Source of the DNA: Paracamarosporium sp. OC-R06-R3
Lineage: Eukaryota > Ascomycota > Dothideomycetes > Pleosporales > Didymosphaeriaceae
Direction of reading: 5' to 3'
NCBI GenBank assembly: GCA_019828545.1
Contig: JACVRA010000280.1
Coordinates: 155,332 to 219,331, forward strand
DNA length: 64,000 nt
In this document: positions 1-64,000 of the stretch, one piece after another
Numbering within the stretch: position 1 is the stretch's first letter
Layout of the letters: each line of letters starts with the position of its first letter
The notes under the pieces: model-generated
What the model saw: only the letters and a program-made list of their open reading frames with translations
The model's database searches: none
Told to the model about the DNA's origin: nothing
Position numbers and translations under genes: made by a program

Positions 1-848
1 AGAAAGCAAAGTGTTCCAGATAAACCAGAAATTTGCTCTATCATATTCACTAATTACTGAACTGCTTCGCTGGATGGTTACGTAGCAGGCGTTCAAATCC
101 AGTGTAACCTGCGGGGCGTCCGGGGGCGTTGTATCTGTACATAGGTCCCCCAGATAATATTTGACGGGCCCATATGGGGTGTCAATGTACACAGCGTCAT
201 GCGACCGATCAGCTTCCAAACGCGTCTTGTTGCCTAAAAGTATGCACGCAAAGAACAACAAATTCCAAGCCGTTGCCTATACTCTCAGTACGTAAATCGG
301 AATAGGAGATATTATAGATCTTGCCAGCGCACGATGGTCCCACTGCCTTGGTCGTTACATCATAGTCATTGAATGTCTCGCATCCCGTCGCACGTTCTCT
401 AATATCACCCTAGACAACGCAGCTACAACATGCGGCAATGGCTCAACCCCGCTGTGTCGCAACACCTTGTGCCGAGTTTTCCATTCCACTTCGTTACACA
501 CAATACGCTTCCTGGCCTTCGAGCCGATCGATCCCGTCCTGAAGAGGAATTACACAAAGATGCCCTAAGTGTACCTTGCCGTAGCATTATGACTTCAATG
601 TACAGTTTGAGATACCTAAGTAGCATACACGCGTACCAAGAACTTCTTCTAGAAACAAACGACTCCACGAGTTGCTGCCGAAAGGTGGTAAACGATGTGA
701 TGCTCACGTCTTAGGGCCACGCAATCACAAACAAACTGCAAGGGACTTGTGAATAAAAGCTTGGATTTGGCGGCGTACACCAAGAACTTCGTCTTCGCAA
801 CACACTGCGACGTCATACATGTCAATTCCCACTGAGCCTACATCGCAA
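1..848. other. Intergenic, no gene recognised
   Basis: I see no convincing coding region, RNA gene or repeat. Short open frames on both strands near 423-714 overlap each other and show no recognisable domain or splice structure. The right end is presumably the 3' flank of the minus-strand ThDP enzyme. Confidence 0.5.
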
Positions 849-2820
849 TCAATATGAGGATATGTCGTACAAGTCGACTCCATCCCTCACAACCTCGACT
901 TCCCTCCCACCAACAAACTTCCCACCCGGCCCTTCAAGATGGGCATCCAAGACTGCCGTCTTCCCGCCCAACACACTCTCCAACGCCTCAGGCAACAACC
1001 TTGCCAACTCCTCCGCCGTACTTGCATGCGCCGCCCAGATATCCCCGCCGGCCGCCGCCCTCGCAATCCCCGAATAATCCGGCGTAGGCGCAAACGAAAT
1101 ATTTAGTTCCTCATTATCAACCTTTGAGCCCTCGCCATCCGGATGCACAAGCAACATGCTCTTCCTAGGCGCATTCCAGCCCTTGTTGTTGAGCACGATG
1201 GTCAGGATGGGGATGTTGTATCTGCGGGAGATCCAGTATACGGAGCCGGGGACGGAGAAGAGGTACGTTCCGTCGCCGACGATCTGGCATACGAAGCGCT
1301 TCTTGCCTTCGTACTCGGTCGCGAGTTTGATGCCGAGGGCGCCGCCGCCGGACCAGCCGAGGCCGCCTCCGCCACAATTGAGCCAGGAGCCAGGAAGCGT
1401 GGCTTGGATTTGGTCTGCAACGAAGGCAGTTTGGGTCACGGCTTCGATGGCCCAGATGGTGTCTTTGGGGCAGTGTTTGCGCACTTGTTGGATGAGGTAG
1501 GGCGTACCGAAGTGGTCGTTTTCGTCTACTGTAGCTTCAGCGGCTATGGATTGGAGTTTTTGCTTGTGCGAGGCTTGGAGTGTTGCCCAGCGGTCAGAGA
1601 ATGTGCTGCTGGATAGCTTCTCTTTATGCGTTGATGTGAGGTAGGCGTTTAATTGGGAGAGTGCGGTGTAGGAATCTGCGCGGTAGCGTTGTAGTGCTTT
1701 GATATAGAAAACAGTCATTTGTTGCTTGAGTGGGTCCACGTCTATGTGGAAGATCTTTGCGCCGTCTTTGGGCTTGCATTGCGTGTTGATCCATGGAACG
1801 TCGCAGTCGAGCACGAGGATAACGTCGGCCGATTTTACTCGCGCTTCGTTGACGTACCGCAAGCCAAGCCAAGCTGGGTGGTCCGCTAAACTGTGTGAGT
1901 AGATTTACTTGTGTGCGCTTTGAGGTGGCTTACCAGGAAAACACATGTCGCTGCCGCCAGTGTCGAGAACCCGCAAGCCTCTGACATTGTTTGCCAAATT
2001 CACAAGTGCTTCTACTGCATCGTGGTTCCTGCCTGAGTAGCCAGTTATGACGAGCGGTTCCTGAGCGTCCACGAGCGCATTTGCAATGGTCTCCACGCCT
2101 GACGACGATAGCGCTGCAGGCTCCACGGGACGCCAGTATTCCGGTTCGAGATGGTACGGTGTGAGATCCTCCTCCATAGCTTCCCGCGCGCCGTAGAGAT
2201 AGACGGGGCCCTGGGGGTCGCTCGTAGCAAATGACAAAGCGCGATTCACCATCTGCTTGACGTTCTTGCCCGTCTTGATCTCGCCCGTATACCGACAATA
2301 CTGTGCCACAATTTGCTTCTGGTCTGGCACGTCCTGTATCCAGTGTATGTATTCGGTCCTGCTCCCACGCGCTTCGCCCTCGATGGTGATGGGGGACAGC
2401 CCCGCGAATATCAGCACGGGCGCCCGCCCGCAAGAGGCATTGTGCACGGCGGCGCCGAGGCCCTGGGTTCCGACGTCGACGTGAACGATTACGCATTGCG
2501 GCTTGCCTGTCAGTCGGGCGTACCCGTCGGCCATGGACAGAGCGACCATCTAGATGCCATCAGCATACGCGTCTTGTGGATCAAAGGATCGCGTACCTCG
2601 TTCGGACAGGTGATGATCTTGGGGAACTGGCCCTTCTTCTCATTCTGACCCTTGACGATGGCCTCGATGATGCTGGGGTGGTCGGAGCCCAGGTTTACGA
2701 AGCAGTGCGTAACGCCTGCCTCCCAGATGGCCTCGAAGAAGGCGAAGGATGCCGTGTACCTTTGTCTTCGTCAGTACTGCGCCATTGCTCTTGCCTGAAG
2801 GGTACGTCTACTCACACCAT
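849..2820 (-). CDS. Thiamine diphosphate-dependent enzyme, acetolactate synthase / benzoylformate decarboxylase-like
   Basis: Spliced model, exons 2820-2816, 2759-2597, 2549-1934, 1885-849, gives 606 aa with all junctions in frame and GT-AG. The start MVYTASFAFFEAIWEAG is created by splicing a 5-nt first exon. Residues about 55-70 (CPNEMVALSMADGYARL) carry the conserved Glu that activates ThDP in this superfamily. The C-terminal third has the ThDP/Mg motif GDG followed about 25 residues later by NN (VGDGTYLF...IVLNNKGWN). The three-domain Pyr-central-PP layout and the length fit IlvB-like ThDP enzymes. No transit peptide is seen, so it is not the mitochondrial branched-chain acetolactate synthase. 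It is probably a cytosolic 2-oxoacid decarboxylase or lyase of unknown substrate. The family call is firm; the reaction is not. Confidence 0.85.
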
Positions 2821-3600
2821 GATGCTCGTATGCTTCCGGTATCGCAGATGGATCTCCTACCCGCTATCTATGCTTCTCAGACGTGTGAGGTAGAAGCTAC
2901 ATCCCTCTCAGACGTGTGCGCGAAAACCGGCCATGACCTCGGTCGTCCATCCCGCGAGCCGTCCTGCACGAACCGAGCTGCATGCTTAGAAAGGCCCCAC
3001 TCGCAGCGCGGGGAAAGCGTGGGTGATTGACGTTGCTGGTCGTGTTGACGGGGACTGGGGTTTGCAGCGGCACCGGCTTCGGCAGAGCTCCACGGCTTAT
3101 TTCCGCACTCGCGCCATCCTCCACCGATCGTGGTACTTATGCGACACTGACATCTTCATAGCAACATCTATATAGAAGCACCAGAAGTCCATGGAGAATG
3201 TCGTCGGGTCAAGCTTATACGAAGCCAGCCTGGACGAGCAATCGTAAGTAGCGACGTCTGAAGCGCTTGTCTTCAGTGGAGGTCAACGCCTTTCTCCGAT
3301 ATCGTTCCATGCTCCTGCTTCTACACGCAGCACAACAGCGACATTGTAGATTCTTCGCAATTGTAATAGAAGCTTCTATATTTTGATTCGATCGCTTCGT
3401 TTTCTCAGGTGGTCCTCAACGCGGCTCGGCTGTCGCAAGGGGGGAGCTGTAACATCTCGGCCTGAAACGCGTTTCAACTCTTGCATCCCAAGCCGTCTTC
3501 CAGCAACAACCATGGTTTTCCCAGACTTTGAACTGCTCTTCTCGCATATCTCTAGTCTTCTTTCTCAATCTTCTCATTCTCATACATCCTAATCATCATC
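2821..3600. other. Divergent intergenic region, shared 5' flank
   Basis: Lies between the minus-strand ThDP enzyme and the plus-strand SET gene, so it should hold both promoters. The only structured element I can support is a small upstream ORF at 3512-3592, described separately. Pyrimidine-rich tracts (around 3540-3600) precede the SET start, as is common in fungal leaders. Confidence 0.4.
3512..3592 (+). other. Upstream ORF in the SET-gene leader (26 codons)
   Basis: An ATG in strong initiation context (aacaaccATGG) opens a 26-codon frame that stops 8 nt before the ATG at 3601. It is out of frame with the SET protein and is not a spliced N-terminus as far as I can see. If it lies in the mRNA leader it would reduce translation of the main frame or force reinitiation. 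Whether it is transcribed is unknown. Confidence 0.35.
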
Positions 3601-4632
3601 ATGTATATTGCCATCCAGCTGCTTCTCGCATTCATGTCCACGGCGACATCTTGCCCCATCTCACCATGGATGGCTCAATCTCAGTCTTGTTTAGGCTCGC
3701 CCAAAGTATGGGAAGCGCGACCCAGTCCAGGAAAAGGCATCGGGGTGTATGCTACAAGAGCCATCGATCCGGGAGACACCATTCTGTCTGAGCCAGCAAT
3801 GATACATCTAACCCCTCCCGAATTCCGAGATGGTGTAGCCTATCCACTGTATGATATACGCACGCTGCTCCAGTCATCTTTCGATGCTCTTTCCCCAGAG
3901 GACAAGGCAGAGGTCATGTCCCTTCACGCCTACATGACTCCAGCCGACAAACCGGACGACACGTTGATGTCTATCATGCGGAGCAATGCATACACCACGG
4001 GTAACAGTCTTGGTCTGTTTCCCAAGGGCGCGCGCATTAACCACTCCTGCCGCCCGAATTCCAGTCAATACTGGAACCCTCAATCCAACCGCCGCATCGT
4101 GTATGCGAACAAACGTATCGAAGAGGGCGAGGAGATCTTTGCTACTTACATTCCACTGTTGCACCCGCACGAGGCGCGTCAGGCACGGCTCGATCAATAC
4201 GGCTTCAAGTGCACGTGTGAAGCTTGCGCGCTGGAGCAGCATGCGAGACAGGCCAGCGACCAGCGTAGGCAGGACCTTCAGAAGGCTTTTGCTGCCTTTG
4301 AATCGCAGATGACTCTTTCTGTTCCCCAATCCGTCGTAGGGAAAAGGAAGGCACGGAAAAATGCTGAGGCCAGCATTCAGCTTGTAGGACAGCTAGAAGA
4401 AGAGGGCCTCGCGGACTACTACGTGAAAGCATACCACATTGCCGCCGTCGCCCATGCGAAGATCGAAGATTGGAAACCAGCTACATTGTGGGCGAACAAA
4501 GGCTTTGAGACGAGCTTGTTGGCGGACCCGCATGCGCGTTCGGCAGGCGCTCGGGAGCTGCAAGCCTTGACGAGCCATTTGATCACAAAGTGGAATGATG
4601 AGCTAAGGGACAAGGCTATGCGAAAGGGCTGA
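3601..4632 (+). CDS. SET-domain protein (putative protein lysine methyltransferase)
   Basis: Single-exon 343-aa frame. The SET core is clear: GKGIGVYATRAI near residue 43, INHSCRPNSSQYW near 143 (the knot and SAM-binding NHSC motif), GEEIFATY near 175 (catalytic Tyr region) and a Cys-rich post-SET FKCTCEAC near 201, a likely zinc site. The C-terminal about 120 residues are helical without a recognised domain. The first 17 residues are hydrophobic and look like a signal or anchor segment, unusual for a SET enzyme. An internal Met at residue 12 or 24 would remove it. Fungal members of this SMYD-like group mostly have unknown substrates. A strong uORF sits just upstream. Confidence 0.85.
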   Translation: MYIAIQLLLAFMSTATSCPISPWMAQSQSCLGSPKVWEARPSPGKGIGVYATRAIDPGDTILSEPAMIHLTPPEFRDGVAYPLYDIRTLLQSSFDALSPEDKAEVMSLHAYMTPADKPDDTLMSIMRSNAYTTGNSLGLFPKGARINHSCRPNSSQYWNPQSNRRIVYANKRIEEGEEIFATYIPLLHPHEARQARLDQYGFKCTCEACALEQHARQASDQRRQDLQKAFAAFESQMTLSVPQSVVGKRKARKNAEASIQLVGQLEEEGLADYYVKAYHIAAVAHAKIEDWKPATLWANKGFETSLLADPHARSAGARELQALTSHLITKWNDELRDKAMRKG

Positions 4633-5151
4633 GCTTCTTCCCGTCATCAGAATATGGAACTAGCACCTTATTCAGTAACTGGTAAATATGGTGAGAGGAT
4701 GCTAGCAACCTGGTTCTTACATTAAGCTAACTTGCTTCTAGTCAGGGTCGAGGGCGCTATAAAAGCAACGGCTCGCATATCCATAAAGTGGGACCCCTTA
4801 CGACATTTTAACTAATTAATTATTATATCGATCGAGCGAAGAACGAAATGTTGCAAGGCGCCAAAATGGAATTTTCGACACCATAGCCTCCCCTAGAGTG
4901 GATCAAATTGTACCTCAAGGCCGCCGAAATTTGGCTGCGTTTTGGCCCCCATCTCTTGATTTACTTGGCCGAGCTAGAGGATGGGCTAGTAGGCGAAGTT
5001 GCAGCAAAAGCTTATGTATAAAAATGGCCCGCATCGTGGATATTTATGTAGGTCTTGCTACATGTAAAGCCTGTTCGTACAGCTGCCTGTATATTTCTTC
5101 CACGCCCCAGCGGCAGCACCAACACCAAACCCAACATCAAATAATCAAGTA
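4633..5151 (+). promoter_or_regulatory. Intergenic region with TATA-like elements
   Basis: Holds the 3' flank of the SET gene and the promoter of the sulfotransferase-like gene. A TATA-like TATAAAAG lies near 4758, and a second, TATAAAAATGG, lies near 5017, about 135 nt before the ATG at 5152. An AT-rich patch (taattaattatta) lies at 4811-4826. The assignment is by sequence resemblance only. Confidence 0.3.
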
Positions 5152-6066
5152 ATGTCAGACATACTTCAACCAGAAGTGAAAGATGCGGATGGCGTTGAGA
5201 AGAGGTTGAGAACGCGTCTTATCGATCGCGATCAACGTGTCCGCACAAAGCCAATGAGCGTACTCGTCCTCGGTATGTGCCGCACAGGAACATCGTCCAT
5301 CCGGCTCGCCCTCCAAAAGCTCGGCTACACCGTTCATCACATGGAAGCCGTGCTTGAAGAGGACCCAACACAGATACCCTATTGGCAGGAAGCCGTAGAA
5401 GTCACACACTTTCCAGACTCAGAGCGCCCCGCCCACCTCCGCGGCCAACCTCCCTACGGGCGCGCAGAATTCGACAAGCTGCTTTCGAAATACGACGCAG
5501 TGACCGACTTCCCCTGCGCCTTATACCCTGAACAGCTTGTCACTGCATATCCAGATGCGAAAGTCGTTTTGACCAACCGTGACTATGACAGCTGGGCGCG
5601 CAGCATGTCAGAGACGATATGGTGGATTTTTGGAGGCAGGGTGTCGAGATTCTGCGGCGCTACGAACCTTGCGCCGTGGCCACTGGGAGGCTTCATCCGC
5701 TTCAACCATGCTTACTTCAAAGCGCACAATGGCTCCCATTACAAGGATTGTCCCGAAGCAAAGGCGGCTTTCGACAGGCATTACGCGCTAGTGAGGAGCA
5801 TCGTGCCCAAGGAGAATCTGCTCGAGTTTGGCCCCAAGTTCGAGTGGGAGCCGCTGTGTGAGTTTCTGGGAAAGGAGGTACCGAATGAGCCGTATCCTTG
5901 GGCGAACGATACCAATGCGATGAAAAAGAGGGTGAGGGGCTTTTGGGCGCTGCTGGTGGTGTACGCGGGTGGGAGTATCGGGCTGCCTGTTGTTGCGGCG
6001 TGGGCAGTGTGGAGATGGCAGGATGTGATTACTGGGGTTTTCAGTACAGTATTTCGACGTAATTGA
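5152..6066 (+). CDS. Sulfotransferase-family P-loop protein with C-terminal membrane anchor
   Basis: Single-exon, 304 aa. Near residue 37-57 is LVLGMCRTGTSSIRLALQKL, the 5' phosphosulfate-binding P-loop (GxxRTGTxS) of the Sulfotransfer_4 group. DFPCALYPEQLVTAYPDAKVVLTNRD near 123-148 matches the second conserved block, whose RD end approaches the 3' phosphate site. Residues about 265-297 form a hydrophobic segment ending in WRW and a short basic tail, a likely membrane anchor. Many fungi carry this family in accessory regions, often annotated as NAD-dependent epimerase or P-loop hydrolase. The acceptor substrate is unknown. Confidence 0.8.
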   Translation: MSDILQPEVKDADGVEKRLRTRLIDRDQRVRTKPMSVLVLGMCRTGTSSIRLALQKLGYTVHHMEAVLEEDPTQIPYWQEAVEVTHFPDSERPAHLRGQPPYGRAEFDKLLSKYDAVTDFPCALYPEQLVTAYPDAKVVLTNRDYDSWARSMSETIWWIFGGRVSRFCGATNLAPWPLGGFIRFNHAYFKAHNGSHYKDCPEAKAAFDRHYALVRSIVPKENLLEFGPKFEWEPLCEFLGKEVPNEPYPWANDTNAMKKRVRGFWALLVVYAGGSIGLPVVAAWAVWRWQDVITGVFSTVFRRN

Positions 6067-6504
6067 AGAATGGACAAGTAGGGACATTTTGCTGGGACAT
6101 ATTTTAGCGCAACGTGTGCTCTCTGTATGTCTTCTCACTGTGTCCCCATCCATTACAATGCTTTCGTCCCAAATATAACATGACCATGTCCAATCCTTTC
6201 GTATCCGCTCACAGGACTCTCAATTTTTGCAGCCCCGTTATCCACAATAGGTTCTAAATTAAAGAGAGCGTGCTTGGTCGCGCGACAGGGAGCTCGCCGC
6301 CGGGAGTCTCGTTGGCTCCCGGCGGGAGCAGCCCCACCGTCCGCGCCACCCTGGGCCCTGTTTCATCCCCTTTCGGGCCTACGCCGCCAGCACACGTACG
6401 ATAAGCCACAGTCCTCACTCCTTTCTTCAATTCCTCTTCAGACAACTGAGCACGCGACATGCAATAACACCTACCTTTGGCTGTCCTCCCACAGCAAACA
6501 AACA
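6067..6504. other. Intergenic, promoter of the K+ transporter
   Basis: The reading frame of the transporter is open back to 6274, but the sequence before 6505 encodes only a low-complexity Arg/Pro/Ser-rich stretch with no family resemblance. I therefore treat 6067-6504 as 3' flank plus 5' leader. Confidence 0.4.
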
Positions 6505-8841
6505 ATGGACCGGATCAGGGATCGGTGGGACGCCTTTGGCACCCAGCATCCCCGGCTATACGAGACTGTGGAGAAAGTAGCCGCCGCTGTCAAACCTTAT
6601 GTTCCGCCCGTCAATTTCATCACGCTGCACTATGCGTATTTCGTGGGGGTGACCATTGTGGGCACGCTCATCTTCTGGGGCGCGTCGAGCCCTGCGCGGA
6701 GCGTCGGCTGGTGGGACAGCATGTTCATGGTTATGAGCGCGCTTACGGCGACGGGGCTCAACACCGTCAACGTCAGCCAGCTGACGGTGTTCCAGCAGGT
6801 GGAATTGATCGTGCTCATGATGATGGGGAGTCAGGTGCTGGTCTCATATTTTACTATTGCATTCCGGAAGCATATTTTTGAGAAGAGGTTTGAGGATATT
6901 GTGGCCATGGAGAAGGAGACGAAGAAGGCGAGGAAGGGGAATACGGGTGCGGTGGTGGGGATGACGGGCGCGATGTTCGGGTTGCCGGTTATGAGTTCGT
7001 TTGGGAAGGGGAGTAGGCCGAGTAGGTCGAGGGGATTGAAGGTTGCGACTGGGGCTAGGCCGGTTGAGAACGATGCTAAAGATGTGCCACCCAGTACACC
7101 GATTAAAGAAGACCAGGCTACGACAGCGGTGTCTCCTATCGCGAGTGGGAGGAGCCCGCCGCAACATATCGGGTTCCTGGATCCGATACGAGAACGTACT
7201 TCTCACGACAGGCCTCTAACAGCTACGACGGGACATTCCATTTACAATGTTCAAAGTCACCAGAGCATATCGACTCGACGTAGATCTCTGGCTGGAGAGT
7301 CAAAACTAGGAGACGATTTCAACGTACAGTCATTCGTGAAAGAGCAGAAGCGCAACATTGGGCGCAATGGGCAGTTTTTCAACTTATCGTCGGACCAACG
7401 AGAGTACCTTGGCGGAGTCGAATACCGCGCGCTAAAGTTCCTTTGTGTTTTTGTCCTCCTTTACTTCATTCTTTGGCAGCTGATTGGCGGCATTGCACTC
7501 GGGGCGTATATGTCAGTCTACGAGAAGGAAGCCGCTGCCGTCAACGCGCAGAATCCGTGGTGGGCCGGCATCTTCCTCGCCATCTCTGCGTACAACAACG
7601 CTGGTTTTACTCTTCTGGATGCAGGTTTCATTCCTTTCCAGTCCTCCTACTACGTCCTCATCGTCGTAACGATCCTGTCGCTAGCCGGACCAGCTGCGTT
7701 CCCTGTGTTCATGCGCTTCCTCATCTGGATGATGTCGGTCCTTCTCGATCTCTTCTCCAAGGACAAAGAGTACGGTGTGTGGAAAGAAGGCTTCGACTTC
7801 ATCCTCAAATTTCCTCGCCGAGTTTACACTAGCATGTTTCCTTCGAAAGACACATGGATGTTTATTGCGACTTTTGGCTCTTTCGTTGCCGCAGACTGGT
7901 TCCTCATCTTGATCCTCAGTATTGGCAATCCTACCATGGAAGCCATACCACTTGGCCGCCGCATCTTCATATCGCTCTTCGAAGGATTTTCCATCCCTTC
8001 CGGAGGTTACGCCATCGTCTCTCCCTCAGCAATGTACTTCGATGTGCAGGTCCTGTGGCTAGTCATTTTCTACACAGCAGCATACCCGCACATCATCACC
8101 ATGCGCAAAACAAACGTTTACGAGGAGCGCTCCCTCGGTATCTACGAAGGCGACGAAGCAGAAGTAGAACAGCTCCACTCCGCAACTAGCTCTGTCTTCG
8201 ACGTCGACGCCGCGCTTCCCCCTGCTACCGCCGTCTCAGAGAAATCATATGTCGCACCCGTCAAGACGCTCGGCAAGGTTGGCCGCCGCGGCACAGCGTT
8301 CGTAGGCCGCGCCATCCAACGCCGCATGACGGCCTTCCAAGGTGTTGGCGTAGCGAACGGTACCGCGACAACGACGCCTGCACCGCTCAAACGCTCAGCA
8401 ACTATGGACTTTGGCCGCGCAACCTCCGTTCACAGCCTAACCGCGCATCCTCCAACCCGCCCTCCCTCTCTCATCTCCCAACAAGTCCGTGGCCAGCTCT
8501 CACACGACGTATGGTGGATCGCTTTGGCCCTCTTCCTCATCACGCTCATCGAAACACACCACTCCATCGAGGATCCGCGGACCTACAGCGTCTTCACTAT
8601 CCTCTTTGAGATCGTGAGCGGGTACACGACCATCGGGATTAGTATAGGACTGCCGGATCAGGCGTATAGTTTTAGCGGGGGGATGTATACGGGAAGCAAG
8701 ATTATCATGATTCTTGTGATGCTGAGGGGGAGGCATAGAGGGTTGCCTGTTGCGTTGGATAGGGCGGTCAGATTGCCAGGGAAAAAGTTGGCGGAATACG
8801 AGGAGGAGGATGCGGAGATTAGAAGTATGATGTCGCAGTGA
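6505..8841 (+). CDS. Potassium transporter, TrkH/Trk1 family
   Basis: Single-exon 778-aa plasma-membrane protein from MDRIRDRWDAFG. An upstream in-frame ATG at 6274 would add 77 low-complexity residues. The four M-P-M selectivity-loop segments are visible in order: SALTATGLNTV (about residue 88), AISAYNNAGFTLLD (about 365), EGFSIPSGGYAIVS (about 500) and VSGYTTIGISIG (about 710). Each keeps the pore glycine region. Between repeats 1 and 2 lies a long hydrophilic, Ser/Arg-rich cytoplasmic loop (about 145-300), and between 3 and 4 another (about 545-665). This is the usual layout of fungal Trk proteins, which mediate K+ (and Na+) uptake. The conserved end MILVMLRGRHRGLP is intact. Confidence 0.93.
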   Translation: MDRIRDRWDAFGTQHPRLYETVEKVAAAVKPYVPPVNFITLHYAYFVGVTIVGTLIFWGASSPARSVGWWDSMFMVMSALTATGLNTVNVSQLTVFQQVELIVLMMMGSQVLVSYFTIAFRKHIFEKRFEDIVAMEKETKKARKGNTGAVVGMTGAMFGLPVMSSFGKGSRPSRSRGLKVATGARPVENDAKDVPPSTPIKEDQATTAVSPIASGRSPPQHIGFLDPIRERTSHDRPLTATTGHSIYNVQSHQSISTRRRSLAGESKLGDDFNVQSFVKEQKRNIGRNGQFFNLSSDQREYLGGVEYRALKFLCVFVLLYFILWQLIGGIALGAYMSVYEKEAAAVNAQNPWWAGIFLAISAYNNAGFTLLDAGFIPFQSSYYVLIVVTILSLAGPAAFPVFMRFLIWMMSVLLDLFSKDKEYGVWKEGFDFILKFPRRVYTSMFPSKDTWMFIATFGSFVAADWFLILILSIGNPTMEAIPLGRRIFISLFEGFSIPSGGYAIVSPSAMYFDVQVLWLVIFYTAAYPHIITMRKTNVYEERSLGIYEGDEAEVEQLHSATSSVFDVDAALPPATAVSEKSYVAPVKTLGKVGRRGTAFVGRAIQRRMTAFQGVGVANGTATTTPAPLKRSATMDFGRATSVHSLTAHPPTRPPSLISQQVRGQLSHDVWWIALALFLITLIETHHSIEDPRTYSVFTILFEIVSGYTTIGISIGLPDQAYSFSGGMYTGSKIIMILVMLRGRHRGLPVALDRAVRLPGKKLAEYEEEDAEIRSMMSQ

Positions 8842-9550
8842 GGGAAGCGGATTGAAGTGGAAACATCGTTGCAGGGTCGTGTGGAGGTCTCCGGTAGAAA
8901 TTTTATGGCGCGGGTTGGCGTAGGGATAAATTCTTTACTCTAATCATAGATTCCTAATTCTAGAGTGTGGACGATGTTGCGAGCAGAAGCAGTCTTTTTA
9001 CGTACTCGATTGACTGTGGTTTTGGTCGACTGCTCCTGACACAGTATCTCAAGCGCGAAGCTCCACGTGCGGGCTGCCTTACCAGCAAATATCGCTCACC
9101 CAGCTTCCAAAGACACGCTTGTCTACGACCACCAGCAAGGCATCATCATCACTTGTCCCGCGTGCTGGGTCTACTGTGCGCCTCCCTCGGTCTACATCAC
9201 GACTACGGGTTTTCCATGATAGTCAAGCGATGGATCCACCTAGCTGAAAGCGGGAAAGAAAACACCAACACAGCCCAGCTACATAGACGAAATTCGCGCA
9301 TCACGTAGAAAAATCACGCAAAGCGAATACTTGGATGATGCTAGGTGAGGCATTTTGGTAGTTGCGCTGCGTAGCATAGCGCAGCGTAGCCGTTTCTTCT
9401 GGGCAGACTAGCTACATGGCATGTAGAGTATGTATATAAACATTGTCAACATGGCACATATAATTCACACCAGCACGCAATTCTACACTCCAACTACACA
9501 GCTACAAACTCCCCTGTCTCCAGACAATCACCAACCTCACCCATTCCAAC
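8842..9550. other. Intergenic; promoter of small secreted protein, with short inverted repeat
   Basis: No gene recognised. A small hairpin-capable element lies at about 9363-9388 (GCGCTGCG...CGCAGCG arms around tagcata). A TATA-like TATATAAAC lies near 9432, about 115 nt before the ATG of the secreted Cys-rich gene. Confidence 0.4.
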
Positions 9551-9801
9551 ATGCAGTTCAAACTCCTCCATCTCGCCGTCACGGCCCTGCTCGCCGCTAC
9601 CGCAGCTACATCTGCTCTTCCCGAAGCCGCTCCTGAGGCTGACGCCGCCCTTTTGGACCTCCAAGCTCGCGACTGCAGCTTCAAGTGTCGCCCTTGCAAC
9701 GCATACCCTAGGTCTTGCACGCACATCCCCTGCGTAAGTATCATCTATCATCTCCTTGATTGGTGAGTATGGTGATGCTGATGGGTACCCTACAGTGCTG
9801 A
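9551..9801 (+). CDS. Small secreted cysteine-rich protein (62 aa), effector-like
   Basis: Exon 9551-9733, a 62-nt intron (GTAAGT...CTACAG, branch-like CTGAT), then a 6-nt second exon 9796-9801 coding Cys-stop. The product is 62 aa. Residues 1-20 (MQFKLLHLAVTALLAATAAT) are a classic signal peptide, followed by an Ala/Pro/Glu-rich spacer. The last 21 residues hold all six cysteines: C42, C46, C49, C56, C61 and C62. The terminal pair CC exists only if the intron is spliced, since the unspliced frame ends in unrelated residues. I recognise no family. Size, secretion signal and Cys density fit apoplastic effectors or antimicrobial peptides, which is an inference. Confidence 0.75.
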
Positions 9802-10101
9802 GACTTGGATCAAGTGGTTAGGGTGGTGGTTTGGACAGGGGCTGTCAGGGCATTCATTTGGTATTTACAATTCTGGAGGAGGTAGGGTGTGAATGTAGAG
9901 GTGATTGAATATAAATAAGTCATTTGTTTAATCAGCTGTCTTCGATGCTTGTTATTGGCTTATAGAACCAGTGAGTTGGCTGATATCTTAAGTTCTTATA
10001 TGCCATGCGGGCGCGTCAATAGTATCTATCGACATCCTTGCTATCACCTTTTCTCTGATTAAGTCCTTCATGATTATCTATATTGAACGGATAACCAGCT
10101 A
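9802..10101. other. Intergenic between convergent genes
   Basis: 3' flanks of the small secreted protein (+) and the secreted SDR (-). Nothing else seen. Confidence 0.4.
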
Positions 10102-11254
10102 CTAAAATCCGAAGTTTCCTCCAGCATCACCCCAAATATGCCCCGTGACGTATGTCTTCGACGCCTCTGCTAGATCAACATACACGGGGCTCAATTCAAC
10201 AGGCTGCTCAATCCTTCCCAGTGGCTGATTCCCGGTAGTGCCGCTGATGTCTTCCGTAGTCATACCACTCGCAGCCAGCAATGGGCTATACGTGAGACCT
10301 GGTGCGACGCCGTTGACGCGGATTCCGCTCGCTGCGAGCTGGTTCGAGAGCGAGCGCACAATATTGACAAGGGCTGCTTTGCTGGCGGCGTAAGGAACGG
10401 CGTTGGGCGGCGGGAGACGCGCGACGTTAGAGACGGTGTAGATAAGCGATGAGCCTGGGGGGAGGAGCGGGACGGCGGCACGGGTCGTAAAGAATGAACC
10501 GAAGACTAGGAGGGAGGACTTAGAATTAGGTAAAGTTAAGATGAGAGACTACGTACCGTTTATGCGGAAGACGGTGTCCCATTCTTCGGTTGTTTGGTTG
10601 TTGATTTGGCGGAGGTTGGGACCGGCTTGATAACCGGCATAGCTAGACTGCATTAGCAATGCGTCTTTCCTTTGGTGGTATTTCACTGGGGATAGGATTT
10701 GGATTGTACGCTGACATGCACGTACCCGGCATTATTGACCAAGATGTCAAGACCACGCAGACTTTCGTGCGCGCGCTGTACGAGTTCCGCACAGAATGTT
10801 TCGTTCAACAAGTCTCCCGGCAGTCTCACTATACTCAAGCCATCCCTTGCTAGTACGTCTTCCACATCCTGTGCATCTTCTTCCTCGGCTGGTAGATAGT
10901 TAATCGCAACACTGGCGCCTTCACGAGCATAAGCAATAGCAACTGCACGTCCGATCCCGGAGTCTCCGCCAGTGATTAGAGCTTTGCGGCCTTGGAGGCG
11001 CCCTCTACCAACGTAGCTTTGTTCTCCGCAATCGGGTGGTTGGGAAAAGTCGGACTGGAGGGCAGGGTAGTCGGACTCGGGCAGAGAGAGCGTGAGGTTA
11101 GAGAAACGGGTGTATGGGTTGATGAGCGTGGCGTCTGCATGATTGTCATTTTTCTGTATAGAAAACAAGATTGAATGTGTATGTTAAACATACTTTGAGC
11201 GAGGGTTATGCCACTAAAGGACACAATCAACGCAACAATTGCTACTTTGACCAT
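10102..11254 (-). CDS. Short-chain dehydrogenase/reductase with N-terminal signal peptide
   Basis: Exons 11254-11194, 11134-10726, 10642-10557, 10505-10102 give 319 aa in frame. The nearer acceptor at 11154 would shift the frame, so the AG at 11135 is used. Residues 1-20 (MVKVAIVALIVSFSGITLAQ) form a signal peptide. The SDR core follows: ALITGGDSGIGRAVA (TGxxxGxG cofactor motif), DILVNNAGYAG (NNAG), VSNVARLPPPNAVPYAASKAAL (catalytic YxxxK) and VNGVAPGLTYSPL. The family resembles the YghA/YdaD-like aldehyde or sugar-alcohol oxidoreductases. A secreted SDR is unusual because NAD(P) is scarce outside cells, but some fungal SDRs carry such leaders. A start at Met 11168 would give a cytosolic form. 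Confidence 0.8.
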
Positions 11255-13668
11255 TATGGAACAATCGAAATAGTTTGATTATGAAGCCTTGAGTGAAATA
11301 TTGATACCGCTTCTCTTGTGATCTTCCAATGTTCGGAACGCGGTCCTAATACCTTTTATACCTGCATCTCGAGATGAAGTCCAGAACAATCATGCTATTG
11401 AGAACAATCAGTATCCTTTCCGCGTCATCAAATGATGCATTGTCTTCCTAAAAGAGGCTGTTCGGCTTGGTGAAAGACGTTGTACGAAGCTTCGTACTTT
11501 GACGCGAGCGAGAATCGTTCCTCCATTGGACTACGCAGCAGTCGGTGGGCCAATTATGAGGAGTTCCGTGATACGAAATGAGGTTAGGGTGAGCGCAGCG
11601 CCACTTCGCTCGGAAACTTGGCGGCGGGCCAAGGCGGAAGGATCCTATTGCTGGGTAGAGCAACGCTTGTGTAGAGTGAAAATTTGGAAATGGCCCCTGG
11701 ACGCCTAGAGACCTTTGGACATGGGCAAGCCTTCGTTGTACAAAGCCTGGGAGTATACTATGAGCTAAACTCCACCTAAGTCAACATCTATGCATTCTGG
11801 GGCCAGAAAAAACACGACAGGGTAGATTTGTGTATGTACTAGTCAGCGAGCGAGACAACCTCATATCTCCCGTCATTAAGAAACTATGGAGCTAATAGAA
11901 ATTCAGCTTTAGGTAACGTTCTTCACATACAGAAAAGACATCTAAGATATTTAATCCCAGAAAGCACTTCGTACAGAAAATTTCGTCGTACTGCTGATTA
12001 ATGCGATTTCATAAAGCTTCATAGTCAACATAACCGATATTGACGCAATCCTCGTCCGCCAAGCTATATCAAGGTGGCTGTACAGCGAACGCCACGCGTC
12101 ATGCTTTCTAACAATCCAATAAGCGTGGGAGAGATACTTCCTACCAGACCAATAAATGTAGAAAGGAAAATTTCCTTTCTTGGTATAAAACACTCATAGA
12201 GACATTTATGTAGTTTACAACGAAGGATTTACGTTACGCCGGAAGCTTTGGCACCATGCATTGCTCCAAGATTAGAATCCAAATCAGTCAGCAAGCATGA
12301 AACGCAAGTCAGCAGGTCTCCAATCGGCAGTTTGCGCTTTCTAAGTGGCATGAGAGCCATTAAGAAATGCAAGCCTAACATGCAGCGATGAAGGCTAATG
12401 GAAGCTTCGCTTTTCTTTTCAAGCTGTCTTCGGAGAGGCCGGAAACCCTAAGCAGCAAACACAAGACCATTTTGAATCAACGTTGCACTTAGTTCAAGCT
12501 ACTCAGATTAATAACCTCACATGATACATGGACGCTGTGTCTTAGGTTGCGTAACGGCAAACTCTCTATCACACCTTGAAAGAATCGCCCACGCTAGCTG
12601 CAGTGACACGAAGCGTCTCAACCGCATAGTCGGTCCCTCGATCAGACCGACGATACTTGAATTTTATCTAAGATAGTCTAAGGATTCTGCGGATTAGTCT
12701 AGGCGATAGATGGCCACGAATCCAATACTAGCATTATAGCCGGGATGAACCGACTGCAACCTGTTCAAGTGATGAGCCGCATCCGGTGAGGATGCTCCGG
12801 TTGGTTTTGCATGCTTGCGACAACACAAGTCAACTGGTGTCCACCGCAACGAAAAGTCGCCGTCTGTCACAAAATCCATGAATTCTGTTGTGAAATCCGA
12901 GCTCCGATGATCTAGACTCGGTGCGATCAGCTGTCAAGAGCACGTCGGCAATTTCGATGATGTCAGCAAAGAGCAGACACTGACGTTGCGGCACTGAGAA
13001 ATGCTAAACTGATGTCGTGCATTGCGTTGAAAATGCGAATTGATGATCAAATTCAGCCATAGCCTTGTTGCATAATTTGGGCCGTCACGCTGGGTTGGTG
13101 CTTGTGAATTGCATATCCTATTTGGAAATGAAAGTTTCTAGCCATCGACATGTTCGTTCAAGGGCTAGAGAAATGATTACTGCGGAACAGGTGTGAAGTG
13201 GTGTTAACGCTCGCAACAGTACACAACTCACTTTACTGTGGTGGGATAGATTATCTCGAATCGACTTTTGATTCAGGCACCACTTCTCGTTGTTTCAATC
13301 ATGCATTGCAGCCGGCGACATTCCGAGCCGCCTATCGCATTCAGGAGTAAGTGGTTCGATGAGGTACGAATGCGGTCCTTGCACAAGAGGCTGGATGGTA
13401 GAAAGGCATTGATCGACAGCCGAGCGACCGGACACATGGGTGGCAACCATCGATTGGTGCAAGGGCCAGCCTTCGAGGGACGAAACAAAATCACGAAAGC
13501 CTACTGACCATACTTGAACCTTATAGGCATCTGTGGCGAGGCTACATTAGCGTGCACGCTATGAGATTTGTGGGGAAACACCGCTAAGGGGAACTACTTC
13601 GGAAGCATGCCGCTCCGCATTTAAGCTCCGTCGCATTCCATGCTCCTTCATCCCGTCTCCCCTCAACG
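11255..13668. other. Gene-poor region of about 2.4 kb
   Basis: No open frame here shows a domain, a codon pattern or splice continuity that I can support. Frames of 60-80 codons occur on both strands but are overlapping and featureless. No tandem repeat or inverted terminal repeat is obvious by eye. It may hold non-coding transcripts or decayed sequence. Confidence 0.4.
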
Positions 13669-14613
13669 ATGGGGTCCGCTCGCGACGCCTGTGCTGGCAC
13701 GATTACAGGTGTATCTGGAGTCGTTGCTGAAGCATGGGGCCAGGGCTACATGATCGGCGGACTGGTTGTCCTCATCCTACTGACACTCGCAAGCCTTCGC
13801 CGTCATGCGCTTCTTCATAAACTTATCCTCTTGGAGCTCCTTCTGGCTACATTCCGTGGAACTTACATCTTCTTCGATGGACCTACCGCCGGATGGTACT
13901 CCAGCTGCACCACCGTACTGCTTTTCATCTCGTATAACCTCCATAACATCATCAACTGGATCAAGATCAAGCCTTTTCTCGGAAAGACTGGAAGGTGGAT
14001 CTACCTGGGTACACTCATGCTTGTGTGGCCATATTGGATCGTGGAATGCTACTTCATCTTCGAGTATAATAACAACCTCGGCAACGATTACTTCGTACAC
14101 TTGCGTCCATGGGAGTTCCTCTGCCGAGAACCCTGGTGGCTCTTCACGACCGGCTACCTAATATATATCATCAAATGTGCCTACGATTGCAGCATAACCC
14201 ACCTCATTCGCACAAGTGGAAAGTTTTTGGTTCTTCTGATGACGATGGCTCTATCCATCGCCTTCGTCATCGCCGATGTTATTATCGTTCTTGTCGTGGA
14301 TACGCCTTGCCGTGGGAAGAACCCGGTTTGGAAAGTACGCATCGAAGTCTTACTCTTCACATGACTAAAGCTAATTTTGCAGATTGCTCTTATCTTCAAA
14401 TGCACTGCCGATGTAATCTTCTTGGACGATTTTAAATCAGTATTGGATCGGATCTCTGTGCGCGGGTCATCCTCATCGGGCTCGGATAGCCTGGACATGA
14501 AGGACGATCGAGATACCGTGCAGCATATCGATGCTGTGCACGCCACAAGGCCTCATTTACAACGTTCGAGCACGGCATCGCGAGATTGGTTCGACAACAT
14601 CGAGACAGCTTGA
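13669..14613 (+). CDS. Unknown fungal seven-TM membrane protein
   Basis: Exons 13669-14334 and 14383-14613 (48-nt intron, phase 0) give 298 aa. I count seven hydrophobic segments: roughly residues 24-44, 46-68, 80-100, 107-128, 150-172, 186-208 and 222-240. A short hydrophilic, Ser/Asp-rich C-terminus follows. Aromatic residues are frequent in the membrane (WPYWIVECYFIFEY, PWEFLCREPWWLF). I do not recognise a named family. The topology fits a receptor-like or transport-related orphan common in ascomycete accessory regions. Confidence 0.75.
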
Positions 14614-16437
14614 TATCACAGGCATAAGTCTTAATAGGGAGCCGCTTGAGACAACAGTTCTGCTCGCATACTATATTAGTATCTCGATCCCACATAAGAG
14701 CTCGCGGAAGCGTAGTGATAGGGAAAAGGCTTGGTTAAAGTTTCACAATTGAGACCAAATGACGCTATCCCAGAGTCAAGAAAATGCCGTTTGCGGGCGT
14801 GAAGAAGAGTGTGGTACGCACCAAAGTACAGGCCGGTCCCAGTGGAGATGTGTGGAGAAAATGGGTCTTTGTGGAGAAAATGTGCTAGGCGACTCAGTAG
14901 GTGCACTAAGCCCAATGCGTCGAACTCAGCGTTTCTCTACTGAGAGCACGCTCCAACATCATCTTTACGTTGTATGTTTCATCCATACCAACCTTGTACT
15001 GTCTGGACCCATACCTCTCGGTTATTCTTCTGAAGGTCCGATGAAGAACGCAGCTGCTCGGTTTACCAGAAGAACGTGTGCGAAGTATCCGGAGGCCTAA
15101 AAAAGCTGTGCCATCTACCGCGAGAGGCTGTGTTACTCGTCATTCACGAGAGTACTTGAAGAACAATTAGCATCAGTATGAAAAGCTACGTCCAAAGACG
15201 GTGTGGGGGTCGGCCCCATCCATCTTAGATGAATGATTCGACGACGGACTCTCAGAGCTTGGCTTCCAATTCTCCAGAATCCAAGTCGAACTCCACATAG
15301 ATGCTAAAAGATATGGAGAGACACTTAGGACAAAAGGGTATACAACACGATCTGGATGTCTTTTCCATCGCATGAAGGGAATCTCGCTCAAGTTTATATG
15401 TGGATGTTCTTTTACACTGACAAGGTAATGGTAAATCATGAAGTAGTGGTTTAAGACATTAGATTAAGAAAAGTTCCAATATAGAACAGAACTCATCAAA
15501 AAGAAGACTCTCAACTGCGCGTATAATATGAGGCACAGGGGGGAGGTTTTGTACTGTGCGTTAGGTATCACTGCATCCGTAACGATGTGCGCAAAGAACA
15601 GCTTTTATCCTAATAATTCAGCTCAATAAAACCAGTAACATCACAGTTAGGTTAACGACTTATCGAGTAGACATTCATACTGTCCCAGACATACCATAAA
15701 GTATTCAAGCCTATAGACTACTCGGGTGTTACATGATAGCATTCAAACGATCATGTCAATGTGGCCCTTTTTACAGATATTCTTGCTACATTGAAAGAAA
15801 TTCAAGCCAAGATTCACGTTTACTAACACTGTCGGTGGGTCTCTGTAGCCTCGTGATCTGTCTTGTATTCATCATAATGTAATCGATCTTCTGTGCTTGT
15901 GCTTGCTAACTCATTCTTTCTTTTGGCGGTTTGTTCACACGGTGGGCGCTCAGCTAACCATTGCCTCTGAAGTTGGGTATACCGCAGGGATGTAGGCAAA
16001 AAAGATGGGTACTGGCTGATAATTTACATGTAGAGAAGAAAGTACGGTAGACGGAAACTTCCTAGGTCCGATCCAACGCTAACTAAACTAACCTCAAGGC
16101 CTAATGGTGATCAGTTCCATAGTAGGATTAGCTCGCCTGTGTCTAGTCTATTTTAGATCAAATCTTGTCCTTGCCGAGAGATGTGGCGTTTCCTCACAAG
16201 TGCACACTACCACACAGGATCCAGTAAGACCATCGCAGATCCATAGAAGATCATCACGTATATTCCATATTCCCTCAACTAGCCCCTCTATTCTTCATCT
16301 GTTTCCAGCTTTAAACAACATAATACTCATCTCTTTTTTCAACATTCAGAAAACACTGGACGTTGACCCGTAGTCGTTCGGAACTGTAGAGCAAGCAGGA
16401 TGAAGTTTATCAAAAGCTAGTCAACAGCTTGCCCGCA
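14614..16437. other. Gene-poor region of about 1.8 kb
   Basis: No supportable gene on either strand. It contains the 3' flanks of the 7-TM gene and of the CHAT gene. Base composition becomes AT-richer around 15440-15900. No repeat array seen. Confidence 0.4.
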
Positions 16438-19400
16438 TCATTTGGCAAACATCCAGTATCCGTTCAATACAATTGACGCCCATGTCAGTAGACCTTCATT
16501 TTGGTGCGGGTCCAATGCCATTACGCCTTCCTGCACCGCTCTAGCCATATTCACCCACCCTGTGCCCTCTTCATTACGCTGCTCAACAAAGCTGTCGAAA
16601 AATGCTTGAGAGAACTTTGCTCCGACTCGATCATAAGTTGGCCATAATGTTGACACCACGGAGCTCGCACCACAGTACAGAAACGCGGGTACAAGGCCCA
16701 TTACTTCATCGCCAGCTTTGACTTCTGTCAATGCTCCTGAACATGCGATGACGTTGAGGTGTGACCCTTGTTGAAGACGCAACGCGAACACTTCTCGGGC
16801 TGTGAGGGTCTCGTTCTCTGCATCATCTGTCCCCTGTGCGGCAAATTCGATGCGGTGATCAAGAGGGTTGCTACCATCCCACGAGCAGTGAGTCTGGATA
16901 TGGAGAAGACGGGACTCTTTAGCTTGCTTTAAGAAGTTCGACTTCGTGGCGGACTCATCGATCATTGTGATACCTTGGAGTTGCTGCGCAAGACTTACAA
17001 TGCTATCACGGCCGAGGGCGAAGCTGACAGCATCGTTGCCAATTCCAGCGATCCCAGAAAGAAAATTTGCATTAACTGGATTGGCAGCATCTGATGCATA
17101 CTGTGCAGCCGAGGAGCAAGGTCGCAGTAAGGAGTGGCTGTGCACATATACACAAGGATTGCGCCAGATGAGTGCTTCTTCATCGATGTTTAGTGCGTGT
17201 ATCGGCATGCCATTGAGGAAATCTGTAGGACAGAGTACCAGAATGTCGCCCACTTTGGTTCTCTTTGCCAGTGGCTGGATGATAATGCCACAAACGTTGT
17301 TAAACTCGGTTCTAACGATCTTGCTGCCTATCTTTGGTTCAATGTCATCCTGTGGCCAGTCTGAAGTAACTAGGTAGTCTTTCTTCCATTGCTCGATAGC
17401 TTGGACGTCGACGTCGATTTCATCGACAGTTGGTACCTCTCCTTTCCGTACCGTCAGTAACAGAAGCTTGCCACGATCGAAGATGGGGTCAAGATAAAAC
17501 CAATCCACTAGTACTACGTCTTCTTCTAGATTGTTTGTAATGTTTTCAAGACTATCGAGTGTCAAGGGTGTCCCTTCTCGAAGGTCTGTCAGTTGTCGTA
17601 GTAGAGGGTACTCTTTCATTTTCTTACGATGCTCGTCCATGCGAAGTCGCAGGAAGAAGCGATCTTTTGGAATTGCTTCATCAATCTTGTTCTGTAGATC
17701 GACCATCTCGTGGTATACGGTGGCTTCATCGGAAGATTTGATTCGTTGGATGAGACTTGGTGGGTTGGTCCGATACATCCCGATCGCAAGAGATAGCAAG
17801 CGCGCTTTGTACTTCTGGGTCCAATTCCAAATGGAGATCCTAGCTTCCTCCGAAAGATTGACCTCTCCGTCTACCTTTTGGTAAAGAAGTAAGCCAACAA
17901 CACGTATTTAGATGGATTAGGAATGGACGTACCCAATGGCGTATTGCGTAACGTGTGGTTACGTGACTCATCTGCATGCGGCTCAAATCGGTCCTTCTCT
18001 CGATACCTTCTAGACCATCTTCCCATGATGCTTCTCGCTCAATGCTGGAGTAGATTTCATCTACCTCGATGAGTAGCTCTAAGCACTGCTTTCTCACCTC
18101 AGGTATCAACTTCTCAGCATCTTCAACCCTACCAAACTGCTCCTTGGAGATTTTTAGTACGCGATCCTCCTCTGTATCTCTGTTTTCTTTAGCAAACAGC
18201 GTCCTGTATATGGTAAGCCTTCTGATGAATAGCAACCCAATCTGAGCTTGGAGTCGTTGGATGTTCGCGATACCAGTAACCTGACCAGTCTTCCTGTAGC
18301 CCTTGATGGCTAAATCACACCGTTTGTCTATTTCGAAAATGTAAGCGAAGTTATCGAATAACGTCCGCTCACCACCACGTAGGAATATGGTCCAGTAGTT
18401 TCCGGCGATTGCCGCATGCCATCCATACGTCCAAGCGGCTGTGTATTCTTTGAGCATACGTGGCAGCGACTCCCACAAACTCAGCAAGTTTTCGCAATCG
18501 CGGACTGACAGATCATGTAGATTTGCGTTCGTCATCATCTCTTTGTGGATTTCAAGGAACCTCAGAAGACACATTAAGCGACGGTCGCGCCAGCCTCGGA
18601 CGGGCTTCTGTAGCCACTCGCGGACGAACTCGTAACGTACTTCGTATGATCTGTCCTCTCCTGATCGGGGAGCCCACAAGTATTTGAACAACTGATTTTG
18701 GTCTTGATCTTTGAGGCCAGTCAATCTACTCTCAAGAGCATCCGCTTCGATACTATCGGTGAGATCGAAGAGCGTGCGTACATCCGCGAATTGTAAACGG
18801 CCGGCTGTAAGATCCTGTAAAGCAAATAGAATCATCTTGCTGATAGCTACACCTGCTCTATCGTCTCTGTTTGTACTCTTCCAGCCATCAATAAAACCCT
18901 CGCCATCATCGTTGTCATCCTCCGAATCGTAGGGGACTTCGCCAACGGCACCGTCACCTGGAGCTACGATATTGCTATTATTCATGTTATTGACACCTTT
19001 CAAACTGCCTGTTAAAGCACTCCATTTTGATGCTTCGGCTGAAGCTGCCTGAGTGCCTTCAAGATCTTGTAGTATCTGCAGAAGAATAGCTTTTCTTGTG
19101 TAGAGCGACTCCATCACTCGAGGCGCTTTGAAGTCGGGATACTTTGCCATAAAGCCATCAATCCATTCAATGGCCTTCTTTGCATCCACACTATTGTGTG
19201 CCGCAAGGTTGAGCGCTTCGTGCGCATGTAATGCAAGGTCGCAAATGTCGCCTGTCACTTCCTCATCATGGCGTTCGACATGTTCAAGCAACGCCAGACA
19301 CTGTTTTTTATAACTGAGATTTCCAGTGCACTCTGCAACCTTATTCGCTATTTCTGCCGTGTCGCTTAAATGTCTTGAATATTTCGAATGACCAAATTTG

Positions 19401-20365
19401 GACATGCGCTCCGCTAGATCCAGGGCTACCCGCAGTCTTTCCTCGTGGTCGGAAATGAAACCGAGCTGCAACTGCTCAATATCGAAACGCATAGAGACAT
19501 ACGTGCCCTTCTCAAGGCCTACTTCAACGCACCACCGATCTAATGATCTAATGCACGATTGCGTGTCCTCTTTCGCTGCAATCAAGTCGTGGACCTCAAC
19601 CATCGCGTTCGCCATCTGTAATTGAACAGAGGCAATCATGTAAGTCTTCTCCGGATGAAAGCAATCATCCAGTTCGTGAAGAAAGCCTTCCGCGATGAGA
19701 CGACGTTGCTTCAAAGGCGCGCGATTGAGTTCAGCTCTAAAGATAGCGTTCGCCTCTTGCCACCTATGCTGCTTCACTAATTCGCGTCGAAGATCGCCGA
19801 GTCCTTCCCAAGCGACGGCGGAAGAGGGCTTGTTGGGCAGCGGAATCACGTGATAATCGTCGAGGTTACCTTCGAGTCCAGTTTCAAGTCTTGTCATGAG
19901 GTACGCTACGATGTATCGCCAGACACAATGGACATGGAGTACATTGTATTCTGTAACTGGAAGTTCCGAAAGCCATTGCTGTGTACGTCGAAGCTCGCGA
20001 AGGCCAGGCCCCATCCAGCCTCTGCATCGAATTGCACCGACGCAGTACATCAAGGCGAGAAGTCTCCATTCTGGCTCGTCCAACTTGGTCGGATCTTTCT
20101 GTTTCAAGCGTTCAAGCCTCGGTTCCAGCAATCCACAGAGATCTCTGTAACGGAAATTGCGGTAATATAAGTCGGAGAGCTCGATGAGCACGACTGGAAC
20201 ATCTACCACAGGGCGCAGATATTCGTCGAATATGTTGAGAGCATCTTGGTATTTTCCAAATTTGGTCGTCCATATTGCTTGCTCCAAATGTCCAACCATT
20301 TCAGGATCGATCGTATGATATAGCGAAACAAGCATGCCATGATAATAGCGGTCTTTTGATGCCAT
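16438..20365 (-). CDS. Large helical-repeat (TPR-like) protein with C-terminal CHAT cysteine-protease domain
   Basis: Exons 20365-17933 and 17874-16438 (58-nt intron) give 1289 aa. The first about 800 residues are alpha-helical with spaced helix-pair patterns typical of TPR arrays (EWRLLALMYCVGAIRCRGWMG, WEGLGDLRRELVKQHRWQEA). An acidic Asn/Asp patch lies near residues 455-490. The last about 350 residues are a CHAT domain (caspase HetF-associated with TPRs): LLHIQTHCSWDGSNPLDHRI supplies the catalytic His (about H1140), and LNVIACSGALTEVKAGDEV supplies the catalytic Cys (about C1189), followed by the diagnostic GLVPAFLYCGASSVVSTLWP. Both catalytic residues are intact. CHAT proteases belong to clan CD with caspases and separase, and in bacteria they act in TPR-CHAT defence systems. 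A signalling or self/non-self role here is inference. Divergently transcribed from 20899-21893. Confidence 0.85.
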
Positions 20366-20898
20366 CGTGCGATGCTTGACAAGATCTCTTGACGTCCTTT
20401 GCCTTTATTCTTATATTTCGTTAGAGAATTTCAAACGCAGCTATGTAACAATTTGTTATGCAGCAATAGCTCCTGACGCAGCTCCATTCATTATAAGTCG
20501 GATCTATGGCGACGAGGGCAAACATTGGCTCGGAATGCGGTCAGGCCGAAGGTTGTGTCGCACGAGGATGCCCGAATACGAGAAGCACCTTGATCGGGGA
20601 GTACAAGACAACCCGTTTAGCAGGTCGATAGCGTTCTAGCCTCACCCCAGGCAACCGTAGCCCTGCAAATGTGGAAATTTGTACTATTTCGATGTTCAGC
20701 TCCTCCATACATGGAAGGTGTTTCAACATCATTTTTTAGGTGCTACCGTTAGACTGCAGCTTGGGTGCTGTTTGTTTTTCGGACCCACTACGGACAAGAA
20801 TCTCAGTACCGATTATGAGCCAAGGGGTTTTAAATGAGATGGTACTTTCACAGACCGGTTCAACCATTCTACCTTCAGACAAAACTATCAGTTTCAAA
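20366..20898. promoter_or_regulatory. Bidirectional promoter region of the CHAT pair
   Basis: About 530 nt separate the start codons of the divergent CHAT gene (-) and the unknown partner (+). In-frame upstream ATGs for the partner exist at 20740 and near 20815, but the ATG at 20899 has the best context (tttcaaaATGGCC). No specific binding site recognised. Confidence 0.4.
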
Positions 20899-21893
20899 AT
20901 GGCCACCGACACTAACAGCGACGCGACGCAGAATGATTCCACAGTAGGATTAGCAAGCGATGCAACTGGCGAAACCGCAGCCTTCTCATGGTCAGTGCCT
21001 CTACAAGTCTCAAGCGACGCAAGCACATACCTCGACCGCTCCCAGACCAACAGCACCCAAGAGCTTTCTATACCGCGCGAAGTCATTGCTGAAGTCCTGG
21101 GCGGCTCTCGCCTGGTGGCCGGGCTCGAAAGACCGCTCAAGATTGGAACATACAACAACCTCCCAGCATACCTTCTCCGAACTCGCTTCTCGTTCCAGAG
21201 TGCATCTTCCAATTGGCTCTATCGTATTAAGGCAGCTGAGATTACCATTGTTTTCGAGGATGCGCCAGCGAATGGAGGTACCATCAAGCTGTCTAAGCAA
21301 CAGAAGCAACAGCAGCAACATCCCGCAATAGCGTTATGGTATCCTATGCTGTTTGAAGGCGATATATCTCATGTTTTAGTTACCGAGTCGATGAGTGCTG
21401 CCTTGGAGGCGGGCTACATGGGAGCGGGAGCATCGGTAGGAGCAGAGAAAAGTAAAACTTTCGTAAGCACAAACCCATTCATGACTAGTTCGTTACTTAT
21501 AATTTTGACTAGTTAGAGAAGGGCCGTGTCGTTGTTCATGGTGTACGAGGAGGTGGCAGACACCGTAACAGCATTACATGGGTGGTGGAACAAGACAGTG
21601 TCGAGAAATCGGGAATTCCAAGAGACATCAGACTTCCACTCATAGTGACGAGGCAGAACAGCGGCCGTTTCTCTGCAAAAGTCACTGTAAAGGCACACTA
21701 TGGGTTCTGGAGGGGAGCTCTAGCCCGAAATGTTCCTGTAGCAGGGAAGAATGATGAACCGCTCTACTTCGATCCTGTCACCCTCGAGCAAATGGTCAAG
21801 AGTGAAGACAAAGGACCTGACGGTACACTTGTTGTTGAAGAGAGTGGAGCATTTGCCGAGCTAGATCTGAAGAGTTGGAGTTCGTTTCCCTAG
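20899..21893 (+). CDS. Unknown fungal protein divergent to the CHAT gene
   Basis: Exons 20899-21462 and 21513-21893 (50-nt intron, phase 0) give 314 aa. No signal peptide and no clear membrane span. Predicted character is beta-rich: alternating hydrophobic strands such as YRIKAAEITIVFEDAP and FSAKVTVKAHYGFWRG. A Gln-rich spacer lies near residue 135. The exon junction runs into a Gly/Arg-rich stretch (GRVVVHGVRGGGRHRNSITW) followed by WVVEQDSVEKSGIPRDIRLPLIV. The pattern tryptophan, acidic/polar residues, SGIP and a hydrophobic strand is one I associate with uncharacterised ascomycete proteins. Function unknown. Its head-to-head position with a CHAT protease makes co-expression or a protease-substrate relation worth testing. 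Confidence 0.7.
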
Positions 21894-21991
21894 CTCTTAG
21901 TATTCCTATAATGCCATCAAGGTACACTCTCTCTATGAGGTGTATATCATTGATGCATTCTCAAGCTCGTCTCTCCATATATGAATAAAGC

Positions 21992-23072
21992 CTATCGCTT
22001 TTTCCTCAAGACAGCTCCAACAACTTGAATCCTGCAAATATCTGCATACGCACCCTGGCCGATCTCTTCAGGCCACATATCGGGATGTAGTATGGTGTAC
22101 TCTACTAACTCAGCGCCTTGTATGTTTTGTAGCTTATCCATAAACGCATCATACCCAGGATCAGTAGTAGGTATCGCGACTCCTGTGTACAGCATGATGA
22201 TTCCGGTCGAAGAGAGTATCCTCATGGCTTCTTCGACGATTCTCCGGGAGATATCCAGTCCAAACTCCGCACCGCCGTCGGCATACATTGGCAAATCCTC
22301 GCCTTCGGTACTGGAAGCAATGTACGGTGGGTTACTGACAATGAGATCGACCCCACCTGATGTCAGCGTCTGTGGTACTGCGGCGTATAGGTTCGATTTG
22401 AAGAAATCGACCTTGACACTAGCTAGCTGAGCGTTCACGCCACCCAGCGAGAGTGCACGCGGGTTCAAGTCTAGTCCGAGCACATTTGCTCTACGATACG
22501 TCCTCGCCATGTGTATTGCACCTGCGCCTGAGCCACAACACACGTCTATGATGGAATTGGGCGCATTCGGTATATGGCGCATGGCCTTCTGTAGCCATGA
22601 CACAAAGAGATATGTGTCCGGGCCAAAGAAAACAGCATCTGGCGCTGCTGGGAAAGATGAGTGGACGTAGTAGAGCGGAGCCGAATTGGTATGGCCATTC
22701 GAGAGGTTTGGAAGGTAGAAGTTGGATACGCGAATCGTGGAGCGGTACTTATCATCGCTTGGAATAATAATTCCAGTCTGGTGTAAACTGTCAAAGACAG
22801 CATCAGGAACAATTCTCTTCAGCGCTTCCCTATATGCCCTGTTACTACGCGCACCGGGCAATTCATTCTCTGGGAACTAAACTAATTTACCGTGTACATG
22901 GTAGACTCCAACCGAAAAAGTCTTGCGCGGTTTTCGCGTCTGCAGTAGTTGCGTCTGAAGTTCTTTTGTGGACCACTCTTCCTTGTGTCTCAGGCGAAGG
23001 ACATACAAAGGCATACTTTGTTTTAGCCAGGTGCTCGATGAGTGTCTCGTAAGCTCCTGCGGTCTCTGTCAT
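21992..23072 (-). CDS. HemK/PrmC-like SAM-dependent methyltransferase
   Basis: Two blocks: 23072-22913 (or to about 22889) and 22869-21992. The second holds the Rossmann methyltransferase signature: SIIDVCCGSGAGAIHMA (motif I), VLGLDLNPRALSLGGVNA (motif II) and VDLIVSNPPYIAS, whose NPPY is characteristic of N5-glutamine and related N-methyltransferases. The first begins MTETAGAYETLIEHLAK and ends ...DFFGWSLP. An in-frame join exists only by a weak 43-nt intron (GTTGGA...CCCAG, 22912-22870; 345 aa total) that removes the FGWSLP stretch, which looks conserved for this family. Otherwise the gene has a frameshift here. The substrate may be a protein Gln or a small molecule. Confidence 0.7.
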
Positions 23073-23514
23073 TTTCGAATGTGAGTGCTTCCGCGGGCAG
23101 ACTCATCACGCAATATGAGACGAACAACAACAACATCGCGTGACCACGTGTGTCGGATGGATAAATATGCGGTGGCAGCTGAACATGTTGTGGTCACTGT
23201 GACGTGCAAACTACACCAAGAACGGTCGCTAGTGTTCCTGACGCGATATGCAGGGTCTTAATAGCACACGCCCGATTGGATACAATCAATTTCACTTACC
23301 TTACAGTCGATCTAAAACGCCCGAGACTCCGCCAGTCCTACCTATAATTGTCCATGTGATGGCGAGTGCCCAGATTCGTTACTCCTTGTCGCGGTCATGA
23401 CTAGTGGCAATCGTCATCCCATTTGCGCTTTGTGTAATCCATCGCCTCTAGGAATACCTGATCAAAACTGAGAGTGCAGGCAGCTCCACTGGCCCTATTA
23501 TCACAACTAATGTC
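23073..23514. promoter_or_regulatory. Divergent intergenic region
   Basis: Between the methyltransferase (-) and the haem-oxygenase-like gene (+). Contains an E-box-like CACGTG near 23143 (gaccacgtgtg). Nothing else supported. Confidence 0.3.
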
Positions 23515-25789
23515 ATGTTTATTTTACAAACTACGATAGCGATAATTATCTCGTTTCTGGCTCTCGTCGCCTACGATAAGGTCCGCACCAGATTCGCCAA
23601 GGGCAAATCAAGAAGAAAAGATGTTGAAGTTCCACCTAGTCCGACGATAGCTGGCTTCAGCGATGTCAAGTCGCCGCCTATTAATGATGGAAGTACAGCT
23701 GTTCTTCTCTCCGAGGAAGATGCGGCAGCGAACAAGGAGATAGAAACACACAAACAACTCTACTACGAGCTACACAACCTCGAACACAGCCCTGATATCC
23801 TGCCCCAGTGTCGCAGTGTACTTCTCACCCTATTATCATCTACGATTGTAAATGCCTTAGAATCTCCAGATGACACCATTCTTACCATCCAAAATTTTTC
23901 TCAAGATGGCCTAAATAGTTTCCTGAAAGCAAAGGATGACGACGTCACCAACCGTTACGAGGAATATGTTGCACGCCGCAAAGCTGGAGGCCAACGCGAG
24001 ATGTTTGCCAACAAGGATGAGGCCAAGTGGTGGCTTAAACAAGCTGCGCCGGTGAAGTACGTGGATGGCGCATGGCTCGGGCATATCAATAGGATCAGCA
24101 CACTCTTCAAGTTTCGCAAGATCACGAAGAATGCATGGCAAGTCATGTCAGAAGAGCTCGGAGATGGCGACCTCGCAAAAAAATCACGTTCATGTATATC
24201 GCGAGCTGATGAACAATATCGATGCCGGGCTCCCTCCCGCCAATTCGAAAGACTTTATCAACCCACGACATGAGCTCAACGAAGCCCGCTGCTGGAAAGC
24301 TGCAATGGCTCAGCTGCTCATCTCTTTGTTTGCTCACGAGTTCCTTCCCGAAGCACTAGGTTTCAATATGGCATACGAAAGTTTGCCTTTACCTCTACTG
24401 AAGACCATCAAAGAGCTTCGTGAAGTGCGACTCAATGTGTATTATTTCGAACTCCACATCTGTATCGACAACGCCGACACGGGCCACGCTGCCATGGCCA
24501 TGGCAACAGTAGTCAACTACATAGATCTGATAGAACAGACCGAGGGCAAAAAGGCTGCAGAGGTCGCATGGAGACGTGTCCAAGCCGGATATATCCTCGC
24601 AGAAGGCCTTCCCACCACCCCCGAAAGCACCTCGTTGAAGACTAAGAGCAACAGCGCAAACCCTTTTCCAAGATCCGAAACAGAGACAGCAGTACTTGGA
24701 ATTTTTGCCTCAAAAAGTGCAGTCGCGCATAAAATTCACTGCGATAGCCGCCTGAAAATTGGTCGCCGTTCTCTCGTAGATTGGCTCGAACCACACGCTT
24801 TCGCAAACCCCAGTTGGCAAAATGAGTTTCTGTACGATCTCGGCAACTGCAAGCCTTGGGTGATTCAAGGAAACAGTGAAAAGAGTAAGCTAGTCAGAGA
24901 GCTCTCATGGGAGGGTCGAATGTTTGGCAGCTTTACGCAGAGCGAAGTCGAGATCGTAAAGAGGTGGATCGACGAACTTGGAAAACCATTGCAAAACCCT
25001 CCATTAGACCCACAGGCGTATTTCAAGTTCACTAAGCGACCATCATCAGACCTGGTCACAGAATCAGACAGCTTGAACATCCTCGAACAATACCCCGTAC
25101 TTTCCATTGCGCAGACCATACCAGAACCAGCACGACTTCTACATGAGAATCTCTCTTACAGCCTCATCGACGAGCCCCCTACCAGGGTCAACTCACTGAA
25201 ACTCTATAACTTCCTTCCTCTCTGGTTCGCATCCACCGCTCTCCTCGAATCTCTCCCATCCGTCCCGGTCCGTGCAGCAGATACCTTCGGCTCCGCTCTA
25301 ATCCGCGTCCTCCGAGCTCAAACCGGCTTCTATATCGAAGGGCCAGGCGTTGCAGTCATGGAAGAAGTCCGACGTACCTCTTCCGGCGAGGCCCTTGGCA
25401 TCGTTGAGCTCGGTCTCAAAATGTGCGCGCATGGAGGGATAAGCAAGCCAGACAGTTTGAAAGAGGCAGTGGCGCTGGGTAGCGCGGAGTCTGCTGCGTT
25501 TGCGGAGTGGATGGTGTGGATGGGGATGCAGTGGTTGACATATAGGGATGTTTTGGTGGGGATGTCGTGGGCGTTTATGGAAGTGCATGAAGCGGTTGGA
25601 AAGCTTGATGGAGATGATGCGATGCTGGGCGAAGGTGATAGGAAGATACTGAGCGATATTGCGAAGAGGGAGAGAAACGGTCTTGAGATTTGTAGGATGG
25701 AGCTCGAGCGAGATGGGAAGCGGAGAGTGGATTTTGAGAAGGGCATATGCATTGCAAGACAAGGGCTGAAAACAAGCATTTCTGTCTGA
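23515..25789 (+). CDS. Membrane-anchored haem-oxygenase-like iron-containing redox enzyme, frameshifted at a 7-A run
   Basis: Two overlapping frames make one protein. The first (from 23515) has an N-terminal anchor (FILQTTIAIIISFLALVAY) and runs to SEELGDGDLA. The second continues with NHVHVYREL... to 25789. The change of frame coincides exactly with seven A residues at 24177-24183, and one A fewer would join them (about 757 aa). Conserved blocks of the fungal Haem_oxygenas_2-type proteins are present: APVKYVDGAWL, SEELGDGD, NHVHVYREL, LPEALGFNMAYE and YFELHICIDNADTGHAAMA, whose Glu/His/Asp residues are the expected iron ligands. A second conserved region continues to about residue 570. The substrate is unknown. 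The lesion is either a real homopolymer indel or a sequencing error. Confidence 0.8.
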
Positions 25790-26084
25790 AACATACGTAG
25801 AAAGCTGTAATAAGATGCGTCCTAGGAGACCATCTATTGAATACCGTGTATGAATGTTAAGAAAACTGAAACTTGGTGTAAATGAAGAAATAGCATTCAC
25901 TCGGGTGCCGTATCAGCTATGAAGGTCGTATTGGCTCATGTACATTGGATGAAAAGCTCTAATTAGTATCCTAACCCATAGGAAAGTTACAGTTACCTTT
26001 TGTGATTACACTAAGTTGATTATTTCTACACGGAAACATGTCAATCTACAGCACATATTCCCTGGAGCTTTTATCTCGCAATCC

Positions 26085-27478
26085 CTACAACGGAATACCC
26101 GCAATATCCACAGTCACATTCCTCACCGAACACCCTTCCACCCTTGCCGTTCCTTCAAAAACACTCCCCAACCAGTCCAACGCCCTCTGTTTCCCATTCA
26201 CGATCTCCGCAATATGACCACCTACAGTATTTCGCTGATACTGAACATCCACGCCTATTCCGCACCACCGCTCCACCAACGCATCCGTCGAATTGACAGT
26301 CGAAAACTGATCACCAATCGCCTTGTATACGAAAGTTTGCATCTGGGGCACTCCGTGATATCCCTGGTACCAATTCTTACGCGCAATCTTTTGCAAGATG
26401 GGAACGTCAAGGTCGGCGCGTCCGTTCAGGAAATACGAGAAGATGTCTTGATTTGCGTAGGTAGCGAAAGCATTAGTGATTGTGAGATTCAGATCTGCGA
26501 GAAAAGCGGTAGCGTTGTACGGGCCTGACGTCTTGAGGCGGGAGACAAGATATGCACGGGCTTCTTCGTCTTGCGTCGTAAGCCCTAGGTACGCACCGGG
26601 AATCAAACCCGCGTAGTCGCTTCCTGTCACGTTGTCCCTGGCTTCGGTAACGTTGGGCACGCATCCTCCGAGTGCCATGCCTGAGAAGCTGAGCTCGGGT
26701 GCGTATTGTTCTTGTAGTTCGGCTGCCCATTCGCTGGCTACGGATCCGCCGGAGTATCCCCACATAGCGTATTTGGTTTGAGTGTTGTTGAGGAGGAGAT
26801 TAGATGACAAAACTGCGCGGATGGAGTCGAGGGTTGCGTGGCCTTCTGTAATACCCATCAAGAAAGATGCGTTGGGGCCTTCGTGGTCGGGCATATTAAC
26901 GAACCAGCCATTTCCAAGGGCATAAGAAGTGTCGTCGTTTGTTGAACCCGCGCCGAATCTGCACACGTGATGTGGATTAGTTGCCAGTTAAATGAGATCA
27001 TCCAATTTGATTAGAGAGACATGCAGGAACCGGTGGGGGCTACATACGCTGGCTGCGCGAATTCATAGTAAATTGCATGGCTAGGACTTGCGTCCAGCCA
27101 AACAGAATTATACGGAATCTGGATCGAGAGCAGCGATGTTTGCGATGAATTGGCCTTGGACGTGGCGTTCTGGAACGGAACGAACAAGGTCGTGACTGCG
27201 AACGAAGGTTTGTAATTTGAATCAGTAGTTCGGTATACAATGTGGTATACAGCTGAGGAGTTCGCGACTACAGTCGTAATATTGCCGGGAGCATGGCGGA
27301 CGCGAAGTACAGTCCCGGGCGCTGTCTTCTCGAATCCTTCGGGCGCAGAGTAGAAGGGATCACGACTGGGTGGTAGAGGTTCTGACGATGAATACGGTTG
27401 TATCTGTAATGACGACGCTGCGATGCTGTATGGCGCCGTGAAGCACGCCAGTGCCGCAAGAATTCGGGATGAAAGCAT
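26085..27478 (-). CDS. Secretory lipase (LIP family)
   Basis: Exons 27478-27048 and 26958-26085 (89-nt intron) give 434 aa. The signal peptide is MLSSRILAALACFTAPYSIAA. The start at 27478 is the first ATG of the frame. The mature part shows the family block PFYSAPEGFEKTAPGTVLRVR near residue 45, and the nucleophile elbow MWGYSGGSVASEWAAE (GYSGG Ser). The acid and His are expected in the C-terminal half, where AIGDQFSTVNSTDALVERWC and NTVGGHIAEIVNG match the usual Asp and His blocks. Several N-glycosylation sequons support secretion. It probably hydrolyses triacylglycerols or other esters outside the cell. The gene is convergent with the haem-oxygenase-like gene. Confidence 0.9.
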
Positions 27479-28396
27479 ATCGACCAAGACTTATCGTAGG
27501 ATCGATGAGAAATGACAGCAGCTCTACCTATACAACCCTTCCGCCAGACGATCATTTATACCCAAACACAAGTCTCTAGGCACCGATCCATGCTCCATCG
27601 ACATCATCCGCCTAACGCCGATATGAGATCGTTTAATTTGATCCTTGTTCATGTTTATGAGTAAGAAAATAGCTGGCGTATTGCGCTCACCGCGCTACTT
27701 TAACCAAACTTCGTATACCCTGACCTACTAGGAACTACGCTAACCTCACGTCGTATCACGTGCGATTCGCCGCACTGTGAGGCTGGAATCTTACAATTAT
27801 TGTGGAGACTTGAATACACATGCGGGCAAGTTCAGCCTTAAGCTTAGATGACAGGATTCGAGGCGAATGAGCTAACGTAGGCAAAAAAGGTGCAATTCCA
27901 AACAGGTCTTGGAACCTCGGCGTTTAGCACGACTATTTCAGAAGTTCCATAGGTTCGCTGCGTACTCGTCTTTTACGTTCGGTCCCGAGTGGCGTTCGAG
28001 TTCCATACTCGGACCCGAATTGTGGATGTGGTCATTCCATAGAAACGACGGTGGAGAATCGATTCTAGAGAGATTCGGAGCTAGTACGAATTAGGATTAA
28101 TACTGTTATGTAATATGAATCCTGCGTCACTGCGTTGTACAACGAGGGCCTTCGACGACGCTCTGTATCTACCTGTATTTTTCAACCGGAAGAGCGAAGG
28201 GTCTACAAATCTTTCATTACCTATGGTGGTAAGCTCTTGATGTTCGTGAAAAGTCATTGAAGACACGTCGCACCCTCAATGACGTGATTAGTAGCGCCGC
28301 CGTATCAGCTCTCAGAAGGATGACGGGGCGTTTCTGCAACCTTGATCGCCAACAGTTCGTCTGTCACCGTAGCCTCATCGTAAACGCTCTCTATCG
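27479..28396. other. Intergenic, divergent promoters of lipase and SDR
   Basis: About 900 nt with no supported gene. It should hold the promoters of the lipase (-) and the SDR at 28397 (+). Confidence 0.4.
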
Positions 28397-29176
28397 ATGG
28401 CGCGCATATTCATAACAGGTTCCTCCGACGGTCTCGGGTCCACCGTTGCCCAACGCCTTGTAGCTCGCGGTCACTCCGTTGTTCTCCACGCCCGCAATGC
28501 CCAACGCGCCGACGACGCGACAGCCGCGTGTCCTGGCGCCGAAACCGTCGTAATAGGTGACCTTTCCAGCATCACTGACACCAAGAAGCTCAGCGACGAC
28601 GTAAACAAGCTCGGCACCTTCGACTGCGTTATCCACAATGCAGGCCTCTTTCGCGATCCGTACAGAAAAACAGCAGATGGCATACTCGCGCTCGCAGCCG
28701 TTAACACTCTCGCACCGTATCTCCTTACATGCTTGATCAATCGCCCGAAGAGGCTGGTCTTCGTATCGAGCGATATGCATCAGAGCGGCGACGGTAGCTT
28801 AGAGGACATACTATGGCAACAACGCGGGGAGCAAGATTACGATTACATCAAGGCATATCGCGCGAGCAAGGTGCATAACGTAATGTTTGCAAAAGCATTT
28901 GGGCGGAGGTGGCCACACCTGAAGAGCAATGTGCTCGACCCAGGTTGGGTACCAACTAAGATGGGTGGAGCGCATGCGAGCGGAGATATCGAGGCGGCGG
29001 TAGCTACGTACATTATGTTGGCGGAAGGAGAAGAAAAGGATGCGCAACGAAGTGGTATCTATTACAATCCTGGGCCGAAAGAAGGGCAAGCGCAGGCTAT
29101 TACGGACGATGAGAAGGCACAAGAGAGGTTGCTAGAGATATGCGCAGATTTCACGGGCGTGCAGGTACCTGCATGA
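28397..29176 (+). CDS. Short-chain dehydrogenase/reductase (retinol-dehydrogenase-like)
   Basis: Single exon, 259 aa, no signal peptide. Classical SDR motifs: IFITGSSDGLGSTVA (TGxxxGxG) at residues 4-18, HARNAQRADDA (an Arg favouring NADP), CVIHNAGLF (NAG), VFVSSDMH (catalytic Ser) and YRASKVHN (YxxxK). DPGWVPTKMGG follows, as in retinol-dehydrogenase-like and WW-domain-oxidoreductase-like SDRs. It probably reduces or oxidises a small hydrophobic carbonyl or alcohol. Nothing in the context assigns a pathway. Confidence 0.87.
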   Translation: MARIFITGSSDGLGSTVAQRLVARGHSVVLHARNAQRADDATAACPGAETVVIGDLSSITDTKKLSDDVNKLGTFDCVIHNAGLFRDPYRKTADGILALAAVNTLAPYLLTCLINRPKRLVFVSSDMHQSGDGSLEDILWQQRGEQDYDYIKAYRASKVHNVMFAKAFGRRWPHLKSNVLDPGWVPTKMGGAHASGDIEAAVATYIMLAEGEEKDAQRSGIYYNPGPKEGQAQAITDDEKAQERLLEICADFTGVQVPA

Positions 29177-29841
29177 AGTAGAGAAGAAATATGCAGATTG
29201 TGTGCACATTCGCGAAAGTTATGAGATATTCTTGAAAGCTTCGTTCTCCAACATTCACTTCATTCCTTGCTGTGAAGCGTCAGGAACATGTTGAGGGTAA
29301 AAACCGGGTGTCGACTTCACAGAGCTCAGCGTGTTTGAAATTGTACATTATTGATGAAAGCACTGAAGTCACGCCATGGAACGATTTATTCGAAGATTTC
29401 CCATTACAGCTCGAAACCTTCGTCTCTTGAGATCACAAAAGACAGACATATGGATTATATTGGACCATGGTTTACACCAATGAACAGCGGGTGTATACGA
29501 ATAGCGGGTCTAGGATCGCTAGCCTCTAAGTGGTCTTTTGCTAGGCATTTCCCCTGCGAAGGAATCGCGCTACATTCCCGAACTTTTTGTACCTCTGCGC
29601 TCAACTTGGGGTCAAACGAAAGACTCACTTATTAGGCCATTGAGCCTTTGCAACTCGACCTTGTAAAGCCGGCTTAATCAACGTTCCGATACTCCCGGAG
29701 TAGTGTCACAGACGCCACCTCGAGGTTGATCCTTATCCCAGTGAGACACTGAATGACTACCCCGCCATTCGCACAATTAACTTCTTACACGAAAGCAAAT
29801 ACCCTGGGAAGCTCTGTTGTCAACATTGGTTTTGTACTACC
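29177..29841. other. Intergenic, no gene recognised
   Basis: 3' flank of the SDR and 5' flank of the paraoxonase-like gene. One ORF of 94 codons (29351-29635) has no recognisable feature and is not called. Confidence 0.4.
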
Positions 29842-31323
29842 ATGTTTCGCGGTCTGTTCATCTTCGGTTCTACCACTGCAGTATTCGGTGCGGTATTCTG
29901 GGAATTTGTACTGAAAGATATTTTGTACGTCTCTCTCGGCATAGGTCGGGCGATTCAAACAATCGATGAGTTTCCGTATACATGTCGCGCAATAACAGAC
30001 GAAAGATTGACCGGTTGTGAGGATCTGTGGCTGGACGACCAAGAGAGAATGTAACAGTGCCCGCTACACTTTCCAAATTCCCACCAAAGCTAACGTATGT
30101 AGATTGTATGCCGCATGCGCAACTACCAAAGGTCGACTTGCATGGAATCAAGCGTGAGCCTCGCTCCCATCTTCCCTTCCTCGAATCCTACTAATAAGCG
30201 CCCAGACTGGGTATACTGAACATCTCCGCACGTCGACCATCCGGCACAGAGTTCCTCGCGCTATCTATAGACACCGTACTCCCTAACGGTTCCTTCCCTG
30301 TTCGCCCAATCACATTGGACAACTACATTTCTCCGACTGGCGACTCCTCCGCCGACTTCCTTGGCTTCGATGGCGAAATCATCAACGAACACACCGTGCA
30401 CTTTTACCTTGTCAATGAACGTCCGCCGGTCGATGCGCAAGGCAAGCACATCGATGCAAGTAAGATCGGCGCAAACACTACAATCGAAGTATTTGAGCAC
30501 ACCCGAGGAAAGACCAACATGAAGCATCTACGAACTGTGTATGCGCCAGAGGAAATATACACACCTAACAATGTAGCGGCTCTAGGCAGCGGAGCATTCG
30601 TGGTGACGAACGATCACTCGAAACATTTGGGCTGGGTGAGTACAACACATTCTTTATCCCCAAAGCCACCCAAAACCTAAGAGAGTACAGCGTAAAGAAC
30701 TTGACTCGTACATCGGCGGCGGGGGCGTGACTTACTGCTCTCCCGACTCTACTTGCGTTGCTGTTACGCCGCCCCGGACGTTCAAAATGCCCAATGGCTT
30801 GGCCCGCGGCGCGGATGATCTGATATATGTTCCGTCTACTATGGGTGGCACAATTTCCGTGTACTCTCTCACGCCTTTGCTTGAAGCTCCTAATGCTGCG
30901 CCTATTGTCACCCTTGTCGAAACTATCAATGTCGGCATGCCGCTTGACAACCTGGCACATGATGTGAATGGCGACCTTTGGGTCCCAGGATTCCCGGATG
31001 GTATAGCAGGGATAAAGTGGATGCAGGATCCAGTATGTTTCTGTTTACGAAAGGTCTAGTCGGGTATTCTGATGCAGATTTAGGAGAAAGCTAGAATGCC
31101 AGGAACAGTGTGGAGGGTTAGAAAGGTGCAGGGGAAGTACGAATTGGAGAAGGTCCTTGAGGATGCCGAGGCGAAGATTTTGAATGGAATTACTACGGTG
31201 AGGCATGATGTTAAAACGGGACGGCTGTTTATGGGAGGTGCGTTTTATGAGTCTCGAACTTGGGTAATGCTGACATGCACAGCTGCAATAAATGATCTCG
31301 TGGTCTGCGATCAGAACGCGTGA
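29842..31323 (+). CDS. Paraoxonase/arylesterase-like six-bladed beta-propeller, membrane-anchored
   Basis: Six exons: 29842-30050, 30103-30153, 30206-30635, 30691-31032, 31084-31237, 31283-31323. They give 408 aa, all junctions GT-AG and in frame. The N-terminal hydrophobic segment (GLFIFGSTTAVFGAVFWEFVL) acts as an anchor, as in mammalian PON enzymes. GCEDLWLDDQ near 61 matches the PON block with the Ca-binding Glu/Asp. NTTIEVFEHTRG, PNNVAALGSGAFVVTNDHS (Ca-ligand Asn, then Asn-Asp-His) and MPNGLA (Asn) follow in the expected order, then MPLDNLAHDVNGDLWV. Likely a Ca-dependent lactonase or aryl esterase in the secretory route. It lies at the left edge of the metabolite cluster but has no copy of the cluster palindrome. 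Confidence 0.85.
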
Positions 31324-32248
31324 GGTTGGTATAAGACGCTTTGGGGATACGCAATCAAAATCCAACAAGATTAAGTATCCTTGTATTTGACGATGGGAGT
31401 CTTGGTACTTTTTCCATAATAAGTAAATGTTACCACCTTTGACATCACAAAATGTATGCTTGTTTTTCGTGACATATACGTAATTTTCCCCGCGATGACG
31501 AACGTATTCCATATATCTGCGATGTTGAAGTGGGGCTAGGGCATAATGGTAGCGAGGCAAATACCTTCTTACACTGGTTGCAGAGACAGCAGTTGCGCAA
31601 GAGCAAGCTCATGCATGTCACGGTCATTCCATAGCCTTCCAAGACCATCTCATCTACACTTACTAATTCTTAATTTCTCTCTCAATCGACCAATGAGACT
31701 TATACCCCCAGAAAGTGTCTCCTCGGATACGAACTACTGGACATCCCGGTAGTCCCCACACCAGCGCCTTGACGGCAGTCCTAGACCTAAGAGAAGCCAC
31801 CTGTTGATGCGAACCATGCCCACGACCAATAGCTTTGACCATTAATCTTACATCACAACTAGTTAGCTCTAACAATTGCTAAGGATAAAGGAGATTACGT
31901 GATCTACCTACGTCCCATGTCTGTAGTTATAGTCAGCTGAGGTACACACCGTTTGGGCACGTGCACTAAATGATAGACGTTTATAGTGACCGTCGATGTC
32001 GTAACATTGCGTTGGTGTTTGTGTATCTTCACATCGAGCTACATTACAACGTGGCAACAGTGACCCGGAAGTGATGGCGACTATTTCATAGCAGCTCATG
32101 TACCTTCGCATGTCCCCCATATTTCTATAACTTCCAACCATCAACCCATTATAAAGTCCCCCACCTCGCATATTGCCATCATGTTCTCCGCACCCACTTC
32201 TGCAACCTACCAAGGCTGCCCACTCTCAATCCGGAGACAGTCAGCATA
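31324..32248. other. Intergenic between convergent genes, left border of the cluster
   Basis: About 925 nt between the paraoxonase-like gene (+) and the MFS exporter (-). No coding region supported. No copy of the cluster palindrome. Confidence 0.4.
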
Positions 32249-34255
32249 TCACGCTGGCGGCTCAGATAGTTTACCATTGCTGTCCGTGGCGTCTTGCTCC
32301 GCCCGTTCTTTCGCCGCATTGATAGCCTTGAGATCATGCCGTTTGTTCAGAAATGCAGTCACCAGCGTCATCCCCCCCATGGCAATGGCAAATGCAAACG
32401 CCTTCTTCAGGCCATCCATGTACACCCTCAAGACGCCAGCGAGCTCCTCGCCCGAAAACGCCCGCTCGAGGTCCGCTGCTCCCGTGAAGATGACCCTCCC
32501 CGGCGCCACGGATGGCGCGACCGCAGCGAGCCGTTTGATCATCGTGTTGCTGAGAATCGACTGTGCGGCCGAAATCGCAAGGGACCCCCCCAGCGTCTGC
32601 GCAAAAAGTATCATCCCCGTCGCCGAGGAGATATCCTCGGGCCGCATCAGCGCCTGCGCTGCAATCGTAGGAACCTGGATCCCGAGCCCGAAGCCGATGC
32701 CCGCAACCACCTGGTATCCGATCCACTTCTCGTGGGGGGTTCCGATGTCCATCGTATAGAGGAGGGCAGCGCCGGCGGTATTCAGAACACCGCTGAGCAT
32801 CATGATGGGCACATGGTGGCCGAGCGCGGAGATGACGCCGCCCGCGATGACGGTGCCGACGGTCATGCTGAGGACGGTTGGGATCGTCCGCACGCCCGAG
32901 TTCCCCGCCGACACGCCGTCGACCGTCTGGAAGTAAATGGGCATGTAGAAGACGACGACCCACGACGAGGCCGCGAGGAAGAATATGTACGCCATGCCCG
33001 CCCATATCGTGCGGTCTTTTAGCAGCCGCGATACCAGCATCGCGCGTTCCCCCAAATACACTTGCACGCCGGCGAATACCAGGAAGAGCGATATGGAGCC
33101 GCAGAGCAGGCCGATGACCATGGAGGAATTCCACGCGTAGGTTATCCCGGCTCGTTGGAGCGCGAGGAGATAGCATAGCACGGAACACATGATGCTCGCA
33201 ATGCCGAGGATGTCAAGGTTGGCCAACTTCTCGCGGATGGTGGCGTCTGTGGGCCTCGCTGCCTCTGGGGCTTGGAAGAAGAGTGCCAGGATTAGGGCGC
33301 ACGCGCCGCCGATGGGGAGGTTGATGTAGAAACCTGCCAGCAACCACGGTTAGATGTTTCTCACGAGGAAGGGCAAACGGGTAGCAAATTGTCCGACGAA
33401 GAGGATGGGACTCACACCACCGCCACGACACGTGTGAAGTGAAGAGGCCGCCGAAGAGCGGGCCCGCCACGCTGGCGACACCCCAAGAACCGCCCGCGAA
33501 CCCGGTATACGCGGCGCGCTTCTCTGGCCGCGCGATGAACGGGATCATGGTGAAAGAACCTGAGAAGATGCCGCCACCGCCCAGACCGGCGATGGCGCGG
33601 CCGACGATGAGAGTCGTATCGTTCTGTGCGACGGCTGCGGCGGGCAGAGAGAGGTCAGCATGTTGCTTAATTTGCGAGTTGCAGCGGATGAGCAGTGCTC
33701 ATGGCTGCCTTTCGTTCATACATGTGGAGAGCGGCTAAGAAAAAGACACACCGCATATCAGGCTCCCGAGCTCGAAGACCACGATGGACCCAAGGTAGGT
33801 CCACTTCAACGGAAAATACTTGTACATCTTGCCCCAGGCGGACTGGAAGCTTGCTAGCGTGAGGAGGAACGCGCTTCCGTACCAGCCTACCGACTCGATG
33901 CTTCTGAATTCGTCAGTGATCTGGGGGATCGCTGTCGATACGATCATCTGCCGGGGAGTAGCTAGTTAGTACATTTTACATGTAGACTGTGGGAATGGAG
34001 AGGGGGAGAGGGGGTTGATGGCTAGTTCGCCGCAAGTGATACGCATACCATGTCCAATGATATCAGAAAGAGGGCGAGGCACAGCGCAGTCAATATGAGA
34101 AATACTCTGATGCCTGTGGGATATTCATGGCCATTTCTCTTCTGCGCGGCCGTGATTCTCGTCTCGTTTTCATGCTCCGTAGCTCCTTCGAGACGCACTT
34201 GTCCGGATGGTGTCTTCTCGTCCGCAGCAGGCGCAAAGGAAGGTGACGACGACAT
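32249..34255 (-). CDS. MFS multidrug/toxin exporter, 14-TM DHA2 type
   Basis: Exons 34255-34049, 33947-33752, 33634-33416, 33333-32249 give 568 aa with all junctions in frame. A hydrophilic 45-residue N-terminus precedes the first span. Family motifs: [18 protein letters not shown] (DHA2 motif with LD..IVSTAIP), [43 protein letters not shown] and [14 protein letters not shown]. Fourteen spans fit fungal DHA14 exporters for polyketide and non-ribosomal products (TRI12-like). It is divergent from the enoyl reductase, and the shared 428-nt intergenic region contains a cluster palindrome 189 nt upstream of its ATG. Likely exports the cluster product across the plasma membrane. Confidence 0.9.
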
Positions 34256-34683
34256 TGTGCCAACACTGTAGAAAGCGACAATATCAAGGGACATCAGAAG
34301 GGGATGGGAACGTCCAGGCTGTTTGCGTGAAACGTAGCTTTTCTGATGGCGGGGCAAAGAGTAGCATGCTAGGACCTGCACGGGGCCTCGTACATTCGAA
34401 AAGCTACCCTTTCTAGAGAGGCGCGTCGTGGTTATTTGGTCGCGCCGAACATTCGGCCTTGCGGCGGGAGCGCGTGACCACCCGAGCGATGAGACAGGCA
34501 CACGACCGAACCATCGGAACCACCCAGGGCACCGAGTGCAGAGGCGAAGACATTCATCCGACCATGGTTGCCAGAGCCCCGGTCTAATCCACGGCGCTAA
34601 ATCAAGAAGCAATGTGTTTTGCTATATGCGTTGCCTGCACCTGAACCGACCTCTATGTACCTCCTCCGCTCCACTACCTCCTC
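34256..34683. promoter_or_regulatory. Bidirectional promoter MFS / enoyl reductase
   Basis: Holds one perfect CCGAANNTTCGG palindrome at 34445-34456. Eight nt after it is GCGGGAGCGCGT (34464-34475), which recurs with one change (GCGGGAGCACGT) at 44944-44955 in the PKS-NRPS promoter. Confidence 0.65.
34445..34456. promoter_or_regulatory. Cluster palindrome copy 1, CCGAACATTCGG
   Basis: Inverted repeat CCGAA-N2-TTCGG, equivalently everted CCG-N6-CGG half sites, as bound by dimeric Zn2Cys6 regulators. It lies 189 nt from the MFS start and 227 nt from the enoyl reductase start. Binding by the cluster regulator is inferred. Confidence 0.7.
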
Positions 34684-35927
34684 ATGTCCGCCGAGAAGCC
34701 CCTCCCACCCCCGTTTCGAGCTCCCCTCCCGACCGCCCAGAACGCTGTGCTCGTGCAAAACTCCAAACATGTCCTGTCGAAAGCAGTCCCAGTGCCGGTC
34801 TTGGGTCCCCGAAACATCATGATCAAGGTGCAGTCCGTGGCAATCAACCCCGTCGACGCAAAGATGGTTGAACTTCACGGAGCATCCATGGCCGGCTGTA
34901 TCGCTGGCTATGATTTTGCAGGGTACGTGATAGCGATCGGAGCCGAAGCCGAGCAACAGTGGCAGAGGGCTGCTCCGCTGGAGCTTGGGGATCGGGTTGC
35001 GGGCTTGGTCCTGGGCTGCAACCCGCTGGAGCCTCGCGTGGGAGCGTTTTGCGAGTTTCTGGCCGCGGACCCGCGCTTCGTCGTGAGGCTGCCTGGTGGC
35101 ATGAGTTTTGAAGACGGGGCGACCCTCGGCGTGGCGACTGCCGCCGTCGGCATGGTACTCTATCAGTCTTTGAAACTGGCCATGCCGAGAGAGGTTGCCT
35201 CCGGAGCAGCTTCCATGCTCGAGCCACCGCAAATATCCCGGCACTGGATTCTCGTCATCGGGGGAAGTACTGCCTGTGGCACGATGGCTATCCAGCTACT
35301 CAAATTGTAAGTGGATGCCAAATACTCCCACCACTATTGTCCGGGAGAGATCCTGCTCTACGTTTAGACTGCTGGACACCATGAATGACGCTGTATAGAT
35401 CCGGTTACAAGGTCATTACGACTGCATCGCCCAAGAATCATGCTCTTGTTCGATCCTACGGGGCAGACTGTCTCATCGACTATCGAAGCAACAAATGTGC
35501 TGCGGAGATAAAAGCCGCAACGAAGGACTCTCTGTGCACAATTGTGGACTGTTTCTCCAGCATCGAGAGCTTCAAGTTGAGCTACGAAGTCATGGGAGCA
35601 GCTGGCGGCGACTACACTGGTCTCAATCCGTTCCCGATCTCGATGCATACGCGCGACGATATCAACCCCCACTGGGTCTTTATACTTCCTATGTTTGGTC
35701 AGCCAATCTGCGTCAAAGGGCCATACAATAGGCCTAAAGTTAGACACGGGGATACTGAGTTCCAGTCTGCTTGGTTCCGTTCGGTGCAGCAGCTACTTGA
35801 TATGGGTCATTTGAAACCCCATCCAGTTAGTTTGGAGAAGGGAGGACTGGAGAAAATACCCGAAGGCATTGAACTGATGAGGCGAGGCAATGTCTCGGGA
35901 GTTAAGCTAGTATACTCCTTCACATGA
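34684..35927 (+). CDS. Stand-alone (trans-acting) enoyl reductase, zinc-binding-dehydrogenase-like MDR
   Basis: Exons 34684-35306 and 35399-35927 (92-nt intron) give 383 aa. MDR fold: GroES-like N-terminal part with VLGPRNIMIKVQSVAINPVDAKM and CIAGYDFAGYV, then LPGGMSFEDGATLGVATAAVGMVLYQ. The nucleotide-binding region is LVIGGSTACGTMAIQLLKLSGY, then VITTASPKNHALVRSYGADCLIDYR. The end, GNVSGVKLVYSF, is typical of trans-ERs such as LovC and ToxD. These partner with highly reducing PKS whose own ER domain is dead, as in the PKS-NRPS here. It would reduce chosen alpha-beta double bonds during chain growth, using NADPH. The promoter carries a cluster palindrome. Confidence 0.9.
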
Positions 35928-36385
35928 CGTTCGCGCAGCAAAACTCGAAGCAATTAAATCTGATGTTTCTATTCTGAATACCACCTTCCACTTTGACCAT
36001 GCGAACGCGCACTTTGTCAGTCAGTCGAAGTGCACGGGGTTGGATTTCCAAAATCAAACGTGTGCTTGCACCCTTGTTGGGGCGATCCCTGAACCTCCGA
36101 ATCTTCGGCGCTCACTACCTATATATATTATCGGGTAGCGCACGCCGAAAGTGCAAGCAGCCCACTCCAGCCCGTGTGCGACACACCCCTCCGAAAGCCA
36201 TCCCCTTGCTTTAGCCTCACACTTGGGTTCAATCAAGGCTGGCCCCAAATGCCATCTAAGAATCCCGCTAGCTCACCTGGGTAGCCTTACTATATCAAGG
36301 TCAGAGGTCACCGGCAGGATATCGAGGAATCTCTCATCAGTGCACTTACGACAAAAGACCCTTGCGCTCTCGCCACGTGAATAGA
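35928..36385 (+). promoter_or_regulatory. Promoter region of the rhodopsin-like gene
   Basis: Contains a cluster palindrome (36097-36108) and a TATA-like tatatatatta near 36120, only 12 nt after it. The palindrome is 277 nt upstream of the ATG at 36386. Confidence 0.55.
36097..36108. promoter_or_regulatory. Cluster palindrome copy 2, CCGAATCTTCGG
   Basis: Same CCGAA-N2-TTCGG arms as the copies at 34445, 42396 and 44914. It is followed by CGCTC, as in copy 4 where CGCCGCTC follows. Its position in the promoter of the rhodopsin-like gene suggests that this gene is part of the regulon. Confidence 0.7.
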
Positions 36386-37604
36386 ATGTCCCAACGAACC
36401 TTTCCACTAGGTGCGCCGCCGGATGAGTCGCGGGCAGCAGATGTTATCGCAACTCTAGCAGTGAGTTTCGGCTTAGTTGTGATCACGTTGTCGTTGAGGC
36501 TCTGGACTCGGTTCCGGCTGGTGAAGTCGCCAGGCTGGGACGACTGGACCGCTATTCTTGCAACTGTAAGAAGTGTCTGAACAATGGTCGGATCGGGAAA
36601 TTAATCACGTTGCAGTGCTGTTCGCTGATCGGCCTCATCTTCAACGCCCTCTTTTTGCGATGGGGAGGAGCCCGCCACGTCATCTACCTCACCCCATCTC
36701 AGCGTGTCAACGCACGGAAATTCTCGAACCTCGCCATGATCCCATTCACATTTTGTACGGCTGTGACAAAGGTATCAATCGCCTTCATGGTCGTACGCCT
36801 AACGGGTGAAAGGTGGATGAAGCTGTATATGTATGCGCTGATAGCATCCTTGATTTTGTTAAACGGCGCATGTATTATCGTGCTTTTTACCTACTGTACC
36901 CCCACAAGAGCTTTCTGGGATGCAGTTCCGCACGCGAAGTGTCGTCCTACGAAAGTACTTCAAATAGCTTCGAACGTTCAAGGAGGTACGTCTTCCCACC
37001 GGGTGATCCGGCTTGGAACTAGGAGTGGGGACATGGCTTATTTTCCCAGCGTGGGCAGTAATCACCGACCTTATATGCACGTCCACTCCACTTATCATGG
37101 TGTGGAAGCTGCGCATGGATGTACACAAGAAGATTGCGGTAACAGCTTTGATCGGCTTTGGTCTTGTGTAAGTACAATATTGCCTTGATTTGGCTCGGTG
37201 AATGGTGCTAAATGAATCCAGAACGACTGCCTGCTCGATAGGAAGAGTGGTAGAGTACAACAAGGCTGAGTTTCAAGACGCAACATGTACGTCACGGATG
37301 CAAATCCTTCAGTGAGCGCGAAGTACGGCTGACCTATGCAGGGAGCGGCGTTGAGTCCATTATCTGGACTACACTCGAGGAGAACATTGGACTTATAGCT
37401 GCGAATTTGCCGCCGTTGGGCAAGTTCTCAAGAGCGGTATACGAGAAAGTGTTGAATTCGCCAAGCATGCGTTACTTGCTTTCGCGTTATGGGAAATCGA
37501 CTGAGAAAAACAGTGAGCAGCGAGTGCCGACAATCGGAGAACGACCAAAGCGGTCAAGAGATTCGGATTTCGAACTCATGCATACAGAGAATTCAGCTGA
37601 GTGA
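36386..37604 (+). CDS. Fungal rhodopsin-domain integral membrane protein
   Basis: Exons 36386-36565, 36616-36985, 37050-37167, 37222-37286, 37342-37604 give 331 aa. Hydrophobic spans alternate with conserved blocks of the fungal rhodopsin-like family (PTH11-related group): RLWTRFRLVKSPGWDDWTA near residue 40, FCTAVTKVSIAFMVVRL, ALIASLILLNGACIIVLFTYCTP, AWAVITDLICTSTPLIMVWKLRM, and the end block SIIWTTLEENIGLIAANLPPL. The cytoplasmic tail is hydrophilic. Proteins of this family are receptor-like, mostly orphan, and often sit in metabolite clusters without a proven enzymatic role. A cluster palindrome in its promoter links it to the pathway. No CFEM domain seen. Confidence 0.85.
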
Positions 37605-38955
37605 CATTAAAATCTAAGAGCTTTGACAGAGAAAGGCTGGCTGTGCTGTTGATATGATCGTAGGATGCCCCTGTCGCGATGTCGTTAGTTTTGTGGCTAA
37701 ATTATACGTTTGTTGAATCGAAACATTCGGCAGTGATAAGCGATGGACAGCTGGTAGAACATAGCATATCAGAGAATTCAGAGTTGTATGCACTGCCGTG
37801 AGAGGCTTCGAGAGGGTGTTTTTCGTTAGTGATATACCCCACCTTGTGCAAACATTCTGCGGCATCACACCCAGTCCTGTCCTAGACCCTTACCGCTCCG
37901 TCTGTTGCTACCCACCATACTGATCTCTGTGGTGCACGTGATTGACCCAGAGGTATTCTTTCCTCTAAGGCTCCATTGCACCTCGAGTATTGAGTGTTAA
38001 CTGTCATTCTCTATGTCATGCTTCGATCTCGCGAGTTTTCCGATAGTATTGTCATTCAACACATAGCCGTTGCCAACCTCCTTCATAACATCACTCCTTC
38101 CGATGTCTTTGCCCATTGACTTCCTGCTTCAAGATAGTCGGGTTGAGTTTGGCGATTGCGGGTGCTGTCTTTGGGGCTCTGTGAAGGGGAGGGAAGCTAG
38201 ATAAACAATGGTGCCTTGGCACCTGCCACCACCCTATTAGGTATACCTACCTCAACAACTAGTAGTGTCAGATTATGTACTATTAAAGTGGACGAAGTTA
38301 TAGTAACTCGAAGTGTACTATTGCAGAGAGTACAACCTAGAGCTTACAGTGAGTCGTAGTTTACTATTACAGTAATCTATAGTAATCGTATCATTGCTTA
38401 AAGTGCAAAATAAAGACTAGGACGCTAAGGAAGGCTTAACACATCAAGGACAAAAGAGTAACCTTAGGCTTAGCTATAACACAAGATCAATCAACCCCAA
38501 AAATCATCACAGTTTCACAGTGAATCATCAAGATGCATCGTGAATCTAACAAGTACTAAGCTTCTATACGCTGATATAAGTATCTGCTTAACTTTGCTTC
38601 AACCACAACTATAATATAACACCAAGTTACACAAACAGAGAAATTCTACTACTAGCCTAGATTATCTAGTGCATATGCCTAAACAAAACATACCTCAGCC
38701 AACCGTAGTACAACCACAGACACGAAACCCATACAAAACAAGTAATCCCCCTCATCTCACGCAGCCACTAGTATCATACCTAACTAACCAGAAGCAAGCA
38801 AAGCACGCGTTCCCACACACCAAACTAAACCAAACCAAAGCATCTACACTGCACACCAACCCCAACCCCAACACAACAAAACACAACCCGAGCCACGGAG
38901 AAATCCCAAGCCGCACCGCGCCATACATCCCACGCACTCATCCTATCCCACCGCA
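37605..38955. other. Intergenic, AT-rich then strand-asymmetric low-complexity sequence
   Basis: About 1.35 kb without a supported gene. 38220-38640 is AT-rich with repeated short words (agtgtactatt, tagtttactatt, cagtaatctatagtaatc). From about 38640 to 38960 the plus strand is strongly depleted of G and rich in A/C: for example 38821-38880 has 2 G in 60. This would be the 3' side of the minus-strand regulator gene. Confidence 0.5.
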
Positions 38956-40242
38956 TCACAGCAAATCGCTCTCGCGGATCCTGCCGCGTACCTCGCGAAC
39001 ACGCCCCCACACCTCATCCCTCAGTCGCCCAAGCAGCCTAACCTGCCCCCTAACCACACCTTCCATATCTGCATCTCTATCTTCATCTCCCTCTCCCTTT
39101 CCACCATCCACGCCCTGGTCCAAAAGCCCGCCCTCCTCCGCGCGGCCCCCGCCCAAAAGCGCCATCGCCCCGCCAAGTTTCTCCGCCAGATGCGCGACGG
39201 CGCTCACGATCTGGACCCAGGCGATGGCGGAGGTAGCGCCGCGGTGGGCGGCGCACTCAGCGGCGTCAGCGACGTCCTGGGCGAGGAGGCGGAGGAGGCG
39301 GTCGTAGAAGCGGAGGAGGCGGATGTAGCAGGAGAGGATGACGAGGGCGACGCTCGGGTCGTTTAGAGGCGGGGGGCGTTGCTCGGCGGCGTGTATGTCG
39401 GTGTCTGGGTGCTGCTGGGGCGGTTGTTCTGCGTGCGAGGTGTATGTCTTTGTGAGGGTTATGAGCATCGTCGTGTGTTGGTAGGCTTCTGGGACGGAGA
39501 GGTCCGCTTTGTCGACGGCGGTGGTGCCGAGGGCGCGCCAGAGGCGGCATAGCTGGTCTTCGAGGGGGGCTTCGGGGGCGCCGGTGGGGGGTGCAGAGGT
39601 GGGAGATGTGGAGGTTAAGCGTCGGGGGTCTTTGTACGTGTCGACGGTTGCCCGGCTTGGGGTGGAGGAGGGAGAAGGGGAGACGGGCCGGTCGCTTGCG
39701 TCGTGCATGTTGGTCGTGTATTGCGGCGATGCACCTGGTAAGGCGCCTAGTAGCGATTCAGAAGCTAGGTTTTCGAGATGCAGGATTTCCATGTCTGGCC
39801 ATGCAAAGTTGAATGGGGCGTTGAGCACGTCGTGGATGGGGACTGTTGCTGCTTGGGCGAGAGCTTCTTGCGGATCAAACGACTGTTCGCTTGCTGTGGA
39901 GATGGGATAGGGATACGAACTCGGCAGCTCCTCCATGCTCGATCGTAGCCTCTTTCTGGATATACGCGGGGAAGCAAGAGTTGTGAAAGACCGATGTCGC
40001 TGCTGGTGGAGGCGTGGGTTTGTAGGACAAGAAGCGGGCGATAGATCCGTCCCTTTTTCGTTGATTATGAGGTTCTGTGCGGGTTGTTGTTCGATTTGAT
40101 CTTGTCCGCGGTCTTGGTAGGTGGGATACGTGCATTTTGCACCGGCCCGCGTACACCTCTTGCAGCTATCGCCGGCACCTCCATGGGTCATCTCGCACTT
40201 GAGCTTCTGTCCGTGGCAGCGGTCGCAGACTGTTTGCTTCAT
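38956..40242 (-). CDS. Zn2Cys6 transcription factor, AflR-like, probable cluster regulator
   Basis: Single exon, 428 aa from the ATG at 40242. The frame is open further upstream but has no earlier ATG. MKQTVCDRCHGQKLKCEMTH begins the binuclear zinc cluster with C6, C9, C16, C27, C30 and C37 (CX2CX6CX10CX2CX6C). A Gln/Ser/Pro-rich linker follows. The C-terminal half resembles the AflR-type regulatory domain: ALVILSCYIRLLRFYDRLLRLLAQD, then a Gly/Glu/Asp-rich helical end. Such factors bind paired CGG half sites as dimers. The only repeated palindrome in the window, CCGAANNTTCGG in four cluster promoters, is the natural candidate target. No copy lies in its own 5' flank, so simple autoactivation is not indicated. 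Confidence 0.87.
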   Translation of the reverse strand: MKQTVCDRCHGQKLKCEMTHGGAGDSCKRCTRAGAKCTYPTYQDRGQDQIEQQPAQNLIINEKGTDLSPASCPTNPRLHQQRHRSFTTLASPRISRKRLRSSMEELPSSYPYPISTASEQSFDPQEALAQAATVPIHDVLNAPFNFAWPDMEILHLENLASESLLGALPGASPQYTTNMHDASDRPVSPSPSSTPSRATVDTYKDPRRLTSTSPTSAPPTGAPEAPLEDQLCRLWRALGTTAVDKADLSVPEAYQHTTMLITLTKTYTSHAEQPPQQHPDTDIHAAEQRPPPLNDPSVALVILSCYIRLLRFYDRLLRLLAQDVADAAECAAHRGATSAIAWVQIVSAVAHLAEKLGGAMALLGGGRAEEGGLLDQGVDGGKGEGDEDRDADMEGVVRGQVRLLGRLRDEVWGRVREVRGRIRESDLL

Positions 40243-40686
40243 GTTGTGCGATGATGGATGCGGAGGTGTAGATGGATGCGGCACCCAATCATTGGGCAAT
40301 GTTTACCAAGGTTGTGTATCAGATCATCAAGTGAAAGCACGTTGTGTGGGGCGCGGGGGAGCTCAGCTATGATATGGCTACTTATGCGTCCGTGGACACG
40401 ACGAGGGCTATGCAAATGCCTGGGGCAGTGGGCAACGATGAATTGGCAAAGTACAAATCTGGCAGGCTGATGAGGATATAAGTGGAAAATGGCATTCATA
40501 GGATAGGCCAATCTGGCAGTCGCATCTAGCCGCCCCACGCATGCACGTAAGATGGAAGAGGACGTGCGGAAACATGCACACAAGGAGATGAATGTGTAGG
40601 TTACATGGGGAATTCGTATCCCCGATGCGGGCGCCGCAGTGGTGCAAATGGGGGCCGTTGGGTGATGACAGTATCGCAACGCCGGC
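40243..40686. other. Intergenic, 5' flank of the regulator
   Basis: Between the regulator (-) and the amidohydrolase end. No coding region and no CCGAANNTTCGG copy found. Confidence 0.4.
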
Positions 40687-42222
40687 CTAGTCGGCAAGAG
40701 GGCCCTCGTCGAGCCCAAATGCGTCGATGATGGCCTTCTGGCCCTGAGGTCCTCCAGGTTGAATACCAGCGTCTGCCATGTTGCGGGCTATCTCTTTCTG
40801 GCTCTGCTCCAGCGCAGCAAGCACGCGGGGCCACGGGAGCTTGGCAGCAGAGACTTGTGCCCCGAGGCTGGTACCGGCGAGCAGCTGGGCAACGGGCTCC
40901 TGCGTCGTGCAGTCGACGTCGCACAGCTTGCCGTGTCGTTTGCGGAACGTGCCGTCGACAATAACGCAGTCGACGTCGCGGGTGGTGGCATGGCAGACGA
41001 CGGCGGCCAAGGGATCGTGCTGGGCGGCGCACGCCATGCTGGGGCTCCGGCAGTCCCACGTGACCAGGTCGGCCTTGAAGCCGACGCGCAGCTTGCCAAT
41101 GTCGTTGGGCATGCCGACGGCACGGGCAGCATGGCACGTCGCGAGCTGAAAGGCGTGCTGGACCGTGGGCGCCATGGCGCGGGGGAACCGGTTGCTGGCG
41201 AGCAAGTCGTGCGTCCGCTGCGTGCGCGCCAGGGCCAGGGCCAGGCGCATCTGCTCGAGCATGCTGCCGCCCGCGACGCTGTGGGAGTCGCAGCCCAGGC
41301 TGGCGCGCCCGCCGCCCGCAAAGGGCCATGGCGTCCCCAGGCCGAGGCGTGCCTCGCACGAGGGGGTGCACGACACAAAGGCGCCGTGGTCGGCCAGCAG
41401 CGCCTCGTCGTCTGGCGTCAGGCCCGTTGCGTGCGAAAGCAGCACGTCCGGGCCCAGCACGCCCGCGGCGGCCAGGGCGGCGGGCACGCTCCGGGCGGGG
41501 GCCAGCAGCGGGTTGGCGAAGCAGTGCGCCGTGATGCAGCGCACCCCCGCGGCGCGCACCTCGTCCAGCAGCGTGCGCGTGTCGGCGGGCGCCAGAGAGG
41601 CATAGCCGTCGAAACCAAAGCCGAGGGCGACGCGCGGGTGCCCGGCCAGCAGCCTGCCCAGCACGACGAGCTGCGGCTGGTGCCACGGCTGCAGCACGCC
41701 GGGGGCCAGGCCGAGGCGCGGGGCCCACCTCTCGACGAGCGGCGTGGGCGTGTAGCAGAAGACGGAGCGGATGCCGGATGCGAGCGTTGCAGCGAGCCCA
41801 TGGGCCGAATTCTCAGCGCGGTAGTTCATGTGGGCCTGGTCCACGACCGTCGTGGTGCCCGCGTCGAGTGCTTCCAGCGCGCCGCCCAGCTGGCCCCAGA
41901 AGACGTCTGATGGCGTGAACAACGACGCCGACAGGTTGCCAGACGCCATGTAGTCGAGCACCGTGTCGTCGCCATGCCGGCCCCTGAGCTGCGTCTGCCA
42001 GAGGTGGTGGTGCGTGTCGATGAAGCCCGGCGATACAATCCTGCCCGCCATGTCCACCTCGACCGCGTCCACGGCCCCGTGTGCACCCAAGTCGATGTGT
42101 CTCCCGATGCACGCAATCCGGTCTGCAACCACGAGCACATCCTCGCGCACAGGTACCACCGTGTCGCTTTCGCCCTCGGGCACCAGCAATATCCCCCCTC
42201 GGAGCACCATCGAAGAAGCCAT
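40687..42222 (-). CDS. Metal-dependent amidohydrolase (SsnA/AtzA/cytosine-deaminase-like)
   Basis: Single exon. Start taken at 42222 (MASSMVLRGG, 511 aa); an ATG at 42300 would add 26 residues without family resemblance. Composite beta part, then SPGFIDTHHHLWQTQ (HxH metal ligands) near residue 70, ITAHCFANPLL and LLSHATGL (His ligands), and LGCDSHSVAG (catalytic Asp). Near the C-terminus, GKLRVGFKADLVTWD is the standard amidohydrolase closing motif. Most likely a Zn-dependent deaminase or C-N hydrolase. It is very GC-rich (41461-41520 has only 9 A/T in 60), unlike its neighbours. It shares a divergent promoter with a cluster palindrome with the small membrane protein. Its role in the pathway is unknown. 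Confidence 0.85.
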   Translation of the reverse strand: MASSMVLRGGILLVPEGESDTVVPVREDVLVVADRIACIGRHIDLGAHGAVDAVEVDMAGRIVSPGFIDTHHHLWQTQLRGRHGDDTVLDYMASGNLSASLFTPSDVFWGQLGGALEALDAGTTTVVDQAHMNYRAENSAHGLAATLASGIRSVFCYTPTPLVERWAPRLGLAPGVLQPWHQPQLVVLGRLLAGHPRVALGFGFDGYASLAPADTRTLLDEVRAAGVRCITAHCFANPLLAPARSVPAALAAAGVLGPDVLLSHATGLTPDDEALLADHGAFVSCTPSCEARLGLGTPWPFAGGGRASLGCDSHSVAGGSMLEQMRLALALARTQRTHDLLASNRFPRAMAPTVQHAFQLATCHAARAVGMPNDIGKLRVGFKADLVTWDCRSPSMACAAQHDPLAAVVCHATTRDVDCVIVDGTFRKRHGKLCDVDCTTQEPVAQLLAGTSLGAQVSAAKLPWPRVLAALEQSQKEIARNMADAGIQPGGPQGQKAIIDAFGLDEGPLAD

Positions 42223-42327
42223 CTGTGCAACGGTATTGGTTATTGAGTATCGGTGGGACTGGACGGTATTGGCCTGGGTCCAGCGCATGCCGGCGTCCAT
42301 GGCCTGATATCTTCTTCCTGTGTGTTA

Positions 42328-42394
42328 CCCGCTGCCTGCTGCCCGCTGCCTGCTGCCTGCTGCCTGCTGTGCCGACTGCCTGCCTGCCTGCTGT
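42328..42394. repeat. Imperfect CTGCC/CTGCTG microsatellite
   Basis: A run of ctgcctgctgcc-like units, interrupted by tgccga, directly next to the palindrome copy at 42396. Length variation here would alter spacing between the binding site and the amidohydrolase start. Confidence 0.7.
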
Positions 42395-42395
42395 G

Positions 42396-42407
42396 CCGAA
42401 CCTTCGG
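42396..42407. promoter_or_regulatory. Cluster palindrome copy 3, CCGAACCTTCGG
   Basis: Same arms as the other three copies. 173 nt upstream of the amidohydrolase start (42222) and 117 nt upstream of the small membrane protein start (42525). Confidence 0.7.
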
Positions 42408-42524
42408 ATCCGACAATCGCCCTTTGTGCCTCCCGCACCCCAAAGCCCCTCCTCGTCGTCCCCAAATTCCTCACTCGCCCAGTCGCCAACACAACCTCCT
42501 CACATCATCGCACCTTGCCAAACT

Positions 42525-43022
42525 ATGTCCATGTCCGTCTTCACCATGGCTCTGCGCCTGATCCGCCTCTTTCCCGTGCTCTCGTCCACCGTCACCCTCA
42601 TGTTCGCCATCGACGAGCACATCTTCCTTGGCACATGGACCCGTCCTTCGATCCGCGACCGCGCAAACGTCCACCTCCCTCCTTGGTTCCAGCTCTGGGG
42701 CCGCCGAGGTCGCTGGGTCATACTTCTTGGCTATCCCGCAAACTACCTGTCAGCTCTGCTCAACCTGGTCCTGGCACGCCATCAGCTGTACGCTGCTGGC
42801 GCTACCAAGTGGTACCTGCTCGGCTTCCTCTTCAGCTTTGCACACATCGCCATCTACGCCAAACCTGCGCTGAAGCTCCTTGCCGACATCAAAAACGACA
42901 TCCCCCGCGGCAACCCCGTCCATTCCATGGCCGTGTGGCTGAAGCTGAATCTGCTGCGGGCGCTGACGACTGATTTTCCGGCGTGGTTCTGCTTCATCGT
43001 TGCGGCGCTGAAGGTCCTGTGA
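42525..43022 (+). CDS. Small integral membrane protein of the cluster, unknown
   Basis: Single exon, 165 aa, start at the ATG in 42525. Hydrophobic segments near residues 7-28, 57-77, 86-106 and 140-164 suggest four spans. A basic/aromatic loop (GTWTRPSIRDRANVHLPPWF) follows the first. Polar or charged residues in or near membrane (DEHIF near 28, TTDFPAWF near 148) recall membrane-bound cluster enzymes such as DUF1772-type proteins, but I cannot place it in a family. It shares a palindrome-bearing promoter with the amidohydrolase, which supports membership in the pathway. Confidence 0.7.
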   Translation: MSMSVFTMALRLIRLFPVLSSTVTLMFAIDEHIFLGTWTRPSIRDRANVHLPPWFQLWGRRGRWVILLGYPANYLSALLNLVLARHQLYAAGATKWYLLGFLFSFAHIAIYAKPALKLLADIKNDIPRGNPVHSMAVWLKLNLLRALTTDFPAWFCFIVAALKVL

Positions 43023-43344
43023 GCGCGAACAAGGAGACGGGAGGTGCGATTAGACTATCAAGGCGACTATACGAGGGTCTGGCGCCATCGCTCCCTTCGA
43101 GCTTGGCCCCACCGGAAGGATCGCTGCATCGTCATCCCCCATCTTTTCGCTTCGGCTAAGCGCGCGGACCAGTCCTCTAATAAGCTTCACCGCCCTATCT
43201 ACGATCGGACCTCTTTGTCATCATTTTTGCGAGGGAATATTCAGATACGCTACACACCCCAACCTGCCAGGAGGGTGTGTAATTTCGCTTAGCATGCGTT
43301 AATGGACATGATGAATTGTTTCAACTACCTATCCCTCCCCCCCC
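43023..43344. other. Intergenic between convergent genes
   Basis: 3' flank of the small membrane protein. No coding sequence supported. It leads into the minisatellite. Confidence 0.4.
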
Positions 43345-43510
43345 CTTCCCCCCGTCGTGATGATACACCCTTCCCCGTCGTGATGTTATACCCTTCCCCG
43401 TCGTGATGTTATACCCTTCCCCGTCGTGATGTTATACCCTTCCCCATCGTGATGTTATACCCTTCCCCGTCGTAATGTTATACCCTTCCCCGTCGTGATG
43501 TAACACCCTT
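43345..43510. repeat. 23-bp minisatellite, seven copies, abutting the hydrolase stop codon
   Basis: Units start at 43345 (slightly longer, variant), 43369, 43392, 43415, 43438, 43461 and 43484. The core is CCTTCCCCGTCGTGATG followed by TTATAC. Copies 5 and 6 each have one change (CATCG, CGTAATG) and the last ends TAACAC. The array runs up to the minus-strand stop codon of the alpha/beta-hydrolase (43509-43511), so it occupies the start of its 3' UTR. Confidence 0.95.
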
Positions 43511-44783
43511 AGGCCTCTACGCAAGCGTCGAGATGCTCGTTCAACCAGGAAAACATCCTTTGATGCGCGATGCCCATGGCGCCCATCTTGGCCTGCAGCC
43601 CTCCCTGCCCGACGCCCTTGGCGATCCACAGCGTCCTCTTCTCGTCCCCGAGATGCTTCAGATTCGCGTAGATCAAGTCGGTACTAAGCTCGGGGCTAAA
43701 GTACAGCGTATCTGCGGCACCCGTCACCATCACCGGGCAGCTGACCTTGCTCAGCAATTGCCCACCATCTGGCAGGCGCAGCGAGTATCTTTTGAACTGT
43801 CGAAGCACATCCGCCGGCGTCGCCACGCCGTAGACCCACATGGAATGGTAGAACTCCCAGGCCGTCTGGAAATTGAGCCGTGAGGCAAGCCCGACCACGC
43901 CGTTGACCACCCAATCGCCCAAATAACCCTTCTCCCAGCCCACCGTCAGCCACTTGGGCAGGCGTGATTCCGTGAAGAGCCACACGTCGTAGAAGCCGTC
44001 GACGCTGATGCACGCCTTCACACGTGCATCTGCGGCTCCACGCAGCACAAAGTAGCCTCCCATCGAGTTCCCCGTCAACGCGAGTCGCTCCACGTCAAGC
44101 TCAAGCTCAGGCCGCTCCCTGCTCAGGTCCTCGACAAAGTCCACCACCGCCGACGTGACGACCTCCCAGTCTGGACGCATGTGCTTCCCGAGCTTGCGCA
44201 GCACCAGGCCCTGGCCCGGCCCCTCAAACGTCAACACTGCGTACCCTCGTGTCCTGGCACCCGCCGCGACGAAAAAGTACAGTTCCTCCTGCGACGAGTC
44301 GAAGCCTGCCGTGTGGATGATGAGCGGTATTTTGCCCGGTTTCCGGCTTTCCTGGGTCGGCATGTACAGATAGGCAGGGAGGTGGTAATCCTCGAAGGGG
44401 ATTTCCAGCAAGTGGACGGCGCTGTCCAGCAAGAGGATGCCTTGGCGGAACACGTCCGCTGCCTTTTGTGACACGGAGAGAAGCCTAGGGTCTGAGTTGC
44501 AGTCGAGGCGCAGCAGAGATTCGCTCGCCCGGAGATAGTTCCAGCTTCGGAGGAGGCACCATCTCTCGGCTTCCTTGTCGTGCGTGAGTGCGGCTTCGTT
44601 GGCGAGTAAGAGCGTCTTTTCCGCTGCTGCTTGCCAGGAGCGATGCCAGCTTTCAGGGTCGCCGTCCTTGATGCTTGCGGCTGCCTCCCAGCACTCGCCG
44701 ATGTCCGCGGCCTGGAACGGGGCTGCGTTCAAAACGCGGAAGAATTCAAAGTTGAAGAAGGCGGAGCGGAATACGTTGGCCAT
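43509..44783 (-). CDS. Alpha/beta-hydrolase of the Ayg1 / pseudooxynicotine-hydrolase type
   Basis: Single exon, 424 aa. A helical N-terminal domain (FFNFEFFRVLNAAPFQAADIGECW) precedes the hydrolase fold, as in fungal Ayg1-like enzymes. Oxyanion region: PLIIHTAGFDSSQEELYF. Nucleophile: LALTGNSMGGYFVLRGAADAR, with Ser240 in GNSMGG. Candidate acid in VTGAADTLYF, and His in MGIAHQRMFSW near the end. Hydrolases of this kind recur beside PKS-NRPS genes in cytochalasan and ACE1-type clusters. There they act after reductive release of the aminoaldehyde, in the step leading to the pyrrolinone. Divergent from the PKS-NRPS with one shared palindrome, 130 nt from this start. Confidence 0.88.
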   Translation of the reverse strand: MANVFRSAFFNFEFFRVLNAAPFQAADIGECWEAAASIKDGDPESWHRSWQAAAEKTLLLANEAALTHDKEAERWCLLRSWNYLRASESLLRLDCNSDPRLLSVSQKAADVFRQGILLLDSAVHLLEIPFEDYHLPAYLYMPTQESRKPGKIPLIIHTAGFDSSQEELYFFVAAGARTRGYAVLTFEGPGQGLVLRKLGKHMRPDWEVVTSAVVDFVEDLSRERPELELDVERLALTGNSMGGYFVLRGAADARVKACISVDGFYDVWLFTESRLPKWLTVGWEKGYLGDWVVNGVVGLASRLNFQTAWEFYHSMWVYGVATPADVLRQFKRYSLRLPDGGQLLSKVSCPVMVTGAADTLYFSPELSTDLIYANLKHLGDEKRTLWIAKGVGQGGLQAKMGAMGIAHQRMFSWLNEHLDACVEA

Positions 44784-45133
44784 GTTGCAGTGGATTGAGC
44801 TCGGTTGCCAATGGCTTTCTGTAATTTAGGATGGTTATCAAAGGCAGCTTTCTGGTGTTTCTGCACTGGGTTGTACCATTCTCGTATGCTGCTGTCTTAG
44901 TCGCTTTGACGCCCCGAATATTCGGCGCCGCTCTCCGCCGAAAGCGGGAGCACGTATGAAAAAGGCAATTTTGCTTTCTATTGCATAATTGGCTGGATCT
45001 GGTAACTGAATGCTATTAGGTTATTGGGTTAGGAGTTATTCCGCCTTCGCGGATCCATGAATACACGTTTAGATACATTTTATGCGTCTATAACGGGAGA
45101 TCCCACAAGATCGTTGCTATACCACAGTTCAAT
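44784..45133. promoter_or_regulatory. Bidirectional promoter hydrolase / PKS-NRPS
   Basis: 350 nt containing a cluster palindrome (44914-44925), a half-site region (TCCGCCGAAAGC) just after it, and GCGGGAGCACGT at 44944-44955, shared with the MFS/ER promoter. Confidence 0.65.
44914..44925. promoter_or_regulatory. Cluster palindrome copy 4, CCGAATATTCGG
   Basis: A perfect 12-bp palindrome, the most symmetric of the four copies. 130 nt from the hydrolase start and 208 nt from the PKS-NRPS start, so one site could drive both. Confidence 0.75.
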
Positions 45134-48100
45134 ATGCAGTCAAGCATCTCCGAGCCTACGGCCGTTATTGGTACCGCATGTCGATTCCCCGGCGCATCGT
45201 CGCCAGGTCGACTTTGGGAGCTTCTCAAGAGCCCGAAAGATCTCTTGAAAGATATTCCGCCTGCTCGATTCAACACAGCAGGCTTTTACCGGAGCAATGG
45301 AGGCCACCATGGAGCAACCAACGTCACGAAATCTTACCTACTCGACGAAGACCACCGAACCTTTGATGCATCGTTTTTCAACATCAGTCCCCGCGAGGCC
45401 GAGGCGATGGACCCGCAGCAGCGATTCTTGCTGGAAGTTATCCACGAAGCTACCGAGTCGGCAGGGTATCCACTAGGAGCTTTGGCAGGCTCAGACACGT
45501 CGGTTTTTGTAGGAGTAATGAGTGGTGACTATCACGATCTACAACTTCGCAATGTCAACTCGCTCCCACAACATTTGGCTACCGGCACCGCCCGAAGTAT
45601 CCTTTCGAACAGAATCTCCTATTTCTTCGACTGGAAGGGGCCCTCGATGACCATCGACACGGCTTGTTCGTCGAGCCTCGTGGCCGTGCACCAGGCCATC
45701 GGCAGTCTGCAGCGGGGTTCTCAGGTCGCCATCGTGGCCGGAGCTAACTTGATACTCGGGCCCGAGGCCTATATTTTCGAATCGAAGCTTCGGATGTTGT
45801 CGCCAACGGGCCGAAGCAGCATGTGGGACGCGGGTGCGGATGGCTATGCCCGAGGCGAAGGCTTCGCAGCCATTATGCTCAAACCCTTGAGCAAAGCTCT
45901 CCAGGATGGCGACGCTATCGAGTGCGTGATCCGGGCCTCGGGCGTCAATCAAGACGGGTACGGCTCTACTGGTCTCACAGCGCCCACAGCAGCAGCTCAG
46001 ATTGCCCTGATACAGAAGACGTATGCAGATGCAGGTCTCGATCCTCGGAGCCCAAGCGACCGCTGCCAATACTTTGAGGCTCATGGCACCGGGACGCCTA
46101 CAGGGGACCCCGTTGAAGCCGAGGCCATATCGCGGGCCTTCTTTGCTTCGCAGGAACGCGTGCCCGAGGACCAGCGCATGTACGTGGGGTCCATCAAAAC
46201 CGTAGTCGGCCACCTCGAAGGCACGGCGGGACTCGCGGGCTTGATAAAAGCCTCGTTGATGGTGCAACACGGCATCGTCACGCCGAACCTGCTTTTCAAG
46301 ACGCTCAACCCGTCCATTTCGCCTTTCTATACTAACGTCAGAGTCCCCACGGTGGCTGCTAAATGGCCCGAGCCAGCAGAGGATGCTCCCCGCCGCGTGA
46401 GCGTTAATAGCTTTGGATTCGGCGGCACAAATGCGCATGTTATTGTGGAGAGTTTCCGGGCGCCACTTGAGCAGATGCGTTCCGAGACGCCACAAGACAC
46501 GGTGGAATCGAGGAGTCGTGCCCCACCGGTCCTACCGCTTGTTATTTCAGCAAAATCGGAGACTTCGCTGCGGAAACAAGTCGCGTCGATGCGTGCCTAC
46601 GTCGAGGAGCACCCGCAGACTAGCTTCACGGACCTCGCGTGGACGTCCATTTTCCATCGTACCCTCTTTGCATACCGCGTCTCGTTCGCAGCCATGAATA
46701 CGAAGGAGCTTCTGGGAAGTTTGTCTCGCAAGGCGGCCGAAATGGAGGCTTCGGAGAGCTCCTTGCAGCCCGTCACCAGCGCAGGCGATATACAGCCTAG
46801 GATTCTCGGCATATTTACTGGGCAAGGTGCCCAGTGGCCACAGATGGGCTTATACTTGTATCTGCATTGTTCATCCTTCGCTGCAAAGATTCGTGAGCTG
46901 GACAAAGCGCTTGCCAGCCTTCCTGATGCTCCGGCGTGGACATTGGAGGGTGTGCTGCAACAAGATGAGAAGACTAGTCAGATTCATTCTGCATCCATCT
47001 CCCAGCCCATCTGTACAGCGGTGCAGATAGCACTTGTTGATCTCTGCCGTAGTATTGGCCTCGTCTTCAGTACCGTTATAGGCCATTCGTCTGGCGAAAT
47101 CGCCGCAGCTTATGCCGCAGATATCATCACTGCGAAAGAGGCACTCTCCATCGCCTATTACCGTGGACTGCATAGCCGGCTCGCTGGCGGGGCAGAAGGT
47201 GAAAACGGAGGAATGATGGCCACGGGACTTTCGTCCAGTCAAGCCAAAGTGTTTTGCGCTCAAGATCAGTGGGAAGGACGGCTAGTTGTTGCAGCGGACA
47301 ACGGGCCAGGGAGCACAACCTTATCTGGAGATGAGGACGCCATAACCGAAGCTGCAGAGGCTCTCAAGAGGGAAGGCATTTTCGTCAGAATCCTGCGCGT
47401 CAAAAAGGCCTACCATTCACATCACATGCATCCATGCGCTAGGCCGTACTTAGACTCACTTCGGGTTTGCCAGATTCATCCGAGATCTCCCACATGTACG
47501 TGGATCTCGACGGTTCATGTCCTCGACAAATTTCGAGAAGAGGTCATACCGACGATGAAGGGTCCCTATTGGATCGAAAACATGGAGAAACCTGTGCTGT
47601 TCACGCAAGGCTTGCAGCATGCGCTGCGCACAGGGGAATCGTTCGATTTTGCCTTGGAGATTGGACCCCATCCCGCACTATCCGCACCATCCAAGCAAAC
47701 AATGAAAGACAAACTGGGACATTCGATCCCTTACCATGGAACGCTGAGTCGCAATGACGATGATGTCTTGGCCATCTCTTCGATGCTAGGCTTCATCATG
47801 GCGCACTTCTCATGGCTCCCTACCAATCTGAGCAGATACCCGGACCTGTTCCAGGGCCGCCCTCGACCCCGGTACCTCAAAGACTTTCCAACATACTCGT
47901 GGGATCACGATACAGTGTTCTGGAAGGAGTCGCGCACTTCTGAACGATTTCGATCTCGCAATGCCGGCATCCATGATTTATTGGGTTCGAGGATGCCCGA
48001 TGACAACGAAGACGCCATACGTTGGTCCAACTTTCTGCGTGCCCATGAGCTCCCCTGGTCCTCGGGACACCGTTTCCAGAACCAAATACTTTTCCCTGCG

Positions 48101-51100
48101 GCCGGGTACATATTGATGGCTGTTGAAGCGGCGTGTGCTTTAGTGCCAGGGGCACGGGTTGACGCCGTCACGCTGCACGACGTGCAAATTCTGAAAGCCA
48201 TCACGCTGGACGAGGCCCCGACGGGGGTCGAAACCATGTTTGCGCTCAACAAGGAAGACAGTCGGGAAACTGTGCCGGGCGTTGTCCGCGCGCAATTTGC
48301 TCTCTATGCTGGGACTCAGCAGGGTTCCATCGACATGGTCAAGCATTTCTCGGGTAGCGTGACGGTGCATCTCGCTACGTCGGTACGCGCGTCGTTTCCG
48401 CATCGCCAGAGAACGCCTGGGTACCTCGTTGATGTGGAGGTGAGCCAGTTTTATGAGGCCATGTCGAGAGTTGGGCTCGACTACACTGGGAGTTTCAGAG
48501 GCATAACGTCCATGTGTCGAAAAAGCCGTAGGTCATGCACCGAGGTCTCGCATGTGGATCACGTTGAAGGCACAAAGAACATGACGATGCATCCCGGATT
48601 TGTCGACTCGTGCCTACAGGGTCTCTTGGCAGCGTTTGCAGCTCCCGACGATGGGACATTCTGGACGGCGTACCTGCCCACCTCCGTTCGCAAAGCACAT
48701 TTCAATTTGACCTCTCCCCAGCCTACGAAGCAGAGCACTTTCTTCGTCGATAGTTACATAACCAGGGCCTCTTCGCTGGATCTGGTGGGGGATGTTGAGG
48801 TTTTCGATTCTCAGGCGTGCATGCGGTTCCAGCTCGAAGGCGTCACCTGCACTGCAATCGAACACCCGTCACCCATGAATGACCGCCAGCTTTTTGCAAA
48901 GGTCGCGTGGAAATCCGATTGCTCGGATGCAACGGCGGTTCAGGCGTCTTCTCCAAAAGAAGTTGCAGACATTCGACAACTGGTTGCAATCTGTGAGCGA
49001 TACTCTTACATGTATCTCAAACGCCTGCGGTCGCAGATTGGGAAGGCCGAGGAAGTATCACTCGAATGGCACTTGAGACAGCTGCTCGCTTTCACTGAGT
49101 TCACCCTGCCACGCCTCGAACAAGGCCGTTGTCCAACGTACGATCCCAAGTGGGTTGACGACACCGAGGATATCTTGGATGCACTCGCTAGCCGGTTTGC
49201 AGACAAGGTGGATATACAAATCGTTCGTGCGGTCGGCTCGAACCTTGTCGGCATCTTTCGCGGAGAGAAACTGCCGTTGGAGATCTTGCAGCAGAACAAC
49301 ATGCTGTCCAGACAATACATCGAGGGCATGGGTTTCTCCCAATGCAACGCACACATTGGGAGAATAGCAAGTCAGATAATCCATCGCTACCCGAATATGA
49401 GAATACTGGAGATTGGCGCAGGCACAGGTGCCACGACAAGAGTCATGGCCGAGACCATGGGCGATCGCTACGACGAATACTTCTACACTGATGTGTCGGC
49501 TGGATTCTTTGAGCGCGCCAAGCCCATACTCAATTCGGACAAGGTCACGTACAAGATCCTTAATATCGAAGAGGACCCAATTTTGCAAGGTTTCGAGCCG
49601 CATTCGTTTGATCTGATCATCGCATCGAATGTGCTACACGCAACACGCGTTTTGAAAACTACACTGGAGAACGTTCGGAAGCTTCTCAGACCAGGAGGCT
49701 TCCTCTTACTGATGGAGATTACAGGCGAATGGCTAAGGAATCGGCTCCCTATCTCGTGTCTTCCCGGTTGGTGGCTCGGAATCGATGATGGCCGACCCCA
49801 CGGTGCTACGATAACAGAAGGGGAGTGGAATGATCTGTTACTGCGCACAGGCTTCTCTGGAAACGACCGAGTGGAGCGTGACGCGGTCGAAGGCATGCCG
49901 CACTCAATGTCTACGATTCTATCTCAAGGCATCAACGACGTCGTAAAGATTGTTCGGCAGCCACTTGCGTTTCTAGACTCGATTCCCTCTTATGGGAGGC
50001 TTGTTATCTTGGGAGGAAGCTCGTCTAAAACGCTCAATATCGCGCGAGAAATTAAACAACGTCTACGGCCCTGGCAGCCGCATGTTGTAATTAAACGATC
50101 CCCGGAGCATCTGAAGGACATGGAAAGTGAGTGTCTAACGAGCTATTACCATTTATACATGTTTTACTGACGCAAGGTTGCAGGCGATTGCGCGTTCTCG
50201 GTTCTGTCACTGGCCGACTTTGATGATCCGCTCTTCTACCAACCCACATCGCAACGGCTCGCCGGACTAAAAGGATTGCTACGGACTGCACGACATGTAT
50301 TGTGGGCGCTCGAGAACAGTCACGCAGATAATCCCGCCGCCAACATGTCACTGGGGATTGCTAGGACGCTTCGAACCGAGCTCCCTGCGTTGTCGCTTCA
50401 AGTCGTGCACTTTGAGTCCGAAACGCCGGATTCCTTCTGTTCGAACACAGCTCGATATCTCGCCGAGTCCATGTTGAGACTTGTTCTGTTTGACAGCGAA
50501 GTTCTCGGCGATGGCCTTCTCTATTCTAGGGAGCCAGAGATTATGGTCAAGAAGGGTGCATTGTGGATTCCGAGGGTTGTTCCCGCCGTGGAGCTCAACG
50601 ACCGCTTGAACGCTGCAAGGCGGGTTGTTGTAAGGTCAGTTGATCTCGAGCAGGATCGCGTCATACTCGACGAGCAAACCGTATCGCACGGGTCGCCATT
50701 CGCTAGCCGGGGTCGTATTAATGACCTATGTGTCCCCGATGGACATGTCATGGTGCGTGTAACATTATGTTCACTCCGTCCTGTTCGAGTCGAGGCAGAC
50801 ACTTTCTTGTATCCATGTGTTGCACAGACGGCCGACGGCGAAGAAGTCTTTGCATTGTCTCAGAGCAATGCGTCCGTTGCCGTTGTGCCAGCGCAATGGA
50901 TCGTCCCACGCTCCTCAGACCTCGTTGATTTGTCTCTTTCCTTGCACACATTCGTTTGCGGTCTGATATCCCACACAATTCTGAACGCCTGCTCGAAGCT
51001 ATCGATCTCGCTGGTTTACGAGCCAGACGAGACATTGCAAGCTGTTTTAAGATATTTTGCTGGCCATATGGGCAAAACCATTCGGTTTGTCAAGTCTGAA

Positions 51101-54100
51101 GTCGAATCGCGGATCGACGACGATTCAATCTCTGTCAATCAGTTCACGACACGGAGACAGATACGCGCCTTAGTTCCCCGCAACGTGGATACCGTGTTCA
51201 ACATTCATGGAGCGAAAGAATCATTTCACTCCATCTTCGACTCAATCGCACCTCGGGCCGTTCGATATGAATCTTCGTGGATTTATGGGAAGACTTTCCA
51301 TTTATGTCCTAAATACTCCCCTCACTCTGTTCAATCCTCTTTGGCCGCCATTCGCAGCCTGCTTGAGCAGTTCAAGGCATCAGGACCAGCATATTCCATT
51401 TCAAGCGTCCTTGAATACTCTGCCGAGAGTCCGAGAACGTTGCCACAAAGCGCCTGCGAGCTCACGTTACCCGCTGTTGAAGTTACACATCCTTCTCAAG
51501 CTACAGCAGATGATGTCTGCACGGACAACCTGAGCACGATGGTGTCCTACGACACAACAAGAGCTGCTTTGGTTCGTGTGGATCCTGCACGAGATGTTGT
51601 GTCTTTTAGTGCAGATAAAACGTATCTATTGGTCGGCCTCACGGGAGAGATAGGTCGATCTCTAGTGAGCTGGATGATTGACAAAGGAGCAAGACATATT
51701 GCCCTGGCTAGCCGATCCCCCGACGTTCCCCTCGAATGGCTAAAAGAAACGACAGCATTAGGCGCGGTCGTCCATGTGTTCAGCATGGACGTGGCGGATA
51801 TAGATGCAGTCCGGGGAGTCGTTGCGACTATCAGAGAAACCCTGCCACCCATCGGCGGCGTGGCTAATGCTGCTATGGTACTGTCTGATCAAACTATCGC
51901 TGACATGGACGTCGATGAGTATGCGAAGGTTACTCAGCCTAAGGTCCTCGGGAGCGACTGCTTAGACCGAGTGTTCTTCACAGATAAGAGCCTGGATTTC
52001 TTCGTCTTGTTCTCTTCGCTGGCCTCGGTGATCGGAAATTATGGTCAGGGGAACTATAATGCGGCAAACACGTACATGGTTAGCCTAGCCAAACGCAGAA
52101 GGAAGAGAGGTCTTGCTGCTTCGGTGATTCATGTTGGAATGGTGATTGGACTGGGATACCTCTCGCGAAATCCAAAGTTCGTCGCTCGCTTCGAGCAAAT
52201 GAACTTCATGCCCATATCTGAAAGCGATCTGCATACAATGTTCGCAGAAGCTATTGCAATGGGGAGATCCGCAGCAAACGAGGATGTGGAATTGATCGTA
52301 GGTTTGTCCGGATCTCTACAGCCTTCGAAAGGTATCAGGCCTTCAGAAGGGCCAAAAAACCCTCCGATATGGTTCCAGGATCCGCGTTTCTCACACCTGC
52401 TTGAGAAAAACAAGATCCACGATGGGCACACAATTTCCAAGTCTTCTACGGCTTCGATCACTCAGCAACTGAGCACAGCTACGGACCAGCAATCCATTCA
52501 TTTGATCGTACAGAGTGCCATTTCGACACAGCTAGCGATACAACTGCAAATGCGCCCTGAAAGCATTTATCCAGAATCGTCTCTGACGAGCCTTGGGATC
52601 GACTCACTCATTGCGGTGGACTTCCGAATGTGGCTACTGGCTACGCTTGATGCCGACGTGCCAGTATTCAAACTACTAAATGGGATAACGGTCGCCCAGA
52701 TCAGCAGTGATATTTCACAGCAGCTTTCATCAAGTATCATCAGTCATGATCTGGAAAAGAGTTGTTTAGAGCCATCACCAAGCACTGCGCAAATATCTAT
52801 GAATAAATCATCCTCAGCATCCCCTGAACCTACCGAGGACAGAATCGCACTTGGGCAAGACAAACTAGAGATTTTATCTACCGACTTGACAACACCAGAT
52901 ACCCCAGTAAGAACAGATGAGAAGGAGGGCATCGCTACTGTGAGAGAAGGGCCACTCTCCGAAGGACAGGCCTCACTTCTGTTCATGCAAAAGTTTTCCA
53001 ATGACGCCTCCACGTCAAACATCTGCATTCAATTTGTTCTACGAGGCAAACTAGACATTTCAGAATTCGAGATCGCATTCCATACCGTGATCCAAAGGCA
53101 TGAAATCCTGCGCACAGCGTTCCTATGGAAATCTGACGCGAATGAGTACGTTCAAGCGGTCCTCGAGCGATCTCCATTCCAACTTCGACATCTATTCGGA
53201 GACTTAGATATACGAGAAGAGAAATCACGGCTCCTAACGGCACCTTTCAACCTCGAGCAAGGACACACGATGGAAGCGACTGTCATCTCGCAGAATTCGG
53301 AAACGCATTATGTGATTGTTGGCTACCATCACATCATCATGGACGGCGTTTCTTGGCGAATATTTACGGAGGAGTTACACATTGCTTACTCCGGACACTT
53401 TGAAGCTCCGCCTCAGAGTCATCAGATCGACTTTGCGAACAGGGAAAGCGAAGTCAGAAACACAAGCTCATGGACAGCGGCATTAGATTATTGGACTCAA
53501 GAATTCAGCGAGCCGCTGGAATCTTTGCCACTCTTTCCAATATCACAAGTACCGTGCCGCCAACCTCTGGGAGCCTATAGCACGAGGACGGTATCTTTCA
53601 CCCTGGATTCTGACACTGCCGCTCAAATTCGTCAAGCGAGTCGTGCTTTGAACATCACCCGATTTCAGTTCTACCTCTCAGCCCTCCAGGTGCTCTTATT
53701 CCGGTTCACCGGCGCAAAAGATCTGTGCATCGGTATCGTCGATGCAAATAGATCGGAACGCACGTTTGCAGATACGGTTGGTTATCTCATCAATACCCTT
53801 CCCCTTCGATTTACCATAGATGACTCAGTCCCCTTCCACGAACTGGCAGAGCGCACACGAACAAAAATGTACCTTGCCATGGCCAATGCTATATTGCCTT
53901 TCAGCAAACTCTTGGAAAAGCTCAGAATATCACGAGCATCGACGCATAGTCCGCTCTTCCAGGTCCTCGTCAACTATCGCTTGGGTGCTCTCGAACAAAG
54001 TAAGCTGGGTGATTGCGACTTGAGTGACATGGAAGGGAACGCCCCAAACACGCCTTTTGATCTCACTGCTCTGATCGTCGAGAAGACAAGAGGGGAATGT

Positions 54101-57100
54101 CTATTGCAGTTCGACGTCCAAGACTACTTATATTCGACTTTCGACAGCCATCAGTTTCTCCGCAGCTACGCTCACATCCTCGGGGCCTTCGCAAATGCCT
54201 ATCACGCACGCGTTAGTGAATGTGAGGTTTTCAGCCCGGCTATGATCGAGGAGAGCATGCGACTCTCCATGGGGACAATGTTCGTTGAAGCTGGCAGTCA
54301 TACCTCTTTGCTGGGATTCATACGTGCGCAGGTGCAAGCAACTCCGCATGATATCGCAATCAAAGACGGGTACGACACGTGTATGTCTTACCACTCTCTT
54401 GGGAAAAGAGTCAACGAGATCATTTCGAAGATGCGATCAGAAACTATTGAACCTCTATCGCCGGTAGCCGTGCTTTGTGAGCCCTCCGCCGAGGCTGTTT
54501 GCGCGCTACTAGCAACCTGGGCTTACCCTGCAGTATGTGTACCGTTGGACTTGTCCAACCCTGTGCCGAGACTTGATGCTATTATTCGGGAATGCAAGCC
54601 ATCAGGAATCTTGTTCCATAGCAGGTCTGAAGATGTACTCAAACAAATCCATGCTAGAGGTGCTTCCCTTGTTGATGTCGGGTTCCAAAGGTCTGATGAT
54701 GACGACGATCGAGAAAGCGACGACTCCATGCACAACTATGTGATTGATCCGGAGTCCTTGGCGCTTATTCTATATACGAGTGGAACGACAGGGCGTTCGA
54801 AAGGCGTAACGCTTTCACACTTAAACCTCGTCACCTGTATCTCTGGAATGCAAGAGCGTCTAGGCTTAGGGAAAGAGGTTGTCCTACAACAGAGCTCCCT
54901 CGGCTTCGACCTTTCCATTGCACAGGTTGCAGTGGCGCTGACTGGGGGTGGTACCCTGGTCATTTCCAAACGAGAGCAAAGAGGTGACGCTCTCGAGCTA
55001 TCGCGCCTAGTGCGTTCTCAAAACGTAACATTCACCTTCTGCGTCCCATCGGAGTACTCTGTGCTGTTGCGATTCGGCCATGGAGACCTGCAACACTGTC
55101 GAAATTGGCGATTCGCAATCAGTGCGGGGGAGCGGATGACAAACCAGCTGAAACGAGAGTTTTGCAAGCTGAAATGCGGAGTGGAACTGGTGAATGCGTA
55201 CGGGCCCGCGGAAACGACCATTATATCCCATCTCGCAAAAGTTCATTACCAGGAATCCGAAGGAGACAATAGCGACACCGATACTTCCGATGATATCATC
55301 CATGTCGGTCGCCCATTGACAAATTATCTAACCTACATTATGGACGATATTGGTCGGCCGGTACCGCTCGGCTTTCCAGGAGAAGTATACATCGGCGGGC
55401 TCGGTGTCAGCCCAGGCTACCACAACATGGAAGATATAAACAAACGGAAATTCCTGGATAACCCACACTGTGGTATGGGTCACCATAAACCTATTGGATG
55501 CATGCGCCGCCTTTATCGCTCTGGTGACCGGGGCAGAATGCTTGCGGATGGGTCTCTCGTTCCACTGGGTCGCATCGATGGCGACCAACAAATCAAACTA
55601 CGGGGTATGCGTGTAGACCTGGAGAGCATAGAAAGCAGTATCGTGACGACTTCCCGCGGAGTTGTACGAGAAGCCATTGTTATTCAAAGAGGTAACCCGG
55701 CATTCATAGCCGGCTTTGTGATATTCAATGGAGCAGAGGCACCAGCGAATGCTCGCGAGGCATGTCGAAATATCCTTATGGAGCTCCCAGAGCCAGAATA
55801 TATGAGACCAACGGTTCTTGTTCCTTTGAGTGAATTCCCTCGGAACACGAACGGAAAAGTGGATCGGGCCGCAATGAAAAACATGGTTATACAACGGGAA
55901 CAAGAACGCTCTGATTATGCAGAAGACGGAGAGCTGACAGCTTCGGAGAGTGTACTGCTCAGTCTATGGCTACAGTTACTGTTCCACGACGAGCTCACGC
56001 CCCTGCGAATTTTCAAGTCGACTGACTTTTTCGCCGTGGGAGGCTCTTCTCTCCTTCTCGTCGAGCTCCAAAATCTGATAACCAATGAGTTTCATGTCGT
56101 AATTCCACTGAGAGATCTATTCGCGTCCAGCTCGCTCGAAAAGATGGCGAAGAGAATATCGCACAAAGATACAGCAAGAAGTTCTTCCTTTCCGGTTGAC
56201 TGGGATTCAGAAACGGCAATCACGGAAGAGATTCTTGATCTCACTTCTTCGATCGAGACACCACCTCAAATAAGAATGCCAGACGAAGGCCTCCGGGTCG
56301 TTCTGACCGGTGCCTTCGGTTATCTCGGCAGTGCGATCCTCGCTGATCTCGTCGCAAACCCCGCCGTCTCTAGAATCGACTGTCTCGCAACCCGGCTGCA
56401 TCCTGATGGGCATGTCTCCAATATGCTCACCTCACTCGAGCACGTATCCAAGATCAATATTCATGCAGGAGATCTTTCTGATCCTCTACTTGGTCTATCA
56501 GAGACTGTGTTCCACGACATGTCGAGTACTGTGGATGCAATTATTCACAACGGTGCGGATGTTTCATTTCTCAAAGACTATTCAAGTTTGCGAGCTGTTA
56601 ATTTTGTCTCGACAAAGGTACTGCTTCGTATGAGTATGCCACGAAAAATACCAATACACTACGTTTCCACGACTGGAGTGGCGCAACTATTGCTTCAAAG
56701 TGCGAGCGCGGAGTACACGGTGCTCACGCCAGTTCCTTCATCACATCTACCTCCACCGACCATGGGAGTCTCAGGATACATCGCGTCTAAGTATGCCTCA
56801 GAGAGATACCTGGAGCGCGCTTGCGCTCAGTTGGGCATTCTAGTGTATGTTTATCGACCCTCGAACATTGCACGAGGTGCCATGCCAGAAGACCCCAGGG
56901 TAGAAAGAAGCAACAAAGATCTGCTAGGCGCTTTACTTTCGTATTCGGAAGCGATCAGAAAAACTCCCTGTCTCAGCAACTGGTCTGGCGACGTCGATTT
57001 CGTACGCCTACAGAGTGTGTCTAATGTTATTGCGTCGAGGTGTGTCTTGTCTGTGTACGAGACGGTCGGAAGTGAGAGTGGGAGAACGACTGTTGTACAT

Positions 57101-57307
57101 TTGTGCGGTGATAGAAAAACTCCCATCAACCAACTTGCGAGTATTCTGCAGAAGGGAGAGGTTGGTGTCGAGGAGGTGGACATACAGCACTGGCTGGCAC
57201 TAGCACAGGCTGCCGGCTTGCCTAGTGTAATGTGTGCAGCCATTGAGGAGTATTCTAGTAGCTCTTGGACTTTAACTGAAATTAAACGCGGAGAAAAGAG
57301 TTGGTAA
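45134..57307 (+). CDS. Hybrid highly reducing PKS-NRPS (KS-AT-DH-MT-KR-ACP-C-A-T-R)
   Basis: Exons 45134-50126 and 50184-57307 (57-nt intron), 4038 aa. Domains by residue: KS 8-435 (DTACSSS about 175, HGTGTPTGD, GHLEGTAG), AT 555-870 (FTGQGAQW, GHSSGEIAA about 650), DH 944-1240 (His in PWSSGHRFQ about 977, Asp in HPGFVDSCLQ), C-methyltransferase about 1370-1560 (LEIGAGTGATT about 1425), structural region without an NADPH-binding ER, KR 2140-2330 (LVGLTGEIGRS, GNYGQGNYNAAN), ACP about 2468 (LGIDSLI), C 2570-3000 (YHHIIMDGVSW about 2713), A 3040-3560 (YTSGTTGRSKG, NAYGPAETTI, GRIDGDQQIKLRG, NGKVDR), T about 3617 (GGSSLLLVEL), R 3700-4038 (LTGAFGYLGS, GYIASKYASE). All other core active-site residues read intact. 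It would make a methylated reduced chain, condense it with one amino acid and release it through R. The R domain keeps YxxxK, which favours reductive aldehyde release over Dieckmann cyclisation. The missing ER is probably supplied by the gene at 34684. Confidence 0.95.
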
Positions 57308-58260
57308 GTTACTTATTGTAGAAATATATGACGTATATTACGGGCGAGTGACCAGTACGGGTAAGTGCATCAGATTGTGTACTATTTAAACTTAGCTAAA
57401 AGATATTACTATTATTATTATTATTTTTATTATCCTAAATTATAGTTATCAAGTCGTCCATTAACATCTATAGTAAATTGAAAAATTTCGTAGTACTATC
57501 TTTTAGTATTGTGACGGTCTGGTATGCTGACAGGTCACATGACCGTGCTTGGGGGCGCGCCTACCTCACGTTCAGGCACGCCTACCTGACGGCTGGGCGC
57601 AACCACCTCAGGTGGAAGGTTGTTCCGGGCCAGGCAGCGCGCAAAAGCGCAACAGCCCTATGTACCTGGAGTCTCCTCATCTTAGTGTAGCTGAAATAGA
57701 GCCAACCTACCTCATCTACTTCTTTCGATGTAGGAGACCGAGCTCGTCCTCACACCCTCAAATTAACATGGCATCAGCGCGACTAGAAAGTTTGATTGTG
57801 GGACGGTACCACGATTTGGTCGTGCGAAGCGTATTAGAGATGGCATTATCGGGGAGTACAAATAACCATCATTGTACACTTTCAATTGAAGAATAAGATA
57901 GGGATGCGAAGTAAAGTGCGGGAAAGGATCGATACGGTAGGGCCCGCATGCTCAATCAACGGCCCATACACGCACGTTGGCACCCATTGACAGCCCTAGT
58001 ATGTGTTGAGCGGCGCGGTAGCCTTGTTGTCAGCTGATTGAACCCACACAAGAAGCCGTGCCGCATTTGTGGTACGAGTAAAGCGGCCCGTGCGCAGGAT
58101 AGCTTTCCGCCCTCCATCTGCTGCATCTACTGCCTGTCGCGTTTCCCAGACTCGTACCTTTTGATACGAAAAGTCACACCAACTAGATCGACAGTGGGCT
58201 CGCCTTTTTCCTGGCTGGGTTGGCTTGCCCTTTACAAGTGAGTACGCAGACTGTCAGCTA
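57308..58260. other. Intergenic, AT-rich stretch then GC-rich repeat-like words
   Basis: 57370-57470 is AT-rich with TTA/ATT microsatellite character (attactattattattattatttttatt). 57535-57620 is GC-rich with repeated words (gcgcctacctcacg / cacgcctacctgacg) and GGTCACATGACC-like symmetry, perhaps a mobile-element relic. A 42-codon frame from 57769 has no recognisable feature. No cluster palindrome precedes the P450. Confidence 0.45.
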
Positions 58261-60064
58261 TGGCGTGGGTCAATGCTGTGGCCGTTCTGGCTATGACGTT
58301 CCTAAGTCTATTTGTTCGGAAAGCGTATGTACATCGCTCGAAGATCAACGAGTTACGGAAGCAAGGGGTTGTAAGTGCTCTCTTGACTTTCAGAACGTCT
58401 TGTCATCTGACCTGCGATCTCACTATGGTCAATGCCGGACGGATGGAGCTGTTTCACTGGCCATCTTCTTACTCTTCAAAAGTACGTTGATCAGCTCCCG
58501 CCAAACGCGAACGTGAATCTTACCTTAGTAGACCTTGCCCTTAAGCATAGCGACACGGAGATATTTTTAATGGACGTTTGGCCTGTCTATCCGCCGCTTC
58601 TTATAGTGTACGACCCTGATGCTGCAGTTCAAGTCTCAACAAAGTACAACCTGCCTAAGACAGGCATGCACCTGCAGTTCATGAAACCGATAACCGGGGG
58701 TCCGAACCTTATTTCCATGAACAACCAAAAGTGGAAGACCTGGAGATCGCTGTTCAACCCTGGATTTAGTACGACAGCTATGGTGGACAATGTACCTCAT
58801 ATCGTTAAGTCAGTGCAGGTATCTCAAGAAAAACTGAAAGAGCAGACTCAAAGAGAGATTGTATGCCTTGACGATTTAACCACAAGGATGACGATGGATA
58901 TGATCATGAAATTGACCTTGTAAGATCTCTGCACTTCTTTGGTGGGTTTTCCTCTTATGTTGCAGTGGATACTGACGATTTCTTACATGTAGGGGCGCTG
59001 AAACCGACTATCAGCGGTCAGAGAATGCGTTAGCTACCGCTCTTAGCTATATCACCAGATGGCATTCCTTCCGGGATCCTCGTGTCTTGATGCATCCTTT
59101 CCGGCCGTTCATTCAACGATATTTCGGTTATGTCATAGACAAACTGATCCGAAAAGAGCTCAATCAGAGATTTCTTGAGCTTGGAGCGGAATCTTCACAG
59201 GGCAGAGGCGTTGGCGACGGGAATCGTCGTGGTGCAAGATCAGTTGTAACTTTAGCAATCGAAGCATATATGGTCGAGAACAAATACAGCGATCCGATAC
59301 AGAGACCTAAGCTCGAGAGTCACTTTGCTCGATATACCACATACCAGATCCGGCTGTTTCTTTTCGCCGGAAACGACACGACTTCTTCCACAATCGTCTA
59401 CGTCTATCATCTTCTCTCACAACATCCTGAGGCTCTGAAGAAGACGCGTCAAGAGCACGATAAGATCTTTGGAACTGACGTTGGAACCGCCGCGGAATTG
59501 CTGGTCTAACGTCCCGCGCTTCTGAACCAGTGCAGGTTTACCATGGCTGTTATCAAAGAGACTTTGCGCCTTTATCCACCAGCTGCAACCATGCGTGCAG
59601 GTCAACAAGGCATATCTATCACTGACCGTCATGGAAATAGATATCCAATGGACCATGTGAGCGCCACAATCTTGCACCCCGCGGTCCACCGAAATCCGCG
59701 TGTATGGCCTCAGCCAGAAAGGTTCTTGCCTGAGCGCTTTCTCGTAGATCAAGGTCATGAGCTTTTCCCTTATCCGCCGGCCTTCCGTTCGTTCGAGCAA
59801 GGCGCACGCAGCTGCATTGGGCAGACCCTTGTGTGGAACGAGATTCAAATTACGTTGATTCTCACATTGCACACGTTTGATATCACGCCTGCATATGAAG
59901 AATGGGACGCAACACGAACCGGAATTCTTTATAATCTAAAGGCAAGGTTCTTCGGAGAGCCGGTGAGAACAGTACACGGGGATAGGATTTATCAAACGGA
60001 GAAGGCAGGGACGCATCCAGCTGATGGATACCCGTGTCGTGTGACAATGTCCAAATGGTCCTAA
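58261..60064 (+). pseudogene. Cytochrome P450, disrupted
   Basis: Coding segments 58261 to about 58370, about 58429-58920, 58993-60064. P450 landmarks in order: N-terminal anchor (MAWVNAVAVLAMTFLSLF), FTGHLLTLQ, KWKTWRSLFNPGFS (helix C WxxxR), FLFAGNDTTSS (helix I), VIKETLRLYPP (ExxR), RVWPQPERFLPERF, and FEQGARSCIG (haem Cys). Two lesions: an in-frame TAA at 59507-59509 between helix I and ExxR, in a stretch whose both sides are conserved (AAELLV then RPALLNQ); and no usable acceptor for intron 1, where the expected AG reads GG near 58427-58428. Without repair it would give a truncated protein lacking the haem Cys. A functional form would act as a tailoring oxygenase of the PKS-NRPS product. 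It lacks the cluster palindrome. Confidence 0.82.
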
Positions 60065-60573
60065 TGAACAGACCTCCGTTTACTCTCATCGATTTACAGT
60101 CTTCACATGCGGTTGGATCGTCGCACCAGGTGTTGTCTCAGTGCTGAGAAGAGCACTTTCATATCTACGACCAGAAACGAAATGATATTCAGAAAAGAAA
60201 ATGAGATCTGCTACTGAAACATGAATGAGTGTGTGATGTTGTGTCAAGAAGTATAAAGCGAGGAAGCTGAGGATGCTCGAAAACATTACCGTCCTTACAA
60301 ACACTACCACCAAAGAGTATTCAACTCGGTCATGAGAACGCCATCAGGCATCTGGCCTTCGAGGATGTCTATGCTTGATCGGTGATGTAGCCACCCAAAC
60401 TCCAAGAGTCTTTTTACGATCTGACAAGAGTGTCATGCTTTGCGCCTAGCACTACAGCGAAGATATTTAAAGCATGTAGAATCTTCCATAAAGTCTAGTT
60501 ATAGCAGTTGAAGTCAAAGTTGATGCACTAAATCTTTTCCTGAACACCAGACTTGAAGAACAGTTCTATCATT
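60065..60573. other. Intergenic
   Basis: 3' flank of the P450 and 5' flank of the small secreted gene. A TATA-like TATTTAAAGC lies near 60465, about 110 nt upstream of the next ATG. Nothing else seen. Confidence 0.4.
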
Positions 60574-60900
60574 ATGAAGCTTTCACTCCTCTTGACGGGC
60601 ACTATTGCTTTGACAACATCTGTGGTACTCGCTACTCCCAGATTGAATGAAAGACAGAACGGCGTGCCCAAATGTGTAGATGGCGCTGAAGGTCCGGCCA
60701 ATGAAGCTGCCAACACGGGTGGGTCCATTTCACCAATTCGTTGATAAACTTCATCTAATCAACTGAATGTAACAGTTGCGGATTGCCAGGACAACTACTT
60801 CCTCAGAGAGCAAGCAGAGGTTGAATATGAAAATGGTGTTTTGCAAGGGGTTTTGTATGAATATTGGCCATCCTGTTCAAATCTTCCAGTGCCGCAGTAA
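60574..60900 (+). CDS. Small secreted protein (89 aa), unknown
   Basis: Exons 60574-60718 and 60776-60900 (57-nt intron, phase 1). Start at the first ATG of the frame. The signal peptide is MKLSLLLTGTIALTTSVVLA, followed by TPRLNERQNG. The mature part has three cysteines (VPKC, VADC, WPSC) and many acidic and aromatic residues (NYFLREQAEVEYENG, LYEYWPSC). Not recognised. Effector-like by size and secretion only. It lies just outside the metabolite cluster and lacks the palindrome. Confidence 0.65.
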
Positions 60901-61579
60901 GCTAAGACCTATCTTTCATTGAGGTCCAGTTCATATTCACTAATCCTATCCAAAGGCTCTTGGTAGTATAGTTAATATGGAGACGATATGCGCCCTTTGC
61001 CGTTGTTATCAAGGTCAAGTTCAAGAAGCTTTACAACGGGGGTCACCAATGTGCACATCATGTTGCGTAGTTGATGATCTATTGTATGCTTGGACAATCT
61101 CTACGAAATTTCGTTGGAAGTTATTCTACAGTCACCAAGAAGTGTAGCGATGGTAGGTTTAGTAGAACTTTGCAATGAACACAAGACGTGTGTGGACTTC
61201 CAAAATTGCCTGTACCGTTATCCTCCGCACAATTTATGCCTTGTTCGAGCTTGGCATGCGTTGCCCAGTTCCACTGTGTTCTACATAGAGCAACGTATAT
61301 CGGCGACTTGGTGATCGACTTCAGCATAACTTGTTCTTATTTGGCCCCCAACGCGACTTGCCATTGGCAGCGTTATGTAGTGTTGATCGTTCGGCGCACA
61401 AACACAGCCCTTGCGGCACAGTCATAACCGCCGATCATGACGCACTACCCAAGCTAGAACTCACCTCAAAGGCGCTTACACGCCAAATTATAAGGCTTCG
61501 GACTTCTAGTATTCACATGTCCTCCCGTGCTCCCAGATAATTATTGACCCTAACAGAAAACCTGCAGCGGAAAGTCAAA
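60901..61579. other. Intergenic, no gene recognised
   Basis: About 680 nt between two secreted-protein genes. Short frames on both strands overlap each other and show no features. Confidence 0.4.
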
Positions 61580-62328
61580 ATGCTCAAGCAATTCTCGATC
61601 CTAACCCTCCTCTCTACGCTCACGTTGGGAGCGAAAGCACCTAAAATTGGGTAGGCCTTGCCCGTGACGGGTATGTGAATCGCAAACGTCTGCTAATATC
61701 CTCCAGCAACACCAATATGACTGTCGCCTTCTTCAGCGACAACGACGGCACATTATGCGATAGTGCGGACACTTCGAAAGCTCTCGTTTTCACCACCTCC
61801 ACTATCCCGGCCTCATTCACCTGTTTCAATACCTCCGATATTTTCTCACAGTCCAACACCACAGGGTCCCAAAACGGCACCGTACGCTACACCGCTCCGG
61901 AAGAGCTAGTCCGTTCCAATCGCGTTGAATGGCTCATTAGTAATCTCGACAATTACGACTCCAACACAAATTACTCACGCGTATGGTACGAGCAGAACGG
62001 TGTCACTGGAAGGGTGGAAGAAGGCGTTGAAGCGCGTTGGGTCTTTTACGTCTACCCCTTCGAAGACTGTGAGCAGGCGCCAGCAATTAAATCAGAAATG
62101 GAACAATTCCCTTGGTTTGAGAACAGTTGTCAGACGAAGGAAGGGGGCCAGTGTAGGACGGTGCCCAATAACATCAAAAGCTTTGCGTTTAATACAGCAA
62201 AAGATTATAATTTAGGGCATGAGGGGTGCGAGACGTGGGCGTATCTGGGTTCTGCTGCAAACTTAAGAGTATCGTCTATGGTGTCGGTGAGCATGGCGGT
62301 GTGCACTATGGTATCCTTAATACTATAG
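61580..62328 (+). CDS. Secreted or GPI-anchored protein (230 aa), unknown
   Basis: Exons 61580-61650 and 61707-62328 (56-nt intron) join in frame. The signal peptide is MLKQFSILTLLSTLTLGAKA. The mature chain has paired cysteines (CDSADTS, TCFNTSD, CEQAP, SCQTKEGGQC, GCETW) and several N-glycosylation sequons (NTNMT, NTSD, NTTG, NYS). The last about 20 residues (VSSMVSVSMAVCTMVSLIL) are hydrophobic right to the end after a small-residue stretch, as in GPI-anchor signals. Probably a cell-surface protein. No family recognised. Confidence 0.7.
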
Positions 62329-62612
62329 GCGGCCTGGAAGATAGCTAAGCTGTCTAGTACTAGTTGTTCAAGGTAGTGCTCGTCTATTTTCATGCCAACA
62401 CAGGGACGTTTGATCCCTTGGGTAGTAAATGGGAAGTGTTAGAATAACATTTGGAGACACATCTGTGGGCCACAATTCGGTAATATAGCGATAATTCCTA
62501 TCGATGTGGCATTTATAGCAACTTTCCGCTTGCTTTTTCACTGCGCCAGTGGCAAAGAAGTATACATAGTTCGATAATATTCAATGTGAACACCAACATA
62601 ACTGGGTAGATT

Positions 62613-62992
62613 TTAAGCTATTAAGCTCTTAACAACGGCCCTTGTGAAAACAACGATACGCGCGCAAAAAACATGATGGTATTCCCATTTGAATCGGTGG
62701 AATGGGTTCCGGCATGTGGAAAAAGTGTCGTTATTGGATTTGCCTATGTTTCCTGCATGCCACCTACACAAGATTAGATAATATCGCCTAGACGGCGTTC
62801 CCACTCACCGGTGAAAAGTATCGCTACCAGAACACCTGCCGAGAGCAATGCGACAAAACAGAGCCAGTCTTCTATCATTAAAGACTGGTTTCTGGCTTTT
62901 TGGGCTCGGTATCTCAAAATCACTACAACGATATCCAACGCAAACAGAAAGGAGATGACGCCAACTAATGTGGCTGTGGACTGAGTTGCCAT
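62613..62992 (-). pseudogene. Truncated fungal rhodopsin-domain (PTH11-like) gene fragment
   Basis: A first exon, 62992-62809, encodes MATQSTATLVGVISFLFALD...RYRAQKARNQSLMIEDWLCF, the N-terminal span and loop (IxxDDW-like block, here IEDW) of fungal rhodopsin-like membrane proteins, ending at a good GTGAGT donor. After a plausible acceptor near 62764 the frame closes within about 6 codons, and the similarity seems to continue out of frame (ARIVVFTRAVVKSLIA). No complete seven-span protein can be assembled. I read it as a decayed or truncated copy. Confidence 0.45.
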
Positions 62993-63938
62993 CAATATCG
63001 TGGAGAGGAGGCGTTAGGTTCACAAAATAAGGAACGAATACAACGACAGTAGGATTGCTATCATCTATATGAGTCACGTTCAATGCATATTTACACTTCG
63101 ATGCAGGCCACCTGGCAAACTATCTCCGGAAAGTGTCAGAACAAAGTTTTGGTAGAAATTGGCTTCCAAACTAGGTAATAATTCGCGGTGTCACAAGATC
63201 CTGCTGCAACTACTTTACGAAAGCAAGGTTGGTCTCCGTTCTGTACATGGGTGGTGACTAGATATTCCAACGCCGAAGGCCTTTGAGCGAGCCAACATGC
63301 TGTTCCTCTTCATGCATGCCCCGCTCGGTTAGGAAAGGAACGGAACGGGAACGGGAACGGGCCGTGATATTTGGACCAATACTGTCTCCATATATGCCAA
63401 GCTCCGTGGAAACCTTCGCATGTCTCCGAAATAGCATATCAAGATGCAGCCTGTCTTCAGTTCTTATTAGTTTATTGGTGGGTTATTATCGCATCGATTG
63501 TGTGATTTGTGGCACGTCAGAGGTCAGAGGCCGATGACTGGTGATTGTGTATCTGTGAGGCACAGCAGAAAGCCAATACAAGATTCGACCAATCTGGACA
63601 GGATGTGTAGACAGCCAGCTGTACCACCCACTCACTTGGGTAATGGCTAAATTGTCTACGAGCCACGCCGCAAGGCTGTGCCTCAACTCCAAATGAGATG
63701 CGCTGACGATATTCCAGCCCGCAACATCAATATGATCTGATAACACCCCTAGACCCTAGCTTGGGCTTTCTATCTGCTGTATGACAGGCTCAATATCATT
63801 CCTGCCTCGGCAATCACGATAGAGACTGTGCTGTTTGATTATTTGGTCACAGTGCACGGATCACTACCGTGTCCGTGCGCGTGATGCGCGGGCAACACCA
63901 AAACACCCCAAACTTCAACACGCGATAACTCTACTAAA
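62993..63938. other. Intergenic and transposon border
   Basis: No gene supported. A short tandem gaacg/gggaacg repeat lies at about 63339-63361 (ggaacggaacgggaacgggaacggg). The right end contains the presumed terminal and subterminal sequence of the transposon described next. Confidence 0.4.
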
Positions 63939-64000
63939 ATGGATCCGATTCAGGCTGCGATTAATGAAATTGAATCGCTAGGACTAGGCGAAACTTTTTC
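63849..64000 (+). mobile_element. 5' end of a pogo/Fot1-type DNA transposon (runs off the window)
   Basis: The transposase ATG at 63939 is preceded by GC-rich sequence with repeated cacgg/ccgtg and gcgcgtgatgcgcg words from about 63852, as expected of terminal or subterminal repeats. The exact terminus and the flanking TA target site cannot be fixed without the other end; candidates are the TA near 63841 and the ACAGTGC near 63849. Confidence 0.55.
63939..64000 (+). CDS. Pogo/Fot1-family transposase, N-terminal fragment
   Basis: The last 62 nt of the window encode MDPIQAAINEIESLGLGETF and continue off the edge. This opening (M-x-P-I-x-x-A-I-x-E-I-E-S) is typical of fungal Fot1/pogo transposases, where it precedes a Psq-type helix-turn-helix and a DDE endonuclease domain. 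Neither can be seen here, so intactness is unknown. Confidence 0.7.
   Translation, partial: MDPIQAAINEIESLGLGETF

Follow-up and report, generated by a model that had tools for sequence, protein, structure and literature searches.

A palindrome in four promoters of a PKS-NRPS gene cluster in Paracamarosporium sp. OC-R06-R3, a candidate operator of the in-cluster Zn2Cys6 regulator

The cluster and its promoter palindrome

The 64 kb of DNA analyzed here (the window) comes from Paracamarosporium sp. OC-R06-R3 (assembly GCA_019828545.1, contig JACVRA010000280.1, positions 155,332-219,331, forward strand) and carries a PKS-NRPS gene cluster. The PKS-NRPS gene itself (45134..57307, + strand) has at least two exons and a reductase-type C-terminus. 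It is preceded by genes for an alpha/beta hydrolase (43509..44783, -; Abhydrolase_6, E 3e-7), a small conserved membrane protein with no Pfam family and 36 relatives at E up to 1e-3 (42525..43022, +), and an amidohydrolase (40687..42300, -; start at 42300 or about 42222; Amidohydro_1, E 4e-24). Further upstream lie a Zn2Cys6 regulator gene (38956..40242, -) and a gene for a fungal rhodopsin-domain membrane protein (36386..37605, +), the latter with several exons, approximate ends and a Fung_rhodopsin match on 36610-37185. The trans-enoyl-reductase-like (trans-ER) gene (34684..35927, +) has two exons that leave an open frame when spliced, with ADH_N on exon 1 and an ADH_zinc_N match below the curated cut-off on exon 2, and the MFS transporter gene (32249..34255, -) has several exons, a start placed by reading frames and MFS_1 on 32249-33343.

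The 12-letter palindrome CCGAANNTTCGG occurs as four exact copies across the 64 kb window, all within 5' intergenic stretches of these genes. Site 1 (CCGAACATTCGG, 34445..34456) lies between the divergent MFS (-) and trans-ER (+) genes, site 3 (CCGAACCTTCGG, 42396..42407) between the divergent amidohydrolase (-) and small membrane protein (+) genes, and site 4 (CCGAATATTCGG, 44914..44925) between the divergent hydrolase (-) and PKS-NRPS (+) genes, while site 2 (CCGAATCTTCGG, 36097..36108) is found 3' of the trans-ER gene and 5' of the Fung_rhodopsin gene. The distances to predicted start codons are ~95-277 bp, and outward-facing CGG triplets (CCG-N6-CGG) are present at 4/4 sites. A preliminary description of this DNA had reported the same four copies as the only ones in 64 kb, each 5' of cluster genes and three of them in divergent promoters, and both our exact-match search and the gene starts read from frames agree. 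A near-copy with one mismatch (CCGAACCATCGG, 34506..34517) shares the promoter of site 1 and is possibly a second site; a further one-mismatch copy at 45782 falls inside the PKS coding frame.

Distribution in the window and across the genome

One reading of these copies is that a chance coincidence was noticed after the fact. In 100 dinucleotide shuffles of the window, CCGAANNTTCGG appeared with a mean of 0.09 and a maximum of 1, vs 4 observed. The expectation of 0.06 copies offered in the preliminary description, however, ignores the post hoc choice of motif: 3/300 order-2 Markov windows held some palindrome family of four (any 5+N(0-12)+5), and the four-copy window count alone is therefore a ~1% event. 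These simulations took no account of position, however, and the four promoter stretches make up only 1460 of the 12,886 bases in the interval 32249-45134. Just two 5-gap-5 words are common to all four stretches, the palindrome and its one-base-shifted form, and any common word of this kind was found in 2/300 random quadruples of window segments. Across the window CCG-N6-CGG is over-represented (22 vs 14.4), with 5/22 being the four sites and the near-copy at 34506; there is no excess in the window of CGG-N6-CCG (10 vs 15.1) or of matches to CCGAANNTTCGG at <=2 mismatches (34 vs 28.9 expected). Two further ideas about the sites were set aside. An array of extra half-sites is not supported, because the count of TCGG/CCGA in the four promoters (13 vs 9.3) was reached in 124/1000 shuffles, and as regards a repeat-derived origin, no long common flanks were seen around the copies.

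Across the 43.09 Mb genome there are 48 copies of CCGAANNTTCGG, 4/48 of which sit inside 10.5 kb at the cluster, and no two of the 44 copies outside the cluster lie within 10.5 kb of one another. Control counts genome-wide were 45 for spacer 3, 27 for spacer 1, 24 for CGGAANNTTCCG and 40-52 for the four reversed-pattern controls; for three other control patterns no two copies fell within 10.5 kb. The absence of a genome-wide excess (48 copies vs a 40-copy reversed control) is in keeping with chance, but the expected number of four-copy clumps genome-wide, a figure that applies to a preselected motif, is 1.1e-5. This genome-wide clump is far stronger evidence against chance than the window count, and we regard coincidence as very improbable. 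The cluster promoters have in common a CGG-based dyad that is rare elsewhere, and a non-random, cluster-specific promoter element is supported. Frequent occurrence in unrelated promoters had been named beforehand as an outcome that would count against the element; the motif search found the 44 copies elsewhere at control level and did not refute it. Since that whole set is at control level and 12/44 lie in coding-like frames (a crude codon score >4 in an open frame >=140 codons, with 20/44 read in 1.2 kb stretches only), we make no claim of a wider regulon for them.

Candidate readers of the sites

A Zn2Cys6 pattern search of all six frames of the window gave a sole match at 40132-40227, inside the 38956..40242 gene, whose product matches Zn_clus above the cut-off (E 4e-7) and which lies between the four sites. 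Zn2Cys6 dimers typically recognise two CGG triplets, which may be inverted, direct or everted, according to parts of one account (PMC5559640). Recognition of the palindrome by the 38956..40242 protein is plausible on these grounds, and the palindrome is probably the operator of this regulator, with everted CGG half-sites. A homodimer of the regulator would read the two outward-facing triplets plus the inner AA/TT and, once bound, would activate the MFS, trans-ER, rhodopsin-like protein, hydrolase and PKS-NRPS genes, together with the amidohydrolase gene, the small membrane protein gene or both, mostly via common divergent promoters. We infer the binding, the identity of the bound protein, the activation and the responding gene of each divergent pair from sequence.

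The sites may instead form a real cluster-specific operator whose reader is a different factor encoded elsewhere, with the local Zn2Cys6 protein using another site or partner. Zinc-cluster proteins whose domains are related are indeed encoded at other loci of the genome (C76, C75, and C22), and the reader could therefore come from one of these; in addition, the palindrome is absent from the local regulator's own promoter (40243-40686) even at <=2 mismatches. However, the sites lie on both sides of the local regulator, and the copies elsewhere are at control level. This is the pattern that a pathway-specific regulator, and not a wide one, would be expected to give, which makes an outside reader unlikely.

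Another candidate, absent from the preliminary description, is suggested by the palindrome core, GAANNTTC, which also has the form of a two-unit head-to-head heat-shock element (nGAAnnTTCn) and would place the cluster under stress control through heat-shock factor or a relative. Skn7, a relative of heat-shock factor, is a possible reader of such a two-unit element. Parts of a paper on HSF-DNA structure describe two-site head-to-head elements and include the site 4 string, although typical heat-shock elements are said there to have at least three alternating nGAAn units (PMC8379338). Each site here has two units, and no three-unit element is present in the window. Moreover, GAANNTTC has CC before it and GG after it in 4/4 promoter copies and both in 0/16 other window copies, a count that is partly circular given that the motif was picked together with its flanks, and heat-shock factor does not need CC/GG flanks. 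The heat-shock element fits less well than the Zn2Cys6 operator and we consider it very unlikely.

Returning to the in-cluster regulator, its only Pfam match is Zn_clus (E up to 0.01); no match was found to PF08493, which we take to be the AflR C-terminal domain, and membership of the AflR family was rejected. The entries listed by a PDB sequence search with the regulator were PPR1 and a splicing factor, neither at an E-value better than 0.26, and Leu3 was not among them. The regulator and its relatives, three members aligned, have in common a MKQxVCDRCHGQKL start, a conserved region around LxCYxRL and HLAEKL, and a SD(L/V)L end. One relative of the regulator (P0001) and one of the small membrane protein (P0126) each come from a 22,764-base NCBI contig, probably one and the same. 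One scan of viral contigs for DNA of orthologous clusters gave no relative. We tentatively raise the possibility, itself doubtful, that this protein is one of a Zn2Cys6 group, so far little studied, that reads everted CCG-AANNTT-CGG and is co-inherited with the small membrane protein as a portable regulator-plus-enzyme module. No description of everted CCG-AANNTT-CGG as a fungal regulator site was found in the literature, in which the motif strings themselves were searched to a limited extent. Elsewhere in the genome, a zinc-cluster protein that also opens with CDRCHGQKL is encoded on C75 in the vicinity of a hydrolase relative, and C46 holds decayed pieces of the amidohydrolase/small-membrane-protein pair. 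Neither was accepted as a second cluster: the 9.5 kb at C75 holds one one-mismatch and one two-mismatch palindrome copy and no array, and the 5 kb read at C46 holds two two-mismatch copies and none better, which counts against the operator reading.

Extent of the regulon and known systems

The preliminary description had credited the sites with covering seven genes and so with a definition of the regulon. The sites do flank all seven, but this number is an upper estimate: a single site placed between two divergent genes need not serve both, and neither the promoter of the regulator gene nor that of the P450 gene (57308-58431) has a copy even at <=2 mismatches. For the same reasons "definition" is an overstatement. 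The sites are useful as a probable map of genes switched on together. Binding of the palindrome by the regulator would make the working gene set of the cluster largely readable from DNA. That set would include the amidohydrolase and the unnamed small membrane protein, neither of which would be placed in a PKS-NRPS pathway on homology alone. Such binding would also provide a new operator sequence for assigning regulons in related fungi.

An in-cluster regulator with common promoter sites is an ordinary arrangement for fungal secondary-metabolite clusters. Leu3-type sites are everted CGG half-sites bound by a Zn2Cys6 dimer, the arrangement proposed here, but the Leu3 spacing is 4 vs 6 here. AflR, as described in parts of one source, is an in-cluster Zn2Cys6 regulator with symmetric outward-facing CG(A/G) half-sites in the promoters of the aflatoxin and sterigmatocystin clusters (TCG-N5-CGA, TCGSWNNSCGR), where some cluster genes also have no site (PMC7344883). 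The AflR sites in that account differ in their spacer (5 vs 6 here) and half-sites (TCG/CGR vs CCG/CGG here) and are more degenerate. In the pyridoxatin/trichodin PKS-NRPS cluster, the Zn2Cys6 regulator TopC, itself encoded in the cluster, bound five cluster promoters in EMSA, although its MEME-predicted motif, in the passages that present it, has no CGG pair (PMC10609478). TerR of the terrein cluster is also an in-cluster Zn2Cys6 regulator with a CGG-based motif (TCGGHHWYHCGGH), in this case a direct CGG repeat with spacer 5, and portions of that study describe a motif found by sequence first, with binding established afterwards (PMC4360782).

The palindrome in the window and the genome

The 12-letter palindrome CCGAANNTTCGG, with CCGAA arms and a spacer of 2, can also be read as an everted CCG-N6-CGG pair and has exactly four exact matches in the 64 kb (34445-34456, 36097-36108, 42396-42407, and 44914-44925; sites 1-4), as the preliminary description had counted by eye, whereas 100 dinucleotide shuffles of the window averaged 0.09. 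The CCG-N6-CGG class has 22 matches in the window vs. 14.4 expected, with at least 22 in 0/100 shuffles, and five of these are the four sites and a one-mismatch copy at 34506, which shares its promoter with site 1; in the reverse arrangement, CGG-N6-CCG, there are 10 vs. 15.1 expected. Another one-mismatch copy lies within the PKS frame at 45782. At up to two mismatches to CCGAANNTTCGG, the window holds 34 matches vs. 28.9 expected, equalled or exceeded in 21/100 shuffles, and thus the exact form alone stands out.

Allowing for the choice of motif, CCGAA with spacer 2 is the biggest palindrome family in the window (four copies, runners-up three; 5-base arms, spacers 0-12). A family maximum of four arose in 3/300 order-2 Markov windows and a higher one in 0/300, so the count alone is about a 1% event. 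Position strengthens the case beyond the count, as the four site-bearing intergenic stretches account for 1460 of the 12,886 bases from 32249 to 45134. These stretches have two 5-gap-5 words (gaps 0-12) in common, the palindrome and the one-base-shifted CCGAA-N3-TCGGC; any such word was common to a random quadruple of window segments in 2/300 draws.

The search was extended to the assembly of 43,091,187 bases in 337 contigs, in which the window runs to the end of contig C120. Genome-wide counts, possibly lower bounds, were 48 for CCGAANNTTCGG vs. 40 for its reversed control, 45 for the spacer 3 pattern (control 40), 24 for CGGAANNTTCCG (control 48), and 27 for the spacer 1 pattern (control 52). 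The excess of the palindrome is confined to this cluster, and its proposed role as a marker of these promoters survives the genome-wide check. No two of the 44 other copies lie within 10.5 kb of each other anywhere in the genome, the closest pair being 17 kb apart on contig C335, and the three listed control patterns likewise have no two same-pattern copies within 10.5 kb genome-wide. With 48 copies spread uniformly, 1.1e-5 four-copy clumps of cluster size are expected for this motif as chosen. The DNA around all 44 was read (24 with up to 4 kb each side, 20 with 0.6 kb), and coding-like frames were found by a crude codon score at 12/44 vs. 0/4 cluster sites. Overall, the palindrome is almost certainly a real cluster-specific element.

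Genes beside the sites

Site 1 lies between the MFS transporter (Pfam MFS_1; 189 bp from site to predicted start) and trans-ER genes (ADH_N, with ADH_zinc_N below its cut-off; 227 bp), and site 2 is 5' of the rhodopsin-like gene (Fung_rhodopsin; 277 bp). Site 3 separates the amidohydrolase (Amidohydro_1; 95 bp, or 173 bp to a later start) from the small membrane protein (42525-43022; 117 bp), and site 4 the hydrolase (Abhydrolase_6; 130 bp) from the PKS-NRPS (208 bp). The latter carries ketoacyl synthase, acyl transferase, dehydratase, methyltransferase, KR, carrier, condensation, and adenylation domains and a NAD_binding_4 reductase-type end. Among the best 120 of 317 matches to its second frame, fungal PKS-NRPS proteins, such as A. 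fumigatus NRPS14 (35% over 80%), show ~28-35% identity, and many of the matches are bacterial NRPSs.

No Pfam or NCBIfam family covers the small membrane protein; with relatives up to 83% identical in Dothideomycetes, Botrytis, Lachnellula, and metagenomes, it is strongly conserved yet uncharacterised. A 23-base unit is repeated in about seven tandem copies (43350-43510) at the hydrolase gene's 3' end. Outside the cluster, a CHAT-domain frame (16438-17799) lies beside an 841-aa frame on the same strand (17840-20365) that matches no Pfam family.

Clusters have reportedly been defined through shared promoter motifs before, in CASSIS. Here, the seven genes proposed as a regulon stand as an upper estimate, and to call the motif a definition of the regulon goes too far: the promoters of the regulator itself and of the P450 gene (p450; 58432-60064, 3' of the PKS-NRPS), a possible cluster member, have no palindrome at up to two mismatches.

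The probable reader of the sites

The palindrome is probably the operator of the Zn2Cys6 protein encoded within the cluster (38956-40242, minus strand; Zn_clus), its candidate reader. The single Zn2Cys6 motif of this protein is the sole pattern match in the six frames of the window, a search that an intron-split motif would escape. Among 7996 candidates scored, two database relatives reached E <=1e-3, P0001 (34% over 100%) and P0002 (64% over 10%), and the alignment of all three shows a common MKQxVCDRCHGQKL start and a common region near the C-terminus. A PDB sequence search gave nothing better than PPR1 at E 0.26. P0001 and P0126, which is related to the small membrane protein (79% over 88%), both derive from NCBI contigs that are 22,764 bases long and are probably on one contig; if so, the regulator and its presumed target would have been kept together in a second fungus.

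The zinc-cluster region of the regulator has matches at three further places in the genome, and a regulator encoded elsewhere could read the four sites, though we consider this unlikely. At one locus (C75:28001-37500), another zinc-cluster protein that opens with CDRCHGQKL is encoded close to a protein related to the cluster hydrolase and to a frame that, by eye, reads like a transporter; the palindrome occurs there once with one mismatch, without forming an array, and the locus is possibly another, related cluster. Decayed remnants of the amidohydrolase (-) and small membrane protein (+) lie on contig C46 in the divergent order of the window (about 1490-2940 of C46:211001-216000; 70-75% DNA identity), with a further small-membrane-protein piece on the minus strand. 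The divergent pair is thus not exclusive to this cluster. Within the 5 kb read there, every palindrome copy had at least two mismatches, and the pair is no evidence for or against a response of both genes to the site.

The core GAANNTTC is itself a head-to-head heat-shock pair and offers a rival reading of the palindrome; the string of site 4 occurs in a paper on HSF-DNA structures (PMC8379338). However, no three-unit element exists anywhere in the window, and all four GAANNTTC copies in the four promoters are flanked by CC and GG, vs. both flanks in 0/16 others in the window, a partly circular comparison; we regard this reading as very improbable. A literature search for the motif and the four site strings listed that paper and two others, apparently on the diagnosis of begomoviruses and on olfactory neurons of the fly.

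Comparison with known regulators

The proposed reading of the sites by the local Zn2Cys6 protein can be set beside characterised cluster regulators. The TerR site is a CGG direct repeat (PMC4360782). TopC, which regulates another PKS-NRPS cluster, shifts five promoters of that cluster; its motif, predicted by MEME, is no CGG pair (PMC10609478). AflR reads TCG-N5-CGR, and this motif is absent from part of the promoters of AflR clusters (PMC7344883). The present arrangement is a clean, testable, and ordinary case.
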